Positions 1-64,000 of a DNA stretch of 64,000 nt are shown one piece after another. Every line of letters begins with the position of its first letter. The first letter of the stretch is position 1. A program made the position numbers and the translations under genes. Source of the DNA: Asterias amurensis (lineage: Eukaryota; Echinodermata; Asteroidea; Forcipulatida; Asteriidae); contig NC_092665.1 in the NCBI RefSeq assembly GCF_032118995.1, positions 16,946,012-17,010,011 on the forward strand. Reading direction: 5' to 3'. Under the pieces are notes generated by a model, which did not search any database, had not been told where the DNA came from, and was given only the letters and a program-made list of their open reading frames with translations.

Positions 1-2545
1 CTTAATGTGCTCACTATTTAGGGTCTGTTCACAGCTTGTGCAAAAATGAGCTGGATTTGTACAAAATGGTACAGAGTGTGTAAAAAAAGTTAATGTCTGT
101 TTCCTTTCATATGTTAGCTATAACTTTTACTTGGAAAGAAAGTTGTTACACAATTTTTATTTTTTGGTGTCATGTCCATGTTTGCTTGGAATCACCCTTT
201 TTCATTATCATGTAAATGAATGATTTTATAATACTGTACATGAAATGGTTTTGTGAGTTGAAGATAGAAGTCCGTGTAGATTTCTGACTGAATGACTACT
301 GTCCTACAAAATGTGCAATGATTTGTTTGCATTTTGCATTATTGATGCGTCTCGTCTCCCATGAACTAAAACATTCTGCTTTTGTGTTATTGCTTTATAT
401 TCTGATAGAGAGGAAAAGAAAAGAAAAGAAAAAGAAAAGTGTTTTTATTGTTGTCCTTGGATAACAATAAGAGACTGTCATGCTAAATGTACACAATGCA
501 TTGCTTCTATTATTCCTCTGTTGGATTAGGGTCGTCTCTATTGTGATGGAATGGAATAGTCCGTGCACTATTCAGAAAGACCATTACAGTGTGCACAGCA
601 GAATACAATTAAATTATTTTCATCAAATCCGATTTTATGCCGTTTTCGTTTAACTGGGGATGATGAAGCTTCTGGAAAAAGAAGTTAAAAGAAAGAAATT
701 AAAAGATTGAACATAACAAACTTAACATTGCAGCATTATTTTGGGCGGCCTTTAATTTTTGTGTGTGTGTTGTTGGTGTATGGTGAGGACTTCACATGAG
801 GTTTATGTGTAGCATACATGTACAGTATCATGTTTCCACAGCTAGTGATTAGTGCATGTTTGAATGCACTTTAGGGAAGATGTAATTGAGCTGTTAAGCC
901 ATTTGGGAACACCCTTGAAACCAGAGGGCAGGCTAGATATGCACAGGTTACAGAGAATCGTACTTTATGTAATTCCTTTTGCCTATTGTACAATAGAAGA
1001 GGACACTTTACATGGAGTACACGACACTGCATATGAACTGTAACAACTTTCAGTGTTTTATCACTATGCCTGCAGAGTCTACTCTTGTTGGACTTATATC
1101 ATATTGGGAGAGTGAAGGATTCACAAGGGCTGTGTATTGAAAAAGTACGGACTAGAAAAGACCAGGGCCTAATTTCATGGCGCTGCTTAGCGTAAGCAGA
1201 GAATGGCGCTTACGGAAGCAGGGAATTGTTTGCTTGCGGCAAGCGTATTTCATAGGTTAGCGGCAAATTTTTTGCTTCTGCGTGTGCGTACTCCGCATTC
1301 CTAGGCATTCTACGTTTACAAGGCTAGCGCAGAAATTTGGCGCTTACACGTTGGCGGGAAATCGTGATCGTAAGCGCAGAATTCTGCGGTAAGCAGAGCC
1401 ATCAAAAAAGGGCTCAGTTGTCTTTGGTCACGTGACTGTACGATGCCATTTTCGGTCCATGTGCAGCACAACTCGATGTCAAGTCTGGCACCCTGAGTGC
1501 AAGTTCCTCATACCAGATTTTAGAATGTCTATCCCCCTGGGTTAAAGGTTAAAGGTGAAGATAGGGGTTTAAGGTTATGAGTTAAAGGTGAAGATTAAAT
1601 TAGAGCATCATTTCCCCCCATAATTAAATCAGAAAAGAAAAAAACTTCCTTAACATGGTATGTTCAGTATAAGATCTCAGGCACCACTGCACAGGCAAGA
1701 CGACTTTCAACACAGAGGGCCTGGCTACACTAACACGGTAAGAACTTGAGCATTGGAACTAACCAACTATGATAACTTAAAGTGCATCTTATTGTTTGTA
1801 TTGGTTGTTCTCCCTGAATTGGTAACGGAGTGCTTGCTTGGTCAGAAATTATTGTTTTGGATTGGTCAAAATTACCACCTTGAATGTCCAGTCGGTAAGA
1901 TCCAGATGTTTTGCATGGCAAATTACTAATACTAAGTTTTAATTAATTTTTGTTTGTGATAGTTTTTTGATTGTAAACAAAAAAGTATATATTAACTGTT
2001 TTAACAATATTTCTGACCCATATTTTGGCTTTTCCCTTTCGAGGAAACTCTTATTCTTTGGAACGTCTATGTAACGTCTTCTAAAACGACTTTGTAATTA
2101 CAAGTGTGATGATTCTGTAGTTGTTGAACTGCCTGTGAGTGAGGTTACAGCTTCAGCAGTCAAGGCATGTCAGCAATGCATACTTGAAATTCACTCTCTG
2201 TGCTTAAGTTTCCTAATAGTTCACCTCCAGAATAAAGACTGTACTTTGCTTCATTAGTTTCCTTTGTTGTTAATTTGTTCAGTCTTACTTGTTCTTCTTG
2301 GAAAGTATTTGAAAGATAGTATGTGCTTATCATGCATGACATTCTTCCTTCTTTATAGGTGTGTTTTCTGAATTTGTTGGCCTTGGGAAAAATCTGGAGA
2401 ATTGCGATTAAATGGTCTGTCTTTTAGAGCATACTACATGTGTACTTGTTGGTTAGCATATTTTTTTTAATAAAGAAGACTTGTACACAAAAGCAGTAAT
2501 ACTTCTGATGGCAAGTTAAACATGTTGTTGTTGTTTGATTTCCAG
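1..2545. other. 5' flank of the eIF4G gene; no coding exon recognised
   Basis: AT-rich sequence upstream of the first recognisable eIF4G exon. It holds a short AAAAG-type simple repeat near 412-440 and one MITE-like element (1162-1414). The exon carrying the eIF4G start codon should lie here or further upstream, but I found no convincing one. From 2135 onward this DNA is shared with the second copy of the block, which starts at 28223. Confidence 0.5.
1162..1414. mobile_element. MITE-like element with imperfect terminal inverted repeats
   Basis: The left end reads AGGGCCTAATTTCATGGC followed by GCTGCTTA. The right end, read on the other strand, is GAGCCCTTTTTTGATGGC followed by TCTGCTTA, so the two ends form an imperfect inverted repeat. 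The interior is rich in GCTTACG/CGTAAGC motifs in both orientations and has no coding capacity. Similar short elements with a 'GGGCCTAATTTCAT' start are, from memory, common in echinoderm genomes. No clear target-site duplication was seen. Confidence 0.55.
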
Positions 2546-4894
2546 CAAACACGGCATCCAAATCCTGGCTCTGTCCCGAGCTCGGGAATTCCTTCAGGAG
2601 CCTCCCCATCACCATCCTCCAGTCCCGGCGTGGTGAACACACAGGGCCTGGCAACTGGTACGGCCCATGACATGAGCAACAAGGGGGCACCTAGCCGCCC
2701 AGGTCTCGCTCCCTCTCCCCACCAGCAAGGCAATGTGGTACAGCAGCAGCAGCAGCAGCAGCCACCTCAGGGGATGATCATTCAGCCACCGTACTTGATA
2801 CAACAGCAGAGAGGAGCAGTAAGTAGTGACTTGTGCTATTTTTCAATTTATTAGAAGGAAACACTTGAAAATCTTAACCTGGCTTCGAAAGGTGCTCAAC
2901 TCTTTTTCTGATCAGTTTGGAGTGTTTAATTATTGCCATTGATCAGCTTAGGAACAAGTTGGTGAATGATGTGTTTTAACAATTAAACATTCCTACAATA
3001 TAATTCAGAAAAAGGACAATGCAGAATGAAAAAATAAATTGATTCTAAATGGATGTTTTACCCTTTTACAGCCGATGTATGTCCCGATGAGTAACCAGCA
3101 GAATCCACGTGGTGCGATCCAAATCCAACAAGCTCCGAGTTCTGGACCCCAGCAGATGACGGCCGGAAGCCAGATGAATCCCATCAACCAGTACCACCAG
3201 CCGTTTGTCATACCCTTGATGCAACAGCAACTTAATATGTCTCAGGTGATTATTAAATGGATCTAACTTAATTACTTTCCCAACTTCTTTGCTTCTCCAT
3301 GCTCCTCTTCCCAATAATCAGACAAATATGTTCATATCAAATGCCATATCAGTAATTTGTTTAATTCTCTTGGGTTGTTATAAAGATAAAACTGTTTGAA
3401 TCAATCCAGCTCCCCTTTTCCTCCTGATCTTCCTCAGAACAAAGTAATTTGAAGGAATGAAGAACCATTATAGCCCACCCCCCCCCCACCTTTAGCCCGG
3501 TTTCATCGTGAATGATTTTGTTTTAGGTGAGGTGTTGTGATCCACCATCTGTTTCCAAAAAAAAAAAAAATTGATGGATAGAAAATAAAGCATAAATTTT
3601 TGAGGTCAAAGTGACGGACGATTTGCAACTGAGATTTTTTTGGATTGGGTTTTCTTCTCATTCTTGTTTTCTGTTGCAGTATCAACAAAGAGATCAAGCA
3701 GTGTACCAGCAGCAATCACACTTGAGTCAACCTTCTCAGCCACAAGTATGCACATTTTGCTTTGAATTTTAAATTTCTGTCAAATTTTATTTGTTAAAAT
3801 TAAAGAGCAACACACTTGAGAATAGGTATTACATAGTGTGAGTGTGTTATGACAAAGGCCAAAACCTTGAAGCTTGTTTCTATACAGATTGTATTGATTG
3901 TTTAATTCTGGTTCACCATATACATGTAGCAGTTTCTTTATCAAAACTTGCAATTTTTTTTTACTCAGTCCCCCTTTAAAATGTTTTATGCAAGTGTCTG
4001 TTAAAGGAAAATAGACTGTATGTTTCTAATGTAAAATTGAAAGCCTTGTTAAATTAGCTTTCATGTGAAGCTTGTCTAAATACCTTTTTAAATCCAATCA
4101 GAAGTGTGTTTCTAGTCTCATGCTATAAGTAGGAATGATAGGCAGTTTTCCCCCATGTTGAGGGTTTGCTCGATATCAAACTGGATCTACAGGTAGTCGG
4201 TGGGGAATTGCACCCGACTTTGTAAAACACCATTGTCTAAATGAACCTATTTTTGTTTGCTTATTCAGTACCAGCCAAGACAATTGTACCAGCAGAGACC
4301 TCAATTCACTCAACAGAATCCACAGGGACAGATCTATACACAACCCAGCACGCCACCATACTATTCAAACTCACAGCCAGTAAATCTGCAGCCCGGAGGA
4401 GGTAAAGAAAGAAAAACTTTATTTTTCAAGGGTAGGGTGGGCAGAACATTAAAGGCCATTATTTATGAGATATGTTGGCGTGGAAAATACCGGAAGTTTT
4501 GAAAGAGAACTCTCAGTTGGTGGTTAGTTTTGAAAGAGAACTGTCAGGTGGCGGTTAGGGAGGAAGACTTCTATAGATATATATTTTGAACAAATTTGTT
4601 AATCAACTTTTTATCCCTAACAAGTATTGTCTTTTTTCCAAAGCTACATTTTTCCAGAGCAATCAGCAAGGAATGGTTGTCCAACCCCAGATGAGGCCTC
4701 AGGCTTACACAGCCACACTCCCACAGGCACCCCAGTACAATGCCGCCCCAAAGAAAAAGAGCCTTATCCGTATCGTGGATCCCAAATCCAATCAGGATAT
4801 CACGGATACGATCATCCGCGAGGCTTCCATGACAACGACTGGTAGCTCCTCGCCTCATTCTGGACAATCAAGTGCTTCAGGGACCCCACCAGCT
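2546..4894 (+). CDS. EIF4G: eIF4G exons 1-5: glutamine/proline-rich N terminus with conserved IRDP-like motif
   Basis: Low-complexity Q/P/S/N-rich region, as at the N terminus of animal eIF4G, with a polyglutamine run encoded near 2740-2761. Exon 5 contains [18 protein letters not shown], matching the conserved motif around IRIRDPNQGGKDITEEI of vertebrate eIF4G that follows the PABP-binding part. Exon 2 uses a weak donor (CAG|GTGATT). Exon 4 has two donors: GTAAAG after 4401, which leaves a phase that does not fit the exon 5 acceptor at 4658, and GTAAAT after 4379, which does. I chose 4379; acceptor 4671 with the longer exon is the alternative. Confidence 0.85.
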
Positions 4895-7800
4895 GTAAGT
4901 CGCTTCTCTTTAACTGTCCCAGGTCACATACTTTATTTTGGTCAAGACATTGATTTTTTTGGTTTGGTTTAGTGAGTGGCAGTCTTTTAAAAATATCTTT
5001 GATTGCCATTTGTAATATGCTAATGTAATAAAATGCACCCTACTTGACAAAGTCGCTCTTCTCTTTTTAAGATCAGCTTCTTGCTGATGGGGTTGTAATA
5101 CAACATCCCTAAACAATCACCAGAAATATAAATAACTTAAAAAATGTCCATGAGATGCATTGGAAAGTTGAAATAGAGATATTTGCAGAAGGAACCTGTT
5201 CATGTTCTGCATACATTGTTAAAAACTTGTTGGACTTTGATTTTTTTCTAGACTATTGTTAATATGGAAGAATTTGAATTCAACAAAATACTTAAAAGCT
5301 GCATGGTTGTGTACATGTACATCTGTATCTTTGTATTAGTGAAACGGAACGAGCGAGTCATTCAAGCTTCAATAACTTTGTTGATGAATTCATTCACCTG
5401 ACTCTGTGCTGAGTTTACTTTGGTCGCTTCATGTTGAGATATTTGATTTTTCTTATCAATTTATGATGTTGCTTAGAATGCAGGGTTATGAGTCTGTCTT
5501 CTGGTGCAATTATGTTCATTTATTTCTTGAGAATGATGTACAATCTTGTATTGATTATTTTGTATTATGTACGTGTTCGGTAGCCTCTCTTTAGACTGTG
5601 CAAGTCTCTTATGTATTCAAACTTCTGGAACCAAATTGTTCCCAACCATCTTGAGTTTTACTCTAATTTTGTTTCTTCAAATCATTTAGTTTAACATGGG
5701 TTGTGGCTATACCAAGTTTTTTGGAAAGTAAAGCTTAGCTATTAAACATAAGTTAGTAACAAAAACTAGAGAAGAAGACCTAATCTCTGTTTTCAGATCA
5801 TTTGTAATCAGTTTAGACTTTTGCCCAACTGACTTTTACTTATCATATAAGTAAGCGGCCTCATCTTAAGTTTAAAATGAATTCAAAATGAGACTTTTTT
5901 TTAATAGAAAAATATATTTCTGTTACGAGTCTTTGATACCTGTGTAGCTTGCACAGTCTAATAAGGTTTTAGTTAAAGCTTTATTATTTTTTATTAAGTT
6001 TATCACATTTTAATTTGCTTTTCTTGTCGTGTGATGTGATTTGTCTGTATGCCTTTATTTTGCTTAATCCAGCAGTCTCAAACACCTCCACAGAATCATC
6101 AAGCCAACGAGAAACGTGCTGCGATTCAAGCGACCTTTGCAGCCCAAGTTGCACGTTTAGCTCACGATGCCCCCACACCACATGCGTCAGAAGCGCAAAT
6201 AGCAGCCACAAATCAAATGAGCGTAATCCCCCCTCAGAATCCACTGCCAGAGGGAGAACTAGCCAAGGAACCAATAAAAGGTGCACCTCCTGAGGTAGTT
6301 TCACCAGCAGTAGAGCCACAGTCTCAGCAAGGATCTGCAACTATCCCTGATCCTTTGGCAGCTGCTGTTCCTGCTGTTCCTGCTGTTCCTGCTGCTGTTC
6401 CTGTAGTGGTCGCTGTTCCTAATAAAACTGTCAAAGTAGAAGCTGCTCTGGAAGATCAAGTGGTCCCTGCATTGCCTGAGGCAGCTGCCAAGACTGATGA
6501 TATTGTCCAAGCCACTCCCCAAGCTCCCAGTGAGGTGTCTTCCACAAAACCATTTGAACAGGCAGCCACAGTTGTCAGTGAATCTGTTAAACAGCCTACT
6601 GTGGTTGAACCAGCGCCCAAAGCCACACCCGCTTTGGACTCCAGAACTGATATGCCACCACAAGTTGACCCTGCACAAGGCAGGGAAGAACTCAAAACAG
6701 AGAGTAGTGACTCTGACAAAGGTGCTCTTCCTACGAATGTGAAATCACTCCCAGAAGCTGCTAAGCAGCCAAATCCCACTCCTGCCACTAAAGATTCAGA
6801 GGATCAAAAACCAGCTGAGGTGAACTCTAAAGTTGTTGTTGGAAAGCAAGTTGATGAAAGTGTAAACAAAGATGCCAAGGATGATGTGATTGCACCTACT
6901 GCACAAGTTGTCAGCAAAGAGAAGAGCGAAACAGCAACAGTTGAGGGTAGTGCATCCACTGTTACAGGTTAGTCACATCGCTATGACCACAGAGAAATAA
7001 CTCAAGGAATCCACAGCAAATGCTGTGGTGCTTTGATGTGGTGCCATTTGCAAAGGTTCAATACAAACTTGTGAAATTTCCTCATAGAAGTGCCCCTTAC
7101 TAGAGGAAATTTCATTCAAGAATGAAATTCAACGCTGCTATCTGATATTGTCTCTTTCAGTAATGGAAACACAAATCTATGCACAGTTAATATTATTTGC
7201 TCCTAGTAATGATTGATTCTTCAACCGAAAAGAGATCTCACTGGATACTTGGGTTTCTTTTATAGCTAGAGGTTCAGAGTCAATTATTATTATATTCAAA
7301 TTGATAGCAGGCCTGAAACTTCATGCTCCTGGTCATTGCCTTGGTGCCCTTGAAATGGTACATTAAAAATTTACAATTTCCTCATAGGGTGCCCTTTGCC
7401 TTGGTGCCCTTGCCCTTTCAACAATGAAGAGTAGAGTCCTATTGTAATGTTCAAATGATGGTTAAACCTGTTCTGCTAGGCACTTTGCTGTTGAGTGATT
7501 TGAAATGTGTTAAATATATGCTTGGAAAGACGTTTTGTTAACTTTAAATATTGACTCTGATGCTTTTATCATTTTGTTTTCATTGAAGCATCAGCAAAGG
7601 AGCCCGTTAAAAAGAAGAATCAGAAGACTAAACTTAAAGATTTTGAGAAGAAGGGTTTGAAAGATGAAGATGAATTAGAGGCTTATCGCTCTGATGCACC
7701 TGAGGTAAGATTGACACTTCATATTGTATTTAATCAGGGTTAAAGACATCTTTATGACATCTTGATCGCCAGTCTCCTGATGATGACTAGAGCAAACTAG

Positions 7801-10800
7801 ACCAATTAAGAACGCGCCCTGCGGCAGTTAAGTTAACAACGAGACGAAGACATACCCATGGACCGACTGAGCAAAAGTAGTAGTCCTGGCCGTTTTATTT
7901 TTTAGCACGGGTAGTAGTTAATAAGCAGGACAGTTCTTTTCAGAAGTGGTCTCCAAATTCTGAAATCTACTCCGTGACAGTAGAATAAAAAGCAAGACCT
8001 AGTTCCAAAATAACAATATTTACACAGCAAAGTAAACTTTTAAATGGTGTCATCGCAAACTGAATGTACATTGATACCTCTCTATGCATTCCCTTAAAAT
8101 CCTTTTCAATGCCAACTGAGTAGATTAGAACTAAACTGGACCTCGGTGGAGGATGTCTATGGTTACAGTAGAGCTACACATATAGAAACTAACATGTCTT
8201 AACCTCGTTCTTAATGAAGAAACAGGCACCAGAAGAGAGAGAAACAAAATCAACACTAGCTGAGAAGACAGAGATGGAATCTGAATCTAATGCAACTCAG
8301 GAGGTTAAGGTGAAAGTAGAGACACCAGCAGAGGTGCCATCCAGCGAGGGAAAGAAAAAGGATCCAGAGGAAAAAGAAGTTGTTGTAGAGGATACTAAAG
8401 AGAAACAGGAGCAGGAGAAAGTTGAATCTGAGAATGCTAAGAACAAAGAAGAAGCGACTGATGAGGACCCTAAGGCATCCTTAAAAGACAACAAAATACA
8501 GCTGAAGTACACCTATAGGGAAGGTAAGATAGGAAGGGGGATTAGTATGAACAGAAAAGGCTATGAGGAAACTGGAAATCAAATAAATATTAAGTTCATA
8601 AAAACATGCCCCTGAGTAGGGCTTTCAAAACCAAAAATACAGGTGAAGTACATCTATAGAGACGGTGAGACAGGAAGGGGGGATTAGTATCAACTGAAGA
8701 GGCTCAGAGGAAAACTTATATTATTATTTTGATTTTATTTTTAATATTAAGTTCTTAAAAACATAAAGGTATAACTACATAGAATAATGCCGGGAATGCA
8801 AAGTGGGGCTTTCAAAGCAAAGATAAATGTATGTGAGCAGGCTTCATGCTCGCAAGTTTTTGCGCTCCCAAGCCTTCACTTTGCGCTCACAGTTAAGTTT
8901 TTTTTTAACAGCCTTAGAGGTTTGGGTTTAATTCAATGGTATTCCTTACCCATAAATTATCCTATTCCAGTTGGATATCAAAATTTAAAACAGGGTTTTC
9001 TAGAAGAGACCCAGATAAAAGAAGTATTTGTAATTCCTGTTTTATTTGTTTTGCCGTTGTTTCTTACAGACCAGTGGAGTCCAATGAACCCGGAAGGGAA
9101 GAAGCAATACGGCCGCGACTTTCTGCTGCAATTTCAGTCGGACTGTAAAGACAAACCAGAAGGTCTTCCACACATACCAGACATAGTGCTGGAAAAGGTA
9201 CGATTAGCAAAATTCAAATCTCTAGATATCATGCCTGTAATTTACAGCAGTTTCTCCTTTCCCAAAACTTTGGTTCCTCTAAATTTTATTCAGGAGTGAT
9301 GTGAAGTTTCTACTGATGCCAATTTGTTTCTTTCCAGGGGTGTGTTATGGTGGCTGTAACCAGTAACCAATAAATGTATCGGTCATTGACTAGTGATTGA
9401 CCAAATGCCGATTTAACAGAATCAGTTGTTGTTTACGACCATGAAAAACACATCCAAATTGAATTTTGGGACACCATTTGTCTAAAGCTGAAGTCATACA
9501 GTCTTAATTGTATGATTCTGTAGATGTGATCAGAGCTTCACTTTGTTGGTGTAACTTTCTTTGTATACCTAATTGTGTTTGCATGTGGAAGCACTTTAAA
9601 AGCATCATTTAATTTTCTATGTTTACCTTTTGATTTTGTTGTTCAGGCTGAGATAAGGCTACCAAGTACAGAAATGCCAAGCAGAATAAACAACAGAGTG
9701 GACTTTACACCACAATACCTCAAGTCACCTCGTGGTTCAGTAAGTGTTACTTGATTATTTATTATGCCTTAATGACTAGTGAAATTTACTACCTGACTAG
9801 TTGCACTCCAGTAGTCACGACTTTGACACTGATTTGATAGTCATGATCTGGTGTTACCGCATCTTTTCAATATCTTATTTCCACCATGAAAAGTTTCAAA
9901 TCCGACTTTGACACCGGTCTCAACTTGTTGTCAGCAAAGTTCTAATTATGTATCAATGCAGGTATAATATGGTAAAAATCAGACTGAATTGTGATGCATT
10001 GCAATGAACGCCATTGTAGTAATGAAGTCTTTTGATTGATATGTTTGTCACAGCATAAGAACATAGCAAAGATTTGTATGCTTTTACTATTATCTTTTGT
10101 AGATTAAGTTGTTTTAGTTATCGTTTGAATCTCAGTGATGTGTCAGACTGTACCAGAAGAATGTTTGTAAAAGACTATTGTTTTCGATGCTGTGCATTCA
10201 ATGAGAAACTTGTACAAAACTTGAGTTCCTAAACCAATAAATAGTATTTATCAAACTCCATTAAATAAGTTGTGTTTCTGTTGCTACCTTTCAGCAACCT
10301 CCACCAAACTTTGGTCAGGGTGTTCCTGGGGGCCGACGTTCCTCGAAAGAGCCTAAGAAGGTGATCCAGAGAGCGTCTCAACCTCCCAAGCTCAGCACTG
10401 CTGGAGACAAAGCCTGGAAACCTGACAAGGATGTGCCTGACGATGCGGAAGAAGCCAAGACCGTTGTGAGTAATCATCTTACAGAATGGAATTGTGGAGT
10501 CAGGAATATTGTAGTTTGTGAGAGATTTACATAAGTTACATTTCTGGTGGTTTGTTGTTCTTCAAAATTATGTTAAATAAACTAGCCTACAGAAAAAAAC
10601 ACAGGACCACAGACCCGAGGCCAAAGTACATTTAGTGTTACGCCAGTAAACTCACAATGAGACAGCCCAGTGGTCATGTGTTTTTCAATTGACTATTATG
10701 ACAGTAACACCTCATTGGGTAGTATCTCTGTGAACAAAATATATTCACAATTTTTCTGATATGTCTTTCAGTTCCGTTGAGTATCGAAGTAGCATGGCAA

Positions 10801-13800
10801 ATGAGATATATGTTCTCAAAATGTTTGTTCAACTCATTTTGAACTGGTCTTGTAAAATGAACTCTGGTCCAGTTAAACTGTAGTCTTGTTGATTTTGCAC
10901 CCACATTCGAGCCCTGTTTGAGGGGTGACAACATAATATTGTGAATTGTGGTTCAGAAGCACAAGTAACATCACTTTAATATGAGCGTAATATTTCTTTC
11001 ACTGTGAGTACATGATTAATGTATTTAAATTATTTTTGATTTGTCAGGAACTTATGAAAAAAATGAAAGCTCTGTTGAATAAGTTGACTCCCAATAACTT
11101 CAGCAAGCTAAAAGATCAGGTGTTGGGTTACTCCATCGACACAGAGGAAAGACTTAAAGGCGTCATTGACACCGTTTTTGAAAAGGTAAAGAAGCTACTT
11201 CCAGGAAAACTGCAAGAGTGTTGATTTATTTTAAAAGATTTTGTCAGAACAATACATGCCTCAATTTTTAGCTCTTTCGTAGCGAAACAGCTCTTGTTTT
11301 TGTTAAAAGTTTTTTTTATTATTATTATTTTTTTATTTGTCATCTTCAGAAAAATGTCATATAAGTGCTGATTTGCAATGTTCCCAAAAAGCAATTGCAA
11401 TGAAATTTTCAGGGATGAAAGGTATTGTTGCAATGATCATTGCAAAACAAGGATGTCATTATGACATAATCAGAAGTCACGTGACGTCATCTTAAAGGTG
11501 TTGTATTTTTAATGTTTGAAAATTTATAACAAATTAGCCACAAGAGACCGTAGGTTTCTGTTTGCGGGATTGGGGAGGGATAAATTAGGTCTTCATTTTG
11601 TTTTGTGTGCGTGACCTCACATGACCTCTACTTCCGGTCTAAACCAGAAGTGCCCCTCTAATTCATAATTGGCAAAAGATATGAAGTTGCTTTTAACGAT
11701 GTTAGTGCTTGGCAAGGGTGGGCAGTTCAAAAAAAATACCAATGACGTCACAAAATGCAACAGCGCCCTCTAGCGGCGGGTTGAAAACTCGTCAAAATGG
11801 ACTTTTTGAAGATGTGTGTGGTGAAGTTTCTTGTAATCATTTCAAATTTTACACACACGTTAACTGTCAGGCAGCCATCATATGTGTGAAGTTTCAGATC
11901 AATGATGTCATTGGGGGTCACGTGACGCGGCCTTAAAGGTGCACTTTTTGAACTTATATAACTCCCGAAGTAATTATGCGATTATGTTTCAACTTGGTAG
12001 GTTGTTAGATATTGGCAAGCTCTCGTGAATTGTGAAATGACGTCATGATGACGTCATCACACGATATTTTATGATTTTTTTCTATTTTTGCACCTTTAAC
12101 ACATAAATTGCTATCCGAACATGGTATAATCCAAATTATTTTTTTAAATAGCCTGGATAAGTCATAACTGCTGTAAAAAAAGAATGAATTTCAAATTTAG
12201 TTGACAAAATTTAAATTGTTATTAACGAAACAGCTGTGCATTTGTGCACAAATGCAATTATGTCTAGTTATTTTATTTTTTGTTTAACAGTAAGTGTTTA
12301 TGATGAAAGCATTCAATAAAATATGAAAACTCTTGATTAAAAAAAAATAATGAAACACTCCCTTAAATGTCCTGTATGTATTTTTGATGAATGCTTCTTA
12401 TTATTCTGTTTTTGTTTGTTCGTAGGCAATCAGTGAGCAGGCCTTCAGTAGAACATATGCACAGTTGTGTCGAGACTTGTCTCAGGTAAGAACAAACCAG
12501 GGTTTGCCATCGTTGTTTGGAACAAATGATAAACAAATGATTAACAATCTTTGCAGCTACTTGGTGAATTAAAAACCTGCTTTCTTAGACAAAATGTCCT
12601 TGAAACCAGTGCCTAACTACACTTTCTGAGGTGGATGTAATATGTATGCAGGCCGGTATGCCTAGGTGCAAGGGCACCAAAGCATTTTCTCCTCTGGTAA
12701 AGGGGCATTCTATGAGGAAATTGTAAATTTCTACTGTAGCATTTCAAGGGCACCAAGGCAATGACCATGGTGCATTGAGGCAATCGCCTTTGTTGCCTCC
12801 GTGAAGTATTAGACCTGACGTATGGCACTTAAATTGAAACCATATGAATAAACTGTGAAGGCAGCATTTTAAAGAAGGTTTTGAATTTATTTTAACATGA
12901 TGTATTTTTATTTGAATTATGACAGCTGAGGGTACCAACAACCTCTGGTCAAGGTGTTGTTCAATTCCGCACTCTACTCATCAACCGATGTCAAAAGGAG
13001 TTTGAGAAAGAAAAGAATGACGAGAAAGAAGAGCAAGTTGCAAGAGAAGCCATTGCCAAGCTGCCTGTGAGTAGATGACATGAAAGTTAGGGTTGGGGTT
13101 GGGAGGCTTTATTTAGTGTTATTAATTGAAGGATATTGATGCACGGTACAACTTATATTGGGTTGGATGAGCAAGTAGCAAGAGAAGCCGTTGCCAAGCT
13201 GCCTGTGAGTAAATGACATGAAAGTTAGGGTTGGGGTTGGGAGGCTTTATTTAGTGTTATTTATTGAAGGATATTGATGCACGGTACAACTTAAATTGGG
13301 TTGGATGTCATTTGTCGTGGCCTGGGTAGCTGGTGTGTAATGTGCTTGCCTCTCACCAATGTGGTCTAGGTCCAATTCCTGGCCAAGGCTGTACATGAGC
13401 AGACTAGTGCACTTTCAATATCTGGCTGTGTTTGATGGTCATGTATGGGTTGATGTGGCTGCCAAAGGTGCCTTGCGGCATGACTGCGACTGAAACACGT
13501 TGTGGTCTGGGTGGATGCGGCGTAATGTGCTTGCCTCTCACCAATGTGGTCTGGGTCAAATTCCTGGCCAAGGCTATACGTATGGGTTGATGTGGCTGCC
13601 AAAGGTGTCTTGCGGCATGACTGCGACTGAAACACGTTGTAGCCGCGTCTACAGATTGGCGTCTCGGCTGCAAGTAGGAATGATTAGCCTCTAATATGAT
13701 TCATATTTTTACTATTTTAAGACCATTTTGGTCATGTTGTCAACTCTACTAAACCCGACTTAAGCTCATACATGGGGGAAATACCATATAGAATGTCCTG

Positions 13801-16800
13801 CCATTCTGGAAAATAAGCTTCTTATTTTCTTGTTCGTGTAAGCTTGTCTGATAATGATGAATGTTTTTCTTTAAGGTTGAACAACGAGGGGTGGCCATGG
13901 AGGATCTTCAGCTGAAGCTAATCAAGAACAAGCGCCGTATCCTTGGTAACATCCGCTTTATCGGTGAGCTCTTCAAGCTTCAGATGTTGATTGAGCAGAT
14001 TATGCATGACTGTATCTTCAAGTTGCTATGCTCCAAGGATGAGGAGTCTCTGGAGTGTATGAGTAATCTTATGAGTACAATAGGAAAGATCTTAGACCAT
14101 GAGAAAGCCAAGGTGGGTCAAACTGGGTATTTATCCTTCTCTAATTTCAGTACCCTCACTAAATTGTGAACCAAAAAACCTGTCTCTCCCTCATTTTCAA
14201 GTCTTTAGGTCATATTCATTTATTTCTATTGCCCAAAGTGTTTCCATAATTTCTAGGTTACTTTTAATTGGCATCACATTTTATTTCCAAGGTATCCCAC
14301 AATATCCTTGTATGATTGGTTGCTTGTTCTTCAGATGCTTTTTGAAGGTAACTTCAACAGATCAGGACAAACATGATGTCTATTTTCACAGCATCTATTC
14401 TTGGGTTGAATGACCTCGTACCTCAAAATTAAATTCTTAATTTTTTTGGTTATGTTTTAGAACCGGATTGATCAGTACTTCACCCAGATAAAGAATATCA
14501 TCAGCCAGAAGAAGACCTCGGCAAGAATACGATTTATGCTTCAAGATGTTGTGGACCTCAGACAGGTAAGCTTCATTAGGTCAATCAAGTTGTCCATGAC
14601 TGGGGAAGCTGTAACTGTTATTGCTTTCTGATCAAACAACGTTTTAAGCAGTCAGGAAGTTAATAATATTGTTGCATAGTTTAGTTACAGAGTTTTGAGA
14701 GTACTTAAGAGGAGGTTTTTTGCACAGTACATGATAATGATAAACCATCTTGGATTCCTTTAGAAAATAATTAAGTGATCAATTTCTAATTGCTGTTTTA
14801 TTTTTTTTAAAACCTTGAATACTTTCGCAGTAAAATTATAGTGTAGCCTATTCATTTCAGAAATAACAGCGAAGAAACTGGGTCCAAAAAGTTGTCAAAA
14901 ATGCAGACTGCAGACCATCTTGGATTTCTGGGAAAAATAGTTGAGTGACCATTTGTAAAATAAATTGTTAAGACTGTTGCAGTAATATGATCATTTTTTC
15001 CTATCGCTAAAAAAACAGCAAAGAAACTGGATTCCACGAAGGGACACTGACAACCCCAAAACACTTGAGCAGATCCATCAAGACTACAAACGAGATGAAG
15101 AACGTAAGAAGATGGAAGGCATCCAAGCTCAGATGGCTCCACCCCCACCAAGGATGTCTCGTAATAAGAGGGATCAACCACAGCGAGTTGGTCCCCCTCC
15201 ACCAGAGGGATGGAGCACGGTCACATCAACAAAGGCTACCAGGGTAGCTGTTGATCCTAATAAGTTCAAGGTCATGAAGGTATGAAACTGTCTTTCTTGT
15301 TTCACAAGACTCGCTTATTACAAACTTATTGCCCAAGTTGTTTTTGTGTGTGAAAGTGCCTCCAATGATTTGCTTTGATGAATTCAAGTGCTTTTAAAGT
15401 TTTTTTATAAAATTTTATTTTTCACTTGGTGCTTATGTCTTTTATTGTGGGTTGCAGATTTGTTGGTATACATGTAAATATACATATGTATAATCGCAAA
15501 CCGAATAAACATTGTTTCGGGAAACATGCAGTCTTTTTATCGAGACTTTAAGAGAAGATGTGATTTGGTTATTTGCTTATTTTGTTCTTAGCAACAAAGC
15601 ATTGATGATGATATCCAACTTGGGCCTAGTGGGCCAAGATCTTTTGGTGGTTGGAGTCGAGGAAGCAGTGGGGGTAGCAGCAAGACACAGACAGAGCCTC
15701 CAGAACCAAAGCAGAGTAATCGATTCATGATGCTGTCTGATGAAAGGAAAGGAAGGTAAGATAATAATTAACTCTGATGTCGAAGGTTGTGGATGGGGAA
15801 GATGCTGCTGTGTGGCTGGTCTATTTTGAGTGCAGAGATACATATAATGCACTTGATCCTTCTCACATTTTCAAAGAGACAGTCAACTCTTTGAAGTCTT
15901 GTGATTGTTTCTTCAGGGATTGAGAAGGGAACATTAAACCTAGGCCCAGTTAATACTCCTCGGTACCTTGTACATTGTAGGTACTGTAGATTCCAGACTG
16001 GATTGCCACATTGTTGTATTCAATTCTCATTCAACAACTTAACACTCAATCATTTTCGTTAGATCTCAGTGTGGAAGGATGTTAATAAAGAATAGTCTTG
16101 TTTTATTTCTGTGAAGAAATAACTGGTATGATCCACAGTTCTGTTTTGGCTTTAAATTTAAAGCCATTGCTAGTAGCTGGAGAGAAATGTTTAGAGTGTG
16201 CTTTGGAAAATAACTTAACTTTTTATTTTGGATTGATTCAGAGTTCCAGAGTCCAAGGGTCGTGGTCCTCAATCCTTACAGGGTAAGAGGTCCAGCTCCT
16301 CCAGGGAACGAGACGAGATGAGCAAAGAGAGGAGGTCAGCCATTGCTGAAGTCCAGAAAATGTCTCAAGCTAGAAGATCTCAATCCAGAGAGAAAGATCT
16401 GGACAGCAGAGGTTCAAGAGGTAAAGTTCCTCAAACTTTGTCAAGATTTTGCCTCAAATAAAAAAATATACTTGTGTTAATATTTTTATAAAACTTTCAT
16501 TTCGGATGTTTTAATGTCTGGTTGATAATTTGTACTTGAAGCAAAGCGCTTCTTGGATTTTTGATCGGTATTAAATTTTGGATATTTGGGAATCAAGGGT
16601 TGGTGAGAAATGTAGGAAACATCTTGTTGAAATATAGAGACACTGTCAACATTGAATCGCTTTGGCTTTAAGCCAGCTGTTTCAATTTTAATGTGTTGAT
16701 AATAAATATACCAGTACCAACCTCAATGTGTTGTTAAAGTAATTTTGTCAGTCAATCAGATATAGAAATGTTTTGCGGGAAAAGTTCCAATTCCTTTGTT

Positions 16801-19800
16801 CAATATATTATGTAGGTAAGCAAGAAGCAGCCCCAGTTTCTGCTCCAGTAAGAGAGATTTCCAGAGCGGCAGCAGCACCAGCTATCTCAGAAGATGTATT
16901 TGAAAAGAAGGCCCTGGCAACGATTGAGGAATTCCTTAGCATTAAAGATGTCGAGGTAAGAAAGCATACTTTGTATCTCTGTAGCTGTTTGTTCTCAACA
17001 CTGTTCAAGTATTTTCGAAGTGGTCCATGACATGGATGAAATCTGTGCTGTTTCACCTGAATGTCTGTTTTACACAGTAAGGTATAATACATCAATTGGT
17101 AGAGAAAACTGCTGGATTAAATTGACTAGCCTCTGGGTCTGCAGTAAAGTGTATATTTTGAGTCATGTGATAAGTGGAAGGTTTCATACAGTTAAAGTAA
17201 ATGTGAAGGAACCCACTGTAGATACTAAAGTGTGAGGATTTAAGAGTTGAACAGCAAACGAGCTGAAGGATTTATAAAGACGGCAATCTTTAAGAAGAAT
17301 TCTTTACAGTAATATCTTGACAATTGTTTTCTTCTTTGACTCGACAGGAAGCCCTTATGTGTGTATTGGAGTTAAACTCCCCTTCCCACATGCACATCCT
17401 GGTACGTTCAGCCATGAACTGCTCATTGGAAAAGAATCCAGTAGCCAGGGACTCTGCTGGGCTACTATTCCATAAACTCATCAAGGCTGGTCATCTCGGT
17501 AAAGAACAGTTTGTTATTGGGTGAGTTCAAACTCTGGTCTAGCAAACTTGTCAAGTTTCATTTGTGATTACAGATAATGTGAACCTTACCCTGGAAGTTA
17601 CCTTCGCTAGTTCTTTCAAACATTTCACTCAAAAGTCTCCGTTCACTTTGTAATTCTGTCTCATTGAACTGATACACTGTATCACAGTTATGAATTGTAT
17701 TTTTTTTAAATTTTTTTATCTTGTTGTATATACATGGCCTGACCGGGTGTGTATGGATTATAATCTTTAATCCTTGTGCGTTGTTTATTGTGCAATATTT
17801 GTATCAGCGTTATGTAACTATTTGATATTTGTGTTCCTTTTATAACTTGTGTGAACAATGTTATTTTCTTATTTCTTATGACTTAATAAACTCTTTCAGT
17901 GCTGGTTACTGATTTTCTTTTACCCCTTCTCTCTGTATCCAGTGTGAAAGAGGTTCTAGAATATGCTGATGACATGGCTCTAGACATCCCCATGATTTGG
18001 AAGTATCTTGGTGAGATCATTGGTGCAGCGTTCCGTGACAACTCTTTATCTCTTAAGGTTCTAGCTGATATGATGGAGCCTGTCAAAGCAGCTAGGAAGG
18101 CTGGAGACCTCATGGCTGAGATATTACATACAGTTGTCAAGTTAAATGTAAGTGGGACGTCAAACTTTATACAATGTTTACCTTATTGTGGAGAGGGTAG
18201 GTCTGGACCTCTGAAGTAAACCTAAAAATTGACATGGTCAATGGAAAGTTCCCATTTTGAACGTTCCCGATTGACTGGACCATGAGCACATACTTAATGG
18301 AACACAGCCACACTTCTTTGGGACTAGTCTTTTGGGAATCTTCAATCTCAACTGCAGCATCAGTATAGGAAGATTTGCACGTGGTACTCTTGCTGCCTAT
18401 GAGTGGTGTGTGGACATGGTTAATATATTGAAATAACTCTATGAAAACACTATTGCCTGCATCATGTAGGGCCAAGCTTCTCGTAATAGGTTTTACTAGA
18501 GTTTGACTGTTCTTTCTTGACAAAATGAATATGATCTGTCTTTCGGTAATAACATTACTTAAAGATGCTAGATCAAATTTGGGGCTTATTTGAACATGAA
18601 TAATTATGAAAAATTGTTCACACTTTTATTATGGAATAATTTTCATACTGGTTTATGTTTTTTTCAGAGCGCTGATGTAGTTGGGGAAATGTGGCAATCA
18701 TCAGGATTCACATGGGACATGTTTCTACCAAGTGGAAAAGATGTTCAAGAGTTTGTAAATAATAAGGTACGTGCTATCGTTATTCTCGACTCAATAAGGG
18801 TTGGACAGGAAAGTAACTCAATGGTTTGGGAAGAGTCTATTCTAATAACCAGTGAAGGATTTGTTTTGTTCATTCGAACTGTTGAACTTTTATCAACATG
18901 AAACAGTACTTGTCCGTGCTGTTTTTTATTGTCTGTATTCATTGATATTGTGCACTATTTGATGTTGTCATAAAAGTATTTTAGTCGCCTATATTAAAGT
19001 TGTTTTATTTTTCTAGTTTTGAAGAAGAGGAAAAAACAGTTTCCCGTTGCTATTGATGATCCATTTTGTCAAATTATTTTACAGAAACTAGGTTTTACTT
19101 TATCGACTGGTAGCAGCAGCACAACAAACAGTGGCGGGGATGCCAATGCTAATAGTCTGTCAGATGAGGATTTGTTCTCATTTATTAAGAGAGAACTTGG
19201 AAGCATTCTGGCCACTATTGAGAATGTCAACGATAAAGTGTTTGACTGGATTCAGGTAAATTACTCAACAAAATGTTAACATATTTGCCGTTAACACTTC
19301 CTTTTTTATTTTTATATTTTACTTCTTGTTGTACGTCTTTTATAAACAATTCAGCGCTTGGGCTGCGATGTTTGAGTTTTTAATGAGCCAATAATAATAA
19401 CATGTCAACATAATTATTGGGAGTACAATGGTACCTAAAAATGTTATTTCAAGTTTGTTTGAAGATAAGTGTTTTAAGGACTGCACTTTTCAAAAACTAT
19501 TGTAATAGAGGAAAAGTCATCTGTGGTGTTGCCTTATAAGTGAAGATTTTGTTCATAAACATTGTTCAGTACTTATATCTGTGTCAGTGAAAGCTAACTT
19601 GATTATTCTGTCTTTGTATTTTCTCTGCAGAAGAACCTTAACATATCAAGCCCTGAAAAGCAAAGGCTATTTATCCGTGCCTTAGTGACTGTAGTTGTGC
19701 AAAGCACTATCCAAGGTAAGTGACTTTACATTCCCTGTTTAAAACCACAGATTCATACCTAGCTTAGCCTGATTTGAACGCTCCCCCCTCTTTCCATACC

Positions 19801-21157
19801 GAAGGTCTTGTTTTAAGAATATAACAGACAGAGCCTAAGCCATTCTGCCCCTCTCCATACCGAAAGTCTTGTTTTAAGAATAACAGACCGAGTCTAAGCC
19901 ATTGCGAAGCTGTAGTACCAGTAACATGGTTGGCTAGTGCTTAAAGTGCTCACCATCACCAGTGTGGCCCTGGGCTGATTCCTGGTTAGGGCCTTATGTG
20001 AATAAGGTTGCGTTTTGTTCACTCTTTTGCCACAAGGATTCTCTTGGCTCTGGTTTTCATCTTTCCAGTGAATTGAAAACGTATGATCTCTGGCTGTGCA
20101 CTGTGGTGCATCCTTTCTGTTTCAAGCTAAATTGGCCAAAACAAACTGTAGCTGACTATGTTATAACTTATGCTCTTTTTTAACATCAGGAGATAAAGCA
20201 GAGAGCTGTAGACTGAACCATGATCTACTAAATGTCCGAACAGCAATCCTGAAGCGTTATATCAATAATGACAACAATCTAGAATTGCAAGCTTTGTATG
20301 CTGTTCAAGCCTTAAACCAACATTTGGAAAGCCCTCCAAGTAAGTTGAAACTAGCCACAATAATATTGGTATAACACACTGGGAATGTTCTCAATTTAGT
20401 TTTGGTCTATAATGATGGAATGATCACACTTGTCAGTTGAATTGTCAGTATTTGTGTCCATATTAAATGTTGCCTCAATTTGATGTTCTTCTGTTGTGTG
20501 TTTATAATATTTGATATTTGTTCCAGTTAATGTAAAAATGAAAAGTGCATTTGTCTCATATTAAGAGTGGTTAACTTTTATTAACTGTTAGTAAGTTCTT
20601 TTAATTTTGCACATTTTTAGTGCATAAATTATGTTTCAATATTTGTTTCAATTGTTTATAGACGTGGAAAACAAAAATGCATTTCACTTTGTTTGTAAAT
20701 GTACATGTGTCACATTAGAACAAAAACTATACTATACTAAGATACTATAACCATGGTGTAACTGCAAGCGACTATTAATTTTTTACTATAACCATCCATG
20801 TTAAATAAAAGTGTCTTCAATCTGTTGGGTGATAGTTAAAGCATGTTCAGCTTACAATATCTGAACACTTGACCAATTTTTACTTAATGTTTTGTCAAAT
20901 AATTTGATCACAGTCCTTCAGCGATCCAACCTTCCAGTCTCTATTAATCCCTATTTTTTATCTCTTCCTTATCTTTAGGACTTCTTGGACTAATCTTCAA
21001 TGTGCTGTATGATGAAGATGTCATCCCAGAAGAAACCTTCTATGCCTGGCAGAAAAGCTCTGATCCTAATGAGACTGTTGGCAAGGGTGTGGCTCTAAAG
21101 TCGGTTACAAGCTTCTTTGATTGGCTTCGTGAAGCAGAAGAGGAGCCTGCCAAATAA
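2546..21157 (+). CDS. EIF4G: Eukaryotic translation initiation factor 4 gamma (eIF4G1/3 type), 27 exons, lacks only its start exon
   Basis: Cytoplasmic scaffold of the cap-binding complex eIF4F; it joins eIF4E, eIF4A, eIF3 and poly(A)-binding protein. Exons read: 2546-2818, 3072-3245, 3680-3745, 4269-4379 (or 4401), 4658-4894, 6073-6967, 7589-7704, 8220-8523, 9070-9197, 9647-9739, 10295-10465, 11048-11185, 12426-12485, 12926-13066, 13876-14112, 14461-14565, 15019-15279, 15592-15755, 16242-16420, 16816-16955, 17348-17520, 17943-18147, 18668-18766, 19025-19255, 19631-19715, 20190-20339, 20979-21157. Introns are GT-AG and phases agree throughout. Joined length is 1704 codons plus stop, near 1600 in vertebrates. 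Domain order: Q-rich N terminus, PABP/IRDP region (~209-287), eIF4E site (~726-768), MIF4G (~857-1110), MA3 (~1285-1490), W2 (~1491-1704). Acceptors of exons 6, 8 and 24 are ambiguous by 3-6 bases. Confidence 0.95.
6073..6967 (+). CDS. EIF4G: eIF4G exon 6: long A/P/V/E-rich linker
   Basis: An 895-base exon encoding about 298 residues of disordered linker between the PABP region and the eIF4E site. It has short alanine-valine-proline repeats ([19 protein letters not shown]) at about 6361-6420 and many acidic and lysine residues near the end. It starts at a CAGCAG acceptor, so one glutamine is optional (6073 or 6076), and ends with donor GTTAGT in phase 1, matching the phase of exon 7. In the second copy of the locus this exon is cut after about 55 codons. 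Confidence 0.88.
7075..7430. repeat. Dispersed repeat around 'TGGTCATTGCCTTGGTGCCC', inverted copy in intron 13
   Basis: Intron 6 holds TTTCCTCATAG(A/G)GTGCCC twice and TGGTCATTGCCTTGGTGCCC. The reverse complement of this series, including GGGCACCAAGGCAATGACCA and CTATGAGGAAATTGTAAATT, lies at 12650-12810 in intron 13. The two sites are therefore oppositely oriented copies of one non-coding element of unknown class. Confidence 0.55.
7589..8523 (+). CDS. EIF4G: eIF4G exons 7-8: lysine/glutamate-rich approach to the eIF4E site
   Basis: Exon 7 (7589-7704) encodes [20 protein letters not shown], which resembles the conserved 'K.KELNKKEAVGDLLDAF' stretch upstream of the eIF4E site in vertebrate eIF4G. 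Exon 8 (8220 or 8226 to 8523) is a charged E/K-rich segment ending in LKYTYRE, equivalent to LKYEYKE of the vertebrate protein. It joins in phase 1 to exon 9. The intron between the two exons shows nothing recognisable. Confidence 0.88.
9070..9197 (+). CDS. EIF4G: eIF4G exon 9: eIF4E-binding site
   Basis: Encodes [20 protein letters not shown] and then [14 protein letters not shown]. It carries the canonical eIF4E-binding motif Y-x4-L-hydrophobic as YGRDFLL, docking on the dorsal face of the cap-binding protein. The flanking DQW.P.NPE and PEGLPHI.D.VL residues match vertebrate eIF4G closely. Exon length is 128 bases, exactly that of the diverged paralogous exon at 43186-43313. Confidence 0.95.
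9647..10465 (+). CDS. EIF4G: eIF4G exons 10-11: linker between the eIF4E site and MIF4G
   Basis: Exon 10 (9647-9739, 31 codons) and exon 11 (10295-10465, 57 codons) encode a basic, proline-rich linker with [11 protein letters not shown] and [11 protein letters not shown]. The latter corresponds to the KAEKAWKP segment before the MIF4G domain in vertebrates. Both exons are phase 0 at both ends. Confidence 0.85.
11048..15279 (+). CDS. EIF4G: eIF4G exons 12-17: MIF4G (HEAT-1) domain, eIF4A/RNA-binding core
   Basis: Exon 12 begins the domain with [19 protein letters not shown] and [15 protein letters not shown], near-identical to vertebrate eIF4G. Exon 13 gives [14 protein letters not shown], exon 14 the [14 protein letters not shown] helix, exon 15 [17 protein letters not shown] plus [10 protein letters not shown] and DEESLECM, and exon 16 [18 protein letters not shown]. 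Exon 17 starts [19 protein letters not shown], the conserved end of the domain, and continues into a proline-rich linker. All six exons are in phase 0, so the block is symmetrical. Long intron 12 (11186-12425) is filled with repeat-like DNA. Confidence 0.95.
11250..12300. repeat. Repeat-like filling of eIF4G intron 12 with TGACGTCA palindromes
   Basis: AT-rich non-coding DNA bounded by similar strings: TTTCGTAGCGAAACAGCTCT near 11275 and TTAACGAAACAGCTGTGC near 12220. The interior has recurrent CACGTGACG and TGACGTCAT motifs followed by TTAAAGGTG at least twice. It looks like one or more decayed non-autonomous elements; there is no coding capacity. The class is unknown. Confidence 0.45.
12650..12810. 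repeat. Second, inverted copy of the intron 6 dispersed repeat
   Basis: Carries GGGCACCAAGGCAATGACCA and the complement of the other blocks at 7075-7430. It lies in intron 13 of eIF4G and shows no open reading frame. Confidence 0.5.
13031..13306 (+). repeat. 138-bp tandem duplication copying the end of eIF4G exon 14 and its donor site
   Basis: Two adjacent units of 138 bases start GAGCAAGT at 13031 and 13169. The first includes the last 36 coding bases of exon 14 and donor GTGAGT; the second repeats the coding tail with a few substitutions ([10 protein letters not shown] becomes [10 protein letters not shown]) and again ends at CTGCCT|GTGAGT. The second donor has no acceptor of its own in front, so it is an echo inside intron 14 or an alternative donor. 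Confidence 0.85.
13310..13650 (+). mobile_element. tRNA-derived SINE-like repeat, two tandem copies
   Basis: Two units, about 13316-13500 and 13505-13645, share AATGTGCTTGCCTCTCACCA, a B-box-like GGTC(C/A)AATTCCTGGCCAAGGC and an end GCATGACTGCGACTGAAACACG. The second unit lacks about 40 internal bases. The same head, diverged, occurs at 19921-20000. A box, B box and short body suggest a tRNA-derived SINE; this is inference from the box pattern. Confidence 0.55.
15592..16420 (+). CDS. EIF4G: eIF4G exons 18-19: S/R-rich linker between MIF4G and MA3
   Basis: Exon 18 (15592-15755) encodes a glycine/serine-rich stretch ending [12 protein letters not shown], matching the conserved N.F..L...R element of the vertebrate linker. 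Exon 19 (16242-16420) is rich in arginine and serine ([16 protein letters not shown]). The introns are phase 2 and phase 1. Intron 18 holds one 55-bp unit near 15781-15840 that is expanded to about eight copies in the second locus. Confidence 0.85.
16816..18766 (+). CDS. EIF4G: eIF4G exons 20-23: MA3 (HEAT-2) domain, second eIF4A-binding site
   Basis: Exon 20 ends in [19 protein letters not shown], exon 21 continues [19 protein letters not shown] and [10 protein letters not shown], exon 22 gives [20 protein letters not shown], and exon 23 [20 protein letters not shown]. These follow the vertebrate MA3 sequence segment by segment. Exon 20 has a TATGTAG acceptor. Junction phases (1, 0, 2, 0) are consistent. 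Confidence 0.93.
19025..21157 (+). CDS. EIF4G: eIF4G exons 24-27: W2 (HEAT-3, Mnk-binding) domain and stop
   Basis: Contains [45 protein letters not shown] and [19 protein letters not shown], ending EAEEEPAK and TAA at 21155-21157. This is the aromatic/acidic W2 domain, ending at the same place as vertebrate eIF4G, where it recruits Mnk kinases. The exon 24 start must be the AAG|AAG at 19024/19027, because the better-looking CTAG acceptor at 19016 leads into an in-frame TGA. An AATAAA hexamer overlaps the stop codon (21153-21158). Confidence 0.93.
19778..20125 (+). mobile_element. Small tandem duplication followed by a tRNA-SINE-like element (eIF4G intron 25)
   Basis: Bases 19785-19905 hold two units about 61 bases apart, each with CCATACCGAA(G/A)GTCTTG and TTTTAAGAAT.AACAGAC. 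Next comes TTGGCTAGTGCTTAAAGTGC (A-box-like) and GGGCTGATTCCTGGTTAGGGC (B-box-like), the head of the same SINE family as at 13310-13650. The whole arrangement recurs at 36441-36790 in the second copy, so it predates the block duplication. Confidence 0.5.
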
Positions 21158-21542
21158 AATACAAGTCCAAACATTTAAGCAAGTTTCTTCTCAAAAGATA
21201 AAATACATGATGGATGATTTAAGTTTGATTTCACAGCGATAAACAGTGCCGGATTTTTAACGGAATACACTGCTTGATTATCTCTTCTGCTTTTATATAT
21301 TTTTCCCTGCAACTTTTAGAATTCCATGGGGTATTGTGTTACTGCTATTAGTTATACGGCTTTATCTGTAATGTTAGGTGACAAATGATGATGCACTAAA
21401 ATGGAACCAAACTACTCTCCAATTTCAACTCAAAAGTGGGATTTACTGACTGCTTTCTTGAGAGTTGAGAGTAAGAAATGCTTAGTTTATTGGTGATGGA
21501 GATTGTTGAGCTGGAGCAAGGGTTTGATGATCTGCTCCAAGC

Positions 21543-21752
21543 ATTGGCTCGATGATCGTTGGCTCGATGATCGTTGGCTCGATGATCGTTGGCTCGATGA
21601 TCGTTGGCTCGATGATCGTTGGCTCGATCGTTGGCTCGATGATCGTTGGCTCGATGATCGTTGGCTCGATGATCGTTGGCTTGATGATCGTTGGCTCCAT
21701 GATCGTTGGCTCCATGATCGTTGGCTCCATGATCGTTGGCTCCATGATTGGC
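21543..21752. repeat. 15-bp minisatellite (TTGGCTCGATGATCG)n, about 14 units
   Basis: Units of TTGGCTCGATGATCG with a CTCC variant towards the right end and one 12-base unit. It lies about 400 bases past the eIF4G stop. The paralogous site at 38198-38246 has only about three units, so the array expanded or shrank after the block duplication. The frames open across it are artefacts of the period of 15. Confidence 0.92.
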
Positions 21753-23765
21753 TTGTTGAACTGCTTTGTAAGCAATGTTGGTGATTAACTGACTTGCTAG
21801 TGAGTCATATAGAGACGGCTGGAGATTGGAGCTTGTGAAGATTTGTGGCTTTCTTCACTGGTAAACAATATTGGCTTATTGCTTATGACTGGTGGATACC
21901 AGCAATCTCAACATGGCTGAATTTGTCCAATTGCTCATCCCGGTCTTGTAGGGAAGGTTTGATTGGAAAGTAAAGGAGAGTAATTAAAAAGGTATGGAGC
22001 AACAAATAAATAAATATTAATTATACTAAATAAAAATGATAACAATAGTCCATCTTGAACAAGAAAAATAGAGGATGGGGTCGGCATTGTTGGCATCCAT
22101 CCCCTTTTAAAACTATTGTTAAGATTATAAAGAACTATTTAAAAGATGTTTAAAAAACGGTTCACCTGTTGGAGGAAGGTAAAAGATGTGTTAAACTGCT
22201 GCACAATAAATGTAGCACTTAAAAACAATATTGAATTAAATTTATTTTGTTGTAACTCATTCATCTAAACTACTGTCTTCAAAAGCATTTGCCTTTGTGA
22301 TGCATCGCTGTAGCATTTATACTATCATAGGTTAAGAGAACTGTTTCTTACTCTGATTCTACCTAAAAGCAAATGTCCTGGTCCTCACTTTAGATCCACT
22401 TGTAGAGTAGTATATAGGCCATCCTTGATGGATTGGGAGTTGTCATTATTAAAAAGGGTAGGTCCCTGATTGTTAAAGGATGATTGGACTTTGTTTACAG
22501 TTGGGGAAAACCCCCCAAATCTTTATGATGCAGAGGTTTGAGCTCAAAATATAGCATTGTATAATTTGAAGCTTTGATGTTATCGTACATGCAATTCTGG
22601 GTTTCTTCAGAAAAGGCGAATCAGGATTTTTAAAGGAGATCTTTGGATCTGCTCTTTTTCTAAATTTAATTGTTAAGATTAATTTATTCAGAAGTTACAA
22701 AATTTCATTTAAGAGTTTATGTGGTATATGTATCTTTTTTGGAAAAGAAATCAAAAGGAGCATTGTTTTGGTCGACTTGGCTATATTCTTGATATAAGCA
22801 CAATAATGTTTGTTATGCTAATCTAAGATTACTTGACCTACAACCCCTGACCTATGACCTGTGATATAATAAATCCCATTTTGATTAATATACTTCATTA
22901 CTCTAGCAGGTCAATGCACTTTTGATTCATTGAGAAGAAATTGAACTCAAAGTTGCAATTCTAGCAGATTGTGTTTAGTGGCACTGGAAATGTTTTTAAA
23001 AATTAAAATCAGCAAAATTGTATTTAAATCATAAAAAACATCACTTAAAAGTGCTGCACAAAATGTGGAAAGGGAAAAATGGATATATATTATTTTAAGA
23101 GTTTTATGCGGGTTGTTGTTTGCTGTAATTTCTTTTCTTTTTTTCACTTTGCTATAAATCTTAAGTGTCATATATGTTGAGCAATTCCTGTTAAATCTGT
23201 GACTTGTAAGGCTTGGGTGTCGAGGTATTTAACACTGCAACAGGGAAAAATGGTCCTTCAGATCTGTTTTTAAAAAAGCTACCAGAGTGATGGAAATGTC
23301 GACGTCAAATTTATAAGCTTTATTATATCAAATCACTTGTTAACAATATGTAAAGACGCTGTTTACATCAAAACACAATTATAAATTGAGGAGAATGATA
23401 TTGCTTCGAGTTATTTACTTGAATCTAAACAATAATAAATATGCAATTTCATTTTATGAGTATATGAGACAGACTTGATCAGTCATCTGCTGTGAAAGAT
23501 GAAGCCCGATAAAAGTATACATGTATTTCAATTTGAGAAGAAAAATATATATGAAATATTAAGCAATGTGTTGGACTGAATGTTTATTTGTTGTATTAAA
23601 GACCGATACATGTGGCATGCCCTATATAGGGCAGGGGGTACCCCAAAAGCGCACCCCACCACCTCCAATGTTCACCAGTAAAACACCTTTTCCCTAGAGA
23701 GACCACCAACAAATCCTGTAAAATCCGAGTCAAGCTCACAATTAACACACATGAAAGGGGGTGGT

Positions 23766-23820
23766 AGACGCCATTTCTCTTCTCATGAAGACGATCAGAG
23801 CATACTGATTGAAACGTCGA
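23766..23820 (+). ncRNA. Degenerate hammerhead-ribozyme-like motif
   Basis: GACG (23767-23770), then CC, a short segment, CTCATGA, then hairpin GATCAG-AGCATA-CTGATT (23793-23810), then GAAAC (23811-23815) and CGTC (23815-23818). GACG pairs with CGTC as stem III; the hairpin is stem II (one G-T pair). The first core box differs from CUGAUGA at two bases and stem I is not evident, so activity is doubtful. Hammerheads with this GAAACGUC end are known from Penelope-like retroelements and retrozymes. A second copy lies at 40253-40306. Confidence 0.4.
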
Positions 23821-24599
23821 GTTAAACTAACGGTTCTTTTCAGAACCACCCCAAACTCATTTAGAGATTATTACATGGTGTTACCGCAAACTCTTCTATA
23901 TCTTACCTCCACCATGCAAAGTTTTAAATCCTGGTCACTAGCTTGCTGTCTCAAATAGACAAGGAACATGACATACATTTGTAATTGGTTTTGCTATTAC
24001 AAAAATTGCTGATATGTAATCCACCATAAACATTTACATGACGTCATAACTGAGAAGGGAAATCCCCTTATAGATGGTAACAATTCTTGCGCAATGCCCT
24101 CATTCACGGGTTTTCCCACTGAGTTGTGACGTAGCTATGAAGTGATTGTCAACTACATTAATTGGGTATATCGTTGGATCCTCGGATGGACTTGGAATGA
24201 CTACAACAAGAAACAAGTAAACCGACGAGACCACGACTTAACATTATAGGTAAGTTTACATGCCGAAAAACGGCTACGATTTACTGACCTTTTCACAGCA
24301 ATGGTCAATTACAGTTAGTCATAACTTTACTGAATTTATCCACATGGTTGATTGAGGATACGCGCTCAAATGTCCAGATATCCAAAACACTCTTGAGTTT
24401 AAAAAATACAGTCAGAACTATGTAAGTGGTAGTCTAGCTGGTTTGCAGGTGTCAAACTTGCTTGTACCACGTGATCCACTTACTTCTGATAACCATGGAT
24501 CAGGAAAACTAGAGCATTGTAGTTTGCAACTTGTTCAGAATTTGGTCAAATGTGACTCGATGTAAACAAGTTATGGTTTTGGCTTTGAGAATGTTATTT

Positions 24600-24661
24600 A
24601 GGTGTTCGGGCCAACAGCCCGGAACACCTCTTATTTTTGTTCGGTTTTTTTTTTTTATTGA

Positions 24662-24693
<32 letters not shown>

Positions 24694-26965
24694 CTTCTTC
24701 TTCTTCTTCTTCTTCTGTACGTCCCTTGTCCCCCTACAAAAACATCTTTCCAAACATCGTATGAACTTGAAACTTCACACATAGTTAGATATTTATTAGG
24801 AGAAGAAACAGTGTGAGTTACGTCATGATGACGTCATCAATTCTTGAGTTATGAATATTCAAAGTTTATTAATTCAAAAAATCATAACTTTTGATCTACA
24901 TGAGGGATTTTTACAATCGAAACATCATCGGAATTGTCATTGAAAACTCCGTAAACGCCTCACAGACATGACTCCATTTTGATGTTGTCTTCCGGCTCAA
25001 AAGAGAGGTTGAAAATTTCAAAATTCACGTCTAAAGAACAACGTAAATCCCCATTGGTATGTGCATAAACATTGCACGTGTATTAGCGGTGCAGCAGAGC
25101 ACGCTCCAGTGATGTCCATTCTGCTTATTAGCGGCGATTGTCCGCTAAAAAAATCACACTTCCCAAGCACATATAAAGTTGAAACTTCACACATAGTTAG
25201 ATATGTATAAGGAGAAGAAACCGTTTGAGTTATGTCACGATGACGTCATCAATTCTTGAGTTATGAATTTTCAAAGTTTATTATTTCAAAAAATCATAAC
25301 TTTTGATCTACATGATGGGTTGTTACAATCGACACATCATCGGAAAGTTCGTTAAAAACTCCGTAAATGCTTCGCAGACGTGATCCCATTTTGAGCTCGT
25401 CTTCTGGTTCAAAATCGAGTTTGAAAGTTCACAATTTCTTGTATAAAGAACTACGAAATTTCCCCATTGGTTGTGCGTAACACTTGTGGCGTACACGTGT
25501 AGTGTATTAGGCATAATTTATTTGGTGGCATGCTGCCAAGTTTGTTGTACTCTGTGCCATAGCGTGATATGCATAGAGCTATATAGCTATGCAGAACGCT
25601 GCGAAAACGATTTCATTTCAATCTTCAGCGTCAAATTGTTCAAATGTTACCCTTCTGATGGCTTAGTGGTCAATGTGGAATTGAAGACGAAGTTTCGCTG
25701 AGATGGCCACCTACTTCAGTGATTCATGGGACTTTTAATTATGTGAGAAAACAACAGTACAAAATGACGAACATTGGTCATGTTTTGGTTAAACACCGAG
25801 AAGAATAGAGACGTTACATCGATCGACCACTCCCCCGGGTGAAGGGCGTTTTGGGCCCACGGAATTCACGTCAGTATTACGATATCTATTACTTCTTGAA
25901 CTTAGCATAATCATCAATTGTTTTGATTATTTGTTAAAACAACTATCCAAGTTATTTTGAGTTAAATATTTTGAAGAAAAAAAATCTCTGAAATAACATA
26001 AGCCCTTTCAAACTTTCTCTAGTAGGAAAGGACGTTACGTAAACTAATCTATTTCTACCTCCATGCACAGACATGGATGTTACAATACAAAACATTCAAA
26101 GAAAACAGAATGGTTAAAGCATAAGGCCCAAGCAATTAGGAGTGGTCTTGCTAAAATAAACTGCCGGATTAAACAAAACTTTAGTACAAACAAATCAATA
26201 AAACAATCCAGATTTTCATCTTCTTCTTCTCTTCGTCCCTTGTCCTCGAACAAAAGCACACTTCCCAAACTCGCATGAACTTGAAACTTCGCACATAGTT
26301 AGATATGCATTAGGAGTGGAATAATGTGTTAGTTAGGTCATGATGACGTCATCCATTCTTGAGTAATAAAAATTCAAATTATTATTTCAAAAAATCATTA
26401 TTTTTGATCCACGTTTTTTTTTTTTACCTTTTTTTTTTAATATTATCAATAGAGCGCGAAAAAGCTTCATGAAGAATAGTCTTCGTTCAAGGCAGTTAAA
26501 ACATACATGCCCCTTACAGTCTTTTCTTCAGTCGTCAGTCAATATTTCCTAAGTTCATATTTCCTAAACTACATAAGCTATTTTGACAATCTGTACATCA
26601 TATGAAAGGGCTTTACGTACTTGACAGAAATGGATATGTTGGTGAACTTTCGTTGACCTTTTGACCTGTTTAAACGGGAAGTGACTGTGAAATGATTTGA
26701 AAGGGCGTGGTTTATTGTCTTTTAGGTCGAAATAAACATCCTTTGATGCTTTACCATCACACCATACAAGTCTGGCAAAGGTCTGGTTTAAAACAAATAT
26801 TACCGATGACGTCACCAAACATACACTTTTACTAGATGACGTAATCATGTGGTTTTGACAGTTTTTGTAATTTGAATCATTTATTACAAATCTTGAGAAC
26901 AAAGCAAGGTGTAATATTTGTTTTTTAATCCAGGCTTTTACTCCCGGAAACCGAACACCTTGAGT
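24600..26965. mobile_element. 2.4-kb composite repeat insertion in the 5' intron of the first RING gene
   Basis: Copy 2 reads straight through from GAGAATGTTATT to TTGTCTTTTTTTGTATGG (41100-41128), whereas copy 1 has about 2.4 kb between these strings. The insert begins with the palindrome AGGTGTTCGGG...CCCGGAACACCT (24600-24629) and ends CCGAACACCT (near 26952-26961), which gives inverted ends. Inside are two homologous units of about 400 bases (from 24765 and 25170) and a third fragment (26277-26415), each with ACTTCACACATAGTTAGATA and TCATGATGACGTCATCAA, plus (CTT)n at 24662-24716. No transposase frame is seen. Confidence 0.7.
24662..24716 (+). repeat. (CTT)n microsatellite
   Basis: About 18 CTT triplets, immediately following a T-rich run. 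It accounts for spurious polyserine and polyarginine frames on either strand. Confidence 0.95.
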
Positions 26966-27016
26966 TTGTTCACAAACTCTCAATCTCTAGTTTTGTCTTT
27001 TTTTGTATGGTTAGAG

Positions 27017-27838
27017 ATGGCAACCAATGCACAGACATCGCTTGCCAAGATTGAGGACAGCATTGAGTGCTCAATTTGCACCCATCGGTTCAGGCAGCCA
27101 AAGTGGCTCAATTGTTTTCATACTTTTTGTCTTCAATGTCTTCAAGAAATCTGCAAGAACCAGAGGCCACCAAGCAACAAACTTCCTTGTCCACTGTGCG
27201 GACAAGATACCATCTTGAATGGGAATGTCTCTGATCTGCTAGATAATTCAGACATGAAGACTCTTGTGAACAATTTTACACAGCAGGAAAATGTTTTAAA
27301 ACAACAATTTGAGCAGCTACAGATTTTTTCTGCACTGGTTGACAAAGCCAGAAGCAGTAAGACAGAGTTTGAGCTGTCTGTGGAAAATATTGACAAGTCC
27401 CTTAAAAAACTGGACAAAGTGTTTTTAGACACCAAAGAAAAGATCAGCAGAAAAGCTACTAAGGAGGTATCAAGGATCAGGAATGAGGAGCAAAAACTGA
27501 TAAAGGAGGCAGAAACTATTCATAAAAGTAAAGTTGAGTTTTTAAAGAGTTTGCAAGCCTCCGACAGAAGAGAAGCATCTCAGACAGCACGCAAACTAGA
27601 TGAGGTCAACCACCTTATGGAAGGAGGATCCAATAATGGCAACAAGGGTCAAGATTTCAAGAAGAGAATCTGCAAAGATCTTGAGAAGGCAATAAAGAAA
27701 CATCCACAGTCTGTTCCTGATGGTTTGACCTTCATGGATCTTAAAGAAAATGATGTGATGATATCTCTTGGTGAACTAGTGCAGAATGATGCTGACCTGA
27801 CCTTACTGGTAGTTATAATTCTTGTATTTATTGGGTAA
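27017..27838 (+). CDS. RING-finger, coiled-coil protein (TRIM-like without B-box), copy 1
   Basis: Predicted 273-residue E3 ubiquitin ligase-like protein. A C3HC4 RING lies at residues 18-61: C18xxC21, C33xH35xxC38xxC41, C58PLC61. After about residue 85 it is charged, K/E/Q-rich and predicted coiled coil to about 215. No B-box, NHL or SPRY is seen. The ATG follows directly an acceptor TATGGTTAG|AG; a non-coding exon ending at 24249 probably precedes it, so the 2.4-kb insertion lies in the 5' intron. After codon 264 (LTLL) a donor-like CTG|GTAGTT occurs at 27809; without splicing the frame ends nine codons later. The downstream exons present after copy 2 are cut off here by the duplication boundary at 28222. 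Confidence 0.82.
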   Translation: MATNAQTSLAKIEDSIECSICTHRFRQPKWLNCFHTFCLQCLQEICKNQRPPSNKLPCPLCGQDTILNGNVSDLLDNSDMKTLVNNFTQQENVLKQQFEQLQIFSALVDKARSSKTEFELSVENIDKSLKKLDKVFLDTKEKISRKATKEVSRIRNEEQKLIKEAETIHKSKVEFLKSLQASDRREASQTARKLDEVNHLMEGGSNNGNKGQDFKKRICKDLEKAIKKHPQSVPDGLTFMDLKENDVMISLGELVQNDADLTLLVVIILVFIG

Positions 27839-28222
27839 CTTGAAGAAACTAAGAATAGCAGACTGATCAATGTTTATGCTCTACTCTGTACCAGTCCATT
27901 CCAAAAGCCTGATGCTTACTCATTGTGAATAACATGAGTCTGTCATCATGAAATTACAGTTACATTGAGAAAGTGCGCTTTGTATCGGACTGTTACAGAC
28001 TTTTGGGCAGAACCTGTGATAAGTTAATGGATTCAAGATCAGAGCGTAATTGATTGGTATACATTTACAGTCACTTAAAAGACAAACTTGTGATGAGGAA
28101 TCAGATATTTGTCTTTGTTTGGTTTGTCTTGAATTTTGGGGACTTACGTAACAGACGATTCAAAGATTCATATCTTGATTGTTTCAAGAAAGAAACCAGG
28201 GACTGGATTTTTTATCAAAGGG
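27839..28222. other. Tail of the first duplicated block
   Basis: Non-coding sequence shared with 41958-42325. It ends at the joint of the two duplicated blocks: ...TTTTATCAAAGG is followed by GTGAGTGAGGTTACAGC, which in copy 1 is the sequence at 2135. Confidence 0.75.
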
Positions 28223-29326
28223 GTGAGTGAGGTTACAGCTTCAGCAGTCGAGGCATGTCAGCAATGCATACTTGAAATTCACTCTCTGTGCTTAAGTTTC
28301 CTAATAGTTCACCTCCAGAATAAAGACTGTACTTTGCTTCATTAATTTCCTTTGTTGTATATTTGTTCAGTCTTACTTGTTCTTCTTGGAAAGTATTTGG
28401 AAGGTAGTATGGAATGTGCTTATCGTGCATGACATTATTCTTCCTACTTTATAGGTGTGTTTTCTGAATTTGTTGGCCTTGGGAAAAAATCTGAAGAATT
28501 GCGATTAAATGGCCTGTCTTTTAGATCATTTTTAGAACAAAATGTCATGCCTGACTTTTTTTTTTTTTTAATAAAATTTGTTGTTTGATTTCCAGCAAAC
28601 ACGGCATCCAAATCCTGGCTCTGTCCCGAGCTCGGGAATTCTTACAGGAGCCTCCCCATCACCATCCTCCAGTCCCGGCGTGGTGAACACACTGGGCCTG
28701 GCAACTGGTACGGCCCATGACATGAGCAACAAGGGGGCACCTAGCCGCCCAGGTCTCGCTCCCTCTCCCCCCCAGCAAGGCAATGTGGTACAGCAGCAGC
28801 AGCAGCAGCCACCTCAGGGGATGATCATTCAGTCACCATACTTGATACAACAGCAGAGAGGAGCAGTAAGTAGTGATTTGCGCTATTTTTCAATTAATCA
28901 GAAGGAAACACTTGAAAATCTTAACCTGGCTTCGAAAGGTGCTAAACTCTTTTTCTGATCAGTTTGGAGTGTTTAATTATTGCCATTGATCAGCTTAGGA
29001 ACAAGTTGGTGAATGATGTGTTTTAACAATTAAACATTCCTACAATATAATTCAGAAAAAGGACAATGCAGAATGAAAAAATAAATTGATTCTAAATGGA
29101 TGTTTTACCCTTTACAGCAGATGTATGTCCCGATGAGTAACCAGCAGAATCCACGTGGAGCAGTAAGTAGTGACTTGGGCTATTTTTCAATTTATCAGAA
29201 GGAAACACTTGAAAACCTTAAGCTGGCTTCAAAAGGTGCTAAACTCTTTTCTGATCAGTTTGGGTGTTGAATTATTCCCATTAATCAGCTTAGGAACAAG
29301 TTGGTGAATGATGTGTTTTAACAATT

Positions 29327-29545
29327 ATTAGGGAACATGTTGCCTTGAATCGGACGAGTTGAAAAGCATTTGTAACCGTTTGTTATAAAATGCATATGGT
29401 TAGAAAGATGTTTTAAAAGTAGAATACATTGATCCACACAAATTTGCCTCGAAATTGCGTGATTTTCCTTTTACTTTGCGAATTAACATGGTCAGCCATA
29501 TATGGGAGTCAAAAATTTGACTCCCATAAATTGCCGAATTTTTAA
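29327..29545 (+). mobile_element. MITE/SINE-like insertion ending in a foldback
   Basis: Inserted in copy 2 between a re-inserted piece of intron 1 and the end of intron 2; absent at the copy 1 site (before about 3600). It starts GGGAACATGTTGCCTTGAAT and ends with the inverted repeat TATGGGAGTC/GACTCCCATA around AAAAATTT. It is non-coding. Elements with this 'GGGAACATGTTGCC' head are, from memory, abundant in several marine invertebrate genomes. Confidence 0.55.
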
Positions 29546-32500
29546 AGTCTAAGTGATGGATGATTTGCAACTAAGATTTATTTGATGTGTGAGTTTTTTT
29601 CTCTTTTCTTTTCTGTTGCAGTATCAACAAAGAGATCAAGCAGTGTACCAGCAGCAATCACACTTGAGTCAACCTTCTCAGCCACAAGTATGCACATTTT
29701 GCTTTGAAGTTTAAATTTCTGTCAAATTTTATTTGTTAAAATTAAAGAGCAACAAACTTGAAAACAGGTACTACAAAGTGAGCATGTTATGACAAAGGCT
29801 GAAACCTTGAACTCAAAGTCCCCCTTCAAAATGTTTCACAGTATTCAAGAATTTTTTATGTAGGTGTCCTTGGACTGTATCTTTCTAATGTAAAATTGAA
29901 AGCCTTGTTAAATTAGCTTTCATATGAAGCTTGTCTAAATACCTTTTTAAATCCAATCAGAAGTGTGTTTCTAGTCTCATGCTATAGGCATGCCCATAGG
30001 CAGTTTTCCCCCATGTTGAGGGTTTGCTCGATATCAAACTGGATCTACAGGTAGTCGGTGGGGAATTGCACCCGACTTTGTAAAACACCATTGTCTAAAC
30101 GAACCCATTTTTGTTTGCTTATTCAGTACCAGCCAAGACAATTGTACCAGCAGAGACCTCAATTCACTCAACAGAATCCACAGGGACAGATCTATACACA
30201 ACCCAGCACGCCACCATACTATTCAAACTCACAGCCAGTAAATCTGCAGCCCGGAGGAGGTAAAGAAAGAAAAACTTTATTTTTCAAGGGTAGGGTGGGC
30301 AGAACATTAAAGGCCATTGTTAATGAGATATGTTGGCGTGGAAAATACCGGAAGTTTTGAAAGAGAACTCTCAGTTGGTGGTTAGTTTTGAAAGAGAACT
30401 GTCAGGTGGCGGTTAGGGAGGAAGACTTCTATAGATATATATTTTGAACAAATTTGTTAATCAACTTTTTATCCCTAACAAGTATTGTCTTTTTTCCAAA
30501 GCTACATTTTTCCAGAGCAATCAGCAAGGAATGGTTGTCCAACCCCAGATGAGGCCTCAGGCTTACACAGCCACACTCCCACAGGCACCCCAGTACAATG
30601 CCGCCCCAAAGAAAAAGAGCCTTATCCGTATCGTGGATCCCAAATCCAATCAGGATATCACGGATACGATCATCCGCAAGGCTTCCATGACAACGACTGG
30701 TAGCTCCTCGCCTCATTCTGGACAAGCAAGTGCTTCAGGGACCCTACCAGCTGTAAGTCGCTTCTCTTTAACTGTCCCAGGTCACATACTTTATTTTGGT
30801 CAAGACATTGATTTTTTTGGTTTGGTTTAGTGAGTGGCAGTCTTTTAAAAATATCTTTGATTGCCATTTGTAATATGCTAATGTAATAAAATGCACCCTA
30901 CTTGACAAAGTCGCTCTTCTCTTTTTAAGATCAGCTTCTTGCTGATAGGGTTGTAATACAACATCCCTAAACAATCACCAGAAATATAAATAACTTAAAA
31001 AATGTTCATGAGATGCATTGGAAAGTTGAAATAGAGATATTTGCAGAAGGAACCTGTTCATGTTCTGCATACATTGTTAAAAACTTGTTGGACTTTGATT
31101 TTTTTCTAGACTATTGTTAATATGGAAGAATTTGATTTCAACAAAATACTTCAAAGCTGCATGGTTGTGTACATGTACATCTGTATCTTTGTATTTGATT
31201 ACATAATAGTGAAACGGAACGAGCGAGTCATTCAAGCTTCAATAACTTTGTTGATGAAATCATTCACCTGACTCTGTGCTGATTTTACTTTGATCGCTTC
31301 ATGTTGAGATATTTGATTTGTGTTCTTATCAATTTATGATGTTGCTTAGAATGCAGGATTATGAGTCTGTCTTCTGGTGCAATTATGTTCATTTATTTCT
31401 TGAGAATGATGTACAATCTTGTATTGATTATTTTTTATTATGTACGTGTTCGGTAGCCTCTCTTTAGACTGTGCAAGTCTCTTATGTATTCAAACTTCCG
31501 GAACCAAGTTGTTCCCAACCATCTTGAGTTTTACTCTAATTTTGTTTCTTCAAATCATTTAGTTTAACATGGTTTGTGGCTATACCAAGTTTTTGGGAAA
31601 GTAAAGCTTAGCTATTATTTATAAATTAGTAAAAAAACTAGAGAAGAAGACCTAATCTCTGTTTTCAGATCATTTGTAATCAATTAAGACTTTTGCCCAA
31701 CTGACTTTTACTTATCATATAAGTAGGTGGCCTCATCTTAAGTTTAAAATGAATTCAAAATGAGACTTTTTTTTAATAGAAAAATATATTTCTGTTACGA
31801 GTCTTTGATACCTGTGTAGCTTGCACAGTCTAATAAGATTTTAGTTAAAGCTTTATTATTTTTGTTAAGTTTATCACATTTTAATTTGCTTTTCTTGTCG
31901 TGTGATGTGATTTGTCTGTATGCCTTTATTTTGCTTAATCCAGCAGTCTCAAACACCTCCACAGAATCATCAAGCCAACGAGAAACGTGCTGCTATTCAA
32001 GCGACCTTTGCAGCCCAAGTTGCACGTTTAGCTCACGATGCCCCCACACCACATGCGTCAGAAGCGCAAATAGCAGTCACAAATCAAATGAGCGTAAACC
32101 CCCCTCAAGTAAGTTGAAACTAGCCACAATAAAATTGTTATAACACACTGGGAATGTTCTCAGTTAAGTTTTGGTTTATAATAATGAAATGATCACATTT
32201 TTGAATTGTCAGTATTTGTGTCCATATTAAATGTTGCCTCAATTTGATGTTCTTCTGTTGTGTGTTTATAATATTTGATATTTGTTCCAGTTAATGTAAA
32301 CATGAAAAGTGCATTTGTCTCATATTAAGAGACCATCTTGGATTTCTGGGAAAAACAGTTGAGTGACCATTCGTAAATAAATTGTTAAGACTGTTGCAGT
32401 AATATGATCATTTTTTCCTATCGCTAAAAAAACAGCAAAGAAACTGGATTCCACGAAGGGACACTGACAACCCCAAAACACTTGAGCAGATCCATCAAGA

Positions 32501-33205
32501 CTACAAACGAGATGAAGAACGTAAGAAGATGGAAGGCCTCCAAGCTCAGATGGCTCCACCCCCACCAAGGATGTCTCGTAATAAGAGGGATCAACCACAG
32601 CGAGTTGGTCCCCCTCCACCAGAGGGATGGAGCACGGTCACATCAACAAAGGCTACCAGGGTAGCTGTTGATCCTAATAAGTTCAAGGTCATGAAGGTAT
32701 GAAACTGTCTTCCTTGTTTCACAAGACTCGCTTATTACAAACTTATTTCCCAAGTTGTTTTTGTGTGTGAACTTTTGAAAGTACCTCAAATGATTTGCTT
32801 TGATGAATGCAAGTGCTTTTAAAGATTTTTTTATAAAATGTTATTTTTCACTGGGTGCTTATGTCTTTTATTGTGGTTTGCAGATTTGTTGGTATACATG
32901 TATTAAATATACACATGTATAACCGCAAACTGAATAAACATTGTTTCGGGAAAAATGCAGTCTTTTTATCAAGACTTAAAGAGAAGATGTGATTTGGTTA
33001 TTTGCTTATTTTGTTCTCAGCAACAAAGCATTGATAATGATATCCAACTTGGGCCTAGTGGGCCAAGATCTTTTGGTGGTTGGAGTCCAGGAAGCAGTGG
33101 GGGTAGCAGCAAGACACAGACAGAGCCTCCAGAACCAAAGCAGAATAATCGATTCATGATGCTGTCTGATGAAAGGAAAGGAAGGTAAGATAATAATTAA
33201 CTCTG

Positions 33206-33650
33206 ATGTCGAAGGTTGTGGATGGGGAAGTTGCTGCTGTGTGGCTGGTCTATTTTGATTGCAGAGAAGGTTGTGGATGGGGAAGATGCTGCTGTGTGGC
33301 TGGTCTATTTTGAGTGCAGAGAAGGTTGTGGATGGGAAAGATGCTGCTGTGTGGCTGGTCTATTTTGAATGCAGAGAAGGTTGTGGATGGGGAAGATGCT
33401 GCTGTGTGGCTGGTCTATTTTGAGTGCAGAGAAGGTTGTGGATGGGGAAGATGCTGCTGTGTGGCTGGTCTATTTTGAGTGCAGAGAAGGTTGTGGAAGG
33501 GAAAGATGCTGCTGTGTGGCTGGTCTATTTTGAATGCAGAGAAGGTTGTGGATGGGGAAGATGCTGCTGTGTAGCTGGTCTATTTTGAATGCAGAGAAGG
33601 TTGTGGATGGGGAAGTTGCTGCTGTGTGGCTGGTCTATTTTGAGTGCAGA
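33206..33650. repeat. 55-bp minisatellite, about 8 units, in intron 18 of the eIF4G copy
   Basis: Units of GAAGGTTGTGGATGGGGAAG... TGCAGA repeat every 55 bases (GCAGAGAAGG at 33261, 33316, 33371, 33426, 33481, 33536, 33591). The intact gene has a single unit at 15781-15840. The array therefore arose after the block duplication. Confidence 0.93.
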
Positions 33651-34544
33651 GATACATATAATGCACTTGATCCTTCTCACATTTTCAAAGAGACAGTCAA
33701 CTCTTTGTAGTCTTGTGATTGTTTCTTCAGTGATTGAGAAGGGAACATTAAACCTAGGCCCAGTTAATACTCCTTGGTACCTTGCACATTATAGGTACTG
33801 TAGATTCCAGACTGGATTGCCAAATTGTTGTATTCAATTCTCATTCAACAACTTAACACTCTATCATTTTCGTGGGATCTCAGTGTGGAAGGATGTTAAT
33901 AAAGAATAGTTTTGTTTTATTTCTGTAAAGAAATAACTGGTATGATCCACAGTTCTGTTTTGGCTTTAAATTTAAAGCCATTGCTAGCAGCTGGAGAAAA
34001 ATGTTTAGAGTTGGCTTTCGAAAATATTTCTTGACAAAATAACTCAACTTTTTATTTTGGATCGATTCAGAGTTCCAGAGTCCAAGGGTCGTGGTCCTCA
34101 ATCCTTACAGGGTAAGAGGTCCAGCTCCTCCAGGGAACGAGACGAGATGAGCAAAGAGAGGAGGTCAGCCATGGCTGAAGTCCAGAAAATGTCTCAAGCT
34201 AGAAGATCTCAATCCAGAGAGAAAGATCTGGACAGCAGAGGTTCAAGAGGTAAAGTTCCTCAAACCTTGTAAAGGTTTTGTTTCAAATTAAAAAATATAC
34301 TTGTGTTAATATTTTTATAAAACTTTCAGCTTGGATGTTTTAATGTCTGGTTGATAATTTGTACTTGAAGCAAAGCGCTTCATGCTTCAATTTTGATGGA
34401 TTTCACAACTGGATTATTTATCGTTATTAAATTTGGGATATTTGGGAATCAAGGGTTGGTGAGAAATGTAGGAAACGTCTTGTTGAAATATGGAGACACT
34501 GGTTACATTGAATGGATTTTGGCCTTTTTAACCACCTGTTTAAA

Positions 34545-34625
34545 TTTTACTAATAATAATGAACGGCACTTTATAGCGCTTCACACAACAATCCCAAAGC
34601 GCTTTACAAAAATTAATGAGTAAAC
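34545..34625. mobile_element. Short LINE-tail-like fragment, probably reversed
   Basis: AATAATAATGAACGGCACTT followed by TATAGCGCTTCACACAACAA and CCCAAAGCGCTTTACAAAAA. AGCGCTTTATAAA(TGC) plus an ATT-type tail is the usual 3' end of non-LTR retroelements elsewhere in this window (45080-45150, 49830-49895); here it reads in the opposite sense. It is absent from intron 19 of the intact gene. Confidence 0.4.
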
Positions 34626-34736
34626 AGAATATACCAGAAATATAATATGCTAAAACCAGCCTCAATGTGTTGTTAAAGTAACTTTGTCAGTCCATCAGAT
34701 GTAGAAATGTTTTGCGGGAAGGATTCCAATTCCTTT

Positions 34737-34739
<3 letters not shown>

Positions 34740-34772
<33 letters not shown>

Positions 34773-34820
34773 TTCCCTTGTGGTTTATTATTTGATATAT
34801 ATATATATATATATATATTA
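34740..34820. repeat. Two (TA)n microsatellites before exon 20 of the eIF4G copy
   Basis: TA runs at about 34741-34768 and 34794-34819, immediately upstream of the TATGTAG acceptor. The intact gene has only ATATATTATGTAG here. The run replaces the polypyrimidine region and may weaken splicing. Confidence 0.95.
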
Positions 34821-36440
34821 TGTAGGTAAGCAAGAAGCAGCCCCAGTTTCTGCTCCAGTAAGAGAGATTTCCAGAGCGGCAGCAGCACCAGCTATCTCAG
34901 AAGATGTATTTGAAAAGAAGGCCCTGGCAACGATTAAGGAATTCCTTAGCATTAAAGATGTCGAGGTAAGAAAGCATACTTTGTATCTCTGTAGCTGTTT
35001 GTTCTCAACACTGTTCAAGTATTTTCGAAGTGGTCCATGACATGGATGAAATCTGTGCTGTTTCACCTGAATGTCTGTTTTACACAGTAAGGTATAATAC
35101 ATCAATTGGTAGAGAAAACTGCTGGATTAAATTGACTAGCCTCTGGGTCTGCAGTAAAGTGTATATTTTGAGTCATGTGATAAGTGGAAGGTTTCATACA
35201 GTTAAAGTAAATGTGAAGGAACCCACTGTAGATACTAAAGTGTGAGGATTTAAGAGTTGAACAAGCAAACGAGCTGAAGGATTTATAAAGACGGCAATCT
35301 TTCAATTTTTCAGAGCGCTGATGTAGTTGGGGAAATGTGGCAATCATCAGGATTCACATGGGACATGTTTCTACCAAGTGGAAAAGATGTTCAATAGTTT
35401 GTAAATAATAAGGTACGTGCTATCGTTATTTTCGACTCAATAAGGGTTGGAAAGGAAAGTAACTCAATGGTTTGGGAAGAGTCTATTCTATTCTCAAATA
35501 ACCAGTGAAGGATTTGTTTTGTTCATTCAAACTGTTGAACTTTTATCAACATGAAACAGTACTTGTCAGTGCTGTTTTTTTGTTATATGTATTCATTGAT
35601 ATTGTTTTAGCGGTGCACTATTTGATGTTGGCATAAAAGTATTTAAGTCGCCTATATTAAAGTTGTTTTATTTTTCTAATTTTTAAGAAGATGGAAAAAC
35701 AGTTTCCCGTTGCTATTGATGATCCATTTTGTCAAATTATTTTACAGAAATTAGGTTTTACTTTTTCGACTGGTAGCAGCAGCACAACAAACAGTGGCGG
35801 GGATGCCAATGCTAATAGTCTGTCAGATGAGGATTTGTTCTCACTTATTAAGAGAGAACTTGGAAGCATTCTGGCCACTATTGAGAATGTCAACGATAAA
35901 GTGTTTGACTGGATTCAGGTAAATTACTCAACAAAATGTTAACATATTTGCCGTTAACACTTCCTTTTTTATTTTTATATTTTACTACTTGTTGTACGTC
36001 TTTTATAAACAATTCAGCGCTTGGGCTGCGATGTTTAAATTTTAATGGGCCAATAATAATAACATGTCAACATAATTATTGGGAGTACAATGGTACCTAA
36101 AAATGTTATTTCAAGTTTGTTTGAAGATAAGTGTATTAAGGACTGCACTTTTTAAAAACTATTGTAATAGAGGAAAAGTCATCTGTGGTGTTGCCTTATA
36201 AGTGAAGATTTTGTTCATACACATTGTTCAGTACTTATATCTGTGTCAGTGAAAGCTAACTTGATTATTCTGTCTTTGTATTTTCTCTGCAGAAGAACCT
36301 AAACATATCAAGCCCTGAAAAGCAAAGGCTATTTATCCGTGCCTTAGTGACTGTAGTTGTGCAAAGCACTATCCAAGGTAAGTGACTTTACATTCCCTGT
36401 TTAAAACCACAGATTCATACCTAGCTTAGCCTGATTTGAA

Positions 36441-36790
36441 CGCTCCCCCCCTCTTTCCATACCGAAGGTCTTGTTTTAAGAATATAACAGACAGAGCCTA
36501 AGCCATTCTGCCCCTCTCCATACCGAAAGTCTTGTTTTAAGAATAACAGACAGAGTCTAAGCCATTGCGAAGCTGTAGTACCAGTAACATGGTTGGCTAG
36601 TGCTTAAAGTGCTCCCCATCACCAGTGTGGCCCTGGGCTGATTCCTGGTTAGGGCCTTATGTGAATAAGGTTGCGCTTTGTTCACTCTTTTGCCACAAGG
36701 ATTCTCTGGGCTCTGGTTTTCATCTTTCCAGTGAATTGAAAACTTATGATCTCTGGCTGTGCACTGTGGTGCATCCTTTCTGTTTCAAGC
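36441..36790 (+). mobile_element. Copy 2 version of the intron 25 tandem duplication and SINE-like element
   Basis: Same arrangement as 19778-20125 with few substitutions: two CCATACCGAA(G/A)GTCTTG units, then the A-box-like and B-box-like head. Confidence 0.5.
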
Positions 36791-37785
36791 TAAATTGGCC
36801 AAAACAAACTGTAGCTGACTATGTTATAACTTATGCTCTTTTTTAACATCAGGAGATAAAGCAGAGAGCTGTAGACTGAACCATGATCTACTAAATGTCC
36901 GAACAGCAATCCTGAAGCGTTATATCAATTATGACAACAATCTAGAATTGCAAGCTTTGTATGCTGTTCAAGCCTTAAACCAACATTTGGAAAGCCCTCC
37001 AAGTAAGTTGAAACTAGCCACAATAATATTGTTATAACACACTGGGAATGTTCTCAATTTAGTTTGGGTTTATAATAATGGAATGATCACACGTTTTGAA
37101 TTGTCAGTGTCCATATTAAATGTTGCCTCAATTTGATGTTCTTCTGTTGTGTGCTTATAATATTTGATATTTGTTCCAGTTAATGTAAAAATGAAAAGTG
37201 CATTTGTCTCATATTAAGAATGGTTAACTTTTATTAACTGTTTGTAAGTTCTTATTTTGTAAATGTTTAGTGCATAAATTATGTTTCAATATTTATTTCA
37301 ATTGTTTATAGACGCGGAAAACAAAAATACTTTTCACTTTGTTTATAAGTGTCATGTGTCACAATAGAACAAAACTATACTATACTAATATACTATAACC
37401 ATGGTGTAACTGCAAGCGACTATTAATTTTTTACTATAACCATCCATGTTAAATAAAAGTGTTTTCAATCTCTTGGGTGATAGTTAAAGCATGTTCTGTT
37501 AACAGTAATAGGAACAACACTTGACCAATTTCTTACTGAACGTTTTGTCAAATAATTTGATCACAGTCCTTCAGCGATCCAACCTTCAAGTCTCTATTAA
37601 TCCCTATTTTTATCTCTTTCTTATCTTTAGGACTTCTTGGACTAATCTTCAGTGTGCTGTATGATGAAGATGTCATACCAGAAGAAATCTTCTATGCCTG
37701 GCAGAAAAGCTCTGATCCTAATGAGACTGTTGGCAAGGGTGTGGCTCTAAAGTCGGTTACAAGCTTCTTTGATTGGCTTCCTTGA

Positions 37786-40700
37786 AGCAGAAGAGGAGTC
37801 TGCCAAATAAAATACAAATCTTAACATTTAAACAAGTTTCTTCTCAAAAGATAAAATACATGATGGATGATTTAAGTTTGATTTCACAGCGATAAACAGT
37901 GCCGGATTTTTAACGGAATACACTGCTTGATTATCTCTTCTGCTTTTATATATTTTTCCCTGCAACTTTTAGAATTCCATGGGGTATTGTGTTACTGCTA
38001 TTAGTTATAAGGCTTTATCTGTAATGTTAGGTGACAAATGATGATGCACTAAAATGAAACCAAACTACTCCCCAATTTCAACTCACAAGTGGGATTTACT
38101 GATTGCTTTTCTTGAGAGTTGAGAGTAAGAAATGCTTAGTTTATTGGTGATGGAGATTGTTGAGCTGGAGCAAGGATTTGATGATCTGCTCCAAGCGTTG
38201 GCTCGATGATCGTTGGCTCGATGATCGTTGGCTCCATGATTGGCTTGTTGAACTGCTTTGTAAGCAATGTTGGTGATTAACTGACTTGATAGTGAGTCAT
38301 ATAGAGACGGCTGGAGATTGGAGCTTGTGAAGATTTGTGGCTTTCTTCACTGGTAAACAATATTGGCTTACTGCTTATGACTGGTGGATACCAGCAATCT
38401 CAACATGGCTGAGTTTGTCCAATTGCTCATCCCGGTCTTGTAGGGAAGGTTTGATTGGAAAGTAAAGGAGAGTAATTAAAAAGGTATGGAGCAACAAATA
38501 AATAAATATTAATTATACTAAATAAAAATAATAACAATACTCCATCTTGAACAAGAAAAATAGAGGATGGGGTTGGCATTGTTGGCATCCATCCCCTTTT
38601 AAAACTATTGTTAAGATTATAAAGAACTATTTAAAAGATGTTTAAAAAACGGTTCACCTGTTGGAGGAAGGTAAAAGATGTGTTAAACTGCTGCACAATA
38701 AATGTAGCACTTAAAAACAATATTGAATTAAATTTATTTTGTTGTAACTCATTCATCTAAACTACTGTCTTCAAAAGCATTTGCCTTTGTGATGCATCGC
38801 TGTAGCATTTATACTATCATAGGTTAAGAGAACTGTTTCTTACTCTGATTCTACCTAAAAGCAAATGTCCTGGTCCTCACTTTAGATCCACTTGTAGAGT
38901 AGTATATAGGCCATCCTTGATGGATTGGGAGTTGTCATTATTAAAAAGGGTAGGTCCCTGATTGTTAAAGGATGATTGGACTTTGTTTACAGTTGGGGAA
39001 AACCCCCCAAATCTTTATGATGCAGAGGTTTGAGCTCAAAATATAGCATTGTATAATTTGAAGCTTTGATGTTATCGTACATGCAATTCTGGGTTTCTTC
39101 AGAAAAGGCGAATCAGGATTTTTAAAGGAGATCTTTGGATCTGCTCTTTTTCTAAATTTAATTGTTAAGATTAATTTATTCAGAAGTTACAAAATTTCAT
39201 TTAAGAGTTTATGTGGTATATGTATCTTTTTTGGAAAAGAAATCAAAAGGAGCATTGTTTTGGTCGACTTGGCTTTATTCTTGATATAAGCACAATAATG
39301 TTTGTTATGCTAATCTAAGATTACTTGACCTACAACCCCTGACCTATGACCTGTGATATCATAAATCCCATTTTGATTAATATACTTCATTACTCTAGCA
39401 GGTCAATGCACTTTTGATTCATTGAGAAGAAATTGAACTCAAAGTTGCAATTCTAGCAGATTGTGTTTAGTGGCACTGGAAATGTTTTTAAAAATTAAAA
39501 TCAGCAAAATTGTATTTAAATCATAAGAAACATCACTTAAAAGTGCTGCACAAAATGTGGAAAGGGAAAAATGGATATATATTATTTTAAGAGTTTTATG
39601 CGGGTTGTTGTTTGCTGTAATTTCTTTTCTTTTTTTCACTTTGCTATAAATCTTAAGTGTCATATATGTTGAGCAATTCCTGTTAAATCTGTGACTTGTA
39701 AGGCTTGGGTGTCGAGGTATTTAACACTGCAACAGGGAAAAATGGTCCTTCAAATCTGTTTTTAAAAAAGCTACCAGAGTGATGGAAATGTCGACGTCAA
39801 ATTTATAAGCTTTATTATATCAAATCACTTGTTAACAATATGTAAAGACGCTGTTTACATCAAAATTATAAATTGAGGAGAATGATATTGCTTCGAGTTA
39901 TTTACTTGAATCTAAACAATAATAAATATGCACTTTCATTTTATGAGTATATGAGACAGACTTGATCAGTCATCTGCTGTGAAAGATGAAGCCCGATAAA
40001 AGTATACATGTATTTCAATTTGAGAAGAAAAATATATATGAAATATTAAACAATGTGTTGGACTGAATGTTTTTTTGTTGTATTAAAGACACATACATGT
40101 GGCATGCCCTATATAGGGCAGGGGGTACCCCAAAAGCGCACCCCACCACCTCCAATGTTCACCAGTAAAACGCCTTTTCCCTAGAGAGACCACCAACAAA
40201 TCCTGTAAAATCCGAGTCAAGCTCACAATTAACACACACGAAAGGGGGCGGTGGACGCCATTTCTGTTCTCATGAAGACAATCAGAGCATACTGATCGAA
40301 ACGTCGAGTTAAACTAACGGTTCTTTTCAGAACCACCCCAAACTCATTTAGAGATAATTACATGGTGTTACCGCAAACTCTTCTATATCTTATCTCCACC
40401 ATGCAAAGTTTCGAATCCTACAAAACAAAATTATGTACTTTGAGCTGGTCATTAGCTTGCTGCCTCAAATAGACAAGGAACATTACATACATTTGTAATT
40501 GGTTTTTCTATTACAAATATTGCTGATATGTAATCCACCATAAACATTTACATGACGTCATAACTGAGAAGGGAAATCCCCTTATAGATGGTAACAATTC
40601 TTGCGCAATGCCCTCATTCACGGGTTTTCCCACTGAGTTGTGACGTAGCTATGAAGTGATTGTCAACTACATTAATTGGGTATCGTTGGATCCTCGGATG

Positions 40701-41133
40701 GACTTGGAATGACTACTACAAGAAACAAGTAAACCGACGAGAACACAACTTAACATTATAGGTAAGTTTACATGCCGAAAAACGGCTACGATTTACTGAC
40801 CTTTTCACAGCAACGGTCAATTACAGTTAGTCATAACTTTACTGAATTTATCCACATGGTTGATTGAGGATACGCGCTCAAATGTCCAGAGATCCAAAAC
40901 ACTCTTGAGTTTAAAAAATACAGTCAAAACTATGTAAGTGGTAGTCTAGCTGGTTTGCAGGTGTCAAACTTGCTTGTACCACGTGATCCACTTACTTCTG
41001 ATAACCATGGATCAGGAAAACTAGAGCATTGTAGTTTGCAACTTGTTCAGAATTTGGTCAAATGTGACTCGATGTAAACAAGTTATGGTTTTGGCTTTGA
41101 GAATGTTATTTTTGTCTTTTTTTGTATGGTTAG
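37786..41133. other. 3' flank of the eIF4G copy and leader of the second RING gene
   Basis: Counterpart of 21158-24599. It holds a three-unit 15-bp minisatellite (38198-38246), the hammerhead-like motif (40253-40306) and the probable non-coding first RING exon ending at 40761 with GTAAGT. The intron then runs 40762-41133 to acceptor TATGGTTAG. No other coding exon is visible. Confidence 0.6.
40253..40306 (+). ncRNA. Second degenerate hammerhead-like motif
   Basis: Paralogue of 23766-23820: GACGCC, CTCATGA, hairpin CAATCAG-AGCATA-CTGATCG (one mismatch in the stem), GAAAC, GTCGAG. The stem II changes differ from those of copy 1, so neither copy preserves the fold perfectly. Confidence 0.4.
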
Positions 41134-41135
41134 AG

Positions 41136-41957
41136 ATGGCAACCAATGCACAGACATCGCTTGCCAAGATTGAGGACAGCATCGAGTGCTCAATTTGCAC
41201 CCATCGGTTCAGGCAGCCAAAGTGGCTCAATTGTTTTCATACTTTTTGTCTTCAATGTCTTCAAGAAATCTGCAAGAACCAGAGGCCACCAAGCAACAAA
41301 CTTCCTTGTCCACTGTGCAGACAAGAAACCATCTTGAATGGAAATGTTTCTGATCTGCCAGATAATTTAGACATGAAGAATCTTGTGAACAATTTTACAC
41401 AGCAGGAAAATGTTTTAAAACAACAATTTGAGCAATTACAGGTTTTTTCTACACTAGTTGCCAAAGCCAGAAGAAGTAAGACTGAGTTTGAGCTGTCAGG
41501 GGAAAATATTGACAAGTTCTTTACGAAACTGGACAAAGTGTTTTTGGACACCAAAGAAAAGATCAGCAGAAAAGCTACTAAGGAGGTATCAAGGATCAGG
41601 AATGAGGAGCAAAAACTGATAAAGGAGGCAGAAACTATTCATAAAAGTAAAGTTGAGTTTTTAAAGAGTTTGCAAGCCTCCGACAGAAGAGAAGCATCAC
41701 AGACAGCACGCAAACTAGATGAGGTCAACCACCTTATGGAAGGAGGATCCAATAATGGCAACAAGGGTCAAGATTTCAAGAAGAGAATCTGCAAAGATCT
41801 TGAGAAGGCAATAACGAAACATCCACAGTCTGTTCCTGATGGTTTGACCTTCATGGATCTTAAAGAAAATGATGTGATGATATCTCTTGGTGAACTAGTG
41901 CAGAATGATGCTGACCTGACCTTACTGGTACTTATAATTCTTGTATTTATTGGGTAA
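41136..41957 (+). CDS. RING-finger, coiled-coil protein (TRIM-like without B-box), copy 2
   Basis: 273 codons, the same design as copy 1: C3HC4 RING at residues 18-61 (CSIC, NCFHTFCLQC, CPLC), then a coiled coil. Here the RING ends CPLCRQE, nearer to the usual TRIM consensus than CPLCGQD of copy 1. Most amino-acid differences between copies fall in 41330-41530; the rest is almost identical. Acceptor at 41133, directly before the ATG. A donor-like CTG|GTACTT at 41928 leaves phase 0 after codon 264, and the next plausible acceptor (42616) also opens in phase 0 into the eIF4E-binding exons. The gene may therefore end at 41957 or continue to 44720. Confidence 0.82.
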   Translation: MATNAQTSLAKIEDSIECSICTHRFRQPKWLNCFHTFCLQCLQEICKNQRPPSNKLPCPLCRQETILNGNVSDLPDNLDMKNLVNNFTQQENVLKQQFEQLQVFSTLVAKARRSKTEFELSGENIDKFFTKLDKVFLDTKEKISRKATKEVSRIRNEEQKLIKEAETIHKSKVEFLKSLQASDRREASQTARKLDEVNHLMEGGSNNGNKGQDFKKRICKDLEKAITKHPQSVPDGLTFMDLKENDVMISLGELVQNDADLTLLVLIILVFIG

Positions 41958-42616
41958 CTTGAAGAAACTAAGAATAGCAGACTGATCAATGTTTATGCTC
42001 TACTCTGTCCCAGTCCATTACAAAAGCCTGATGCTTACCCATTGTGAATAACATGAGTCTGCCATCATGAAATTGCAGTTACATTGAGAAAGTGCGCTTT
42101 GTATCGGACTGTTACAGACTTTTGGGCAGAACCTGTGATAAGTTAATGGATTCAAGACGGTACACATTTACAGTCACTTAAAAGACAAACTTGTGATGAG
42201 GATTCAGATATTTGTCTTTGTTTGGTTTGTCTTGAATTTTGGGGACTTTAGTAACATATAGACAATTCAAAGATTCATAAATTGATTGTTTCAAGAAAGA
42301 AACCAGGGACTGGATTTTTTATCAAGTTTGTTTACCAAATTAATTGTATTATCGGTAAATGCTTATCATAAGGCTGACAGCACTAAGGGTTCGTGGAGTT
42401 GATGTCGTTCCAAACCATCATGATATCCAGGGTCAATTTTGCAGAATTCCTGGTCCTACCATAAAACTGCAATCCCAAATGTTAGCATTCTGGGTTTTAC
42501 ATGTCGTTCTTGTGAATTAATGAACATAATGTTTATGTTGTACACTTGTTGTACTTTTTAATCATGCATGGTTTGCAATAATTTTACCATGAAACCATTA
42601 ATGTTTTTGCCTGCAG

Positions 42617-44720
42617 GACAAGTGGACCAGACAAACATGTGCCAAGAATACAACCAGTGTACTGAAATATATTTACAAAGAAGGTAAGAATAAAAGTGGA
42701 TTTACAAGACAAACAAACTCCATTGAGTGAAAATGGGATGCATTTGTTCCAATGTGAGATATGAGTATTCCTCAATCATAAATGACAGCAATTCAAAATG
42801 GATTTGCTTTTACCCTTTTCGGTATATTTTAATCAGTTATTGATTCAAATTACTAATAGAACTGGTTGGCTCAGCATCGTGGAGGTTTTAGCGCAGTTTG
42901 GATTTTATTAAATCGCTTTGGGGTATTTTTCAAGGATCTCCCGGTAAATGGGGTTTATTGATCAAAAGTGGTCTCCAAAGTAAATAACAGTTATTTTCTG
43001 AATAAAACCATTATTTCTGGGTTTTGATATTTTTTTTGGAAGATTTGATATAAGAAAGCATTTTGATTAATGACTTTAATATAATCAATTGCAATTTACA
43101 ACTTTGTACCACTCAGCCGACAAACTGTCAATTTCACTCACAGTCACTCAGTCATTAGTGTTTACAATTTGCTTTCTGGTTACAGATCAATGGAGCCCTC
43201 TGAATCCAGAAGGGAAGAGGGTTTATGACCGGGACTTTCTGCTACAGTTTCAAGGAAATAACTATGAGAGACCTAAAGGACTCCCGTATGTTCCAGGCAT
43301 TACTCTTGAACAGGTAAATAAAGAAATGATCTTTATTTATAAAAACTGGTTTTTATTTTATTTTATAGTAAACATAACTTGTACTACTGCACTGGCTGGA
43401 AAACTTGCTCGCTGTTGACAATTCAACATAGTTACTATGATTACTAATTTAATCTTTTTAATTAAAGTGAATGTACAATACAAGTAATGTAATTTGTATT
43501 TCACATTAAAATTCATACTTTTTTCCAAAGCAAACAATTTTCTTGAGAAAATTTTAAAGAGAAAATTTTAAAGAGAAATTATGTCATTATTTTGACTCGA
43601 AGTAGGCACTACCTGTAAAAAAGTACATCCACTCCCTTTTTGGACCACTCTTCTCAAATTCTGTATTGTTTATCAAACTGCTATTTTTGATCTGATAGCC
43701 CAATGACAACTTTCTCTCAACGGCTGCCATGATGGCACACCGCACACCACAAGTTCTAGTGCCAGCGTTTGGTCTACCGGTAAGTTAACCAGTTCATGTT
43801 AACCAAGTAGATTGCATTGGACATGACTCATCCCCTTAGGCTGTAGGTCCCAAGTGGTTATTTAAGATGACATTAACAATTTTTAAGAGAAAGTGTGCGA
43901 TTCTGACTCGAAGTAGGCAGTACCTGTTAAAAATGCCCATCCATTATGTTGACCACTCTTCTCATAATTGTTCTGTGTTGTTTATCAACATCTGTCAATC
44001 TGTTAGCTCAAGATGGTACGCCACACACAACAACCTCGAGTACCAGTGTATCAGGTAAGAATTGTTACTTTCAAAACGCAAGAAACTAATAATCCATCAA
44101 AGGAGTATTGGTACTGAACTTGTCAACTTGGGGAGGGGGGGAGGAATACAGAGGCACTCCCTCCGCCCCCCCAATAGATGTCTATGTCCCCAAACTTTAT
44201 GTAAGTAAACCACCATGGTCGGGCTGCAAGACTATATGCAGAGATTTCACACAGTGTGCTGAAAACACAATGACATTAATTAACATTTGCACTATCTATA
44301 GTTTTAATTAATAAAGTTCTTATCTTATCTTATCTTAACTTATACTGTGGTTACTTTTAGGTAAATGTCTAGATCCTCCATCTCCAGTCAGCTCTTTCTT
44401 GTTTTAGATATCAATATAAACCACTCTAGTCAATTCTTTGTTCAACCCCAAAAATCTTTCTTGTTTTAGTCAACATTTCTTATCTTAAACACGAACACAG
44501 TTAACCAGTTCATGTTAACTCAGTAGATTGCATTGCAATCCAACTTTACCCCAACTCACGTGACTATTTACATTGTCTTTAAATTGATTGGTGTGTTCTC
44601 TCTTTCCCTGCTAAGGTTCAAACTCCAGCGCCTTTCACATACAACATGATTCGAAGAGGCCCGCATCCTTCCAGTAGCGACCCGCAAATTAGCTGTTATG
44701 ATTATGAGAGTGATTATTAG
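42617..44720 (+). CDS. Diverged eIF4G-type eIF4E-binding segment with short novel tail, five exons
   Basis: Exons 42617-42683, 43186-43313, 43699-43779, 44007-44054, 44616-44720; all junctions are AG/GT and phases agree (0, 1, 0, 0, 0), stop TAG 44718-44720. The first two give LKYIYKE plus DQWSPLNPEGKRVYDRDFLL and PKGLPYVPGITLEQ, equivalent to eIF4G exons 8-9. YDRDFLL is a canonical eIF4E-binding motif. Exon 2 is 128 bases, as in eIF4G, although the DNA has diverged widely, so the protein sequence appears to have been kept by selection. Exons 3-5 encode a short basic tail with recurring M-x-R/H motifs (MMAHRTPQ, MVRHTQQP, MIRRGPHP) ending in YDYESDY. No MIF4G follows. No start codon is found; the likeliest 5' partner is the RING exon at 41134-41927. 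An alternative last exon could be 44746-44851. Confidence 0.7.
43563..44060 (+). repeat. Tandem duplication that created two neighbouring exons
   Basis: 43590-43780 and 43895-44060 share, in order, TGACTCGAAGTAGGCA.TACCTGT, GACCACTCTTCTCA, TTGTTTATCAA, an acceptor, GATGG.ACRCCRCACAC-like coding sequence, and a GTAAG donor. Each unit holds one of the 81- and 48-base exons of the eIF4E-binding gene, both in phase 0. The second unit has lost internal coding bases. Confidence 0.75.
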
Positions 44721-44745
44721 CGACAGGTCTTTTTCTGTTTGGTAG

Positions 44746-44851
44746 AATCATGAAAGTTCTGACTCCACGTGGCGGGCGGATCGTGTTAGTTCACGATTTA
44801 GAAGGAAAACCACACATTTTCGAGAGATATATGAGTCATTATCTTCTACTG
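44746..44851 (+). other. Possible alternative exon, SR-rich
   Basis: Bounded by TTTGGTAG and CTACTG|GTAAGC. In phase 0 it reads NHESSDSTWRADRVSSRFRR and on to IYESLSST, polar and without a stop. It could replace exon 44616-44720. A frame starting at the ATG at 44750 is also open. Neither is recognised. Confidence 0.3.
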
Positions 44852-44867
44852 GTAAGCCTAAAGTGCC

Positions 44868-45150
44868 CAATACATGGCAATGTGTCCTTTTTAAATACTT
44901 ACATTGGGCTAGTTGTAGTTCTCTTCCATTGTTTAAAAACTTGCTTAAAACTCATTTATTTAAATCCTTTTACACTTAGCTCATTACATGTCTTGACAGT
45001 AGACTATTCATTGTATAATTTTGTTTTATGTTCTACATTTCTTTTTTGTTGTATGTATTGTTTTTTGTTCTGCGCCTCGGAATAGGGTCTTGTACACTAG
45101 ATAGATGGCGCATTATAAATGCATTATTATTATTATTATTAGTATTAGTT
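44868..45150 (+). mobile_element. 5'-truncated non-LTR retrotransposon (LINE) 3' end
   Basis: TTTAAAAACTTGCTTAAAAC TCATTTATTTAAATCC corresponds to the FK..LKTHLF..F end typical of CR1/L2-type LINE ORF2. It is followed by a 3' tail with TGGCGCATTATAAATGC and an (ATT)n run at 45120-45150. Only the last portion of the element is present. Confidence 0.65.
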
Positions 45151-47038
45151 TACAAATACAATATATTATAAACAAGCAAGTTTTTAAATCATGAAGAAAG
45201 TCTCATTTGCGAACGATGCTACTTTAAAAAAAAACTTTGAAACTAGTTAGAAATCTTTTTATGTTCTATATCGGGAGTGTAATAATTGGCTTTATTAAGT
45301 ATGTTTATTGCAGTTAAATAAATTAGTGATCAAACAAACTTTACTTGGTAAGAAGCACTGCAGCTGTTGATAATGTGTAACTTCTTGGGAAACGATTTCC
45401 TAATAAGGAACATGGTGTTTTAGAGAAAGGGATTAAAAAACATTTCAATCTTTGAAATGTTTTGAAATGTTCCACGCAGAGCCGTTTATCAGTTTTTGCG
45501 TTGACATAACGGCTCCAGATTTTTGTGATATTATATTGGTGACATTATATTAATTTTGTATACTTACATGCGCTTTTGTTTTTGATATACCTTTATATGT
45601 ACTGATAAATTCTCATATTATTGTATCATTTTTCAACAAGAGTATGGAATAAACGTCTTATCTAATTGAATATCTTAACGCTACCAGTATCTTTTGAAAT
45701 GTTCTTAGTATATTTTTATTGCATATAAAAATATATACATAGGATTAAAATAACCAACAGGTAAAAAGCCAAAGGTATTTGCCTTTAATCTATCGTTGTA
45801 TTATTTATAGCACAATGCTTGACGACCAACAAGAACTTGTTGGGTTGTGAGTTGAGAAATTTTAATTAGACCCTGTCATTAAGACTTACAAGTCTTATAA
45901 AGCTGGTAACCAAATGTTGATGTGCAACATTATTTATTAAAAAGGGAAATAATGAGACAAGTTTATCTTTGTCAACTTTGTGGCATAATGATGACTGTGT
46001 ATATCTTTGTTCTTATCTTTCCAGAATGAAAACAAAGTTCCCATGCTAATAATTATTTTGAGTAAGTACCAATAGTGTCCACTACTGCCTTTAACTGGAA
46101 GCAATCCATAAAAAGTGTTAAGGGGACGGCTATACTTGTAATTTAGACCAACTCGACTTTCTCAGATTGTGGTATCATGTGGTATTAAATGCAACGTCAG
46201 CTGCTCCTAACAACTGATGAATGTTGTTCATAAAACGTTGTCAATGAGTGTTTGTCAGACGGATGGAGGTTCGTATTGACGCCGGAACAAACAGCAACAC
46301 GTGACTAATAACCAGTCTTACTGCCGCAGTGCGGTAGAGCAATTTAACTTGGGCCAAAAAGCAACACCGTGACCAATAACCAATCTTAACGCCGCAGTGC
46401 GGTAGAGCAAGTTAACTTGGGCCAAAAAGCAACACCGTGACCAATAACCAATCTTAACGCCGCAGTGCGGTAGAGCAAGTTAACTTGGGCCAAAAAGCAA
46501 CAACGTGACCAATAACCAATCTTAACGCCGCAGTGCGGTAGAGCAAGTTAACTTGGGCCAAAAAGCAACACCGTGACCAATAACCAATCTTAACGCCGCA
46601 GTGCGGTAGAGCAAGTTAACTTGGGCCAAAAAGCAACACCGTGACCAATAACCAATCTTAACGCCGCAGTGCGGTAGAGCAAGTTAACTCGGGCCATATT
46701 GTTCAAATGTGGCTTTAGCTGATGGGCACTTACACGTCCAAGTCTGGCGTGTGCCTCTTAAACCACTCTTTTGAGTCTTCTTTACGCAGTGTTTGATACA
46801 TTTTGAAACTACGAGCCAATATCCGGCAAGTGTGTGTATAAGCTTGGATGAAACATCACACCTGAAAGCACCGTTGGGTTCCGTCGTTCAGCATTACTGA
46901 AACAAAGTACCTTTTAGAGACATTTTAATGTTAGTCTTTCGAGGTGAATCCTACTAATTAGTAAACTTGACGAGTTACTTGACAAATATAAATCGGAGAG
47001 CTACCATAATTAATGCTACGTCGATTTCGAGAGGCAGT
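45151..47038. other. Intergenic DNA before the TMEM26-like gene
   Basis: AT-rich, no exon recognised, apart from the 68-bp satellite at 46298-46695. The TMEM26-like promoter and 5' UTR should lie in its right part; no clear promoter element was identified. Confidence 0.5.
46298..46695. repeat. 68-bp satellite, six units, centred on a near-palindrome
   Basis: GCCGCAGTGCGG recurs at 46323, 46391, 46459, 46527, 46595 and 46663. Each unit includes CAAGTTAACTTGGGCC (with the perfect palindrome CAAGTTAACTTG) and GTGACCAATAACCAATCTTA. The outer units diverge and the inner four are almost identical. Confidence 0.95.
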
Positions 47039-50000
47039 ATGATTTGGTTCTCCATTTTTAAAGCCATTTTGACCCGTCTGCTTTTTGCTGGCCACACCAT
47101 AGCAGCCATCCAACTGATTGTTGGACTGAAGTCTGACACATCTTACTATTTATTGGCCCTAGCTTCATTGGTTCAAGTGGCCGAGTTAATCTTCACGATG
47201 GCTTGGAAAAAGGGAGGGGAATGGAAGTGGTAAGTTGAGTATGTTATTTCGTGTATTAAGTTTTTTTTAATACAAAACTGTTCAAAATTTACTCATGAGC
47301 AAGCATTGGCATGGTATACGGACCAGAGTACATACGAAACTGGCGCACTTGATCCTCACATTCTGTAGACTTGAGTCCTTACATTCTGTAGACTTGAATT
47401 CTTACATTCTGTAGACTTGAGTCCTCACATTCTGTAGACTTGAGTCCTCAAATTCGGTAGACTTGAGTCCTTTCATTCTGTGGACTCAAATCCTACCATC
47501 CTCTGGACTGAGTCCTCATATTCTGTGGACTTGAGCTTCACAAAATAAACTTCGATTTTTTTTCTGACGAGGAAATATTTAGTAAGTGTGGTTATTGTTT
47601 CAAAGTGAAGTAGAACAGCATTATTGTAATAGGTCTATATTACCTAACCACAATGGAAGTAGAATAGCATTATTGTATAATAGGCCTATATTACCTAACC
47701 ACAATGGAAGTAGAATAGCATTATTGTATAATAGGCCTATATTACCTAACCACAATGGAAGTAGAATAGCATTATTGTATAATAGGCCTATATTACCTAA
47801 CCACAATGGAAGTAGAATAGCATTATTGTATAATAGGCCTATATTACCTAACCACAATGGAAGTAGAATAGCATTATTGTATAATAGGCCTATATTACCT
47901 AACCACAATGGAAGTAGAATAGCATTATTGTATAATAGGCCTATATTACCTAACCACAATGGAAGTAGAATAGCATTATTGTATAATAGGCCTATATTAC
48001 CTAACCACAATGGAAGTAGAATAGCATTATTGTATAATAGGCCTATATTACCTAACCACAATGGAAGTAGAATAGCATTATTGTTTAAACGGCCTTTATT
48101 ACCTAATCACAATGGAAGTAGAATAGCATTATTGTATAATAGATTATTATTGATTACAACGTCTTGATTTTGACGGCAGTAATTACCTGTTTGTAAGAGT
48201 TTTAATGATATATAGTTTGGTTTCACTCATCTGAATTTCTAGTATGTGGCTTGAAAGGGGTAAAAGTCCATTGTAAATAACTTGAAAAGAGGAAAGACTT
48301 AAAAACGGTTATTTTGGTGAGAAGTCGCTTTAATAAGCTCTTATAAAATGACATCGATAATGTTGGCTAAGATGTTTGTATCCCCCTCGTTCAATCAATA
48401 TAAAGTACATATTTCAAGATGTATAATAATATGTCACTCCTGATGATATGAGGTATCCGATAATGCGCTCAACAATAATTTACAATCTGACATCTTGACT
48501 AGACCGACATATGGTTATTAATGAAATAAAAACCTTCCTCATGCCAAATTCCGGCAGGTCATTCAGACAATTTCTTGTTAGAGGTGAAACAGATTTTAAT
48601 CTTATTTTTTGTTCTGTATTAACGATTTGTCTCAATGAGTGTAGAATTTTGACTTAACTCTACATAATATTGGCAGACTGAGGAAGACTTGCACTGTATT
48701 CAAATTTACCTGACTTTGAGAGAATAACCACCTTTAACATTTGCCACCACTTAAAGTCATCTTCAAGTACGCGTCTTATGATTAATGACCTAAACGATCT
48801 TAGCAAACCAAATAGAAGCCGATCAAAATAGAGCCTTCAATTTTAAGCCGTCCAAAAGTCAATTGCTACGGTACTACATCATTCAGACAAAGCCGAAATG
48901 AATTCGTAGTCAGTATTAATTTCCGTTTCATCGTAATTAATTCGTATCTTTATGAGGAGTGATGGCGATGGTATTGAAGGGGAGACTATTGCTGCAGATT
49001 GATTTGGAGACTCTGATGACCATAGCCATCTTATAAAACTGACTGCTTGAATATAGCAGTGTACAAGCAGGTTCAAAAGGCACGCTTACACCCACTCTTA
49101 TAAAACCGGGTCATTATATCGGGTCATTTCTGGATCAAGCTGACCTCCTCTACAGTGGCATGACCGATGGTGGACGGGGGGCGTCGCGGGTGGGGGAGGG
49201 GATCGGGGCATGAAGATATATCAGAAAATACAATGATAGGATCTTGTCCTGGTTCTGAATGGATCTCATACAACCACCAAAATAACAACTTTAGCTGTCA
49301 GTAACTTTACAAGTTTTAGTAAACTCATTATTTTATATTACATTCAACATTGGGTTAAACAATATATTAATTTTGCTCTTAGGTTTTGCCCAAGCGTGAT
49401 CGTTTTTCTCTTTGGATCAGTGCCGGCTATTTGGGTATTGGAACTGGAGTTGTTAGAGCGCCGCTAAGCAACAATGAAACATGTCAACGGTGAGATAGTG
49501 GATGATGTCCAAAAGGTAAGATCGTGGGCAAGATTTAGTTTAAATTTCAGTACACTTTATGCAAAACGTTTTAGCCTTATTTGTTTTGTTTTTACCTAAA
49601 CTCATCAACAATGATCACTTACGAACGACACATTCAGAATGATGTAGGCCTTACGGCCCTTTTTATGCTTACTATTGCTAAACTTTAGTGTACCAATGGA
49701 GGTTTTCACAGGATGATGACGAAATGATGGAAAGACACAATGATTTATAATAAACACGTGGCATTTTAAATGTTGTGCAAAGGCGAGTCGGATCGCTCAA
49801 TATGACTCGGTGTCTTTTAAAGTTTTTCTTGACTGTACAGCGCTTTGAAACAGTGTTAAAGCGCTTTATAAATGCATCTAAGTTAAGTTATAAAGTTAAG
49901 TCTAGATCTATATTGGAAGGGGATACAGGACGCCAGACTTAACTGTTCGTGTCCATAATACAAAGGTGGAGCTGGATGTGACAAGGGAAGTCGACTTGTA

Positions 50001-50970
50001 ACCATGGAAACACTAAAGTCTTCTCTTGGTTGACATGACATTATTATAGTACACGGAATAAACACTAGAATACAGACAACAATGAAATAAAAGCCTAGTC
50101 AATATAATTCAATCTTATCATTTTACTTGATAGGATAATGGGCAGACGCAATGGATCTTAGTGGTAGAGCAGATGCTACCATTACTTCTTATTGTCGGTC
50201 GATGGCTTCTACCTAAAGGTTCCATTACACGAAATGAACTATCGGAACTCTTACTCGTTTACTTCGCTACGGCAGCTGATATAATTGAATTCTTCGATGG
50301 GTTTAATGAGGTTAGCGTCAAGTATGATCGTTCACTGGTATTCACCCTTCTCACCTTATGGAGTTGGAGTCTTATTCAATTCGCTCTCGTTATGACGTCT
50401 ATCAGGGACCAGCGTGGAACTTCTTCCAGCCAGTCAAAACCGACTACACCTAGTGATGGTCAACGTAAAATAAAGAGGGCTCTATTCAAAAGGTTTCCGC
50501 GTTTGGCCTCGTCTCGAGTCGTTAGACCTCTACCCACTTCTGAAACGAATGACGGATTGATGGTCATACCAATTAAACCTAAGCACGAGATACGTGAAGA
50601 CACGGTACCAACGTTCACTTGTCTAGATACAAGTGTCTGGTCTATAGTAGCAAGCCTACTCCTCCAAGACGCTCCATTCTTAGTATTTCGTCTGACATTA
50701 ATTCTTCGCTATCAGGTCTATAGTCATACTAATGTCTTCTTCACATGCAAAAACTCCCTAGTGATTGTGTTACAGACTTACAGAATCTTCGTTCTGCATA
50801 TAGAAAGGCGCGAAAAGGTGCGACTTCAAAAGAAGGCTACGGATGCAACAGCAAAGAAAATAGCAAATCTGAAGAAAAATGGGTTTTTGTTTGTACACGA
50901 GAAGAATCTGCCGACAAAAGAACATGATGAAGACCCATACGATGCCGTCTCCATGAATTCTTCACAATAA
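47039..50970 (+). CDS. TMEM26: Transmembrane protein 26 (TMEM26)-like, three exons, with one in-frame TAA
   Basis: Multi-pass membrane protein of poorly known function. Exons 47039-47229, 49383-49515, 50134-50970 (phases 2 and 0). Exon 1 reads KAILTRLLFAGHTIAAIQLI and a second hydrophobic helix, then GGEWKW; exon 2 FCPSVIVFLFGSVPAIWVLE; exon 3 PLLLIVGRWLLPKGSITRNE, ATAADIIEF, a helix with WSWSLIQFAL, LLQDAPFLVFRLTLI and the final CKNSLVIVLQTYRIFVL helix. These match human TMEM26 in order, and total length (386 codons) is close to 368. Codon 92 (49465-49467) is TAA, yet the frame afterwards stays open to a good donor and joins exon 3 in phase. This may be a nonsense allele, a sequence error, or a young pseudogene; an ATG at 49474 could start a shorter form. 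Confidence 0.85.
47345..47535. repeat. 23-bp minisatellite (ACTTGAGTCCTCACATTCTGTAG)n, about 8 units
   Basis: In intron 1 of the TMEM26-like gene, just behind its donor. Units vary most towards the right end (TGTGGACTCAAATCC). Confidence 0.9.
47615..48150. repeat. 51-bp minisatellite, about 10 units
   Basis: AATGGAAGTAGAATAGCATT followed by ATTGTATAATAGGCCTATAT and TACCTAACCAC repeats every 51 bases (47652, 47703, 47754 and so on). Because 51 is a multiple of three, long frames are open on both strands; they are not genes. It lies in intron 1 of the TMEM26-like gene. Confidence 0.95.
48151..49382. other. Remainder of TMEM26-like intron 1
   Basis: AT-rich sequence with a short G-rich stretch near 49170-49205. 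No exon, repeat family or RNA gene was recognised. Confidence 0.5.
49790..49900 (+). mobile_element. LINE 3'-tail-like fragment in TMEM26-like intron 2
   Basis: GACTGTACAGCGCTTTGAAA followed by CAGTGTTAAAGCGCTTTATA and AATGCATCTAAGTTAAG. The GCGCTTTATAAATGC end matches the other LINE tails in the window. Confidence 0.5.
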
Positions 50971-51777
50971 AGAGCATCAGTTCTTCAAATCGTCCGTGGA
51001 CTACTTAGCATCTGATGCACTAAAGAAATAAACCACTATTTCTGGTTTGTTTCGTGTAAGTGACGTCTAGATATATGCAAGCCATATTAAAAGAAAAGAG
51101 GACCTTTATGCAAAGTTTTTTGTTTATTTAATTTCGCTAGTTTGATTGATGATGTTTCATGGCCACATTCGATGTATTGCTGACGATGGCACAATGTCGC
51201 AACAGCAATGGAGCCCTTGTTTTTCGTGCTAGTTAGTAAATTAAGTGCTACATGTTATGTCCTCCACATTTCTGCTTGTCGCCATTTTCTTCTTACCACT
51301 GTTTTGTTAGTTTATTTGTTGTTTGTGTTAGTGTGTTATTTAGCCTTCCGAGGCCAGGCTATGGTCAAGACTAAAGATCCGTAAAAAATATTTGCACTAA
51401 ATTGCTTTCAAGCAAAATAATTAAAAGATCAGTTGTGGCGTAAGAAGTGACGCAGACTTTTGGAAGAAACATTTTTGGTCCACTGTATTGAGCGACGAAC
51501 CATCGGAAAGGTGTATAGGCCTATATGACCCCATCCGTTAAAGCTAGTCGTTTGCCTCATAACTTTATATAATAACTAAAACAAAAGGTGTCTTGAATAA
51601 ACTGTCTCCTCAAAATAATGAATGCATGATTTGAAACGGCATGCCAGTCACCATGTGCTAGTCAGTCCCGTACGCGGGTCCAGTCCCGTACGCACTGGGC
51701 GAGGCCACACAGTTATGTGCGGTGGAGTAAACACATATTCTTACAAACAAACGAACGCAAATTGTGCCATTTCCAAG
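50971..51777. other. Intergenic region: TMEM26-like 3' UTR and F-box gene 5' region
   Basis: No exon is seen. Just ahead of the F-box start is a short direct repeat of CAGTCCCGTACGC (about 51664 and 51681). An ATG at 51622 is in frame with the F-box coding sequence, but its context is poor and its 52-codon extension is not F-box-like. Confidence 0.5.
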
Positions 51778-53442
51778 ATGGCGACGCCCATCGCAGAATC
51801 ACCGGAACTGGAAAATCTATGTGATTTGGAACAAATAACTCATCTCGATGTCAATGAAAACAACAGGAAAGAGGTGGACGATTGTAAGAGTGAAGTAACA
51901 TATGAAGCATCGATCGATAAACTACCCGAAGAAGCTTTGACCAATGTAATATCGTTCGTTTCCGATAAATGGTTGCTGAATTGTGCCCTCGTCTGTCGGC
52001 TTTGGAGAAATGTCATCAAGGGGCAGACACTTTGGCGGAAGAAGTGTTACCGAACAAGCCGATTCATTGAGAGGTATATGGCACCCTTTTATCCGGAAAA
52101 CTGGAAGGAATTCTACCTGAAATCTCCTTATACTAGAAATCTCATCAAGAATCCAAGTGGCAAAGGTTAGCTTTTGACTTTGTTTGATAAATCTCTACGC
52201 TATGTTGTAAAAAATAAAAAATAAAAACAGAATTGGAAATGTATGTTACCTTTTATATCATCAATTAAATAGGTTCCCTGGCTAAAACCATCTTATAAAT
52301 AAATTTGTGATGTGATTCATTTTTTAGTTTTTTGAAGGCAGATATACTGGATGGAGGAAGCAAGGATTAAGGAACACAAACTAAACGGTTTATTAAAATT
52401 TTAAAAAGGGCTGCAAATGTTCTTTGATTCTTAATTTTGAATAGGCCAACACCATATTTGATTTTTAAGTACTTTTTTTCAATTAAAAGATGGTGTTAAA
52501 GGTGGCTGGATCATAACAGAGAATGGAGGAGATCGTTGGGTTGTAGAAACTGGAGATCATGGTTCTGCTAAGAAACCAGATAAACTGCTTGCAATTAGTG
52601 ATGGAAGCCCTACTCAATTTGCCACATCATACGGATTGTGTCAGCGTTATCAGCTGATTGACCTTTTACAAGAAGGTTTCTCACCTGCTATGCTGGATGA
52701 AGGGCAACCAGATATAGTCATCTCTGAATGGTAAGTCATTTACATAAAAAATAAAGGAATGGGGAGATGTTGTCGAACAAGTACTGTAGCTCACAAAGCT
52801 TTGGCTTGAGATGAGTTTCAACATTCTTTTCCCCTACCCCTACAGAGTGGAATGGAATCTTTCCCTCACCCTGGATCCATCTTTTTGTATCTGAAAACAT
52901 AACGATGGCTCGTTTGTTACAACCCTCAAGAACAATTGCAGTTCAAAATTATTACAGTTTGTTTTTTCTTTGTTGTTCAGGTATGCTGCACGTTTTGACT
53001 GTGCAAATGTTTACTCACTGAAAGTGCAACTACTGAGGGAAAATTCAAATGAACCAGTCAATATTATTGAAGAGTTTGTTTTTGGACCAATTGAAACACA
53101 ACAGTGGGCTCCGAATGACTGGAAAGAGGTAAGTCTAAGTTATTAACTATTGCAGCTCACAGGTGCACTTATTTGTTTACGCCACTAAGTGGCTTTCAAA
53201 TTATTGGATGCCACACTAACATTACATAATTCTACAATGAGTATAAAGACCTTGACTAGAGTCATGTTGCTTTTATTTATCCATAGGTTAGACACATATT
53301 CTCCAATTACGGAAAAGGCTTACGGTTTATTAAGTATATGGATGAGAGCAAAGATAGACAGTTCTGGGCGGGGCATTATGGATCTAAGATGGCAGGATCA
53401 GTTGTCAAGCTTCAGTTTCATAAGGATGATCCAGATGAATAA
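51778..53442 (+). CDS. F-box protein with FBA domain (FBXO2/FBXO6/FBXO44 group)
   Basis: Substrate receptor of an SCF ubiquitin ligase; relatives with this FBA fold bind N-glycans on misfolded glycoproteins. Exons 51778-52165, 52490-52730, 52981-53128, 53287-53442; phases 1, 2, 0; 310 codons against about 295 in vertebrates. F-box at residues ~47-92 (IDKLPEEALTNVISF, LNCALVCRLWRNVIKG, LWRKKC). FBA domain from ~105: FYLKSPYTRNLIKNPSGKG, GWIITENGGDRWVVE, FATSYGLCQRYQLIDLL, ISEWYAARFDCANVYSLKV, then RQFWAGHYGSKMAGSVVKLQ. The aromatic pair FW sits where Fbs1 contacts chitobiose. The start at 51778 has an A at -3 and G at +4; an AATAAA overlaps the end at 53438. Confidence 0.92.
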
Positions 53443-55170
53443 AAAAAAAACTTTTTAGAGTAATTCATTGAAGAGAATTGCTTCTGCTCCTCAGAATTCA
53501 ATGATCCCCATTATTTCTGGATAGACAACTTACACACAGTTCGTGCCAAATAAGGTCATATATTCAAGAAGCTGACTCATTGAACAATTTATGAGGAATT
53601 AACAAATTCTCCATTAAGTTGATGGGTATTTGTAGACCGGGTGCTTGTAAATGGTTTAATTGTCTGCAATAGTGTTGAATTGTGTAATTTTTCACCGTTA
53701 ACAAATTTGCATAAATAATACTTATTGGAAAAAATTACATCAAAATATGTTAATGGAGAACAGCAAATGTATACTCATCATCTTGATGCCTTATTACACA
53801 GTTAACTGTAATCATAAATAATTTAAATGTATATTTAATGAATGAAGCTGATTGTAAAGTCATGAAGAAAAACATCCTTACTCTTTGAGAGTGCAATAAA
53901 ACAGTGGCGTACACTGACAAAAGAGGGCGGTGTACTGTTTTGTGCTTAGTGGTGTACCGGGAAAGCAACCATAACAGACAATAGGGTAACAAGGACATTG
54001 CGGGTGGAAGTTTGTACATAGGAGGTACAAAAGCAAAGTTGTTTTTTACAATATTTGTTACAAAGTCAATTAACATCTTTCTCTAATTTAGTCATTTAAG
54101 TACAGTGGTTTGTACAGTTGCATGCATGCTTTAACAGAGTAGTAGCAATATTGAAACAGTCGGACTTCTGTCAACAATTTTAGTGGCCGGTGTGGCAGAA
54201 GATTCTGTCCCCCATCAGGCAAACTGTGTACAAACTTGTTCTGATAGCGCCCTCTTTTGAAACATCCTCCTCAGCCCATGTTATTATCTTAAATTCATTT
54301 GGAAATTATGGCACAAAATGAAACATTTTCCATATGGCGAGTGTAGGTTCTTGCCTGCCAGAAAGGAATCGGAATGTACAATGTCATTCGTTTTGAAAGG
54401 TTACAGTCCATTGCAATTACCAAGAACTGTTAATCATAGAGTATGTGCTTTTATATTATACTAAATAATCATATTACTTATACGTTATATTAAATTATAC
54501 ATGATGTTTTCTTTATTTTTACATGTTAACTTTTATAGAACTTCCCCTTACCAAATACATGAACAGATTATGTTTTATAACATTGATTTTGATGCAAATA
54601 AAGTTTCTTTTGCTTTTGCATTGTTATGCACTGGATCACTCAATCCGTTTCAGACAATCTCGGTAAAAAAGAAAAACCCACTACAGTAACGTAATGCTGC
54701 ATATGACTTTTAACTTGCAGTCTGTGACTAGAATTGTATTAACATTAAAGGAATATTTAACATTTTGACTCTCGTTATTTATATTAATCTTCACGATATT
54801 ACCATAAACCAAAACAACTTTTCCTAACTTTTTATTTTACACATTAGTAGTTTGGTTTTGTTGATTGAAGTAAGAGTGAGGTGCAACTCAACTTTACTTT
54901 CGTAATAACATTTATGTTGACGTTATAAAGTTGCATGTGACTCAATCGAGCTCATTGTGCTATAAAATAAAACGAGATTTATATATGACATTGACACGTT
55001 TTTCTGTGTAATAGATAAAGTCTTGTGAATACATGAATTGTTGATTATTTACACTGTCTGTGCCTTGGTAGTAATCGATAGGTAATCGATAGGTAATCGA
55101 TACAATTTCTACCAGAATACCAGTGTATCCCTTTATAGTTATTAATCGAACTGCCCGGTCTTGGATATTT
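53443..55170. other. 3' region of the F-box gene and spacer to the GPCR
   Basis: AT-rich, without recognised exons. AATAAA hexamers occur near 53438 and 54598. Three copies of AGGTAATCGAT lie at about 55075-55103. Confidence 0.5.
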
Positions 55171-55269
55171 TGCCTTTAGACACTTGATCTGTGTCTCTCA
55201 AACCATAAGCAATGCGAGAGATTTTCAATCATTGTGATGAATACTAAACTAAATAAAAAAAAAAAAAAC

Positions 55270-55512
55270 ATCACAGGACTCGGTGCAAATTTAACATATC
55301 TTATATCGTTGCGGTACCCCTGCCAAAACACTCTAGCTACCGGGCAACCTCGGAAATCTAGTTGGTAAGACACTGCTCTAGAATTGCAAGGGCCGTGGGT
55401 TCGAATCCCACCCGAGCCCGAGTAACTTGCCTGTGATAATTTTTCACAGGACTCGGAAAGTACCGAGTATACAGTGCTAACACACATCGGTGTATGGGTA
55501 AAAAAAAACGGT
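55270..55512 (+). mobile_element. tRNA-derived SINE
   Basis: The tRNA-like head at 55347-55418 has an A box (TAGTTGGTAAGA) and a perfect B box (GGTTCGAATCC) in a 5-bp T-arm (GTGGG/CCCAC), and CTCGG/CCGAG ends that can pair. The body has the hairpin CTGTGA...TCACAG, and the element ends GGTGTATGGGT followed by A8. The left boundary is uncertain. On the minus strand its head gives the database-familiar peptide RVGFEPTALAI, here the C-terminal end of the GPCR frame. The body resembles SINE2-type elements of sea urchins as I remember them. Confidence 0.8.
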
Positions 55513-58500
55513 TGAATTTTGTTTGTACGGTAACGCACACAACTGTGTCAATACCTTTATTTTCGGAATTGTCGTTAACATTCTCGTTGCCAACCTCGAT
55601 CTTTTCTCCTTGGAAACCCTCATTCTCCTCTCCACCTTCAATGGTTTGCGTTGGCTCCTTGCAATCATCTTGCAAGCTGTCTGTTCGCGTGTTACTTGTT
55701 CCCTGATGCTGGCGTGATGAAGACAATCCGTCCCCGTTGTTAGCTCGACGAGCTCGGTTGAGACAGATCATTTTCAAACACTCTTTCCGGAAACCTTGAT
55801 TAATGAAGAAATAGACCACTGGATTCATACAGCTGTTTGCGTATGGTAATAGCAACCATCTGTTCTTCACCAATGATCCTACGTGTGAAATGGCGTACTT
55901 CTGTACCAACGTATACGTAGCAAAGAAAACGTATGAGATGACGTAGGCGCAGGAGACAATCAGGAAAACGCGCGCGGCCTTCCAGTGGCTCTGTAGCTGG
56001 CGCCCTGCGGCACCGCAACGGCTAAATGTCTGGTTGTTACGACGCACGAAGACTACAATTGCAACGTAGGTGGCGCCCGTTACAATTACTGGTAGCCAGA
56101 AGAGTATAATAGAGACGTAGATGATCTTGAAGTCTGAATATGTTTTGCCCAGGCTAATAGTGCGACAAGCAAACTGTGTCTTGCCGATGTACGTAGTTTT
56201 GTACTCATCTACGCTGTACTTGACCTGTCGGTAAAAGCAAACAACTATAACCTTCAAAACATTGTGTGAACAATCATTGTAAACATAGCCATCGAGTTGG
56301 TTAAAATGACAACTGATGACAAGGCTCCACTAAAAAGGTTTAACAAATACTTTACATTAGATCAATGTTTGCCATTTCAAACACCAAAGCCGAAAGGATC
56401 TGCTGCGAATGTCATCCAAAGTCATGAAAGCACGATATTAGCACTAGCACTTGGTTTGAACATAGTTTTTGCATCTTCTTGGAATTATTCTTTTTTTCCT
56501 GACATTTCTCTCTCTTCCCTTTCATTTGAAATCAATCATTGAAAAAAGTATGAACTGTGACCTCACCCGGAAATTGAGGACACACGGAGCCGTTAACACG
56601 GCAGAGAGAACAAACGTCAGAACAATGACAACCTTAGTCCTAGCTGGGGTACACTTTGTCTTGAAAACCAACGGGTGACAAACTGCGATGTAACGGTCAA
56701 TTGCTATCGTTACCATGGTAAAGATGGTCATATTGAAGCCAAGAAAGCGACTATATCTGTGTAGGATGTACTGTACATCGTAGCGCCAGAATATTGGCCA
56801 TGTTGATGGGTAGTATTCAGTGATGTGTAAGGACACTACCACGAGAAGGATGAACAGATCACATAAATTTGAGAATAATCGTAAATAATGGTTAGACCAA
56901 TCCGGATTAAAAGTATATAAAATTTACTCATTTTAGGTCAACATTACAAGGAGCCGGAGCTGCTACATGCCTAAAGTATTTTGAAGTATCGGTATTTACG
57001 ACAATAGTCGGCCATTTTATAAGCAAACAATATTCTCAAGAAAATGTGCAGAAAATATCTAGTTATAAGAAATCGACACAGCCTGTTACTTTCTTCACTG
57101 TGTTTCGCAAAGACCCAGCTTTGAAATCCCACACCGAGCGGGCTTTTACGATGATTGGGTTTTCTGTCCCTATGTCTGCTGAATGTGGGACGTTTTCCCG
57201 TTTTTCTCCCACATCTAAATGTTGCTATTGTCTTCTCTTCACACACGTACCTCCAGACCAAACGGTGAAGGTTAAATTAAAGGGACCTGTGACGGCTCCT
57301 TGATTTCACCAATACCAGAAAATAAAAAAATTATAATCAATAATAACTATAACGAGATTTCTTGGTGCGGCCATCAACTCGAGCTCACATGAAACCATTG
57401 TCAACTGGTGACACTTTCATCATACCTAATTTATAAACGTCATAATTATTCAAAAAGGTGAATTTCACTTCGACGAAAAGCTCAATAAAAAAATCCAAAC
57501 CAACAATAGATTCGCCAAGGGAAATTACCATCTTTGTTATAAGGAATTCTTCCCAACCTCTCATCTCGTGTAACGAGTTGAGCATTTGATTATTGCACTA
57601 ATTAACAACTCGTGTGGGATTTACTACGACTTGCCTTGATTAAAATGTCATGTTGTTGTGCATGTAATGTGCACACTGTTTACCCCTCCATGGTGGGTAA
57701 ACGGCCTTCATTGTGATCAACATGATCCAATAAGTAACGGGGTAGCTGGTGCCGTTGACTAAATGTATAGTGAGGACACTCACGGGAATAGACCCAATAG
57801 GCTCATAGCTCACGGGAATAGACCCAATAGGCTCATAGCTCACGGGAATAGACCCAATAGGCTCATAGCTCACGGGAATAGACCCAATAGGCTCATGACT
57901 GATGGTTGCTTTACCAACTTGCGGTAATGAGTATTAATTTGAGTTGTAGTTCCTCTAGTTCCCAGTAGGGTAAGGCTCGATAACTTCGTTCTTAGTATGG
58001 GTTGTATGAAGACAACAAATAGCAATTTGTTGTCAAAACAATAATTTGTGTTAGACTGTGTACTAACAAACACATTGTGCGATGTTTACATCATTTGTTT
58101 TAACGTCACGCTGTTTGTGCTGGGGACACCACCAACTCGACAGTTTCGTCAATCATTGTGTACGTTGACCCCAAGTTTCATTAAACATGAATGACAAATA
58201 TTAGCATACAATGTCTCATAGAAATATACAATGGCCATCAGAATAGAATACCTTTTGAAACTTTCCTTTAAGGCATGTGAATTGCACTTAATTAAACTGC
58301 CTGATAGGCCTAGTGATATTGTGAATGTGTATCGACGCCTTAGGACGTGTTATGATGCATTGTGGGTAAAGTACTTTGAACTGTCTCACATCATTCAAAG
58401 TAAATGGCTAAAACAGGAAATTTGGAGGCAAATAATGGCCATGATTTAACAACATTTTACTATGTATTGAAACATAGAGTGTGATTATTTCCTGTCTTAC

Positions 58501-61035
58501 GATTCATCTCAGTGAACTCCGGTTCCAATCCCCTCTTCACAACCCTAGCTTCTCATTTTACACAAATAAGAAGCCTTGGCTATGTTTGAAATTTGAACCA
58601 CGATTCTAGTAATTTACTACAAGAATCATGAAAACCAATCACCCTTTTAGCAAATTCGGGCGCTGCATGGCCTAGAGTTTACGGGATCATAAACAATAAA
58701 TCGCTTATTGTTTTAATTAACTATACGTTTGTAATGATTGGGAATGTGTTCGTGCTATACCTAATTGTCTTAGAATGCGGAAATTAGGAATGTCCTCAGA
58801 ACATCCTGTGTACAAAAATGCGCACTTTAAATATGACGCCATTTGACGTAATGGGATGTTGACAAGACAAGCACTGCAAAATGACAAAACAAGACTCTTT
58901 CACTGTTTGAACTTGAGGTTAGAGGCTTGTAACTTTTGTTTATATTCTTTCTTATTTAGACTCTATTTTGTGGAAAATGACCGCATCACAAAAACGATTT
59001 TGACCTTGAAGTCCCCTTCTCAAATAAAAGCTTATAACTTGTCAAGATTTTAAAAAGAGCTTTTTGAAATAAAAATTCAAAATTTGTGGGTCATATTGCT
59101 CAATAGTTGGACCTTGCATCTTAGTTGTAAAAATATGCTCTGATTCTTGTTTTGCATTTTTCCTAAGAAACTACCCTGTAGAAACCTTACAGTAAACAAG
59201 ATTTCATCCCCGTGTAAACCCTGACACTATTTGGCTGATTGCTGGTCTCCATATATAAAAGCTTTACACTTGCTATTTTTCTATGGAATCATCCGATTTA
59301 TCAATTCAAAGATTCATCAATTGCATTTTCGTGCATTTAGCCTTAAATAGGAAACAATCTGAAGTGATTAGGTAATTTGTCATCGGGGCAATTGGCCAAT
59401 TTAAAAAAACTAATTTTACAGCAATTTGATAAATTCTGAGTCAAACTGCGTGATAACAATAAGGTACACTAAAGTTTAGATCAAACTCATTCCAGATTTC
59501 TTACTTACTTTATTTAATAAACTTATTTTAGTCAGTGTTCTAATGTTGAGTTACAAACCCTACATTATGCCATGGCTCACTTATTGAGTGTCAGTTTTAA
59601 ATTAGTAGGTTGGTCATTAACAAAAGTTTTATCAATTTTAGGCAAATAATATTCGTAACCGGAATTCGTCATAAGTGTTGGTTACTCTGCTGCCATGAAA
59701 CCGCAACTTGTTAAACGGACGCTAAATTCGGCACTGTTGATAAAGATATTTTATTTTGATAATGAAAAATTGATTACTTTGTAATTATGTAATATAATCT
59801 CACCTGCTGCTAGGCTCAGAATATAGAGTGTCGAGTTGGATTTCCTGAATGCTTTAACAAAGACAGCTACGGCCATGATGTTTCCTACAACACCAAACAC
59901 GCAGCTAGTGGCGAGGAATGGTACCTCCCACGAACCCCTGGTTGAATCCCCGATGATGTCACCCCAAGTAGAATCCCCTGTACCCCTGGTTGAATCCCCG
60001 ATGATGTCACCCCAAGTAGAATCCCCTGTACCCCTGGTTGAATCCCCGATGATGTCACCCAAAGTAGAATCCCCTGTACCCCTGGTTGAATCCCCGATGA
60101 TGTCACCCCAAGTAGGTTCCCCTGTACCCCTGGTTGAATCCCCGAAGATGTCACCCCAAGTAGAATCCCCTGTACCCCTGGTTGAATCCCCGATGATGTC
60201 ACCCCAAGTAGAATCCCCTGTACCCCTGGTTGAATCCCCGATGATGTCACCCCAAGTAGAATCCCCTGTACCCCTGGTTGAATCCCCGATGATGTCACCC
60301 CAAGAAGAATCCCCTGTACCCCTGGTTGAATCCCCGATGATGTCACCCAAAGTAGAATCCCCTGTACCCCTGGTTGAATCCCCGATGATGTCACCCCAAG
60401 TAGAATCCCCTGTACCCCTGGTTAAATCCCCGATGATGTCACCCCAAGTAGGTTCCCCTGTACCCCTGGTTGAATCCCCGATGATGTCACACCAAGTAGA
60501 ATCCCCTGTACCCCTGGTTGAATCCCCGATGATGTCACCCCAAGTAGAATCCCCTGTACCCCTGGTTGAATCCCCGATGATGTCACCCCAAGTAGGTTCC
60601 CCTGTACCCCTGGTTGAATACCCGATGATGTCACCCCAAGTAGGTTCCCCTGTACCCCTGGTTGAATCCCCGATGATGTCACCCCAAGTAGGTTCCCCTG
60701 TACCCCTGGTTGAATCCCCGATGATGTCACCCCAAGTAGGTTCCCCTGTACCCCTAGTTGAATCCCCGATGATGTCACCCCAAGTAGAATCCCCTGTACC
60801 CCTGGTTGAATCCCAGACGATGTCACCCCAAGTAGGTTCCCCTGTACCCCTGATTGAATCCCCGATGATGTCACCCCAAGTAGAATCCCCTGTACCCCTG
60901 GTTGAATCCCCGATGATGTCACCCCAAGTAGGTTCCCCTGTACCCCTGGTTGAATCCCAGACGATGTCACCCCAAGCAGGTTCCCCTGTGTTGGAAACCT
61001 GGATAATGGAGTCATCCTCAGCTAAACCCAAGTGA
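55358..61035 (-). CDS. Class A (rhodopsin-like) GPCR with 16-residue-repeat N terminus
   Basis: Exons on the minus strand: about 61035-59804, 56862-56567, 56224-55358 (phases 1, 0). Exon 1: about 22 repeats like GDSTRGTGDSTWGDII, then TM1 VPFLATSCVFGVVGNIMAVAV and the start of TM2 (LYILSLAA). Exon 2: rest of TM2 (DLFILLVVVSL), TM3 ending IDRYIAVCHPLVF, TM4. Exon 3: ECL2 with one cysteine, TM5, TM6, TM7 with NPVVYF, then an acidic tail. The usual cysteine at the start of TM3 and the CWxP of TM6 are not seen. Subfamily unknown, peptide-receptor-like. No in-frame ATG precedes the repeats before a stop, so another 5' exon (acceptor perhaps at 61069) is needed. The acceptor for exon 2 reads AT instead of AG. 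The frame ends inside a SINE. Confidence 0.75.
56863..59803. other. GPCR intron 1
   Basis: Almost 3 kb between the TM1 and TM2 exons. It holds a 30-bp minisatellite (57779-57896). Short open frames elsewhere show no recognisable domain. Confidence 0.55.
57779..57896. repeat. 30-bp minisatellite, four units
   Basis: CACGGGAATAGACCCAATAG followed by GCTCATAGCT, four nearly perfect copies in the GPCR intron. The period is a multiple of three, which keeps a minus-strand frame open. Confidence 0.95.
59936..60990. repeat. 48-bp coding minisatellite, about 22 units
   Basis: CACCCCAAGTAGAATCCCCT followed by GTACCCCTGGTTGAATCCCC and GATGATGT, every 48 bases. Two main variants (AGTAGAATCC and AGTAGGTTCC) encode DSTW and EPTW on the minus strand. 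The array is open in more than one frame on both strands; the minus-strand frame that joins TM1 is the meaningful one. Confidence 0.95.
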
Positions 61036-61068
61036 GATATCAGTCCAGCGTAGCTCGTTGGTTTACCA

Positions 61069-64000
61069 CTGTGTCATTGACTACTAGACTTTGAAACAGC
61101 TTGAGATGAGAGTTGGAATCCGCTACCTGGTTGTGTGGAATTAATCATGGTGATTAAGTGTCTATCGTTGTAAATCAGCTGTGGTTGTTTGCTGTGTGTC
61201 TCCCGCGAGTACAAATGATCAGCTTTCTAGAATAGGGATGATAACTTTCGGCCACACGTCGTAGGCCTACATCACGTGGTTCTAGCTTGCGCCATGATCA
61301 AAGTAAAACCTCGCTCCTCATTGCGATATGAGACAGCACCAAACGTACAAGTATAGTAAAGAGTGTGAGGAACATACTGCACTTCCTGCGAACGCAAATG
61401 CGATACGAATTTTTACGTTCTAATTCGCATCAGTTCCAAGTATTGAACTCATGCGAAACATTCACTGCAAAAACTGTCATGTGACGTCAAAGTTCGTATC
61501 ACATTTGCAAGAAGTATGAACGGGCTTTAGAGTCTCCAATTATATTTGATTTCACCCCTTAGTGCAATGACGGTGTCCTATATATAGAATGGTTTATTAA
61601 AAACTGTCATAAGCAGCCACATGCTGAATTGCAACAATTTACAAAAAAGGGTAAACAATACAAAATTTGATAAAAAAGTCTATTTCACTTGACGAGGATT
61701 TCATGGACAAATTACAAAATTATTCCACTTTTTAGTACATTGCCAGTGTACTATTTCACATGACAAGGATTTCATGCATAAATTACAAAGTTTGACAGAA
61801 ATATTTCCATTTTGTATTCCAGGTACCGAAAATAACAATAAATGTTTCTATTGTCTCCTTACTGAGTCAACTTATTATTGATATTTCTAGTTTGGTTGTA
61901 ATTCTCAATATTGGAGTTTCCTCTTGAACAGGAGTTTGGCCTCGAAGTTGTTCACCATTGGGAACGAGGTTTTCCACTACACTACACTGAATGACACGTA
62001 CACCGAACATATTATTGATAACAAAGCCATTACATACTTGTGTTAGAGTTTGTGAGTGATATTTTGATTGAAAAGTCAAAGAGTTCGAAGTGCAGGGCGG
62101 CATTTTTGTATTGGGGCATCGAGCCGCAGCAGGCACCGATCGGTTGCTAGGATAAAGTCACCTCGTTGTTTGGGACTCGCCATGATATGTTTCATTGCAT
62201 ACGAAGGGGACGAATCTGCAATGAACGTGGACTAGCTGTTGTATGAATGAGTTTGGAAGGACTTGTTATGGATTGATCAGTTTAAAGGTAAATATTGGCT
62301 TTCATGTTTCGTGTAGACCTTTAAATAAATCGTAACATTTTGATGTAAACGTCGTCTGAGGTTCTTGGTACAGGCAACTCCCATGTTCGAACTGTTGTCA
62401 AGTTTCTAATTGGACCATTGTTTATGTAACATAATATTAGTTTGTCAATGTATCGTTTTAGGACAGACTGTTAATAGTTTAGGAGAGAAAATATTTGACT
62501 ATGAAAAAAGTCTGAATAGTTTGATGGTCTAACTTGAAAGGTTTAGATTTGATGTGCTAAGCCGAAGGTTAAAAACAAAACCACCTATACACGGTGTTAC
62601 TATTATTATTAAGATCTGAATCAGCTTTGTTGATAAATTCGATATCACACACAGGTTAAATAGACTCACTGGAAGATAAGACAGAAACACAATGTATTTG
62701 TTTGTCCATGGGTCCTTAAAGTTAGGGTTGCTAGTTTATTTTTTAATTTTAACATAATACTTAGCCGTATTGGGGGGGGGGGGGCACAGAATCTCCTGCC
62801 ACACCGAACCTAAGTGGAAAGTGTTGAGTTTTATGAACACAATTACGCAATTATGGCATTGTGAAGATTTGACAATTACCCAAGGAAAATGGGGTAAATT
62901 CCTCCCTCTCTATGGAAAACTAGATTCTGAAGGACGGCTTCAAAACACCATTGGCTGTTTGCAAGTTTATAAAGTGTACCCCTTCTTGTTGCAAAGTAAA
63001 ACGAGACAACAACATTGTTTGGAATGACTTGTGATTCGATGCACTGTTCATCGTTGTATTAAGAATGACAAACATTCTACACTGCCTCAGTCGTATCTCA
63101 ATGACGTATGAATCGTTACTTTCTCAACTAATCTTTTCCAACTTTTAGGAATATTATCTCTGTCCATTTGTTTTCTTCAAAACTCCTTGCCGTTCATCAT
63201 GCCCACTCCCTTTCCTCCTACTTCCCTACCGTGTCCTTGAGGACTCCGCCCTCTTTGGCTCGGTTTCTTGAGGCTACTTTTTGTCAATCTTGCTTTCCAG
63301 AAAGAAAGGTTTTAGCCAAAATATCTTGTCTTGTGTATAATTTTTGGAATGATCTTCTGGCTATTTTTACCAAAACCAGAATATTTATACGGCAATGTTT
63401 TCTGCGGCAAGCAGCTAATAGTAATACGTATTGTCGTGTTTGGTGTGTAGGACCCCTACTTCAAATGTCAACAGGCGTTGAATAACAAGAGTCAGTATGT
63501 TGTCATTCATGGACCGAAAGACCAAACATAACAGCCTTAAATAAAATCAATATGACAACTTGTTCTTCTCTTCAACAAATAATGTTCAGACCTAGTTGAA
63601 TCTGTGTCAATACAAGAAGCAACAAAACCTAACTCATTTTCTTTGTGTGAATGGTCGATCTGTTCTGCATCCATATGTTAGTTCACACCAGGTGTTTGAG
63701 CGGAATTTAATAGCTCGGGAGATTTAATACCCTGTCAATTTGATGTCTATTTAGTTTAAATGATTTGTGAGGTATATATTTTATTCTTTCCTGTGTCTGT
63801 AATAAAAGGTACAAGGTAAATCGTGATCCCTAAACGAAGGTGTATGACCTCAAGATATGACGTCACGTAGCGCTTGCTGCATATGAACTCAAGACGCCAC
63901 AATAATTATTGCATGCCAGTAGAAAGTGCTTAATATAAATCCATTCATATCTACCACTCTCCTTATTGAATACTACGTATTAGGAAGGACAGAGTTTTGA
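61069..64000. other. Right-hand end of the window, no supported gene
   Basis: Should contain the promoter and any first exon of the minus-strand GPCR. There is a run of 14 G near 62771-62784. On the minus strand an ATG in good context near 62181 opens a 36-codon frame that is not recognised. The sequence near 63340-63420 (FWNDLLAIFTKTRIFIRQCF) is reminiscent of a LINE C-terminal end but too weak to call. Confidence 0.4.

Follow-up and report, generated by a model that had tools for sequence, protein, structure and literature searches.

The window, i.e., the whole stretch of 64,000 nucleotides of Asterias amurensis contig NC_092665.1 that was analysed, harbors several intron-rich genes recognizable by Pfam (eIF4G, TMEM26, an F-box/FBA protein, and a 7TM receptor). 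The features of the locus discussed here are listed in Table 1. The eIF4G gene model includes an eIF4E-binding exon (9070-9197) and a MIF4G open reading frame (ORF) (13861-14166; Pfam E 1.5e-16), with an uncertain predicted first exon (1660-1737) and some middle exons missing; Pfam had no match for two further ORFs, 16743-17027 and 18998-19276. Self-alignment of the window disclosed a tandem duplication, in which a unit carrying most of eIF4G, a spacer, and a RING gene (unit B) is followed by a second unit (B') carrying another eIF4G copy, a spacer, and a second RING gene. The two units consist of collinear blocks (2135-28218 against 28223-42325) with 87-99.6% identity (91-97% in the long blocks), and their ends lie 384 bp (B) and 368 bp (B') beyond the stop codons of their RING genes. 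Unit B' is devoid of the regions 6237-14911 (8.7 kb, including the exons for eIF4E binding and MIF4G) and 17292-18659 of B, plus smaller pieces, and the region 24600-26987 of B has no match in B'. In the 698 codons compared, the younger eIF4G copy (28.6-37.8 kb) shows one stop along with 23 non-synonymous and 5 synonymous differences; it has a W2 domain recognized by Pfam (E 1.8e-10), has lost exons, and looks like a pseudogene. A further set of eIF4E-binding exons is located just outside B', on its 3' side, from position 42326 on, and TMEM26 lies downstream of them (Pfam E 2e-13 and 4.2e-54). Judging from the order of the blocks, the arrangement before the duplication would have been eIF4G, RING, eIF4E-binding exons, and TMEM26. 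A preliminary description of this DNA had mentioned neither the eIF4G gene nor the second RING copy nor the tandem duplication.

Table 1. Features of the eIF4G/RING locus (positions in the window)
Feature	Position	Strand	Remarks
Duplication unit B	2135-28222	+	Most of eIF4G, spacer, RING1; self-alignment
eIF4G gene model, near-complete	2546-21157	+	ORF survey and simple gene finder; stop 21155-21157
RING1	27017-27838	+	273 aa, 95% identical to RING2
Duplication unit B'	28223-42325	+	eIF4G pseudogene copy (putative), spacer, RING2; self-alignment
RING2	41136-41957	+	273 aa, RING and predicted coiled coil; ATG at 41136, TAA ending at 41957
Best-scoring donor in the RING ORF	41476-41481	+	GAA/GTAAGA, phase 1; would fit E2, not E1
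Claimed fusion donor	41928-41933	+	CTG/GTACTT, weak, phase 0
E1	42617-42683	+	Exon end eIF4G-like (LKYIYKE); acceptor strong, in top 0.5% of AGs; donor strong, in top 0.3% of GTs
E2	43186-43313	+	eIF4E-binding exon, YDRDFLL and LPYVPGIT; length and phase of eIF4G exon 9070-9197
E3	43699-43779	+	In phase; weak acceptor, strong donor
E4	44007-44054	+	In phase; weak acceptor, strong donor
E5	44616-44720	+	Last exon, coding to 44717; TAG at 44718-44720

The RING/coiled-coil ORF of the preliminary description is indeed present. Its zinc ligands (C18, C21, C33, H35, C38, C41, C58, and C61) show the C3HC4 spacing by which RING E3 ligases are recognized, and it matches Pfam zf-C3HC4 above the cut-off (E 2.3e-6, 27.8 bits, cut-off 21); the RING is beyond chance. 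Among solved structures, the RING is best matched by those of TRIM2/TRIM3 type (7zj3, E 6.1e-11). No B-box is found among the Pfam matches of either RING2 (16 matches, E up to 1) or RING1 (20 matches, E up to 10), so that RING2 is TRIM-like and devoid of the B-box that TRIM proteins carry between the RING and the coiled coil. An NCBIfam search with RING2 yielded nothing above the cut-off, and an AlphaFold model based on two sequences (mean pLDDT 41.8) was too poor for use. A start earlier than 41136 was considered and rejected: in-frame ATGs exist upstream, but the stretch containing them is not common to RING1.

The comparison of RING1 with RING2 revealed 15 non-synonymous and 11 synonymous differences (P 0.0098 for the synonymous excess), with dN 0.023, dS 0.065, and dN/dS 0.35 (0.34 by NG86, 0.45 by YN00); 22 of the 26 differences (13 non-synonymous and 9 synonymous) fall in codons 62-137, a conversion-like patch. 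The pair thus looks constrained, although a pairwise test cannot assign the constraint to both copies. The RING1 ORF is open even though only the eIF4G pseudogene, and no eIF4E-binding exon, lies behind it, and this, together with the constraint-like pattern of the pair, fits a RING working alone.

As for the downstream exons, it had been claimed that a good acceptor 689 nt beyond the RING donor opens an exon in phase 0, leading into an eIF4E-binding exon and a tail with a stop, and this organization is borne out by our analysis, since the acceptor ranks as given in Table 1 and the five exons, once joined, form 142 open codons followed by TAG. The eIF4E-binding segment matches Pfam PF21140 above the cut-off (E 9.6e-8, 32.4 bits, cut-off 27) and the human eIF4G1 peptide structure 5t46 (E 1.4e-11), and it is of the eIF4G type and beyond chance; NCBIfam gave no match for it. 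Its YDRDFLL also conforms to the canonical YxxxxLPhi motif of 4E-BP. The donors of E1-E4 fall within the top 0.3-0.7% of the GTs of the window. The acceptors of E3 and E4 score 0.29 and 0.15 (13.8% and 15.1% of AGs are equally good), codon scores are negative for E1 and E5, and the gene finder chose another last exon (44746-44851) instead of E5. The negative codon scores and the weak acceptors might indicate that the gene is recently dead or that its 3' exons are wrong. E4 appears to have arisen from part of E3 by a small internal duplication: the intron stretches upstream of the two exons are 77% identical over 118 columns, and the exons themselves align with gaps. As had been noticed, the eIF4E-binding exons have no start codon of their own in view: there is no in-frame ATG in E1 or E2, and a search for single-exon starts in 37800-42560 gave no convincing candidate besides the RING. 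Given the strength of the E1 acceptor, the downstream gene, if it lives, must have a further exon upstream.

From the comparison with the intact gene in the same window, E1-E5 are an old fragment of eIF4G. E2 and eIF4G exon 9070-9197 are each 128 nt long and entered in phase 1, and the eIF4G counterpart of E1 ends in LKYTYRE. Of the 43 residues that end in E2, eIF4G shares 27, and 26 of the 43 third codon positions differ; blastp of the eIF4E-binding exons against eIF4G gave 35/68 identities. In this E2 pair dN is 0.26 by NG86, with dS undefined, and YN00 gave no usable ratio. A simulation was run on this one 43-codon exon, its null model letting the copy decay neutrally and eIF4G accept synonymous changes only, with one assumed mutation rate for both branches; in none of 2000 runs at each of seven rates were both observed E2 values obtained. 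Pseudogene decay over the whole history of E2 was rejected on this basis, and the substitution pattern of E2 fits constraint at the protein level. By tblastn of the local eIF4G model, E2 is the only eIF4G part found in 41958-64000 (next match E 2.6), and nothing was found in 37786-42616 (best E 9.8); the MIF4G domain, which binds eIF4A and eIF3, is likewise not found around E2 with this query model, itself devoid of some middle exons.

On these grounds, the best explanation, which in our judgement is about evenly balanced against all else, is that two adjacent genes lie in a locus shaped by duplication: a RING/coiled-coil gene and, behind it, an old partial eIF4G copy that has kept the eIF4E-binding region. 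The first gene would end at its own stop (41957) and probably encodes a RING acting as an independent ubiquitin ligase. The second, spanning 42617-44720, would retain of eIF4G the eIF4E-binding region only, and its short product, if expressed, would most likely occupy the eIF4G site on eIF4E; bringing no eIF4A, eIF3, or ribosome, it would be a 4E-BP-like competitor of eIF4G. The second contact of E2 reads LPYVPGIT versus LPHIPDIV in the local eIF4G, a shift toward the PGVT form of 4E-BP. The E2 copy matches the 4E-BP family below the cut-off (Pfam eIF_4EBP, E 0.0091, 16.3 bits, cut-off 24) and the 4E-BP structure 5bxv at E 0.024, and the matched eIF4G segment gave no match to this family in Pfam or PDB at E up to 10. 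The 4E-BP likeness can be read as a small, below-threshold hint amounting to about two residues.

It is rather unlikely that E1-E5 are instead a decaying, promoterless fragment of eIF4G, comparable to the younger copy at 28.6-37.8 kb, whose pseudogene-like differences and lost exons offer a precedent within the same array. The absence of a single start exon in 37800-42560 points in this direction, and so do the two weak acceptors, those of E3 and E4; on the other hand, 142 codons are open across five exons, four donors are strong, and the E2 pattern was not matched in the simulation of neutral decay throughout, even though a recent death is still compatible with it.

The preliminary description had proposed a true fusion, in which the RING exon is spliced at 41927 to E1 and a protein of 406 residues (264 + 142, a length that is correct) with a RING, a coiled coil, and an eIF4E-binding site is formed, either bringing ligase activity to eIF4E or acting as a PML-like and 4E-BP-like repressor. 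Both halves exist, they share phase 0 across the 689-nt gap, and the acceptor of E1, the first of the downstream exons, is strong. The join itself depends on the donor CTG/GTACTT, which does lie at 41928 and leaves phase 0, but is weak: its score in a generic matrix is 0.0, a value reached by 9.4% of the 3980 GTs of the window, against 0.77 to 5.49 for the 23 donors of the eIF4G model, a comparison biased against the fusion since those donors had been chosen at threshold 0. In a matrix trained on the same 23 donors, one of them falls below the claimed donor and 19.6% of GTs are equally good; within the RING ORF, 9 of the 35 GTs reach its score, the claimed donor being the lowest of the nine and also the weakest of the four in phase 0. 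The equivalent site in the sister gene RING1 scores worse still (0/23 lower; 39.6% of GTs equally good), and the frame of the RING runs into a stop of its own 27 nt beyond the donor. The RING-E1 join is thus no better than chance.

Of the 24 candidates running from an ATG to a phase-0 donor in 37800-42560, the RING is the top single initial exon for the acceptor at 42617 (19.4, the next outside the RING scoring 1.0), even though its score reflects its own coding signal and the RING had also been used for training. Under all three penalties tried, the gene finder joined the RING to downstream exons; when the donor was banned, with no gene penalty, it returned two genes, the second opening at 42359 with a start exon of ten residues, a solution 4.5 units worse. 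Its fused model was nonetheless rejected as a proof of fusion: only the last six residues of E2 are kept, the model ends in other exons, and the program also made a single product of eIF4G, RING1, and the eIF4G pseudogene. Little weight can be given to its vote, since it skips most of E2 and merges clearly separate genes. Neither AATAAA nor ATTAAA is present between the RING2 stop and 42689, as a fusion would have it; 67 such signals were counted in the 28 kb scanned, so that a signal-free stretch of this kind is not unusual. Searches of viral_contigs (with E2 and RING2) and genome_contigs (with RING2) returned pattern matches, none of them confirmed as a relative; as both collections cover viruses, bacteria, and archaea, nothing follows for conservation in animals. 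Our searches of the open-licence literature found no description of a RING/eIF4E-binding fusion. The open, constrained-looking RING pair, one member of which has no eIF4E-binding exons behind it, also argues against the fusion, which we consider unlikely, all the more as the claimed donor comes last among the nine of the ORF and the binding part is missing from the gene finder model. Unproven and not favoured, it gains from the lack of another visible start exon.

A broader view, in our opinion quite improbable, is that the locus has repeatedly generated RING-eIF4G chimeras, each duplication of an eIF4G + RING block setting a RING directly upstream of a startless, 5'-truncated eIF4G copy. An old event, whose seam would no longer be visible, might have left a surviving RING + eIF4E-binding gene (41136-44720) with a site drifted from the eIF4G to the 4E-BP form, and the recent one at 28222 would have put RING1 in phase 0 before eIF4G exons, with so far only a pseudogene as the outcome. 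The same two points, the weakest-of-nine donor and the missing binding part of the gene finder model, weigh against this view. Independently of all these readings, the B/B' duplication might be an assembly artefact, i.e., two haplotypes placed in tandem over a true locus made up of eIF4G, RING, and eIF4E-binding exons. Some marine invertebrates reach a heterozygosity that would cover the 91-97% identity of the long blocks. False duplication is a recognized error of assemblies, as noted in PMC9516828; this origin is very doubtful here, since an allele would hardly be pseudogene-like and without the 8.7 kb that hold the eIF4E-binding and the MIF4G exons, as B' is, and the window contains no N. 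The finding would change little in either case.

What is newly explained here is the origin of the eIF4E-binding exons as an eIF4G fragment beside a duplication array. E1-E5 resemble eIF4G1/eIF4G3 in the exon layout of the local eIF4G gene, in the DQWSPLNPEGK..YDRDFLL site and the downstream linker, and in matching PF21140 above the cut-off, and differ from them in consisting of the eIF4E-binding part only, tblastn having turned up no other eIF4G part around it. If expressed, the downstream gene would be an eIF4G paralog reduced to its grip on eIF4E, the mirror image of DAP5/eIF4G2, the paralog truncated the opposite way (described in part of PMC9726905). With 4E-BP1-3/Thor the product would share the competition with eIF4G for eIF4E, the YxxxxLPhi motif, and PG(I/V)T, the second contact of 4E-BP1 being PGVTS in a passage of PMC8558276; it differs in deriving from eIF4G exons and in its below-cut-off Pfam eIF_4EBP match. 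Its expression would offer an example of a translation activator turned into a 4E-BP-like repressor via partial duplication. The N-terminal cleavage product of eIF4G, likewise an eIF4E-binding part without the ribosome-recruiting part, is a dominant translation repressor for which PABP binding is also needed, according to a section of a preprint (PMC13081929); it is made by a protease, whereas E1-E5 are gene-encoded, with no PABP-site exon seen.

On the RING side, the best structure matches link RING2 to the TRIM2/TRIM3-type RING, from which it differs in having neither a B-box match in Pfam nor a further domain behind the coiled coil. RING proteins restraining eIF4E include PML/TRIM19, HHARI, and the arenaviral Z protein, as mentioned in a portion of PMC2798714; there, PML and Z bind eIF4E via the RING itself, whereas RING2, if fused, would do so via an eIF4G-type motif. 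Even unfused, the tandem duplication sets a RING gene before startless eIF4G pieces, which is raw material for chimeras. A ubiquitin ligase with an eIF4E-family partner already operates in translation repression in the ZNF598-GIGYF2-4EHP system (as reported in part of PMC11880988), with separate proteins and with 4EHP instead of eIF4E; a RING fused to E1-E5 would couple ubiquitin ligation and cap-dependent initiation in one protein.

The eIF4G copy of the second duplication unit differs from the intact eIF4G gene at 23 non-synonymous and five synonymous positions and contains one stop (698 codons compared), and its final reading frame stops short of that of the intact gene; judging from its sequence, this copy looks like a pseudogene. 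At the 8.7-kb deletion of the second unit, a 230-bp patch (32102-32331) can be observed, which the self-alignment of the window revealed to be similar to 20332-20567 and 36995-37219, as if it had been apparently copied in while the rearrangement took place.

The comparison of RING1 and RING2, the RING/coiled-coil genes of the first and second unit, respectively, revealed that 22 of their 26 differences fall within codons 62-137 (27200-27427 and 41319-41546), a patch resembling gene conversion; no amino-acid change was found between the two RING domains (codons 1-61).

Additional features of the window
Feature	Position	Strand	Basis or location
eIF4G copy, without start, internal deletions	28596-37785	+	second duplication unit
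Histone 3' stem-loop match	23827-23872	+	Rfam; first duplication unit
Histone 3' stem-loop match	40314-40359	+	Rfam; second duplication unit
TMEM26	46958-50967	+	Pfam
F-box/FBA gene	51622-52731	+	Pfam
Rhodopsin-type 7TM receptor	55361-56923	-	Pfam
tRNA match	55349-55416	+	Rfam, 35.4 bits
Tandem array, period 48 bp	59926-60989	both strands open	ORF survey and self-alignment
Second tandem array, period ~51 bp	47607-48142		

No histone gene came to notice in the vicinity of the two histone stem-loop matches, which possibly belong to a repeat element. At the site of the Rfam tRNA match no tRNA was called by ARAGORN. The 48-bp array harbors two ORFs, one per strand, of 402 and 440 codons.
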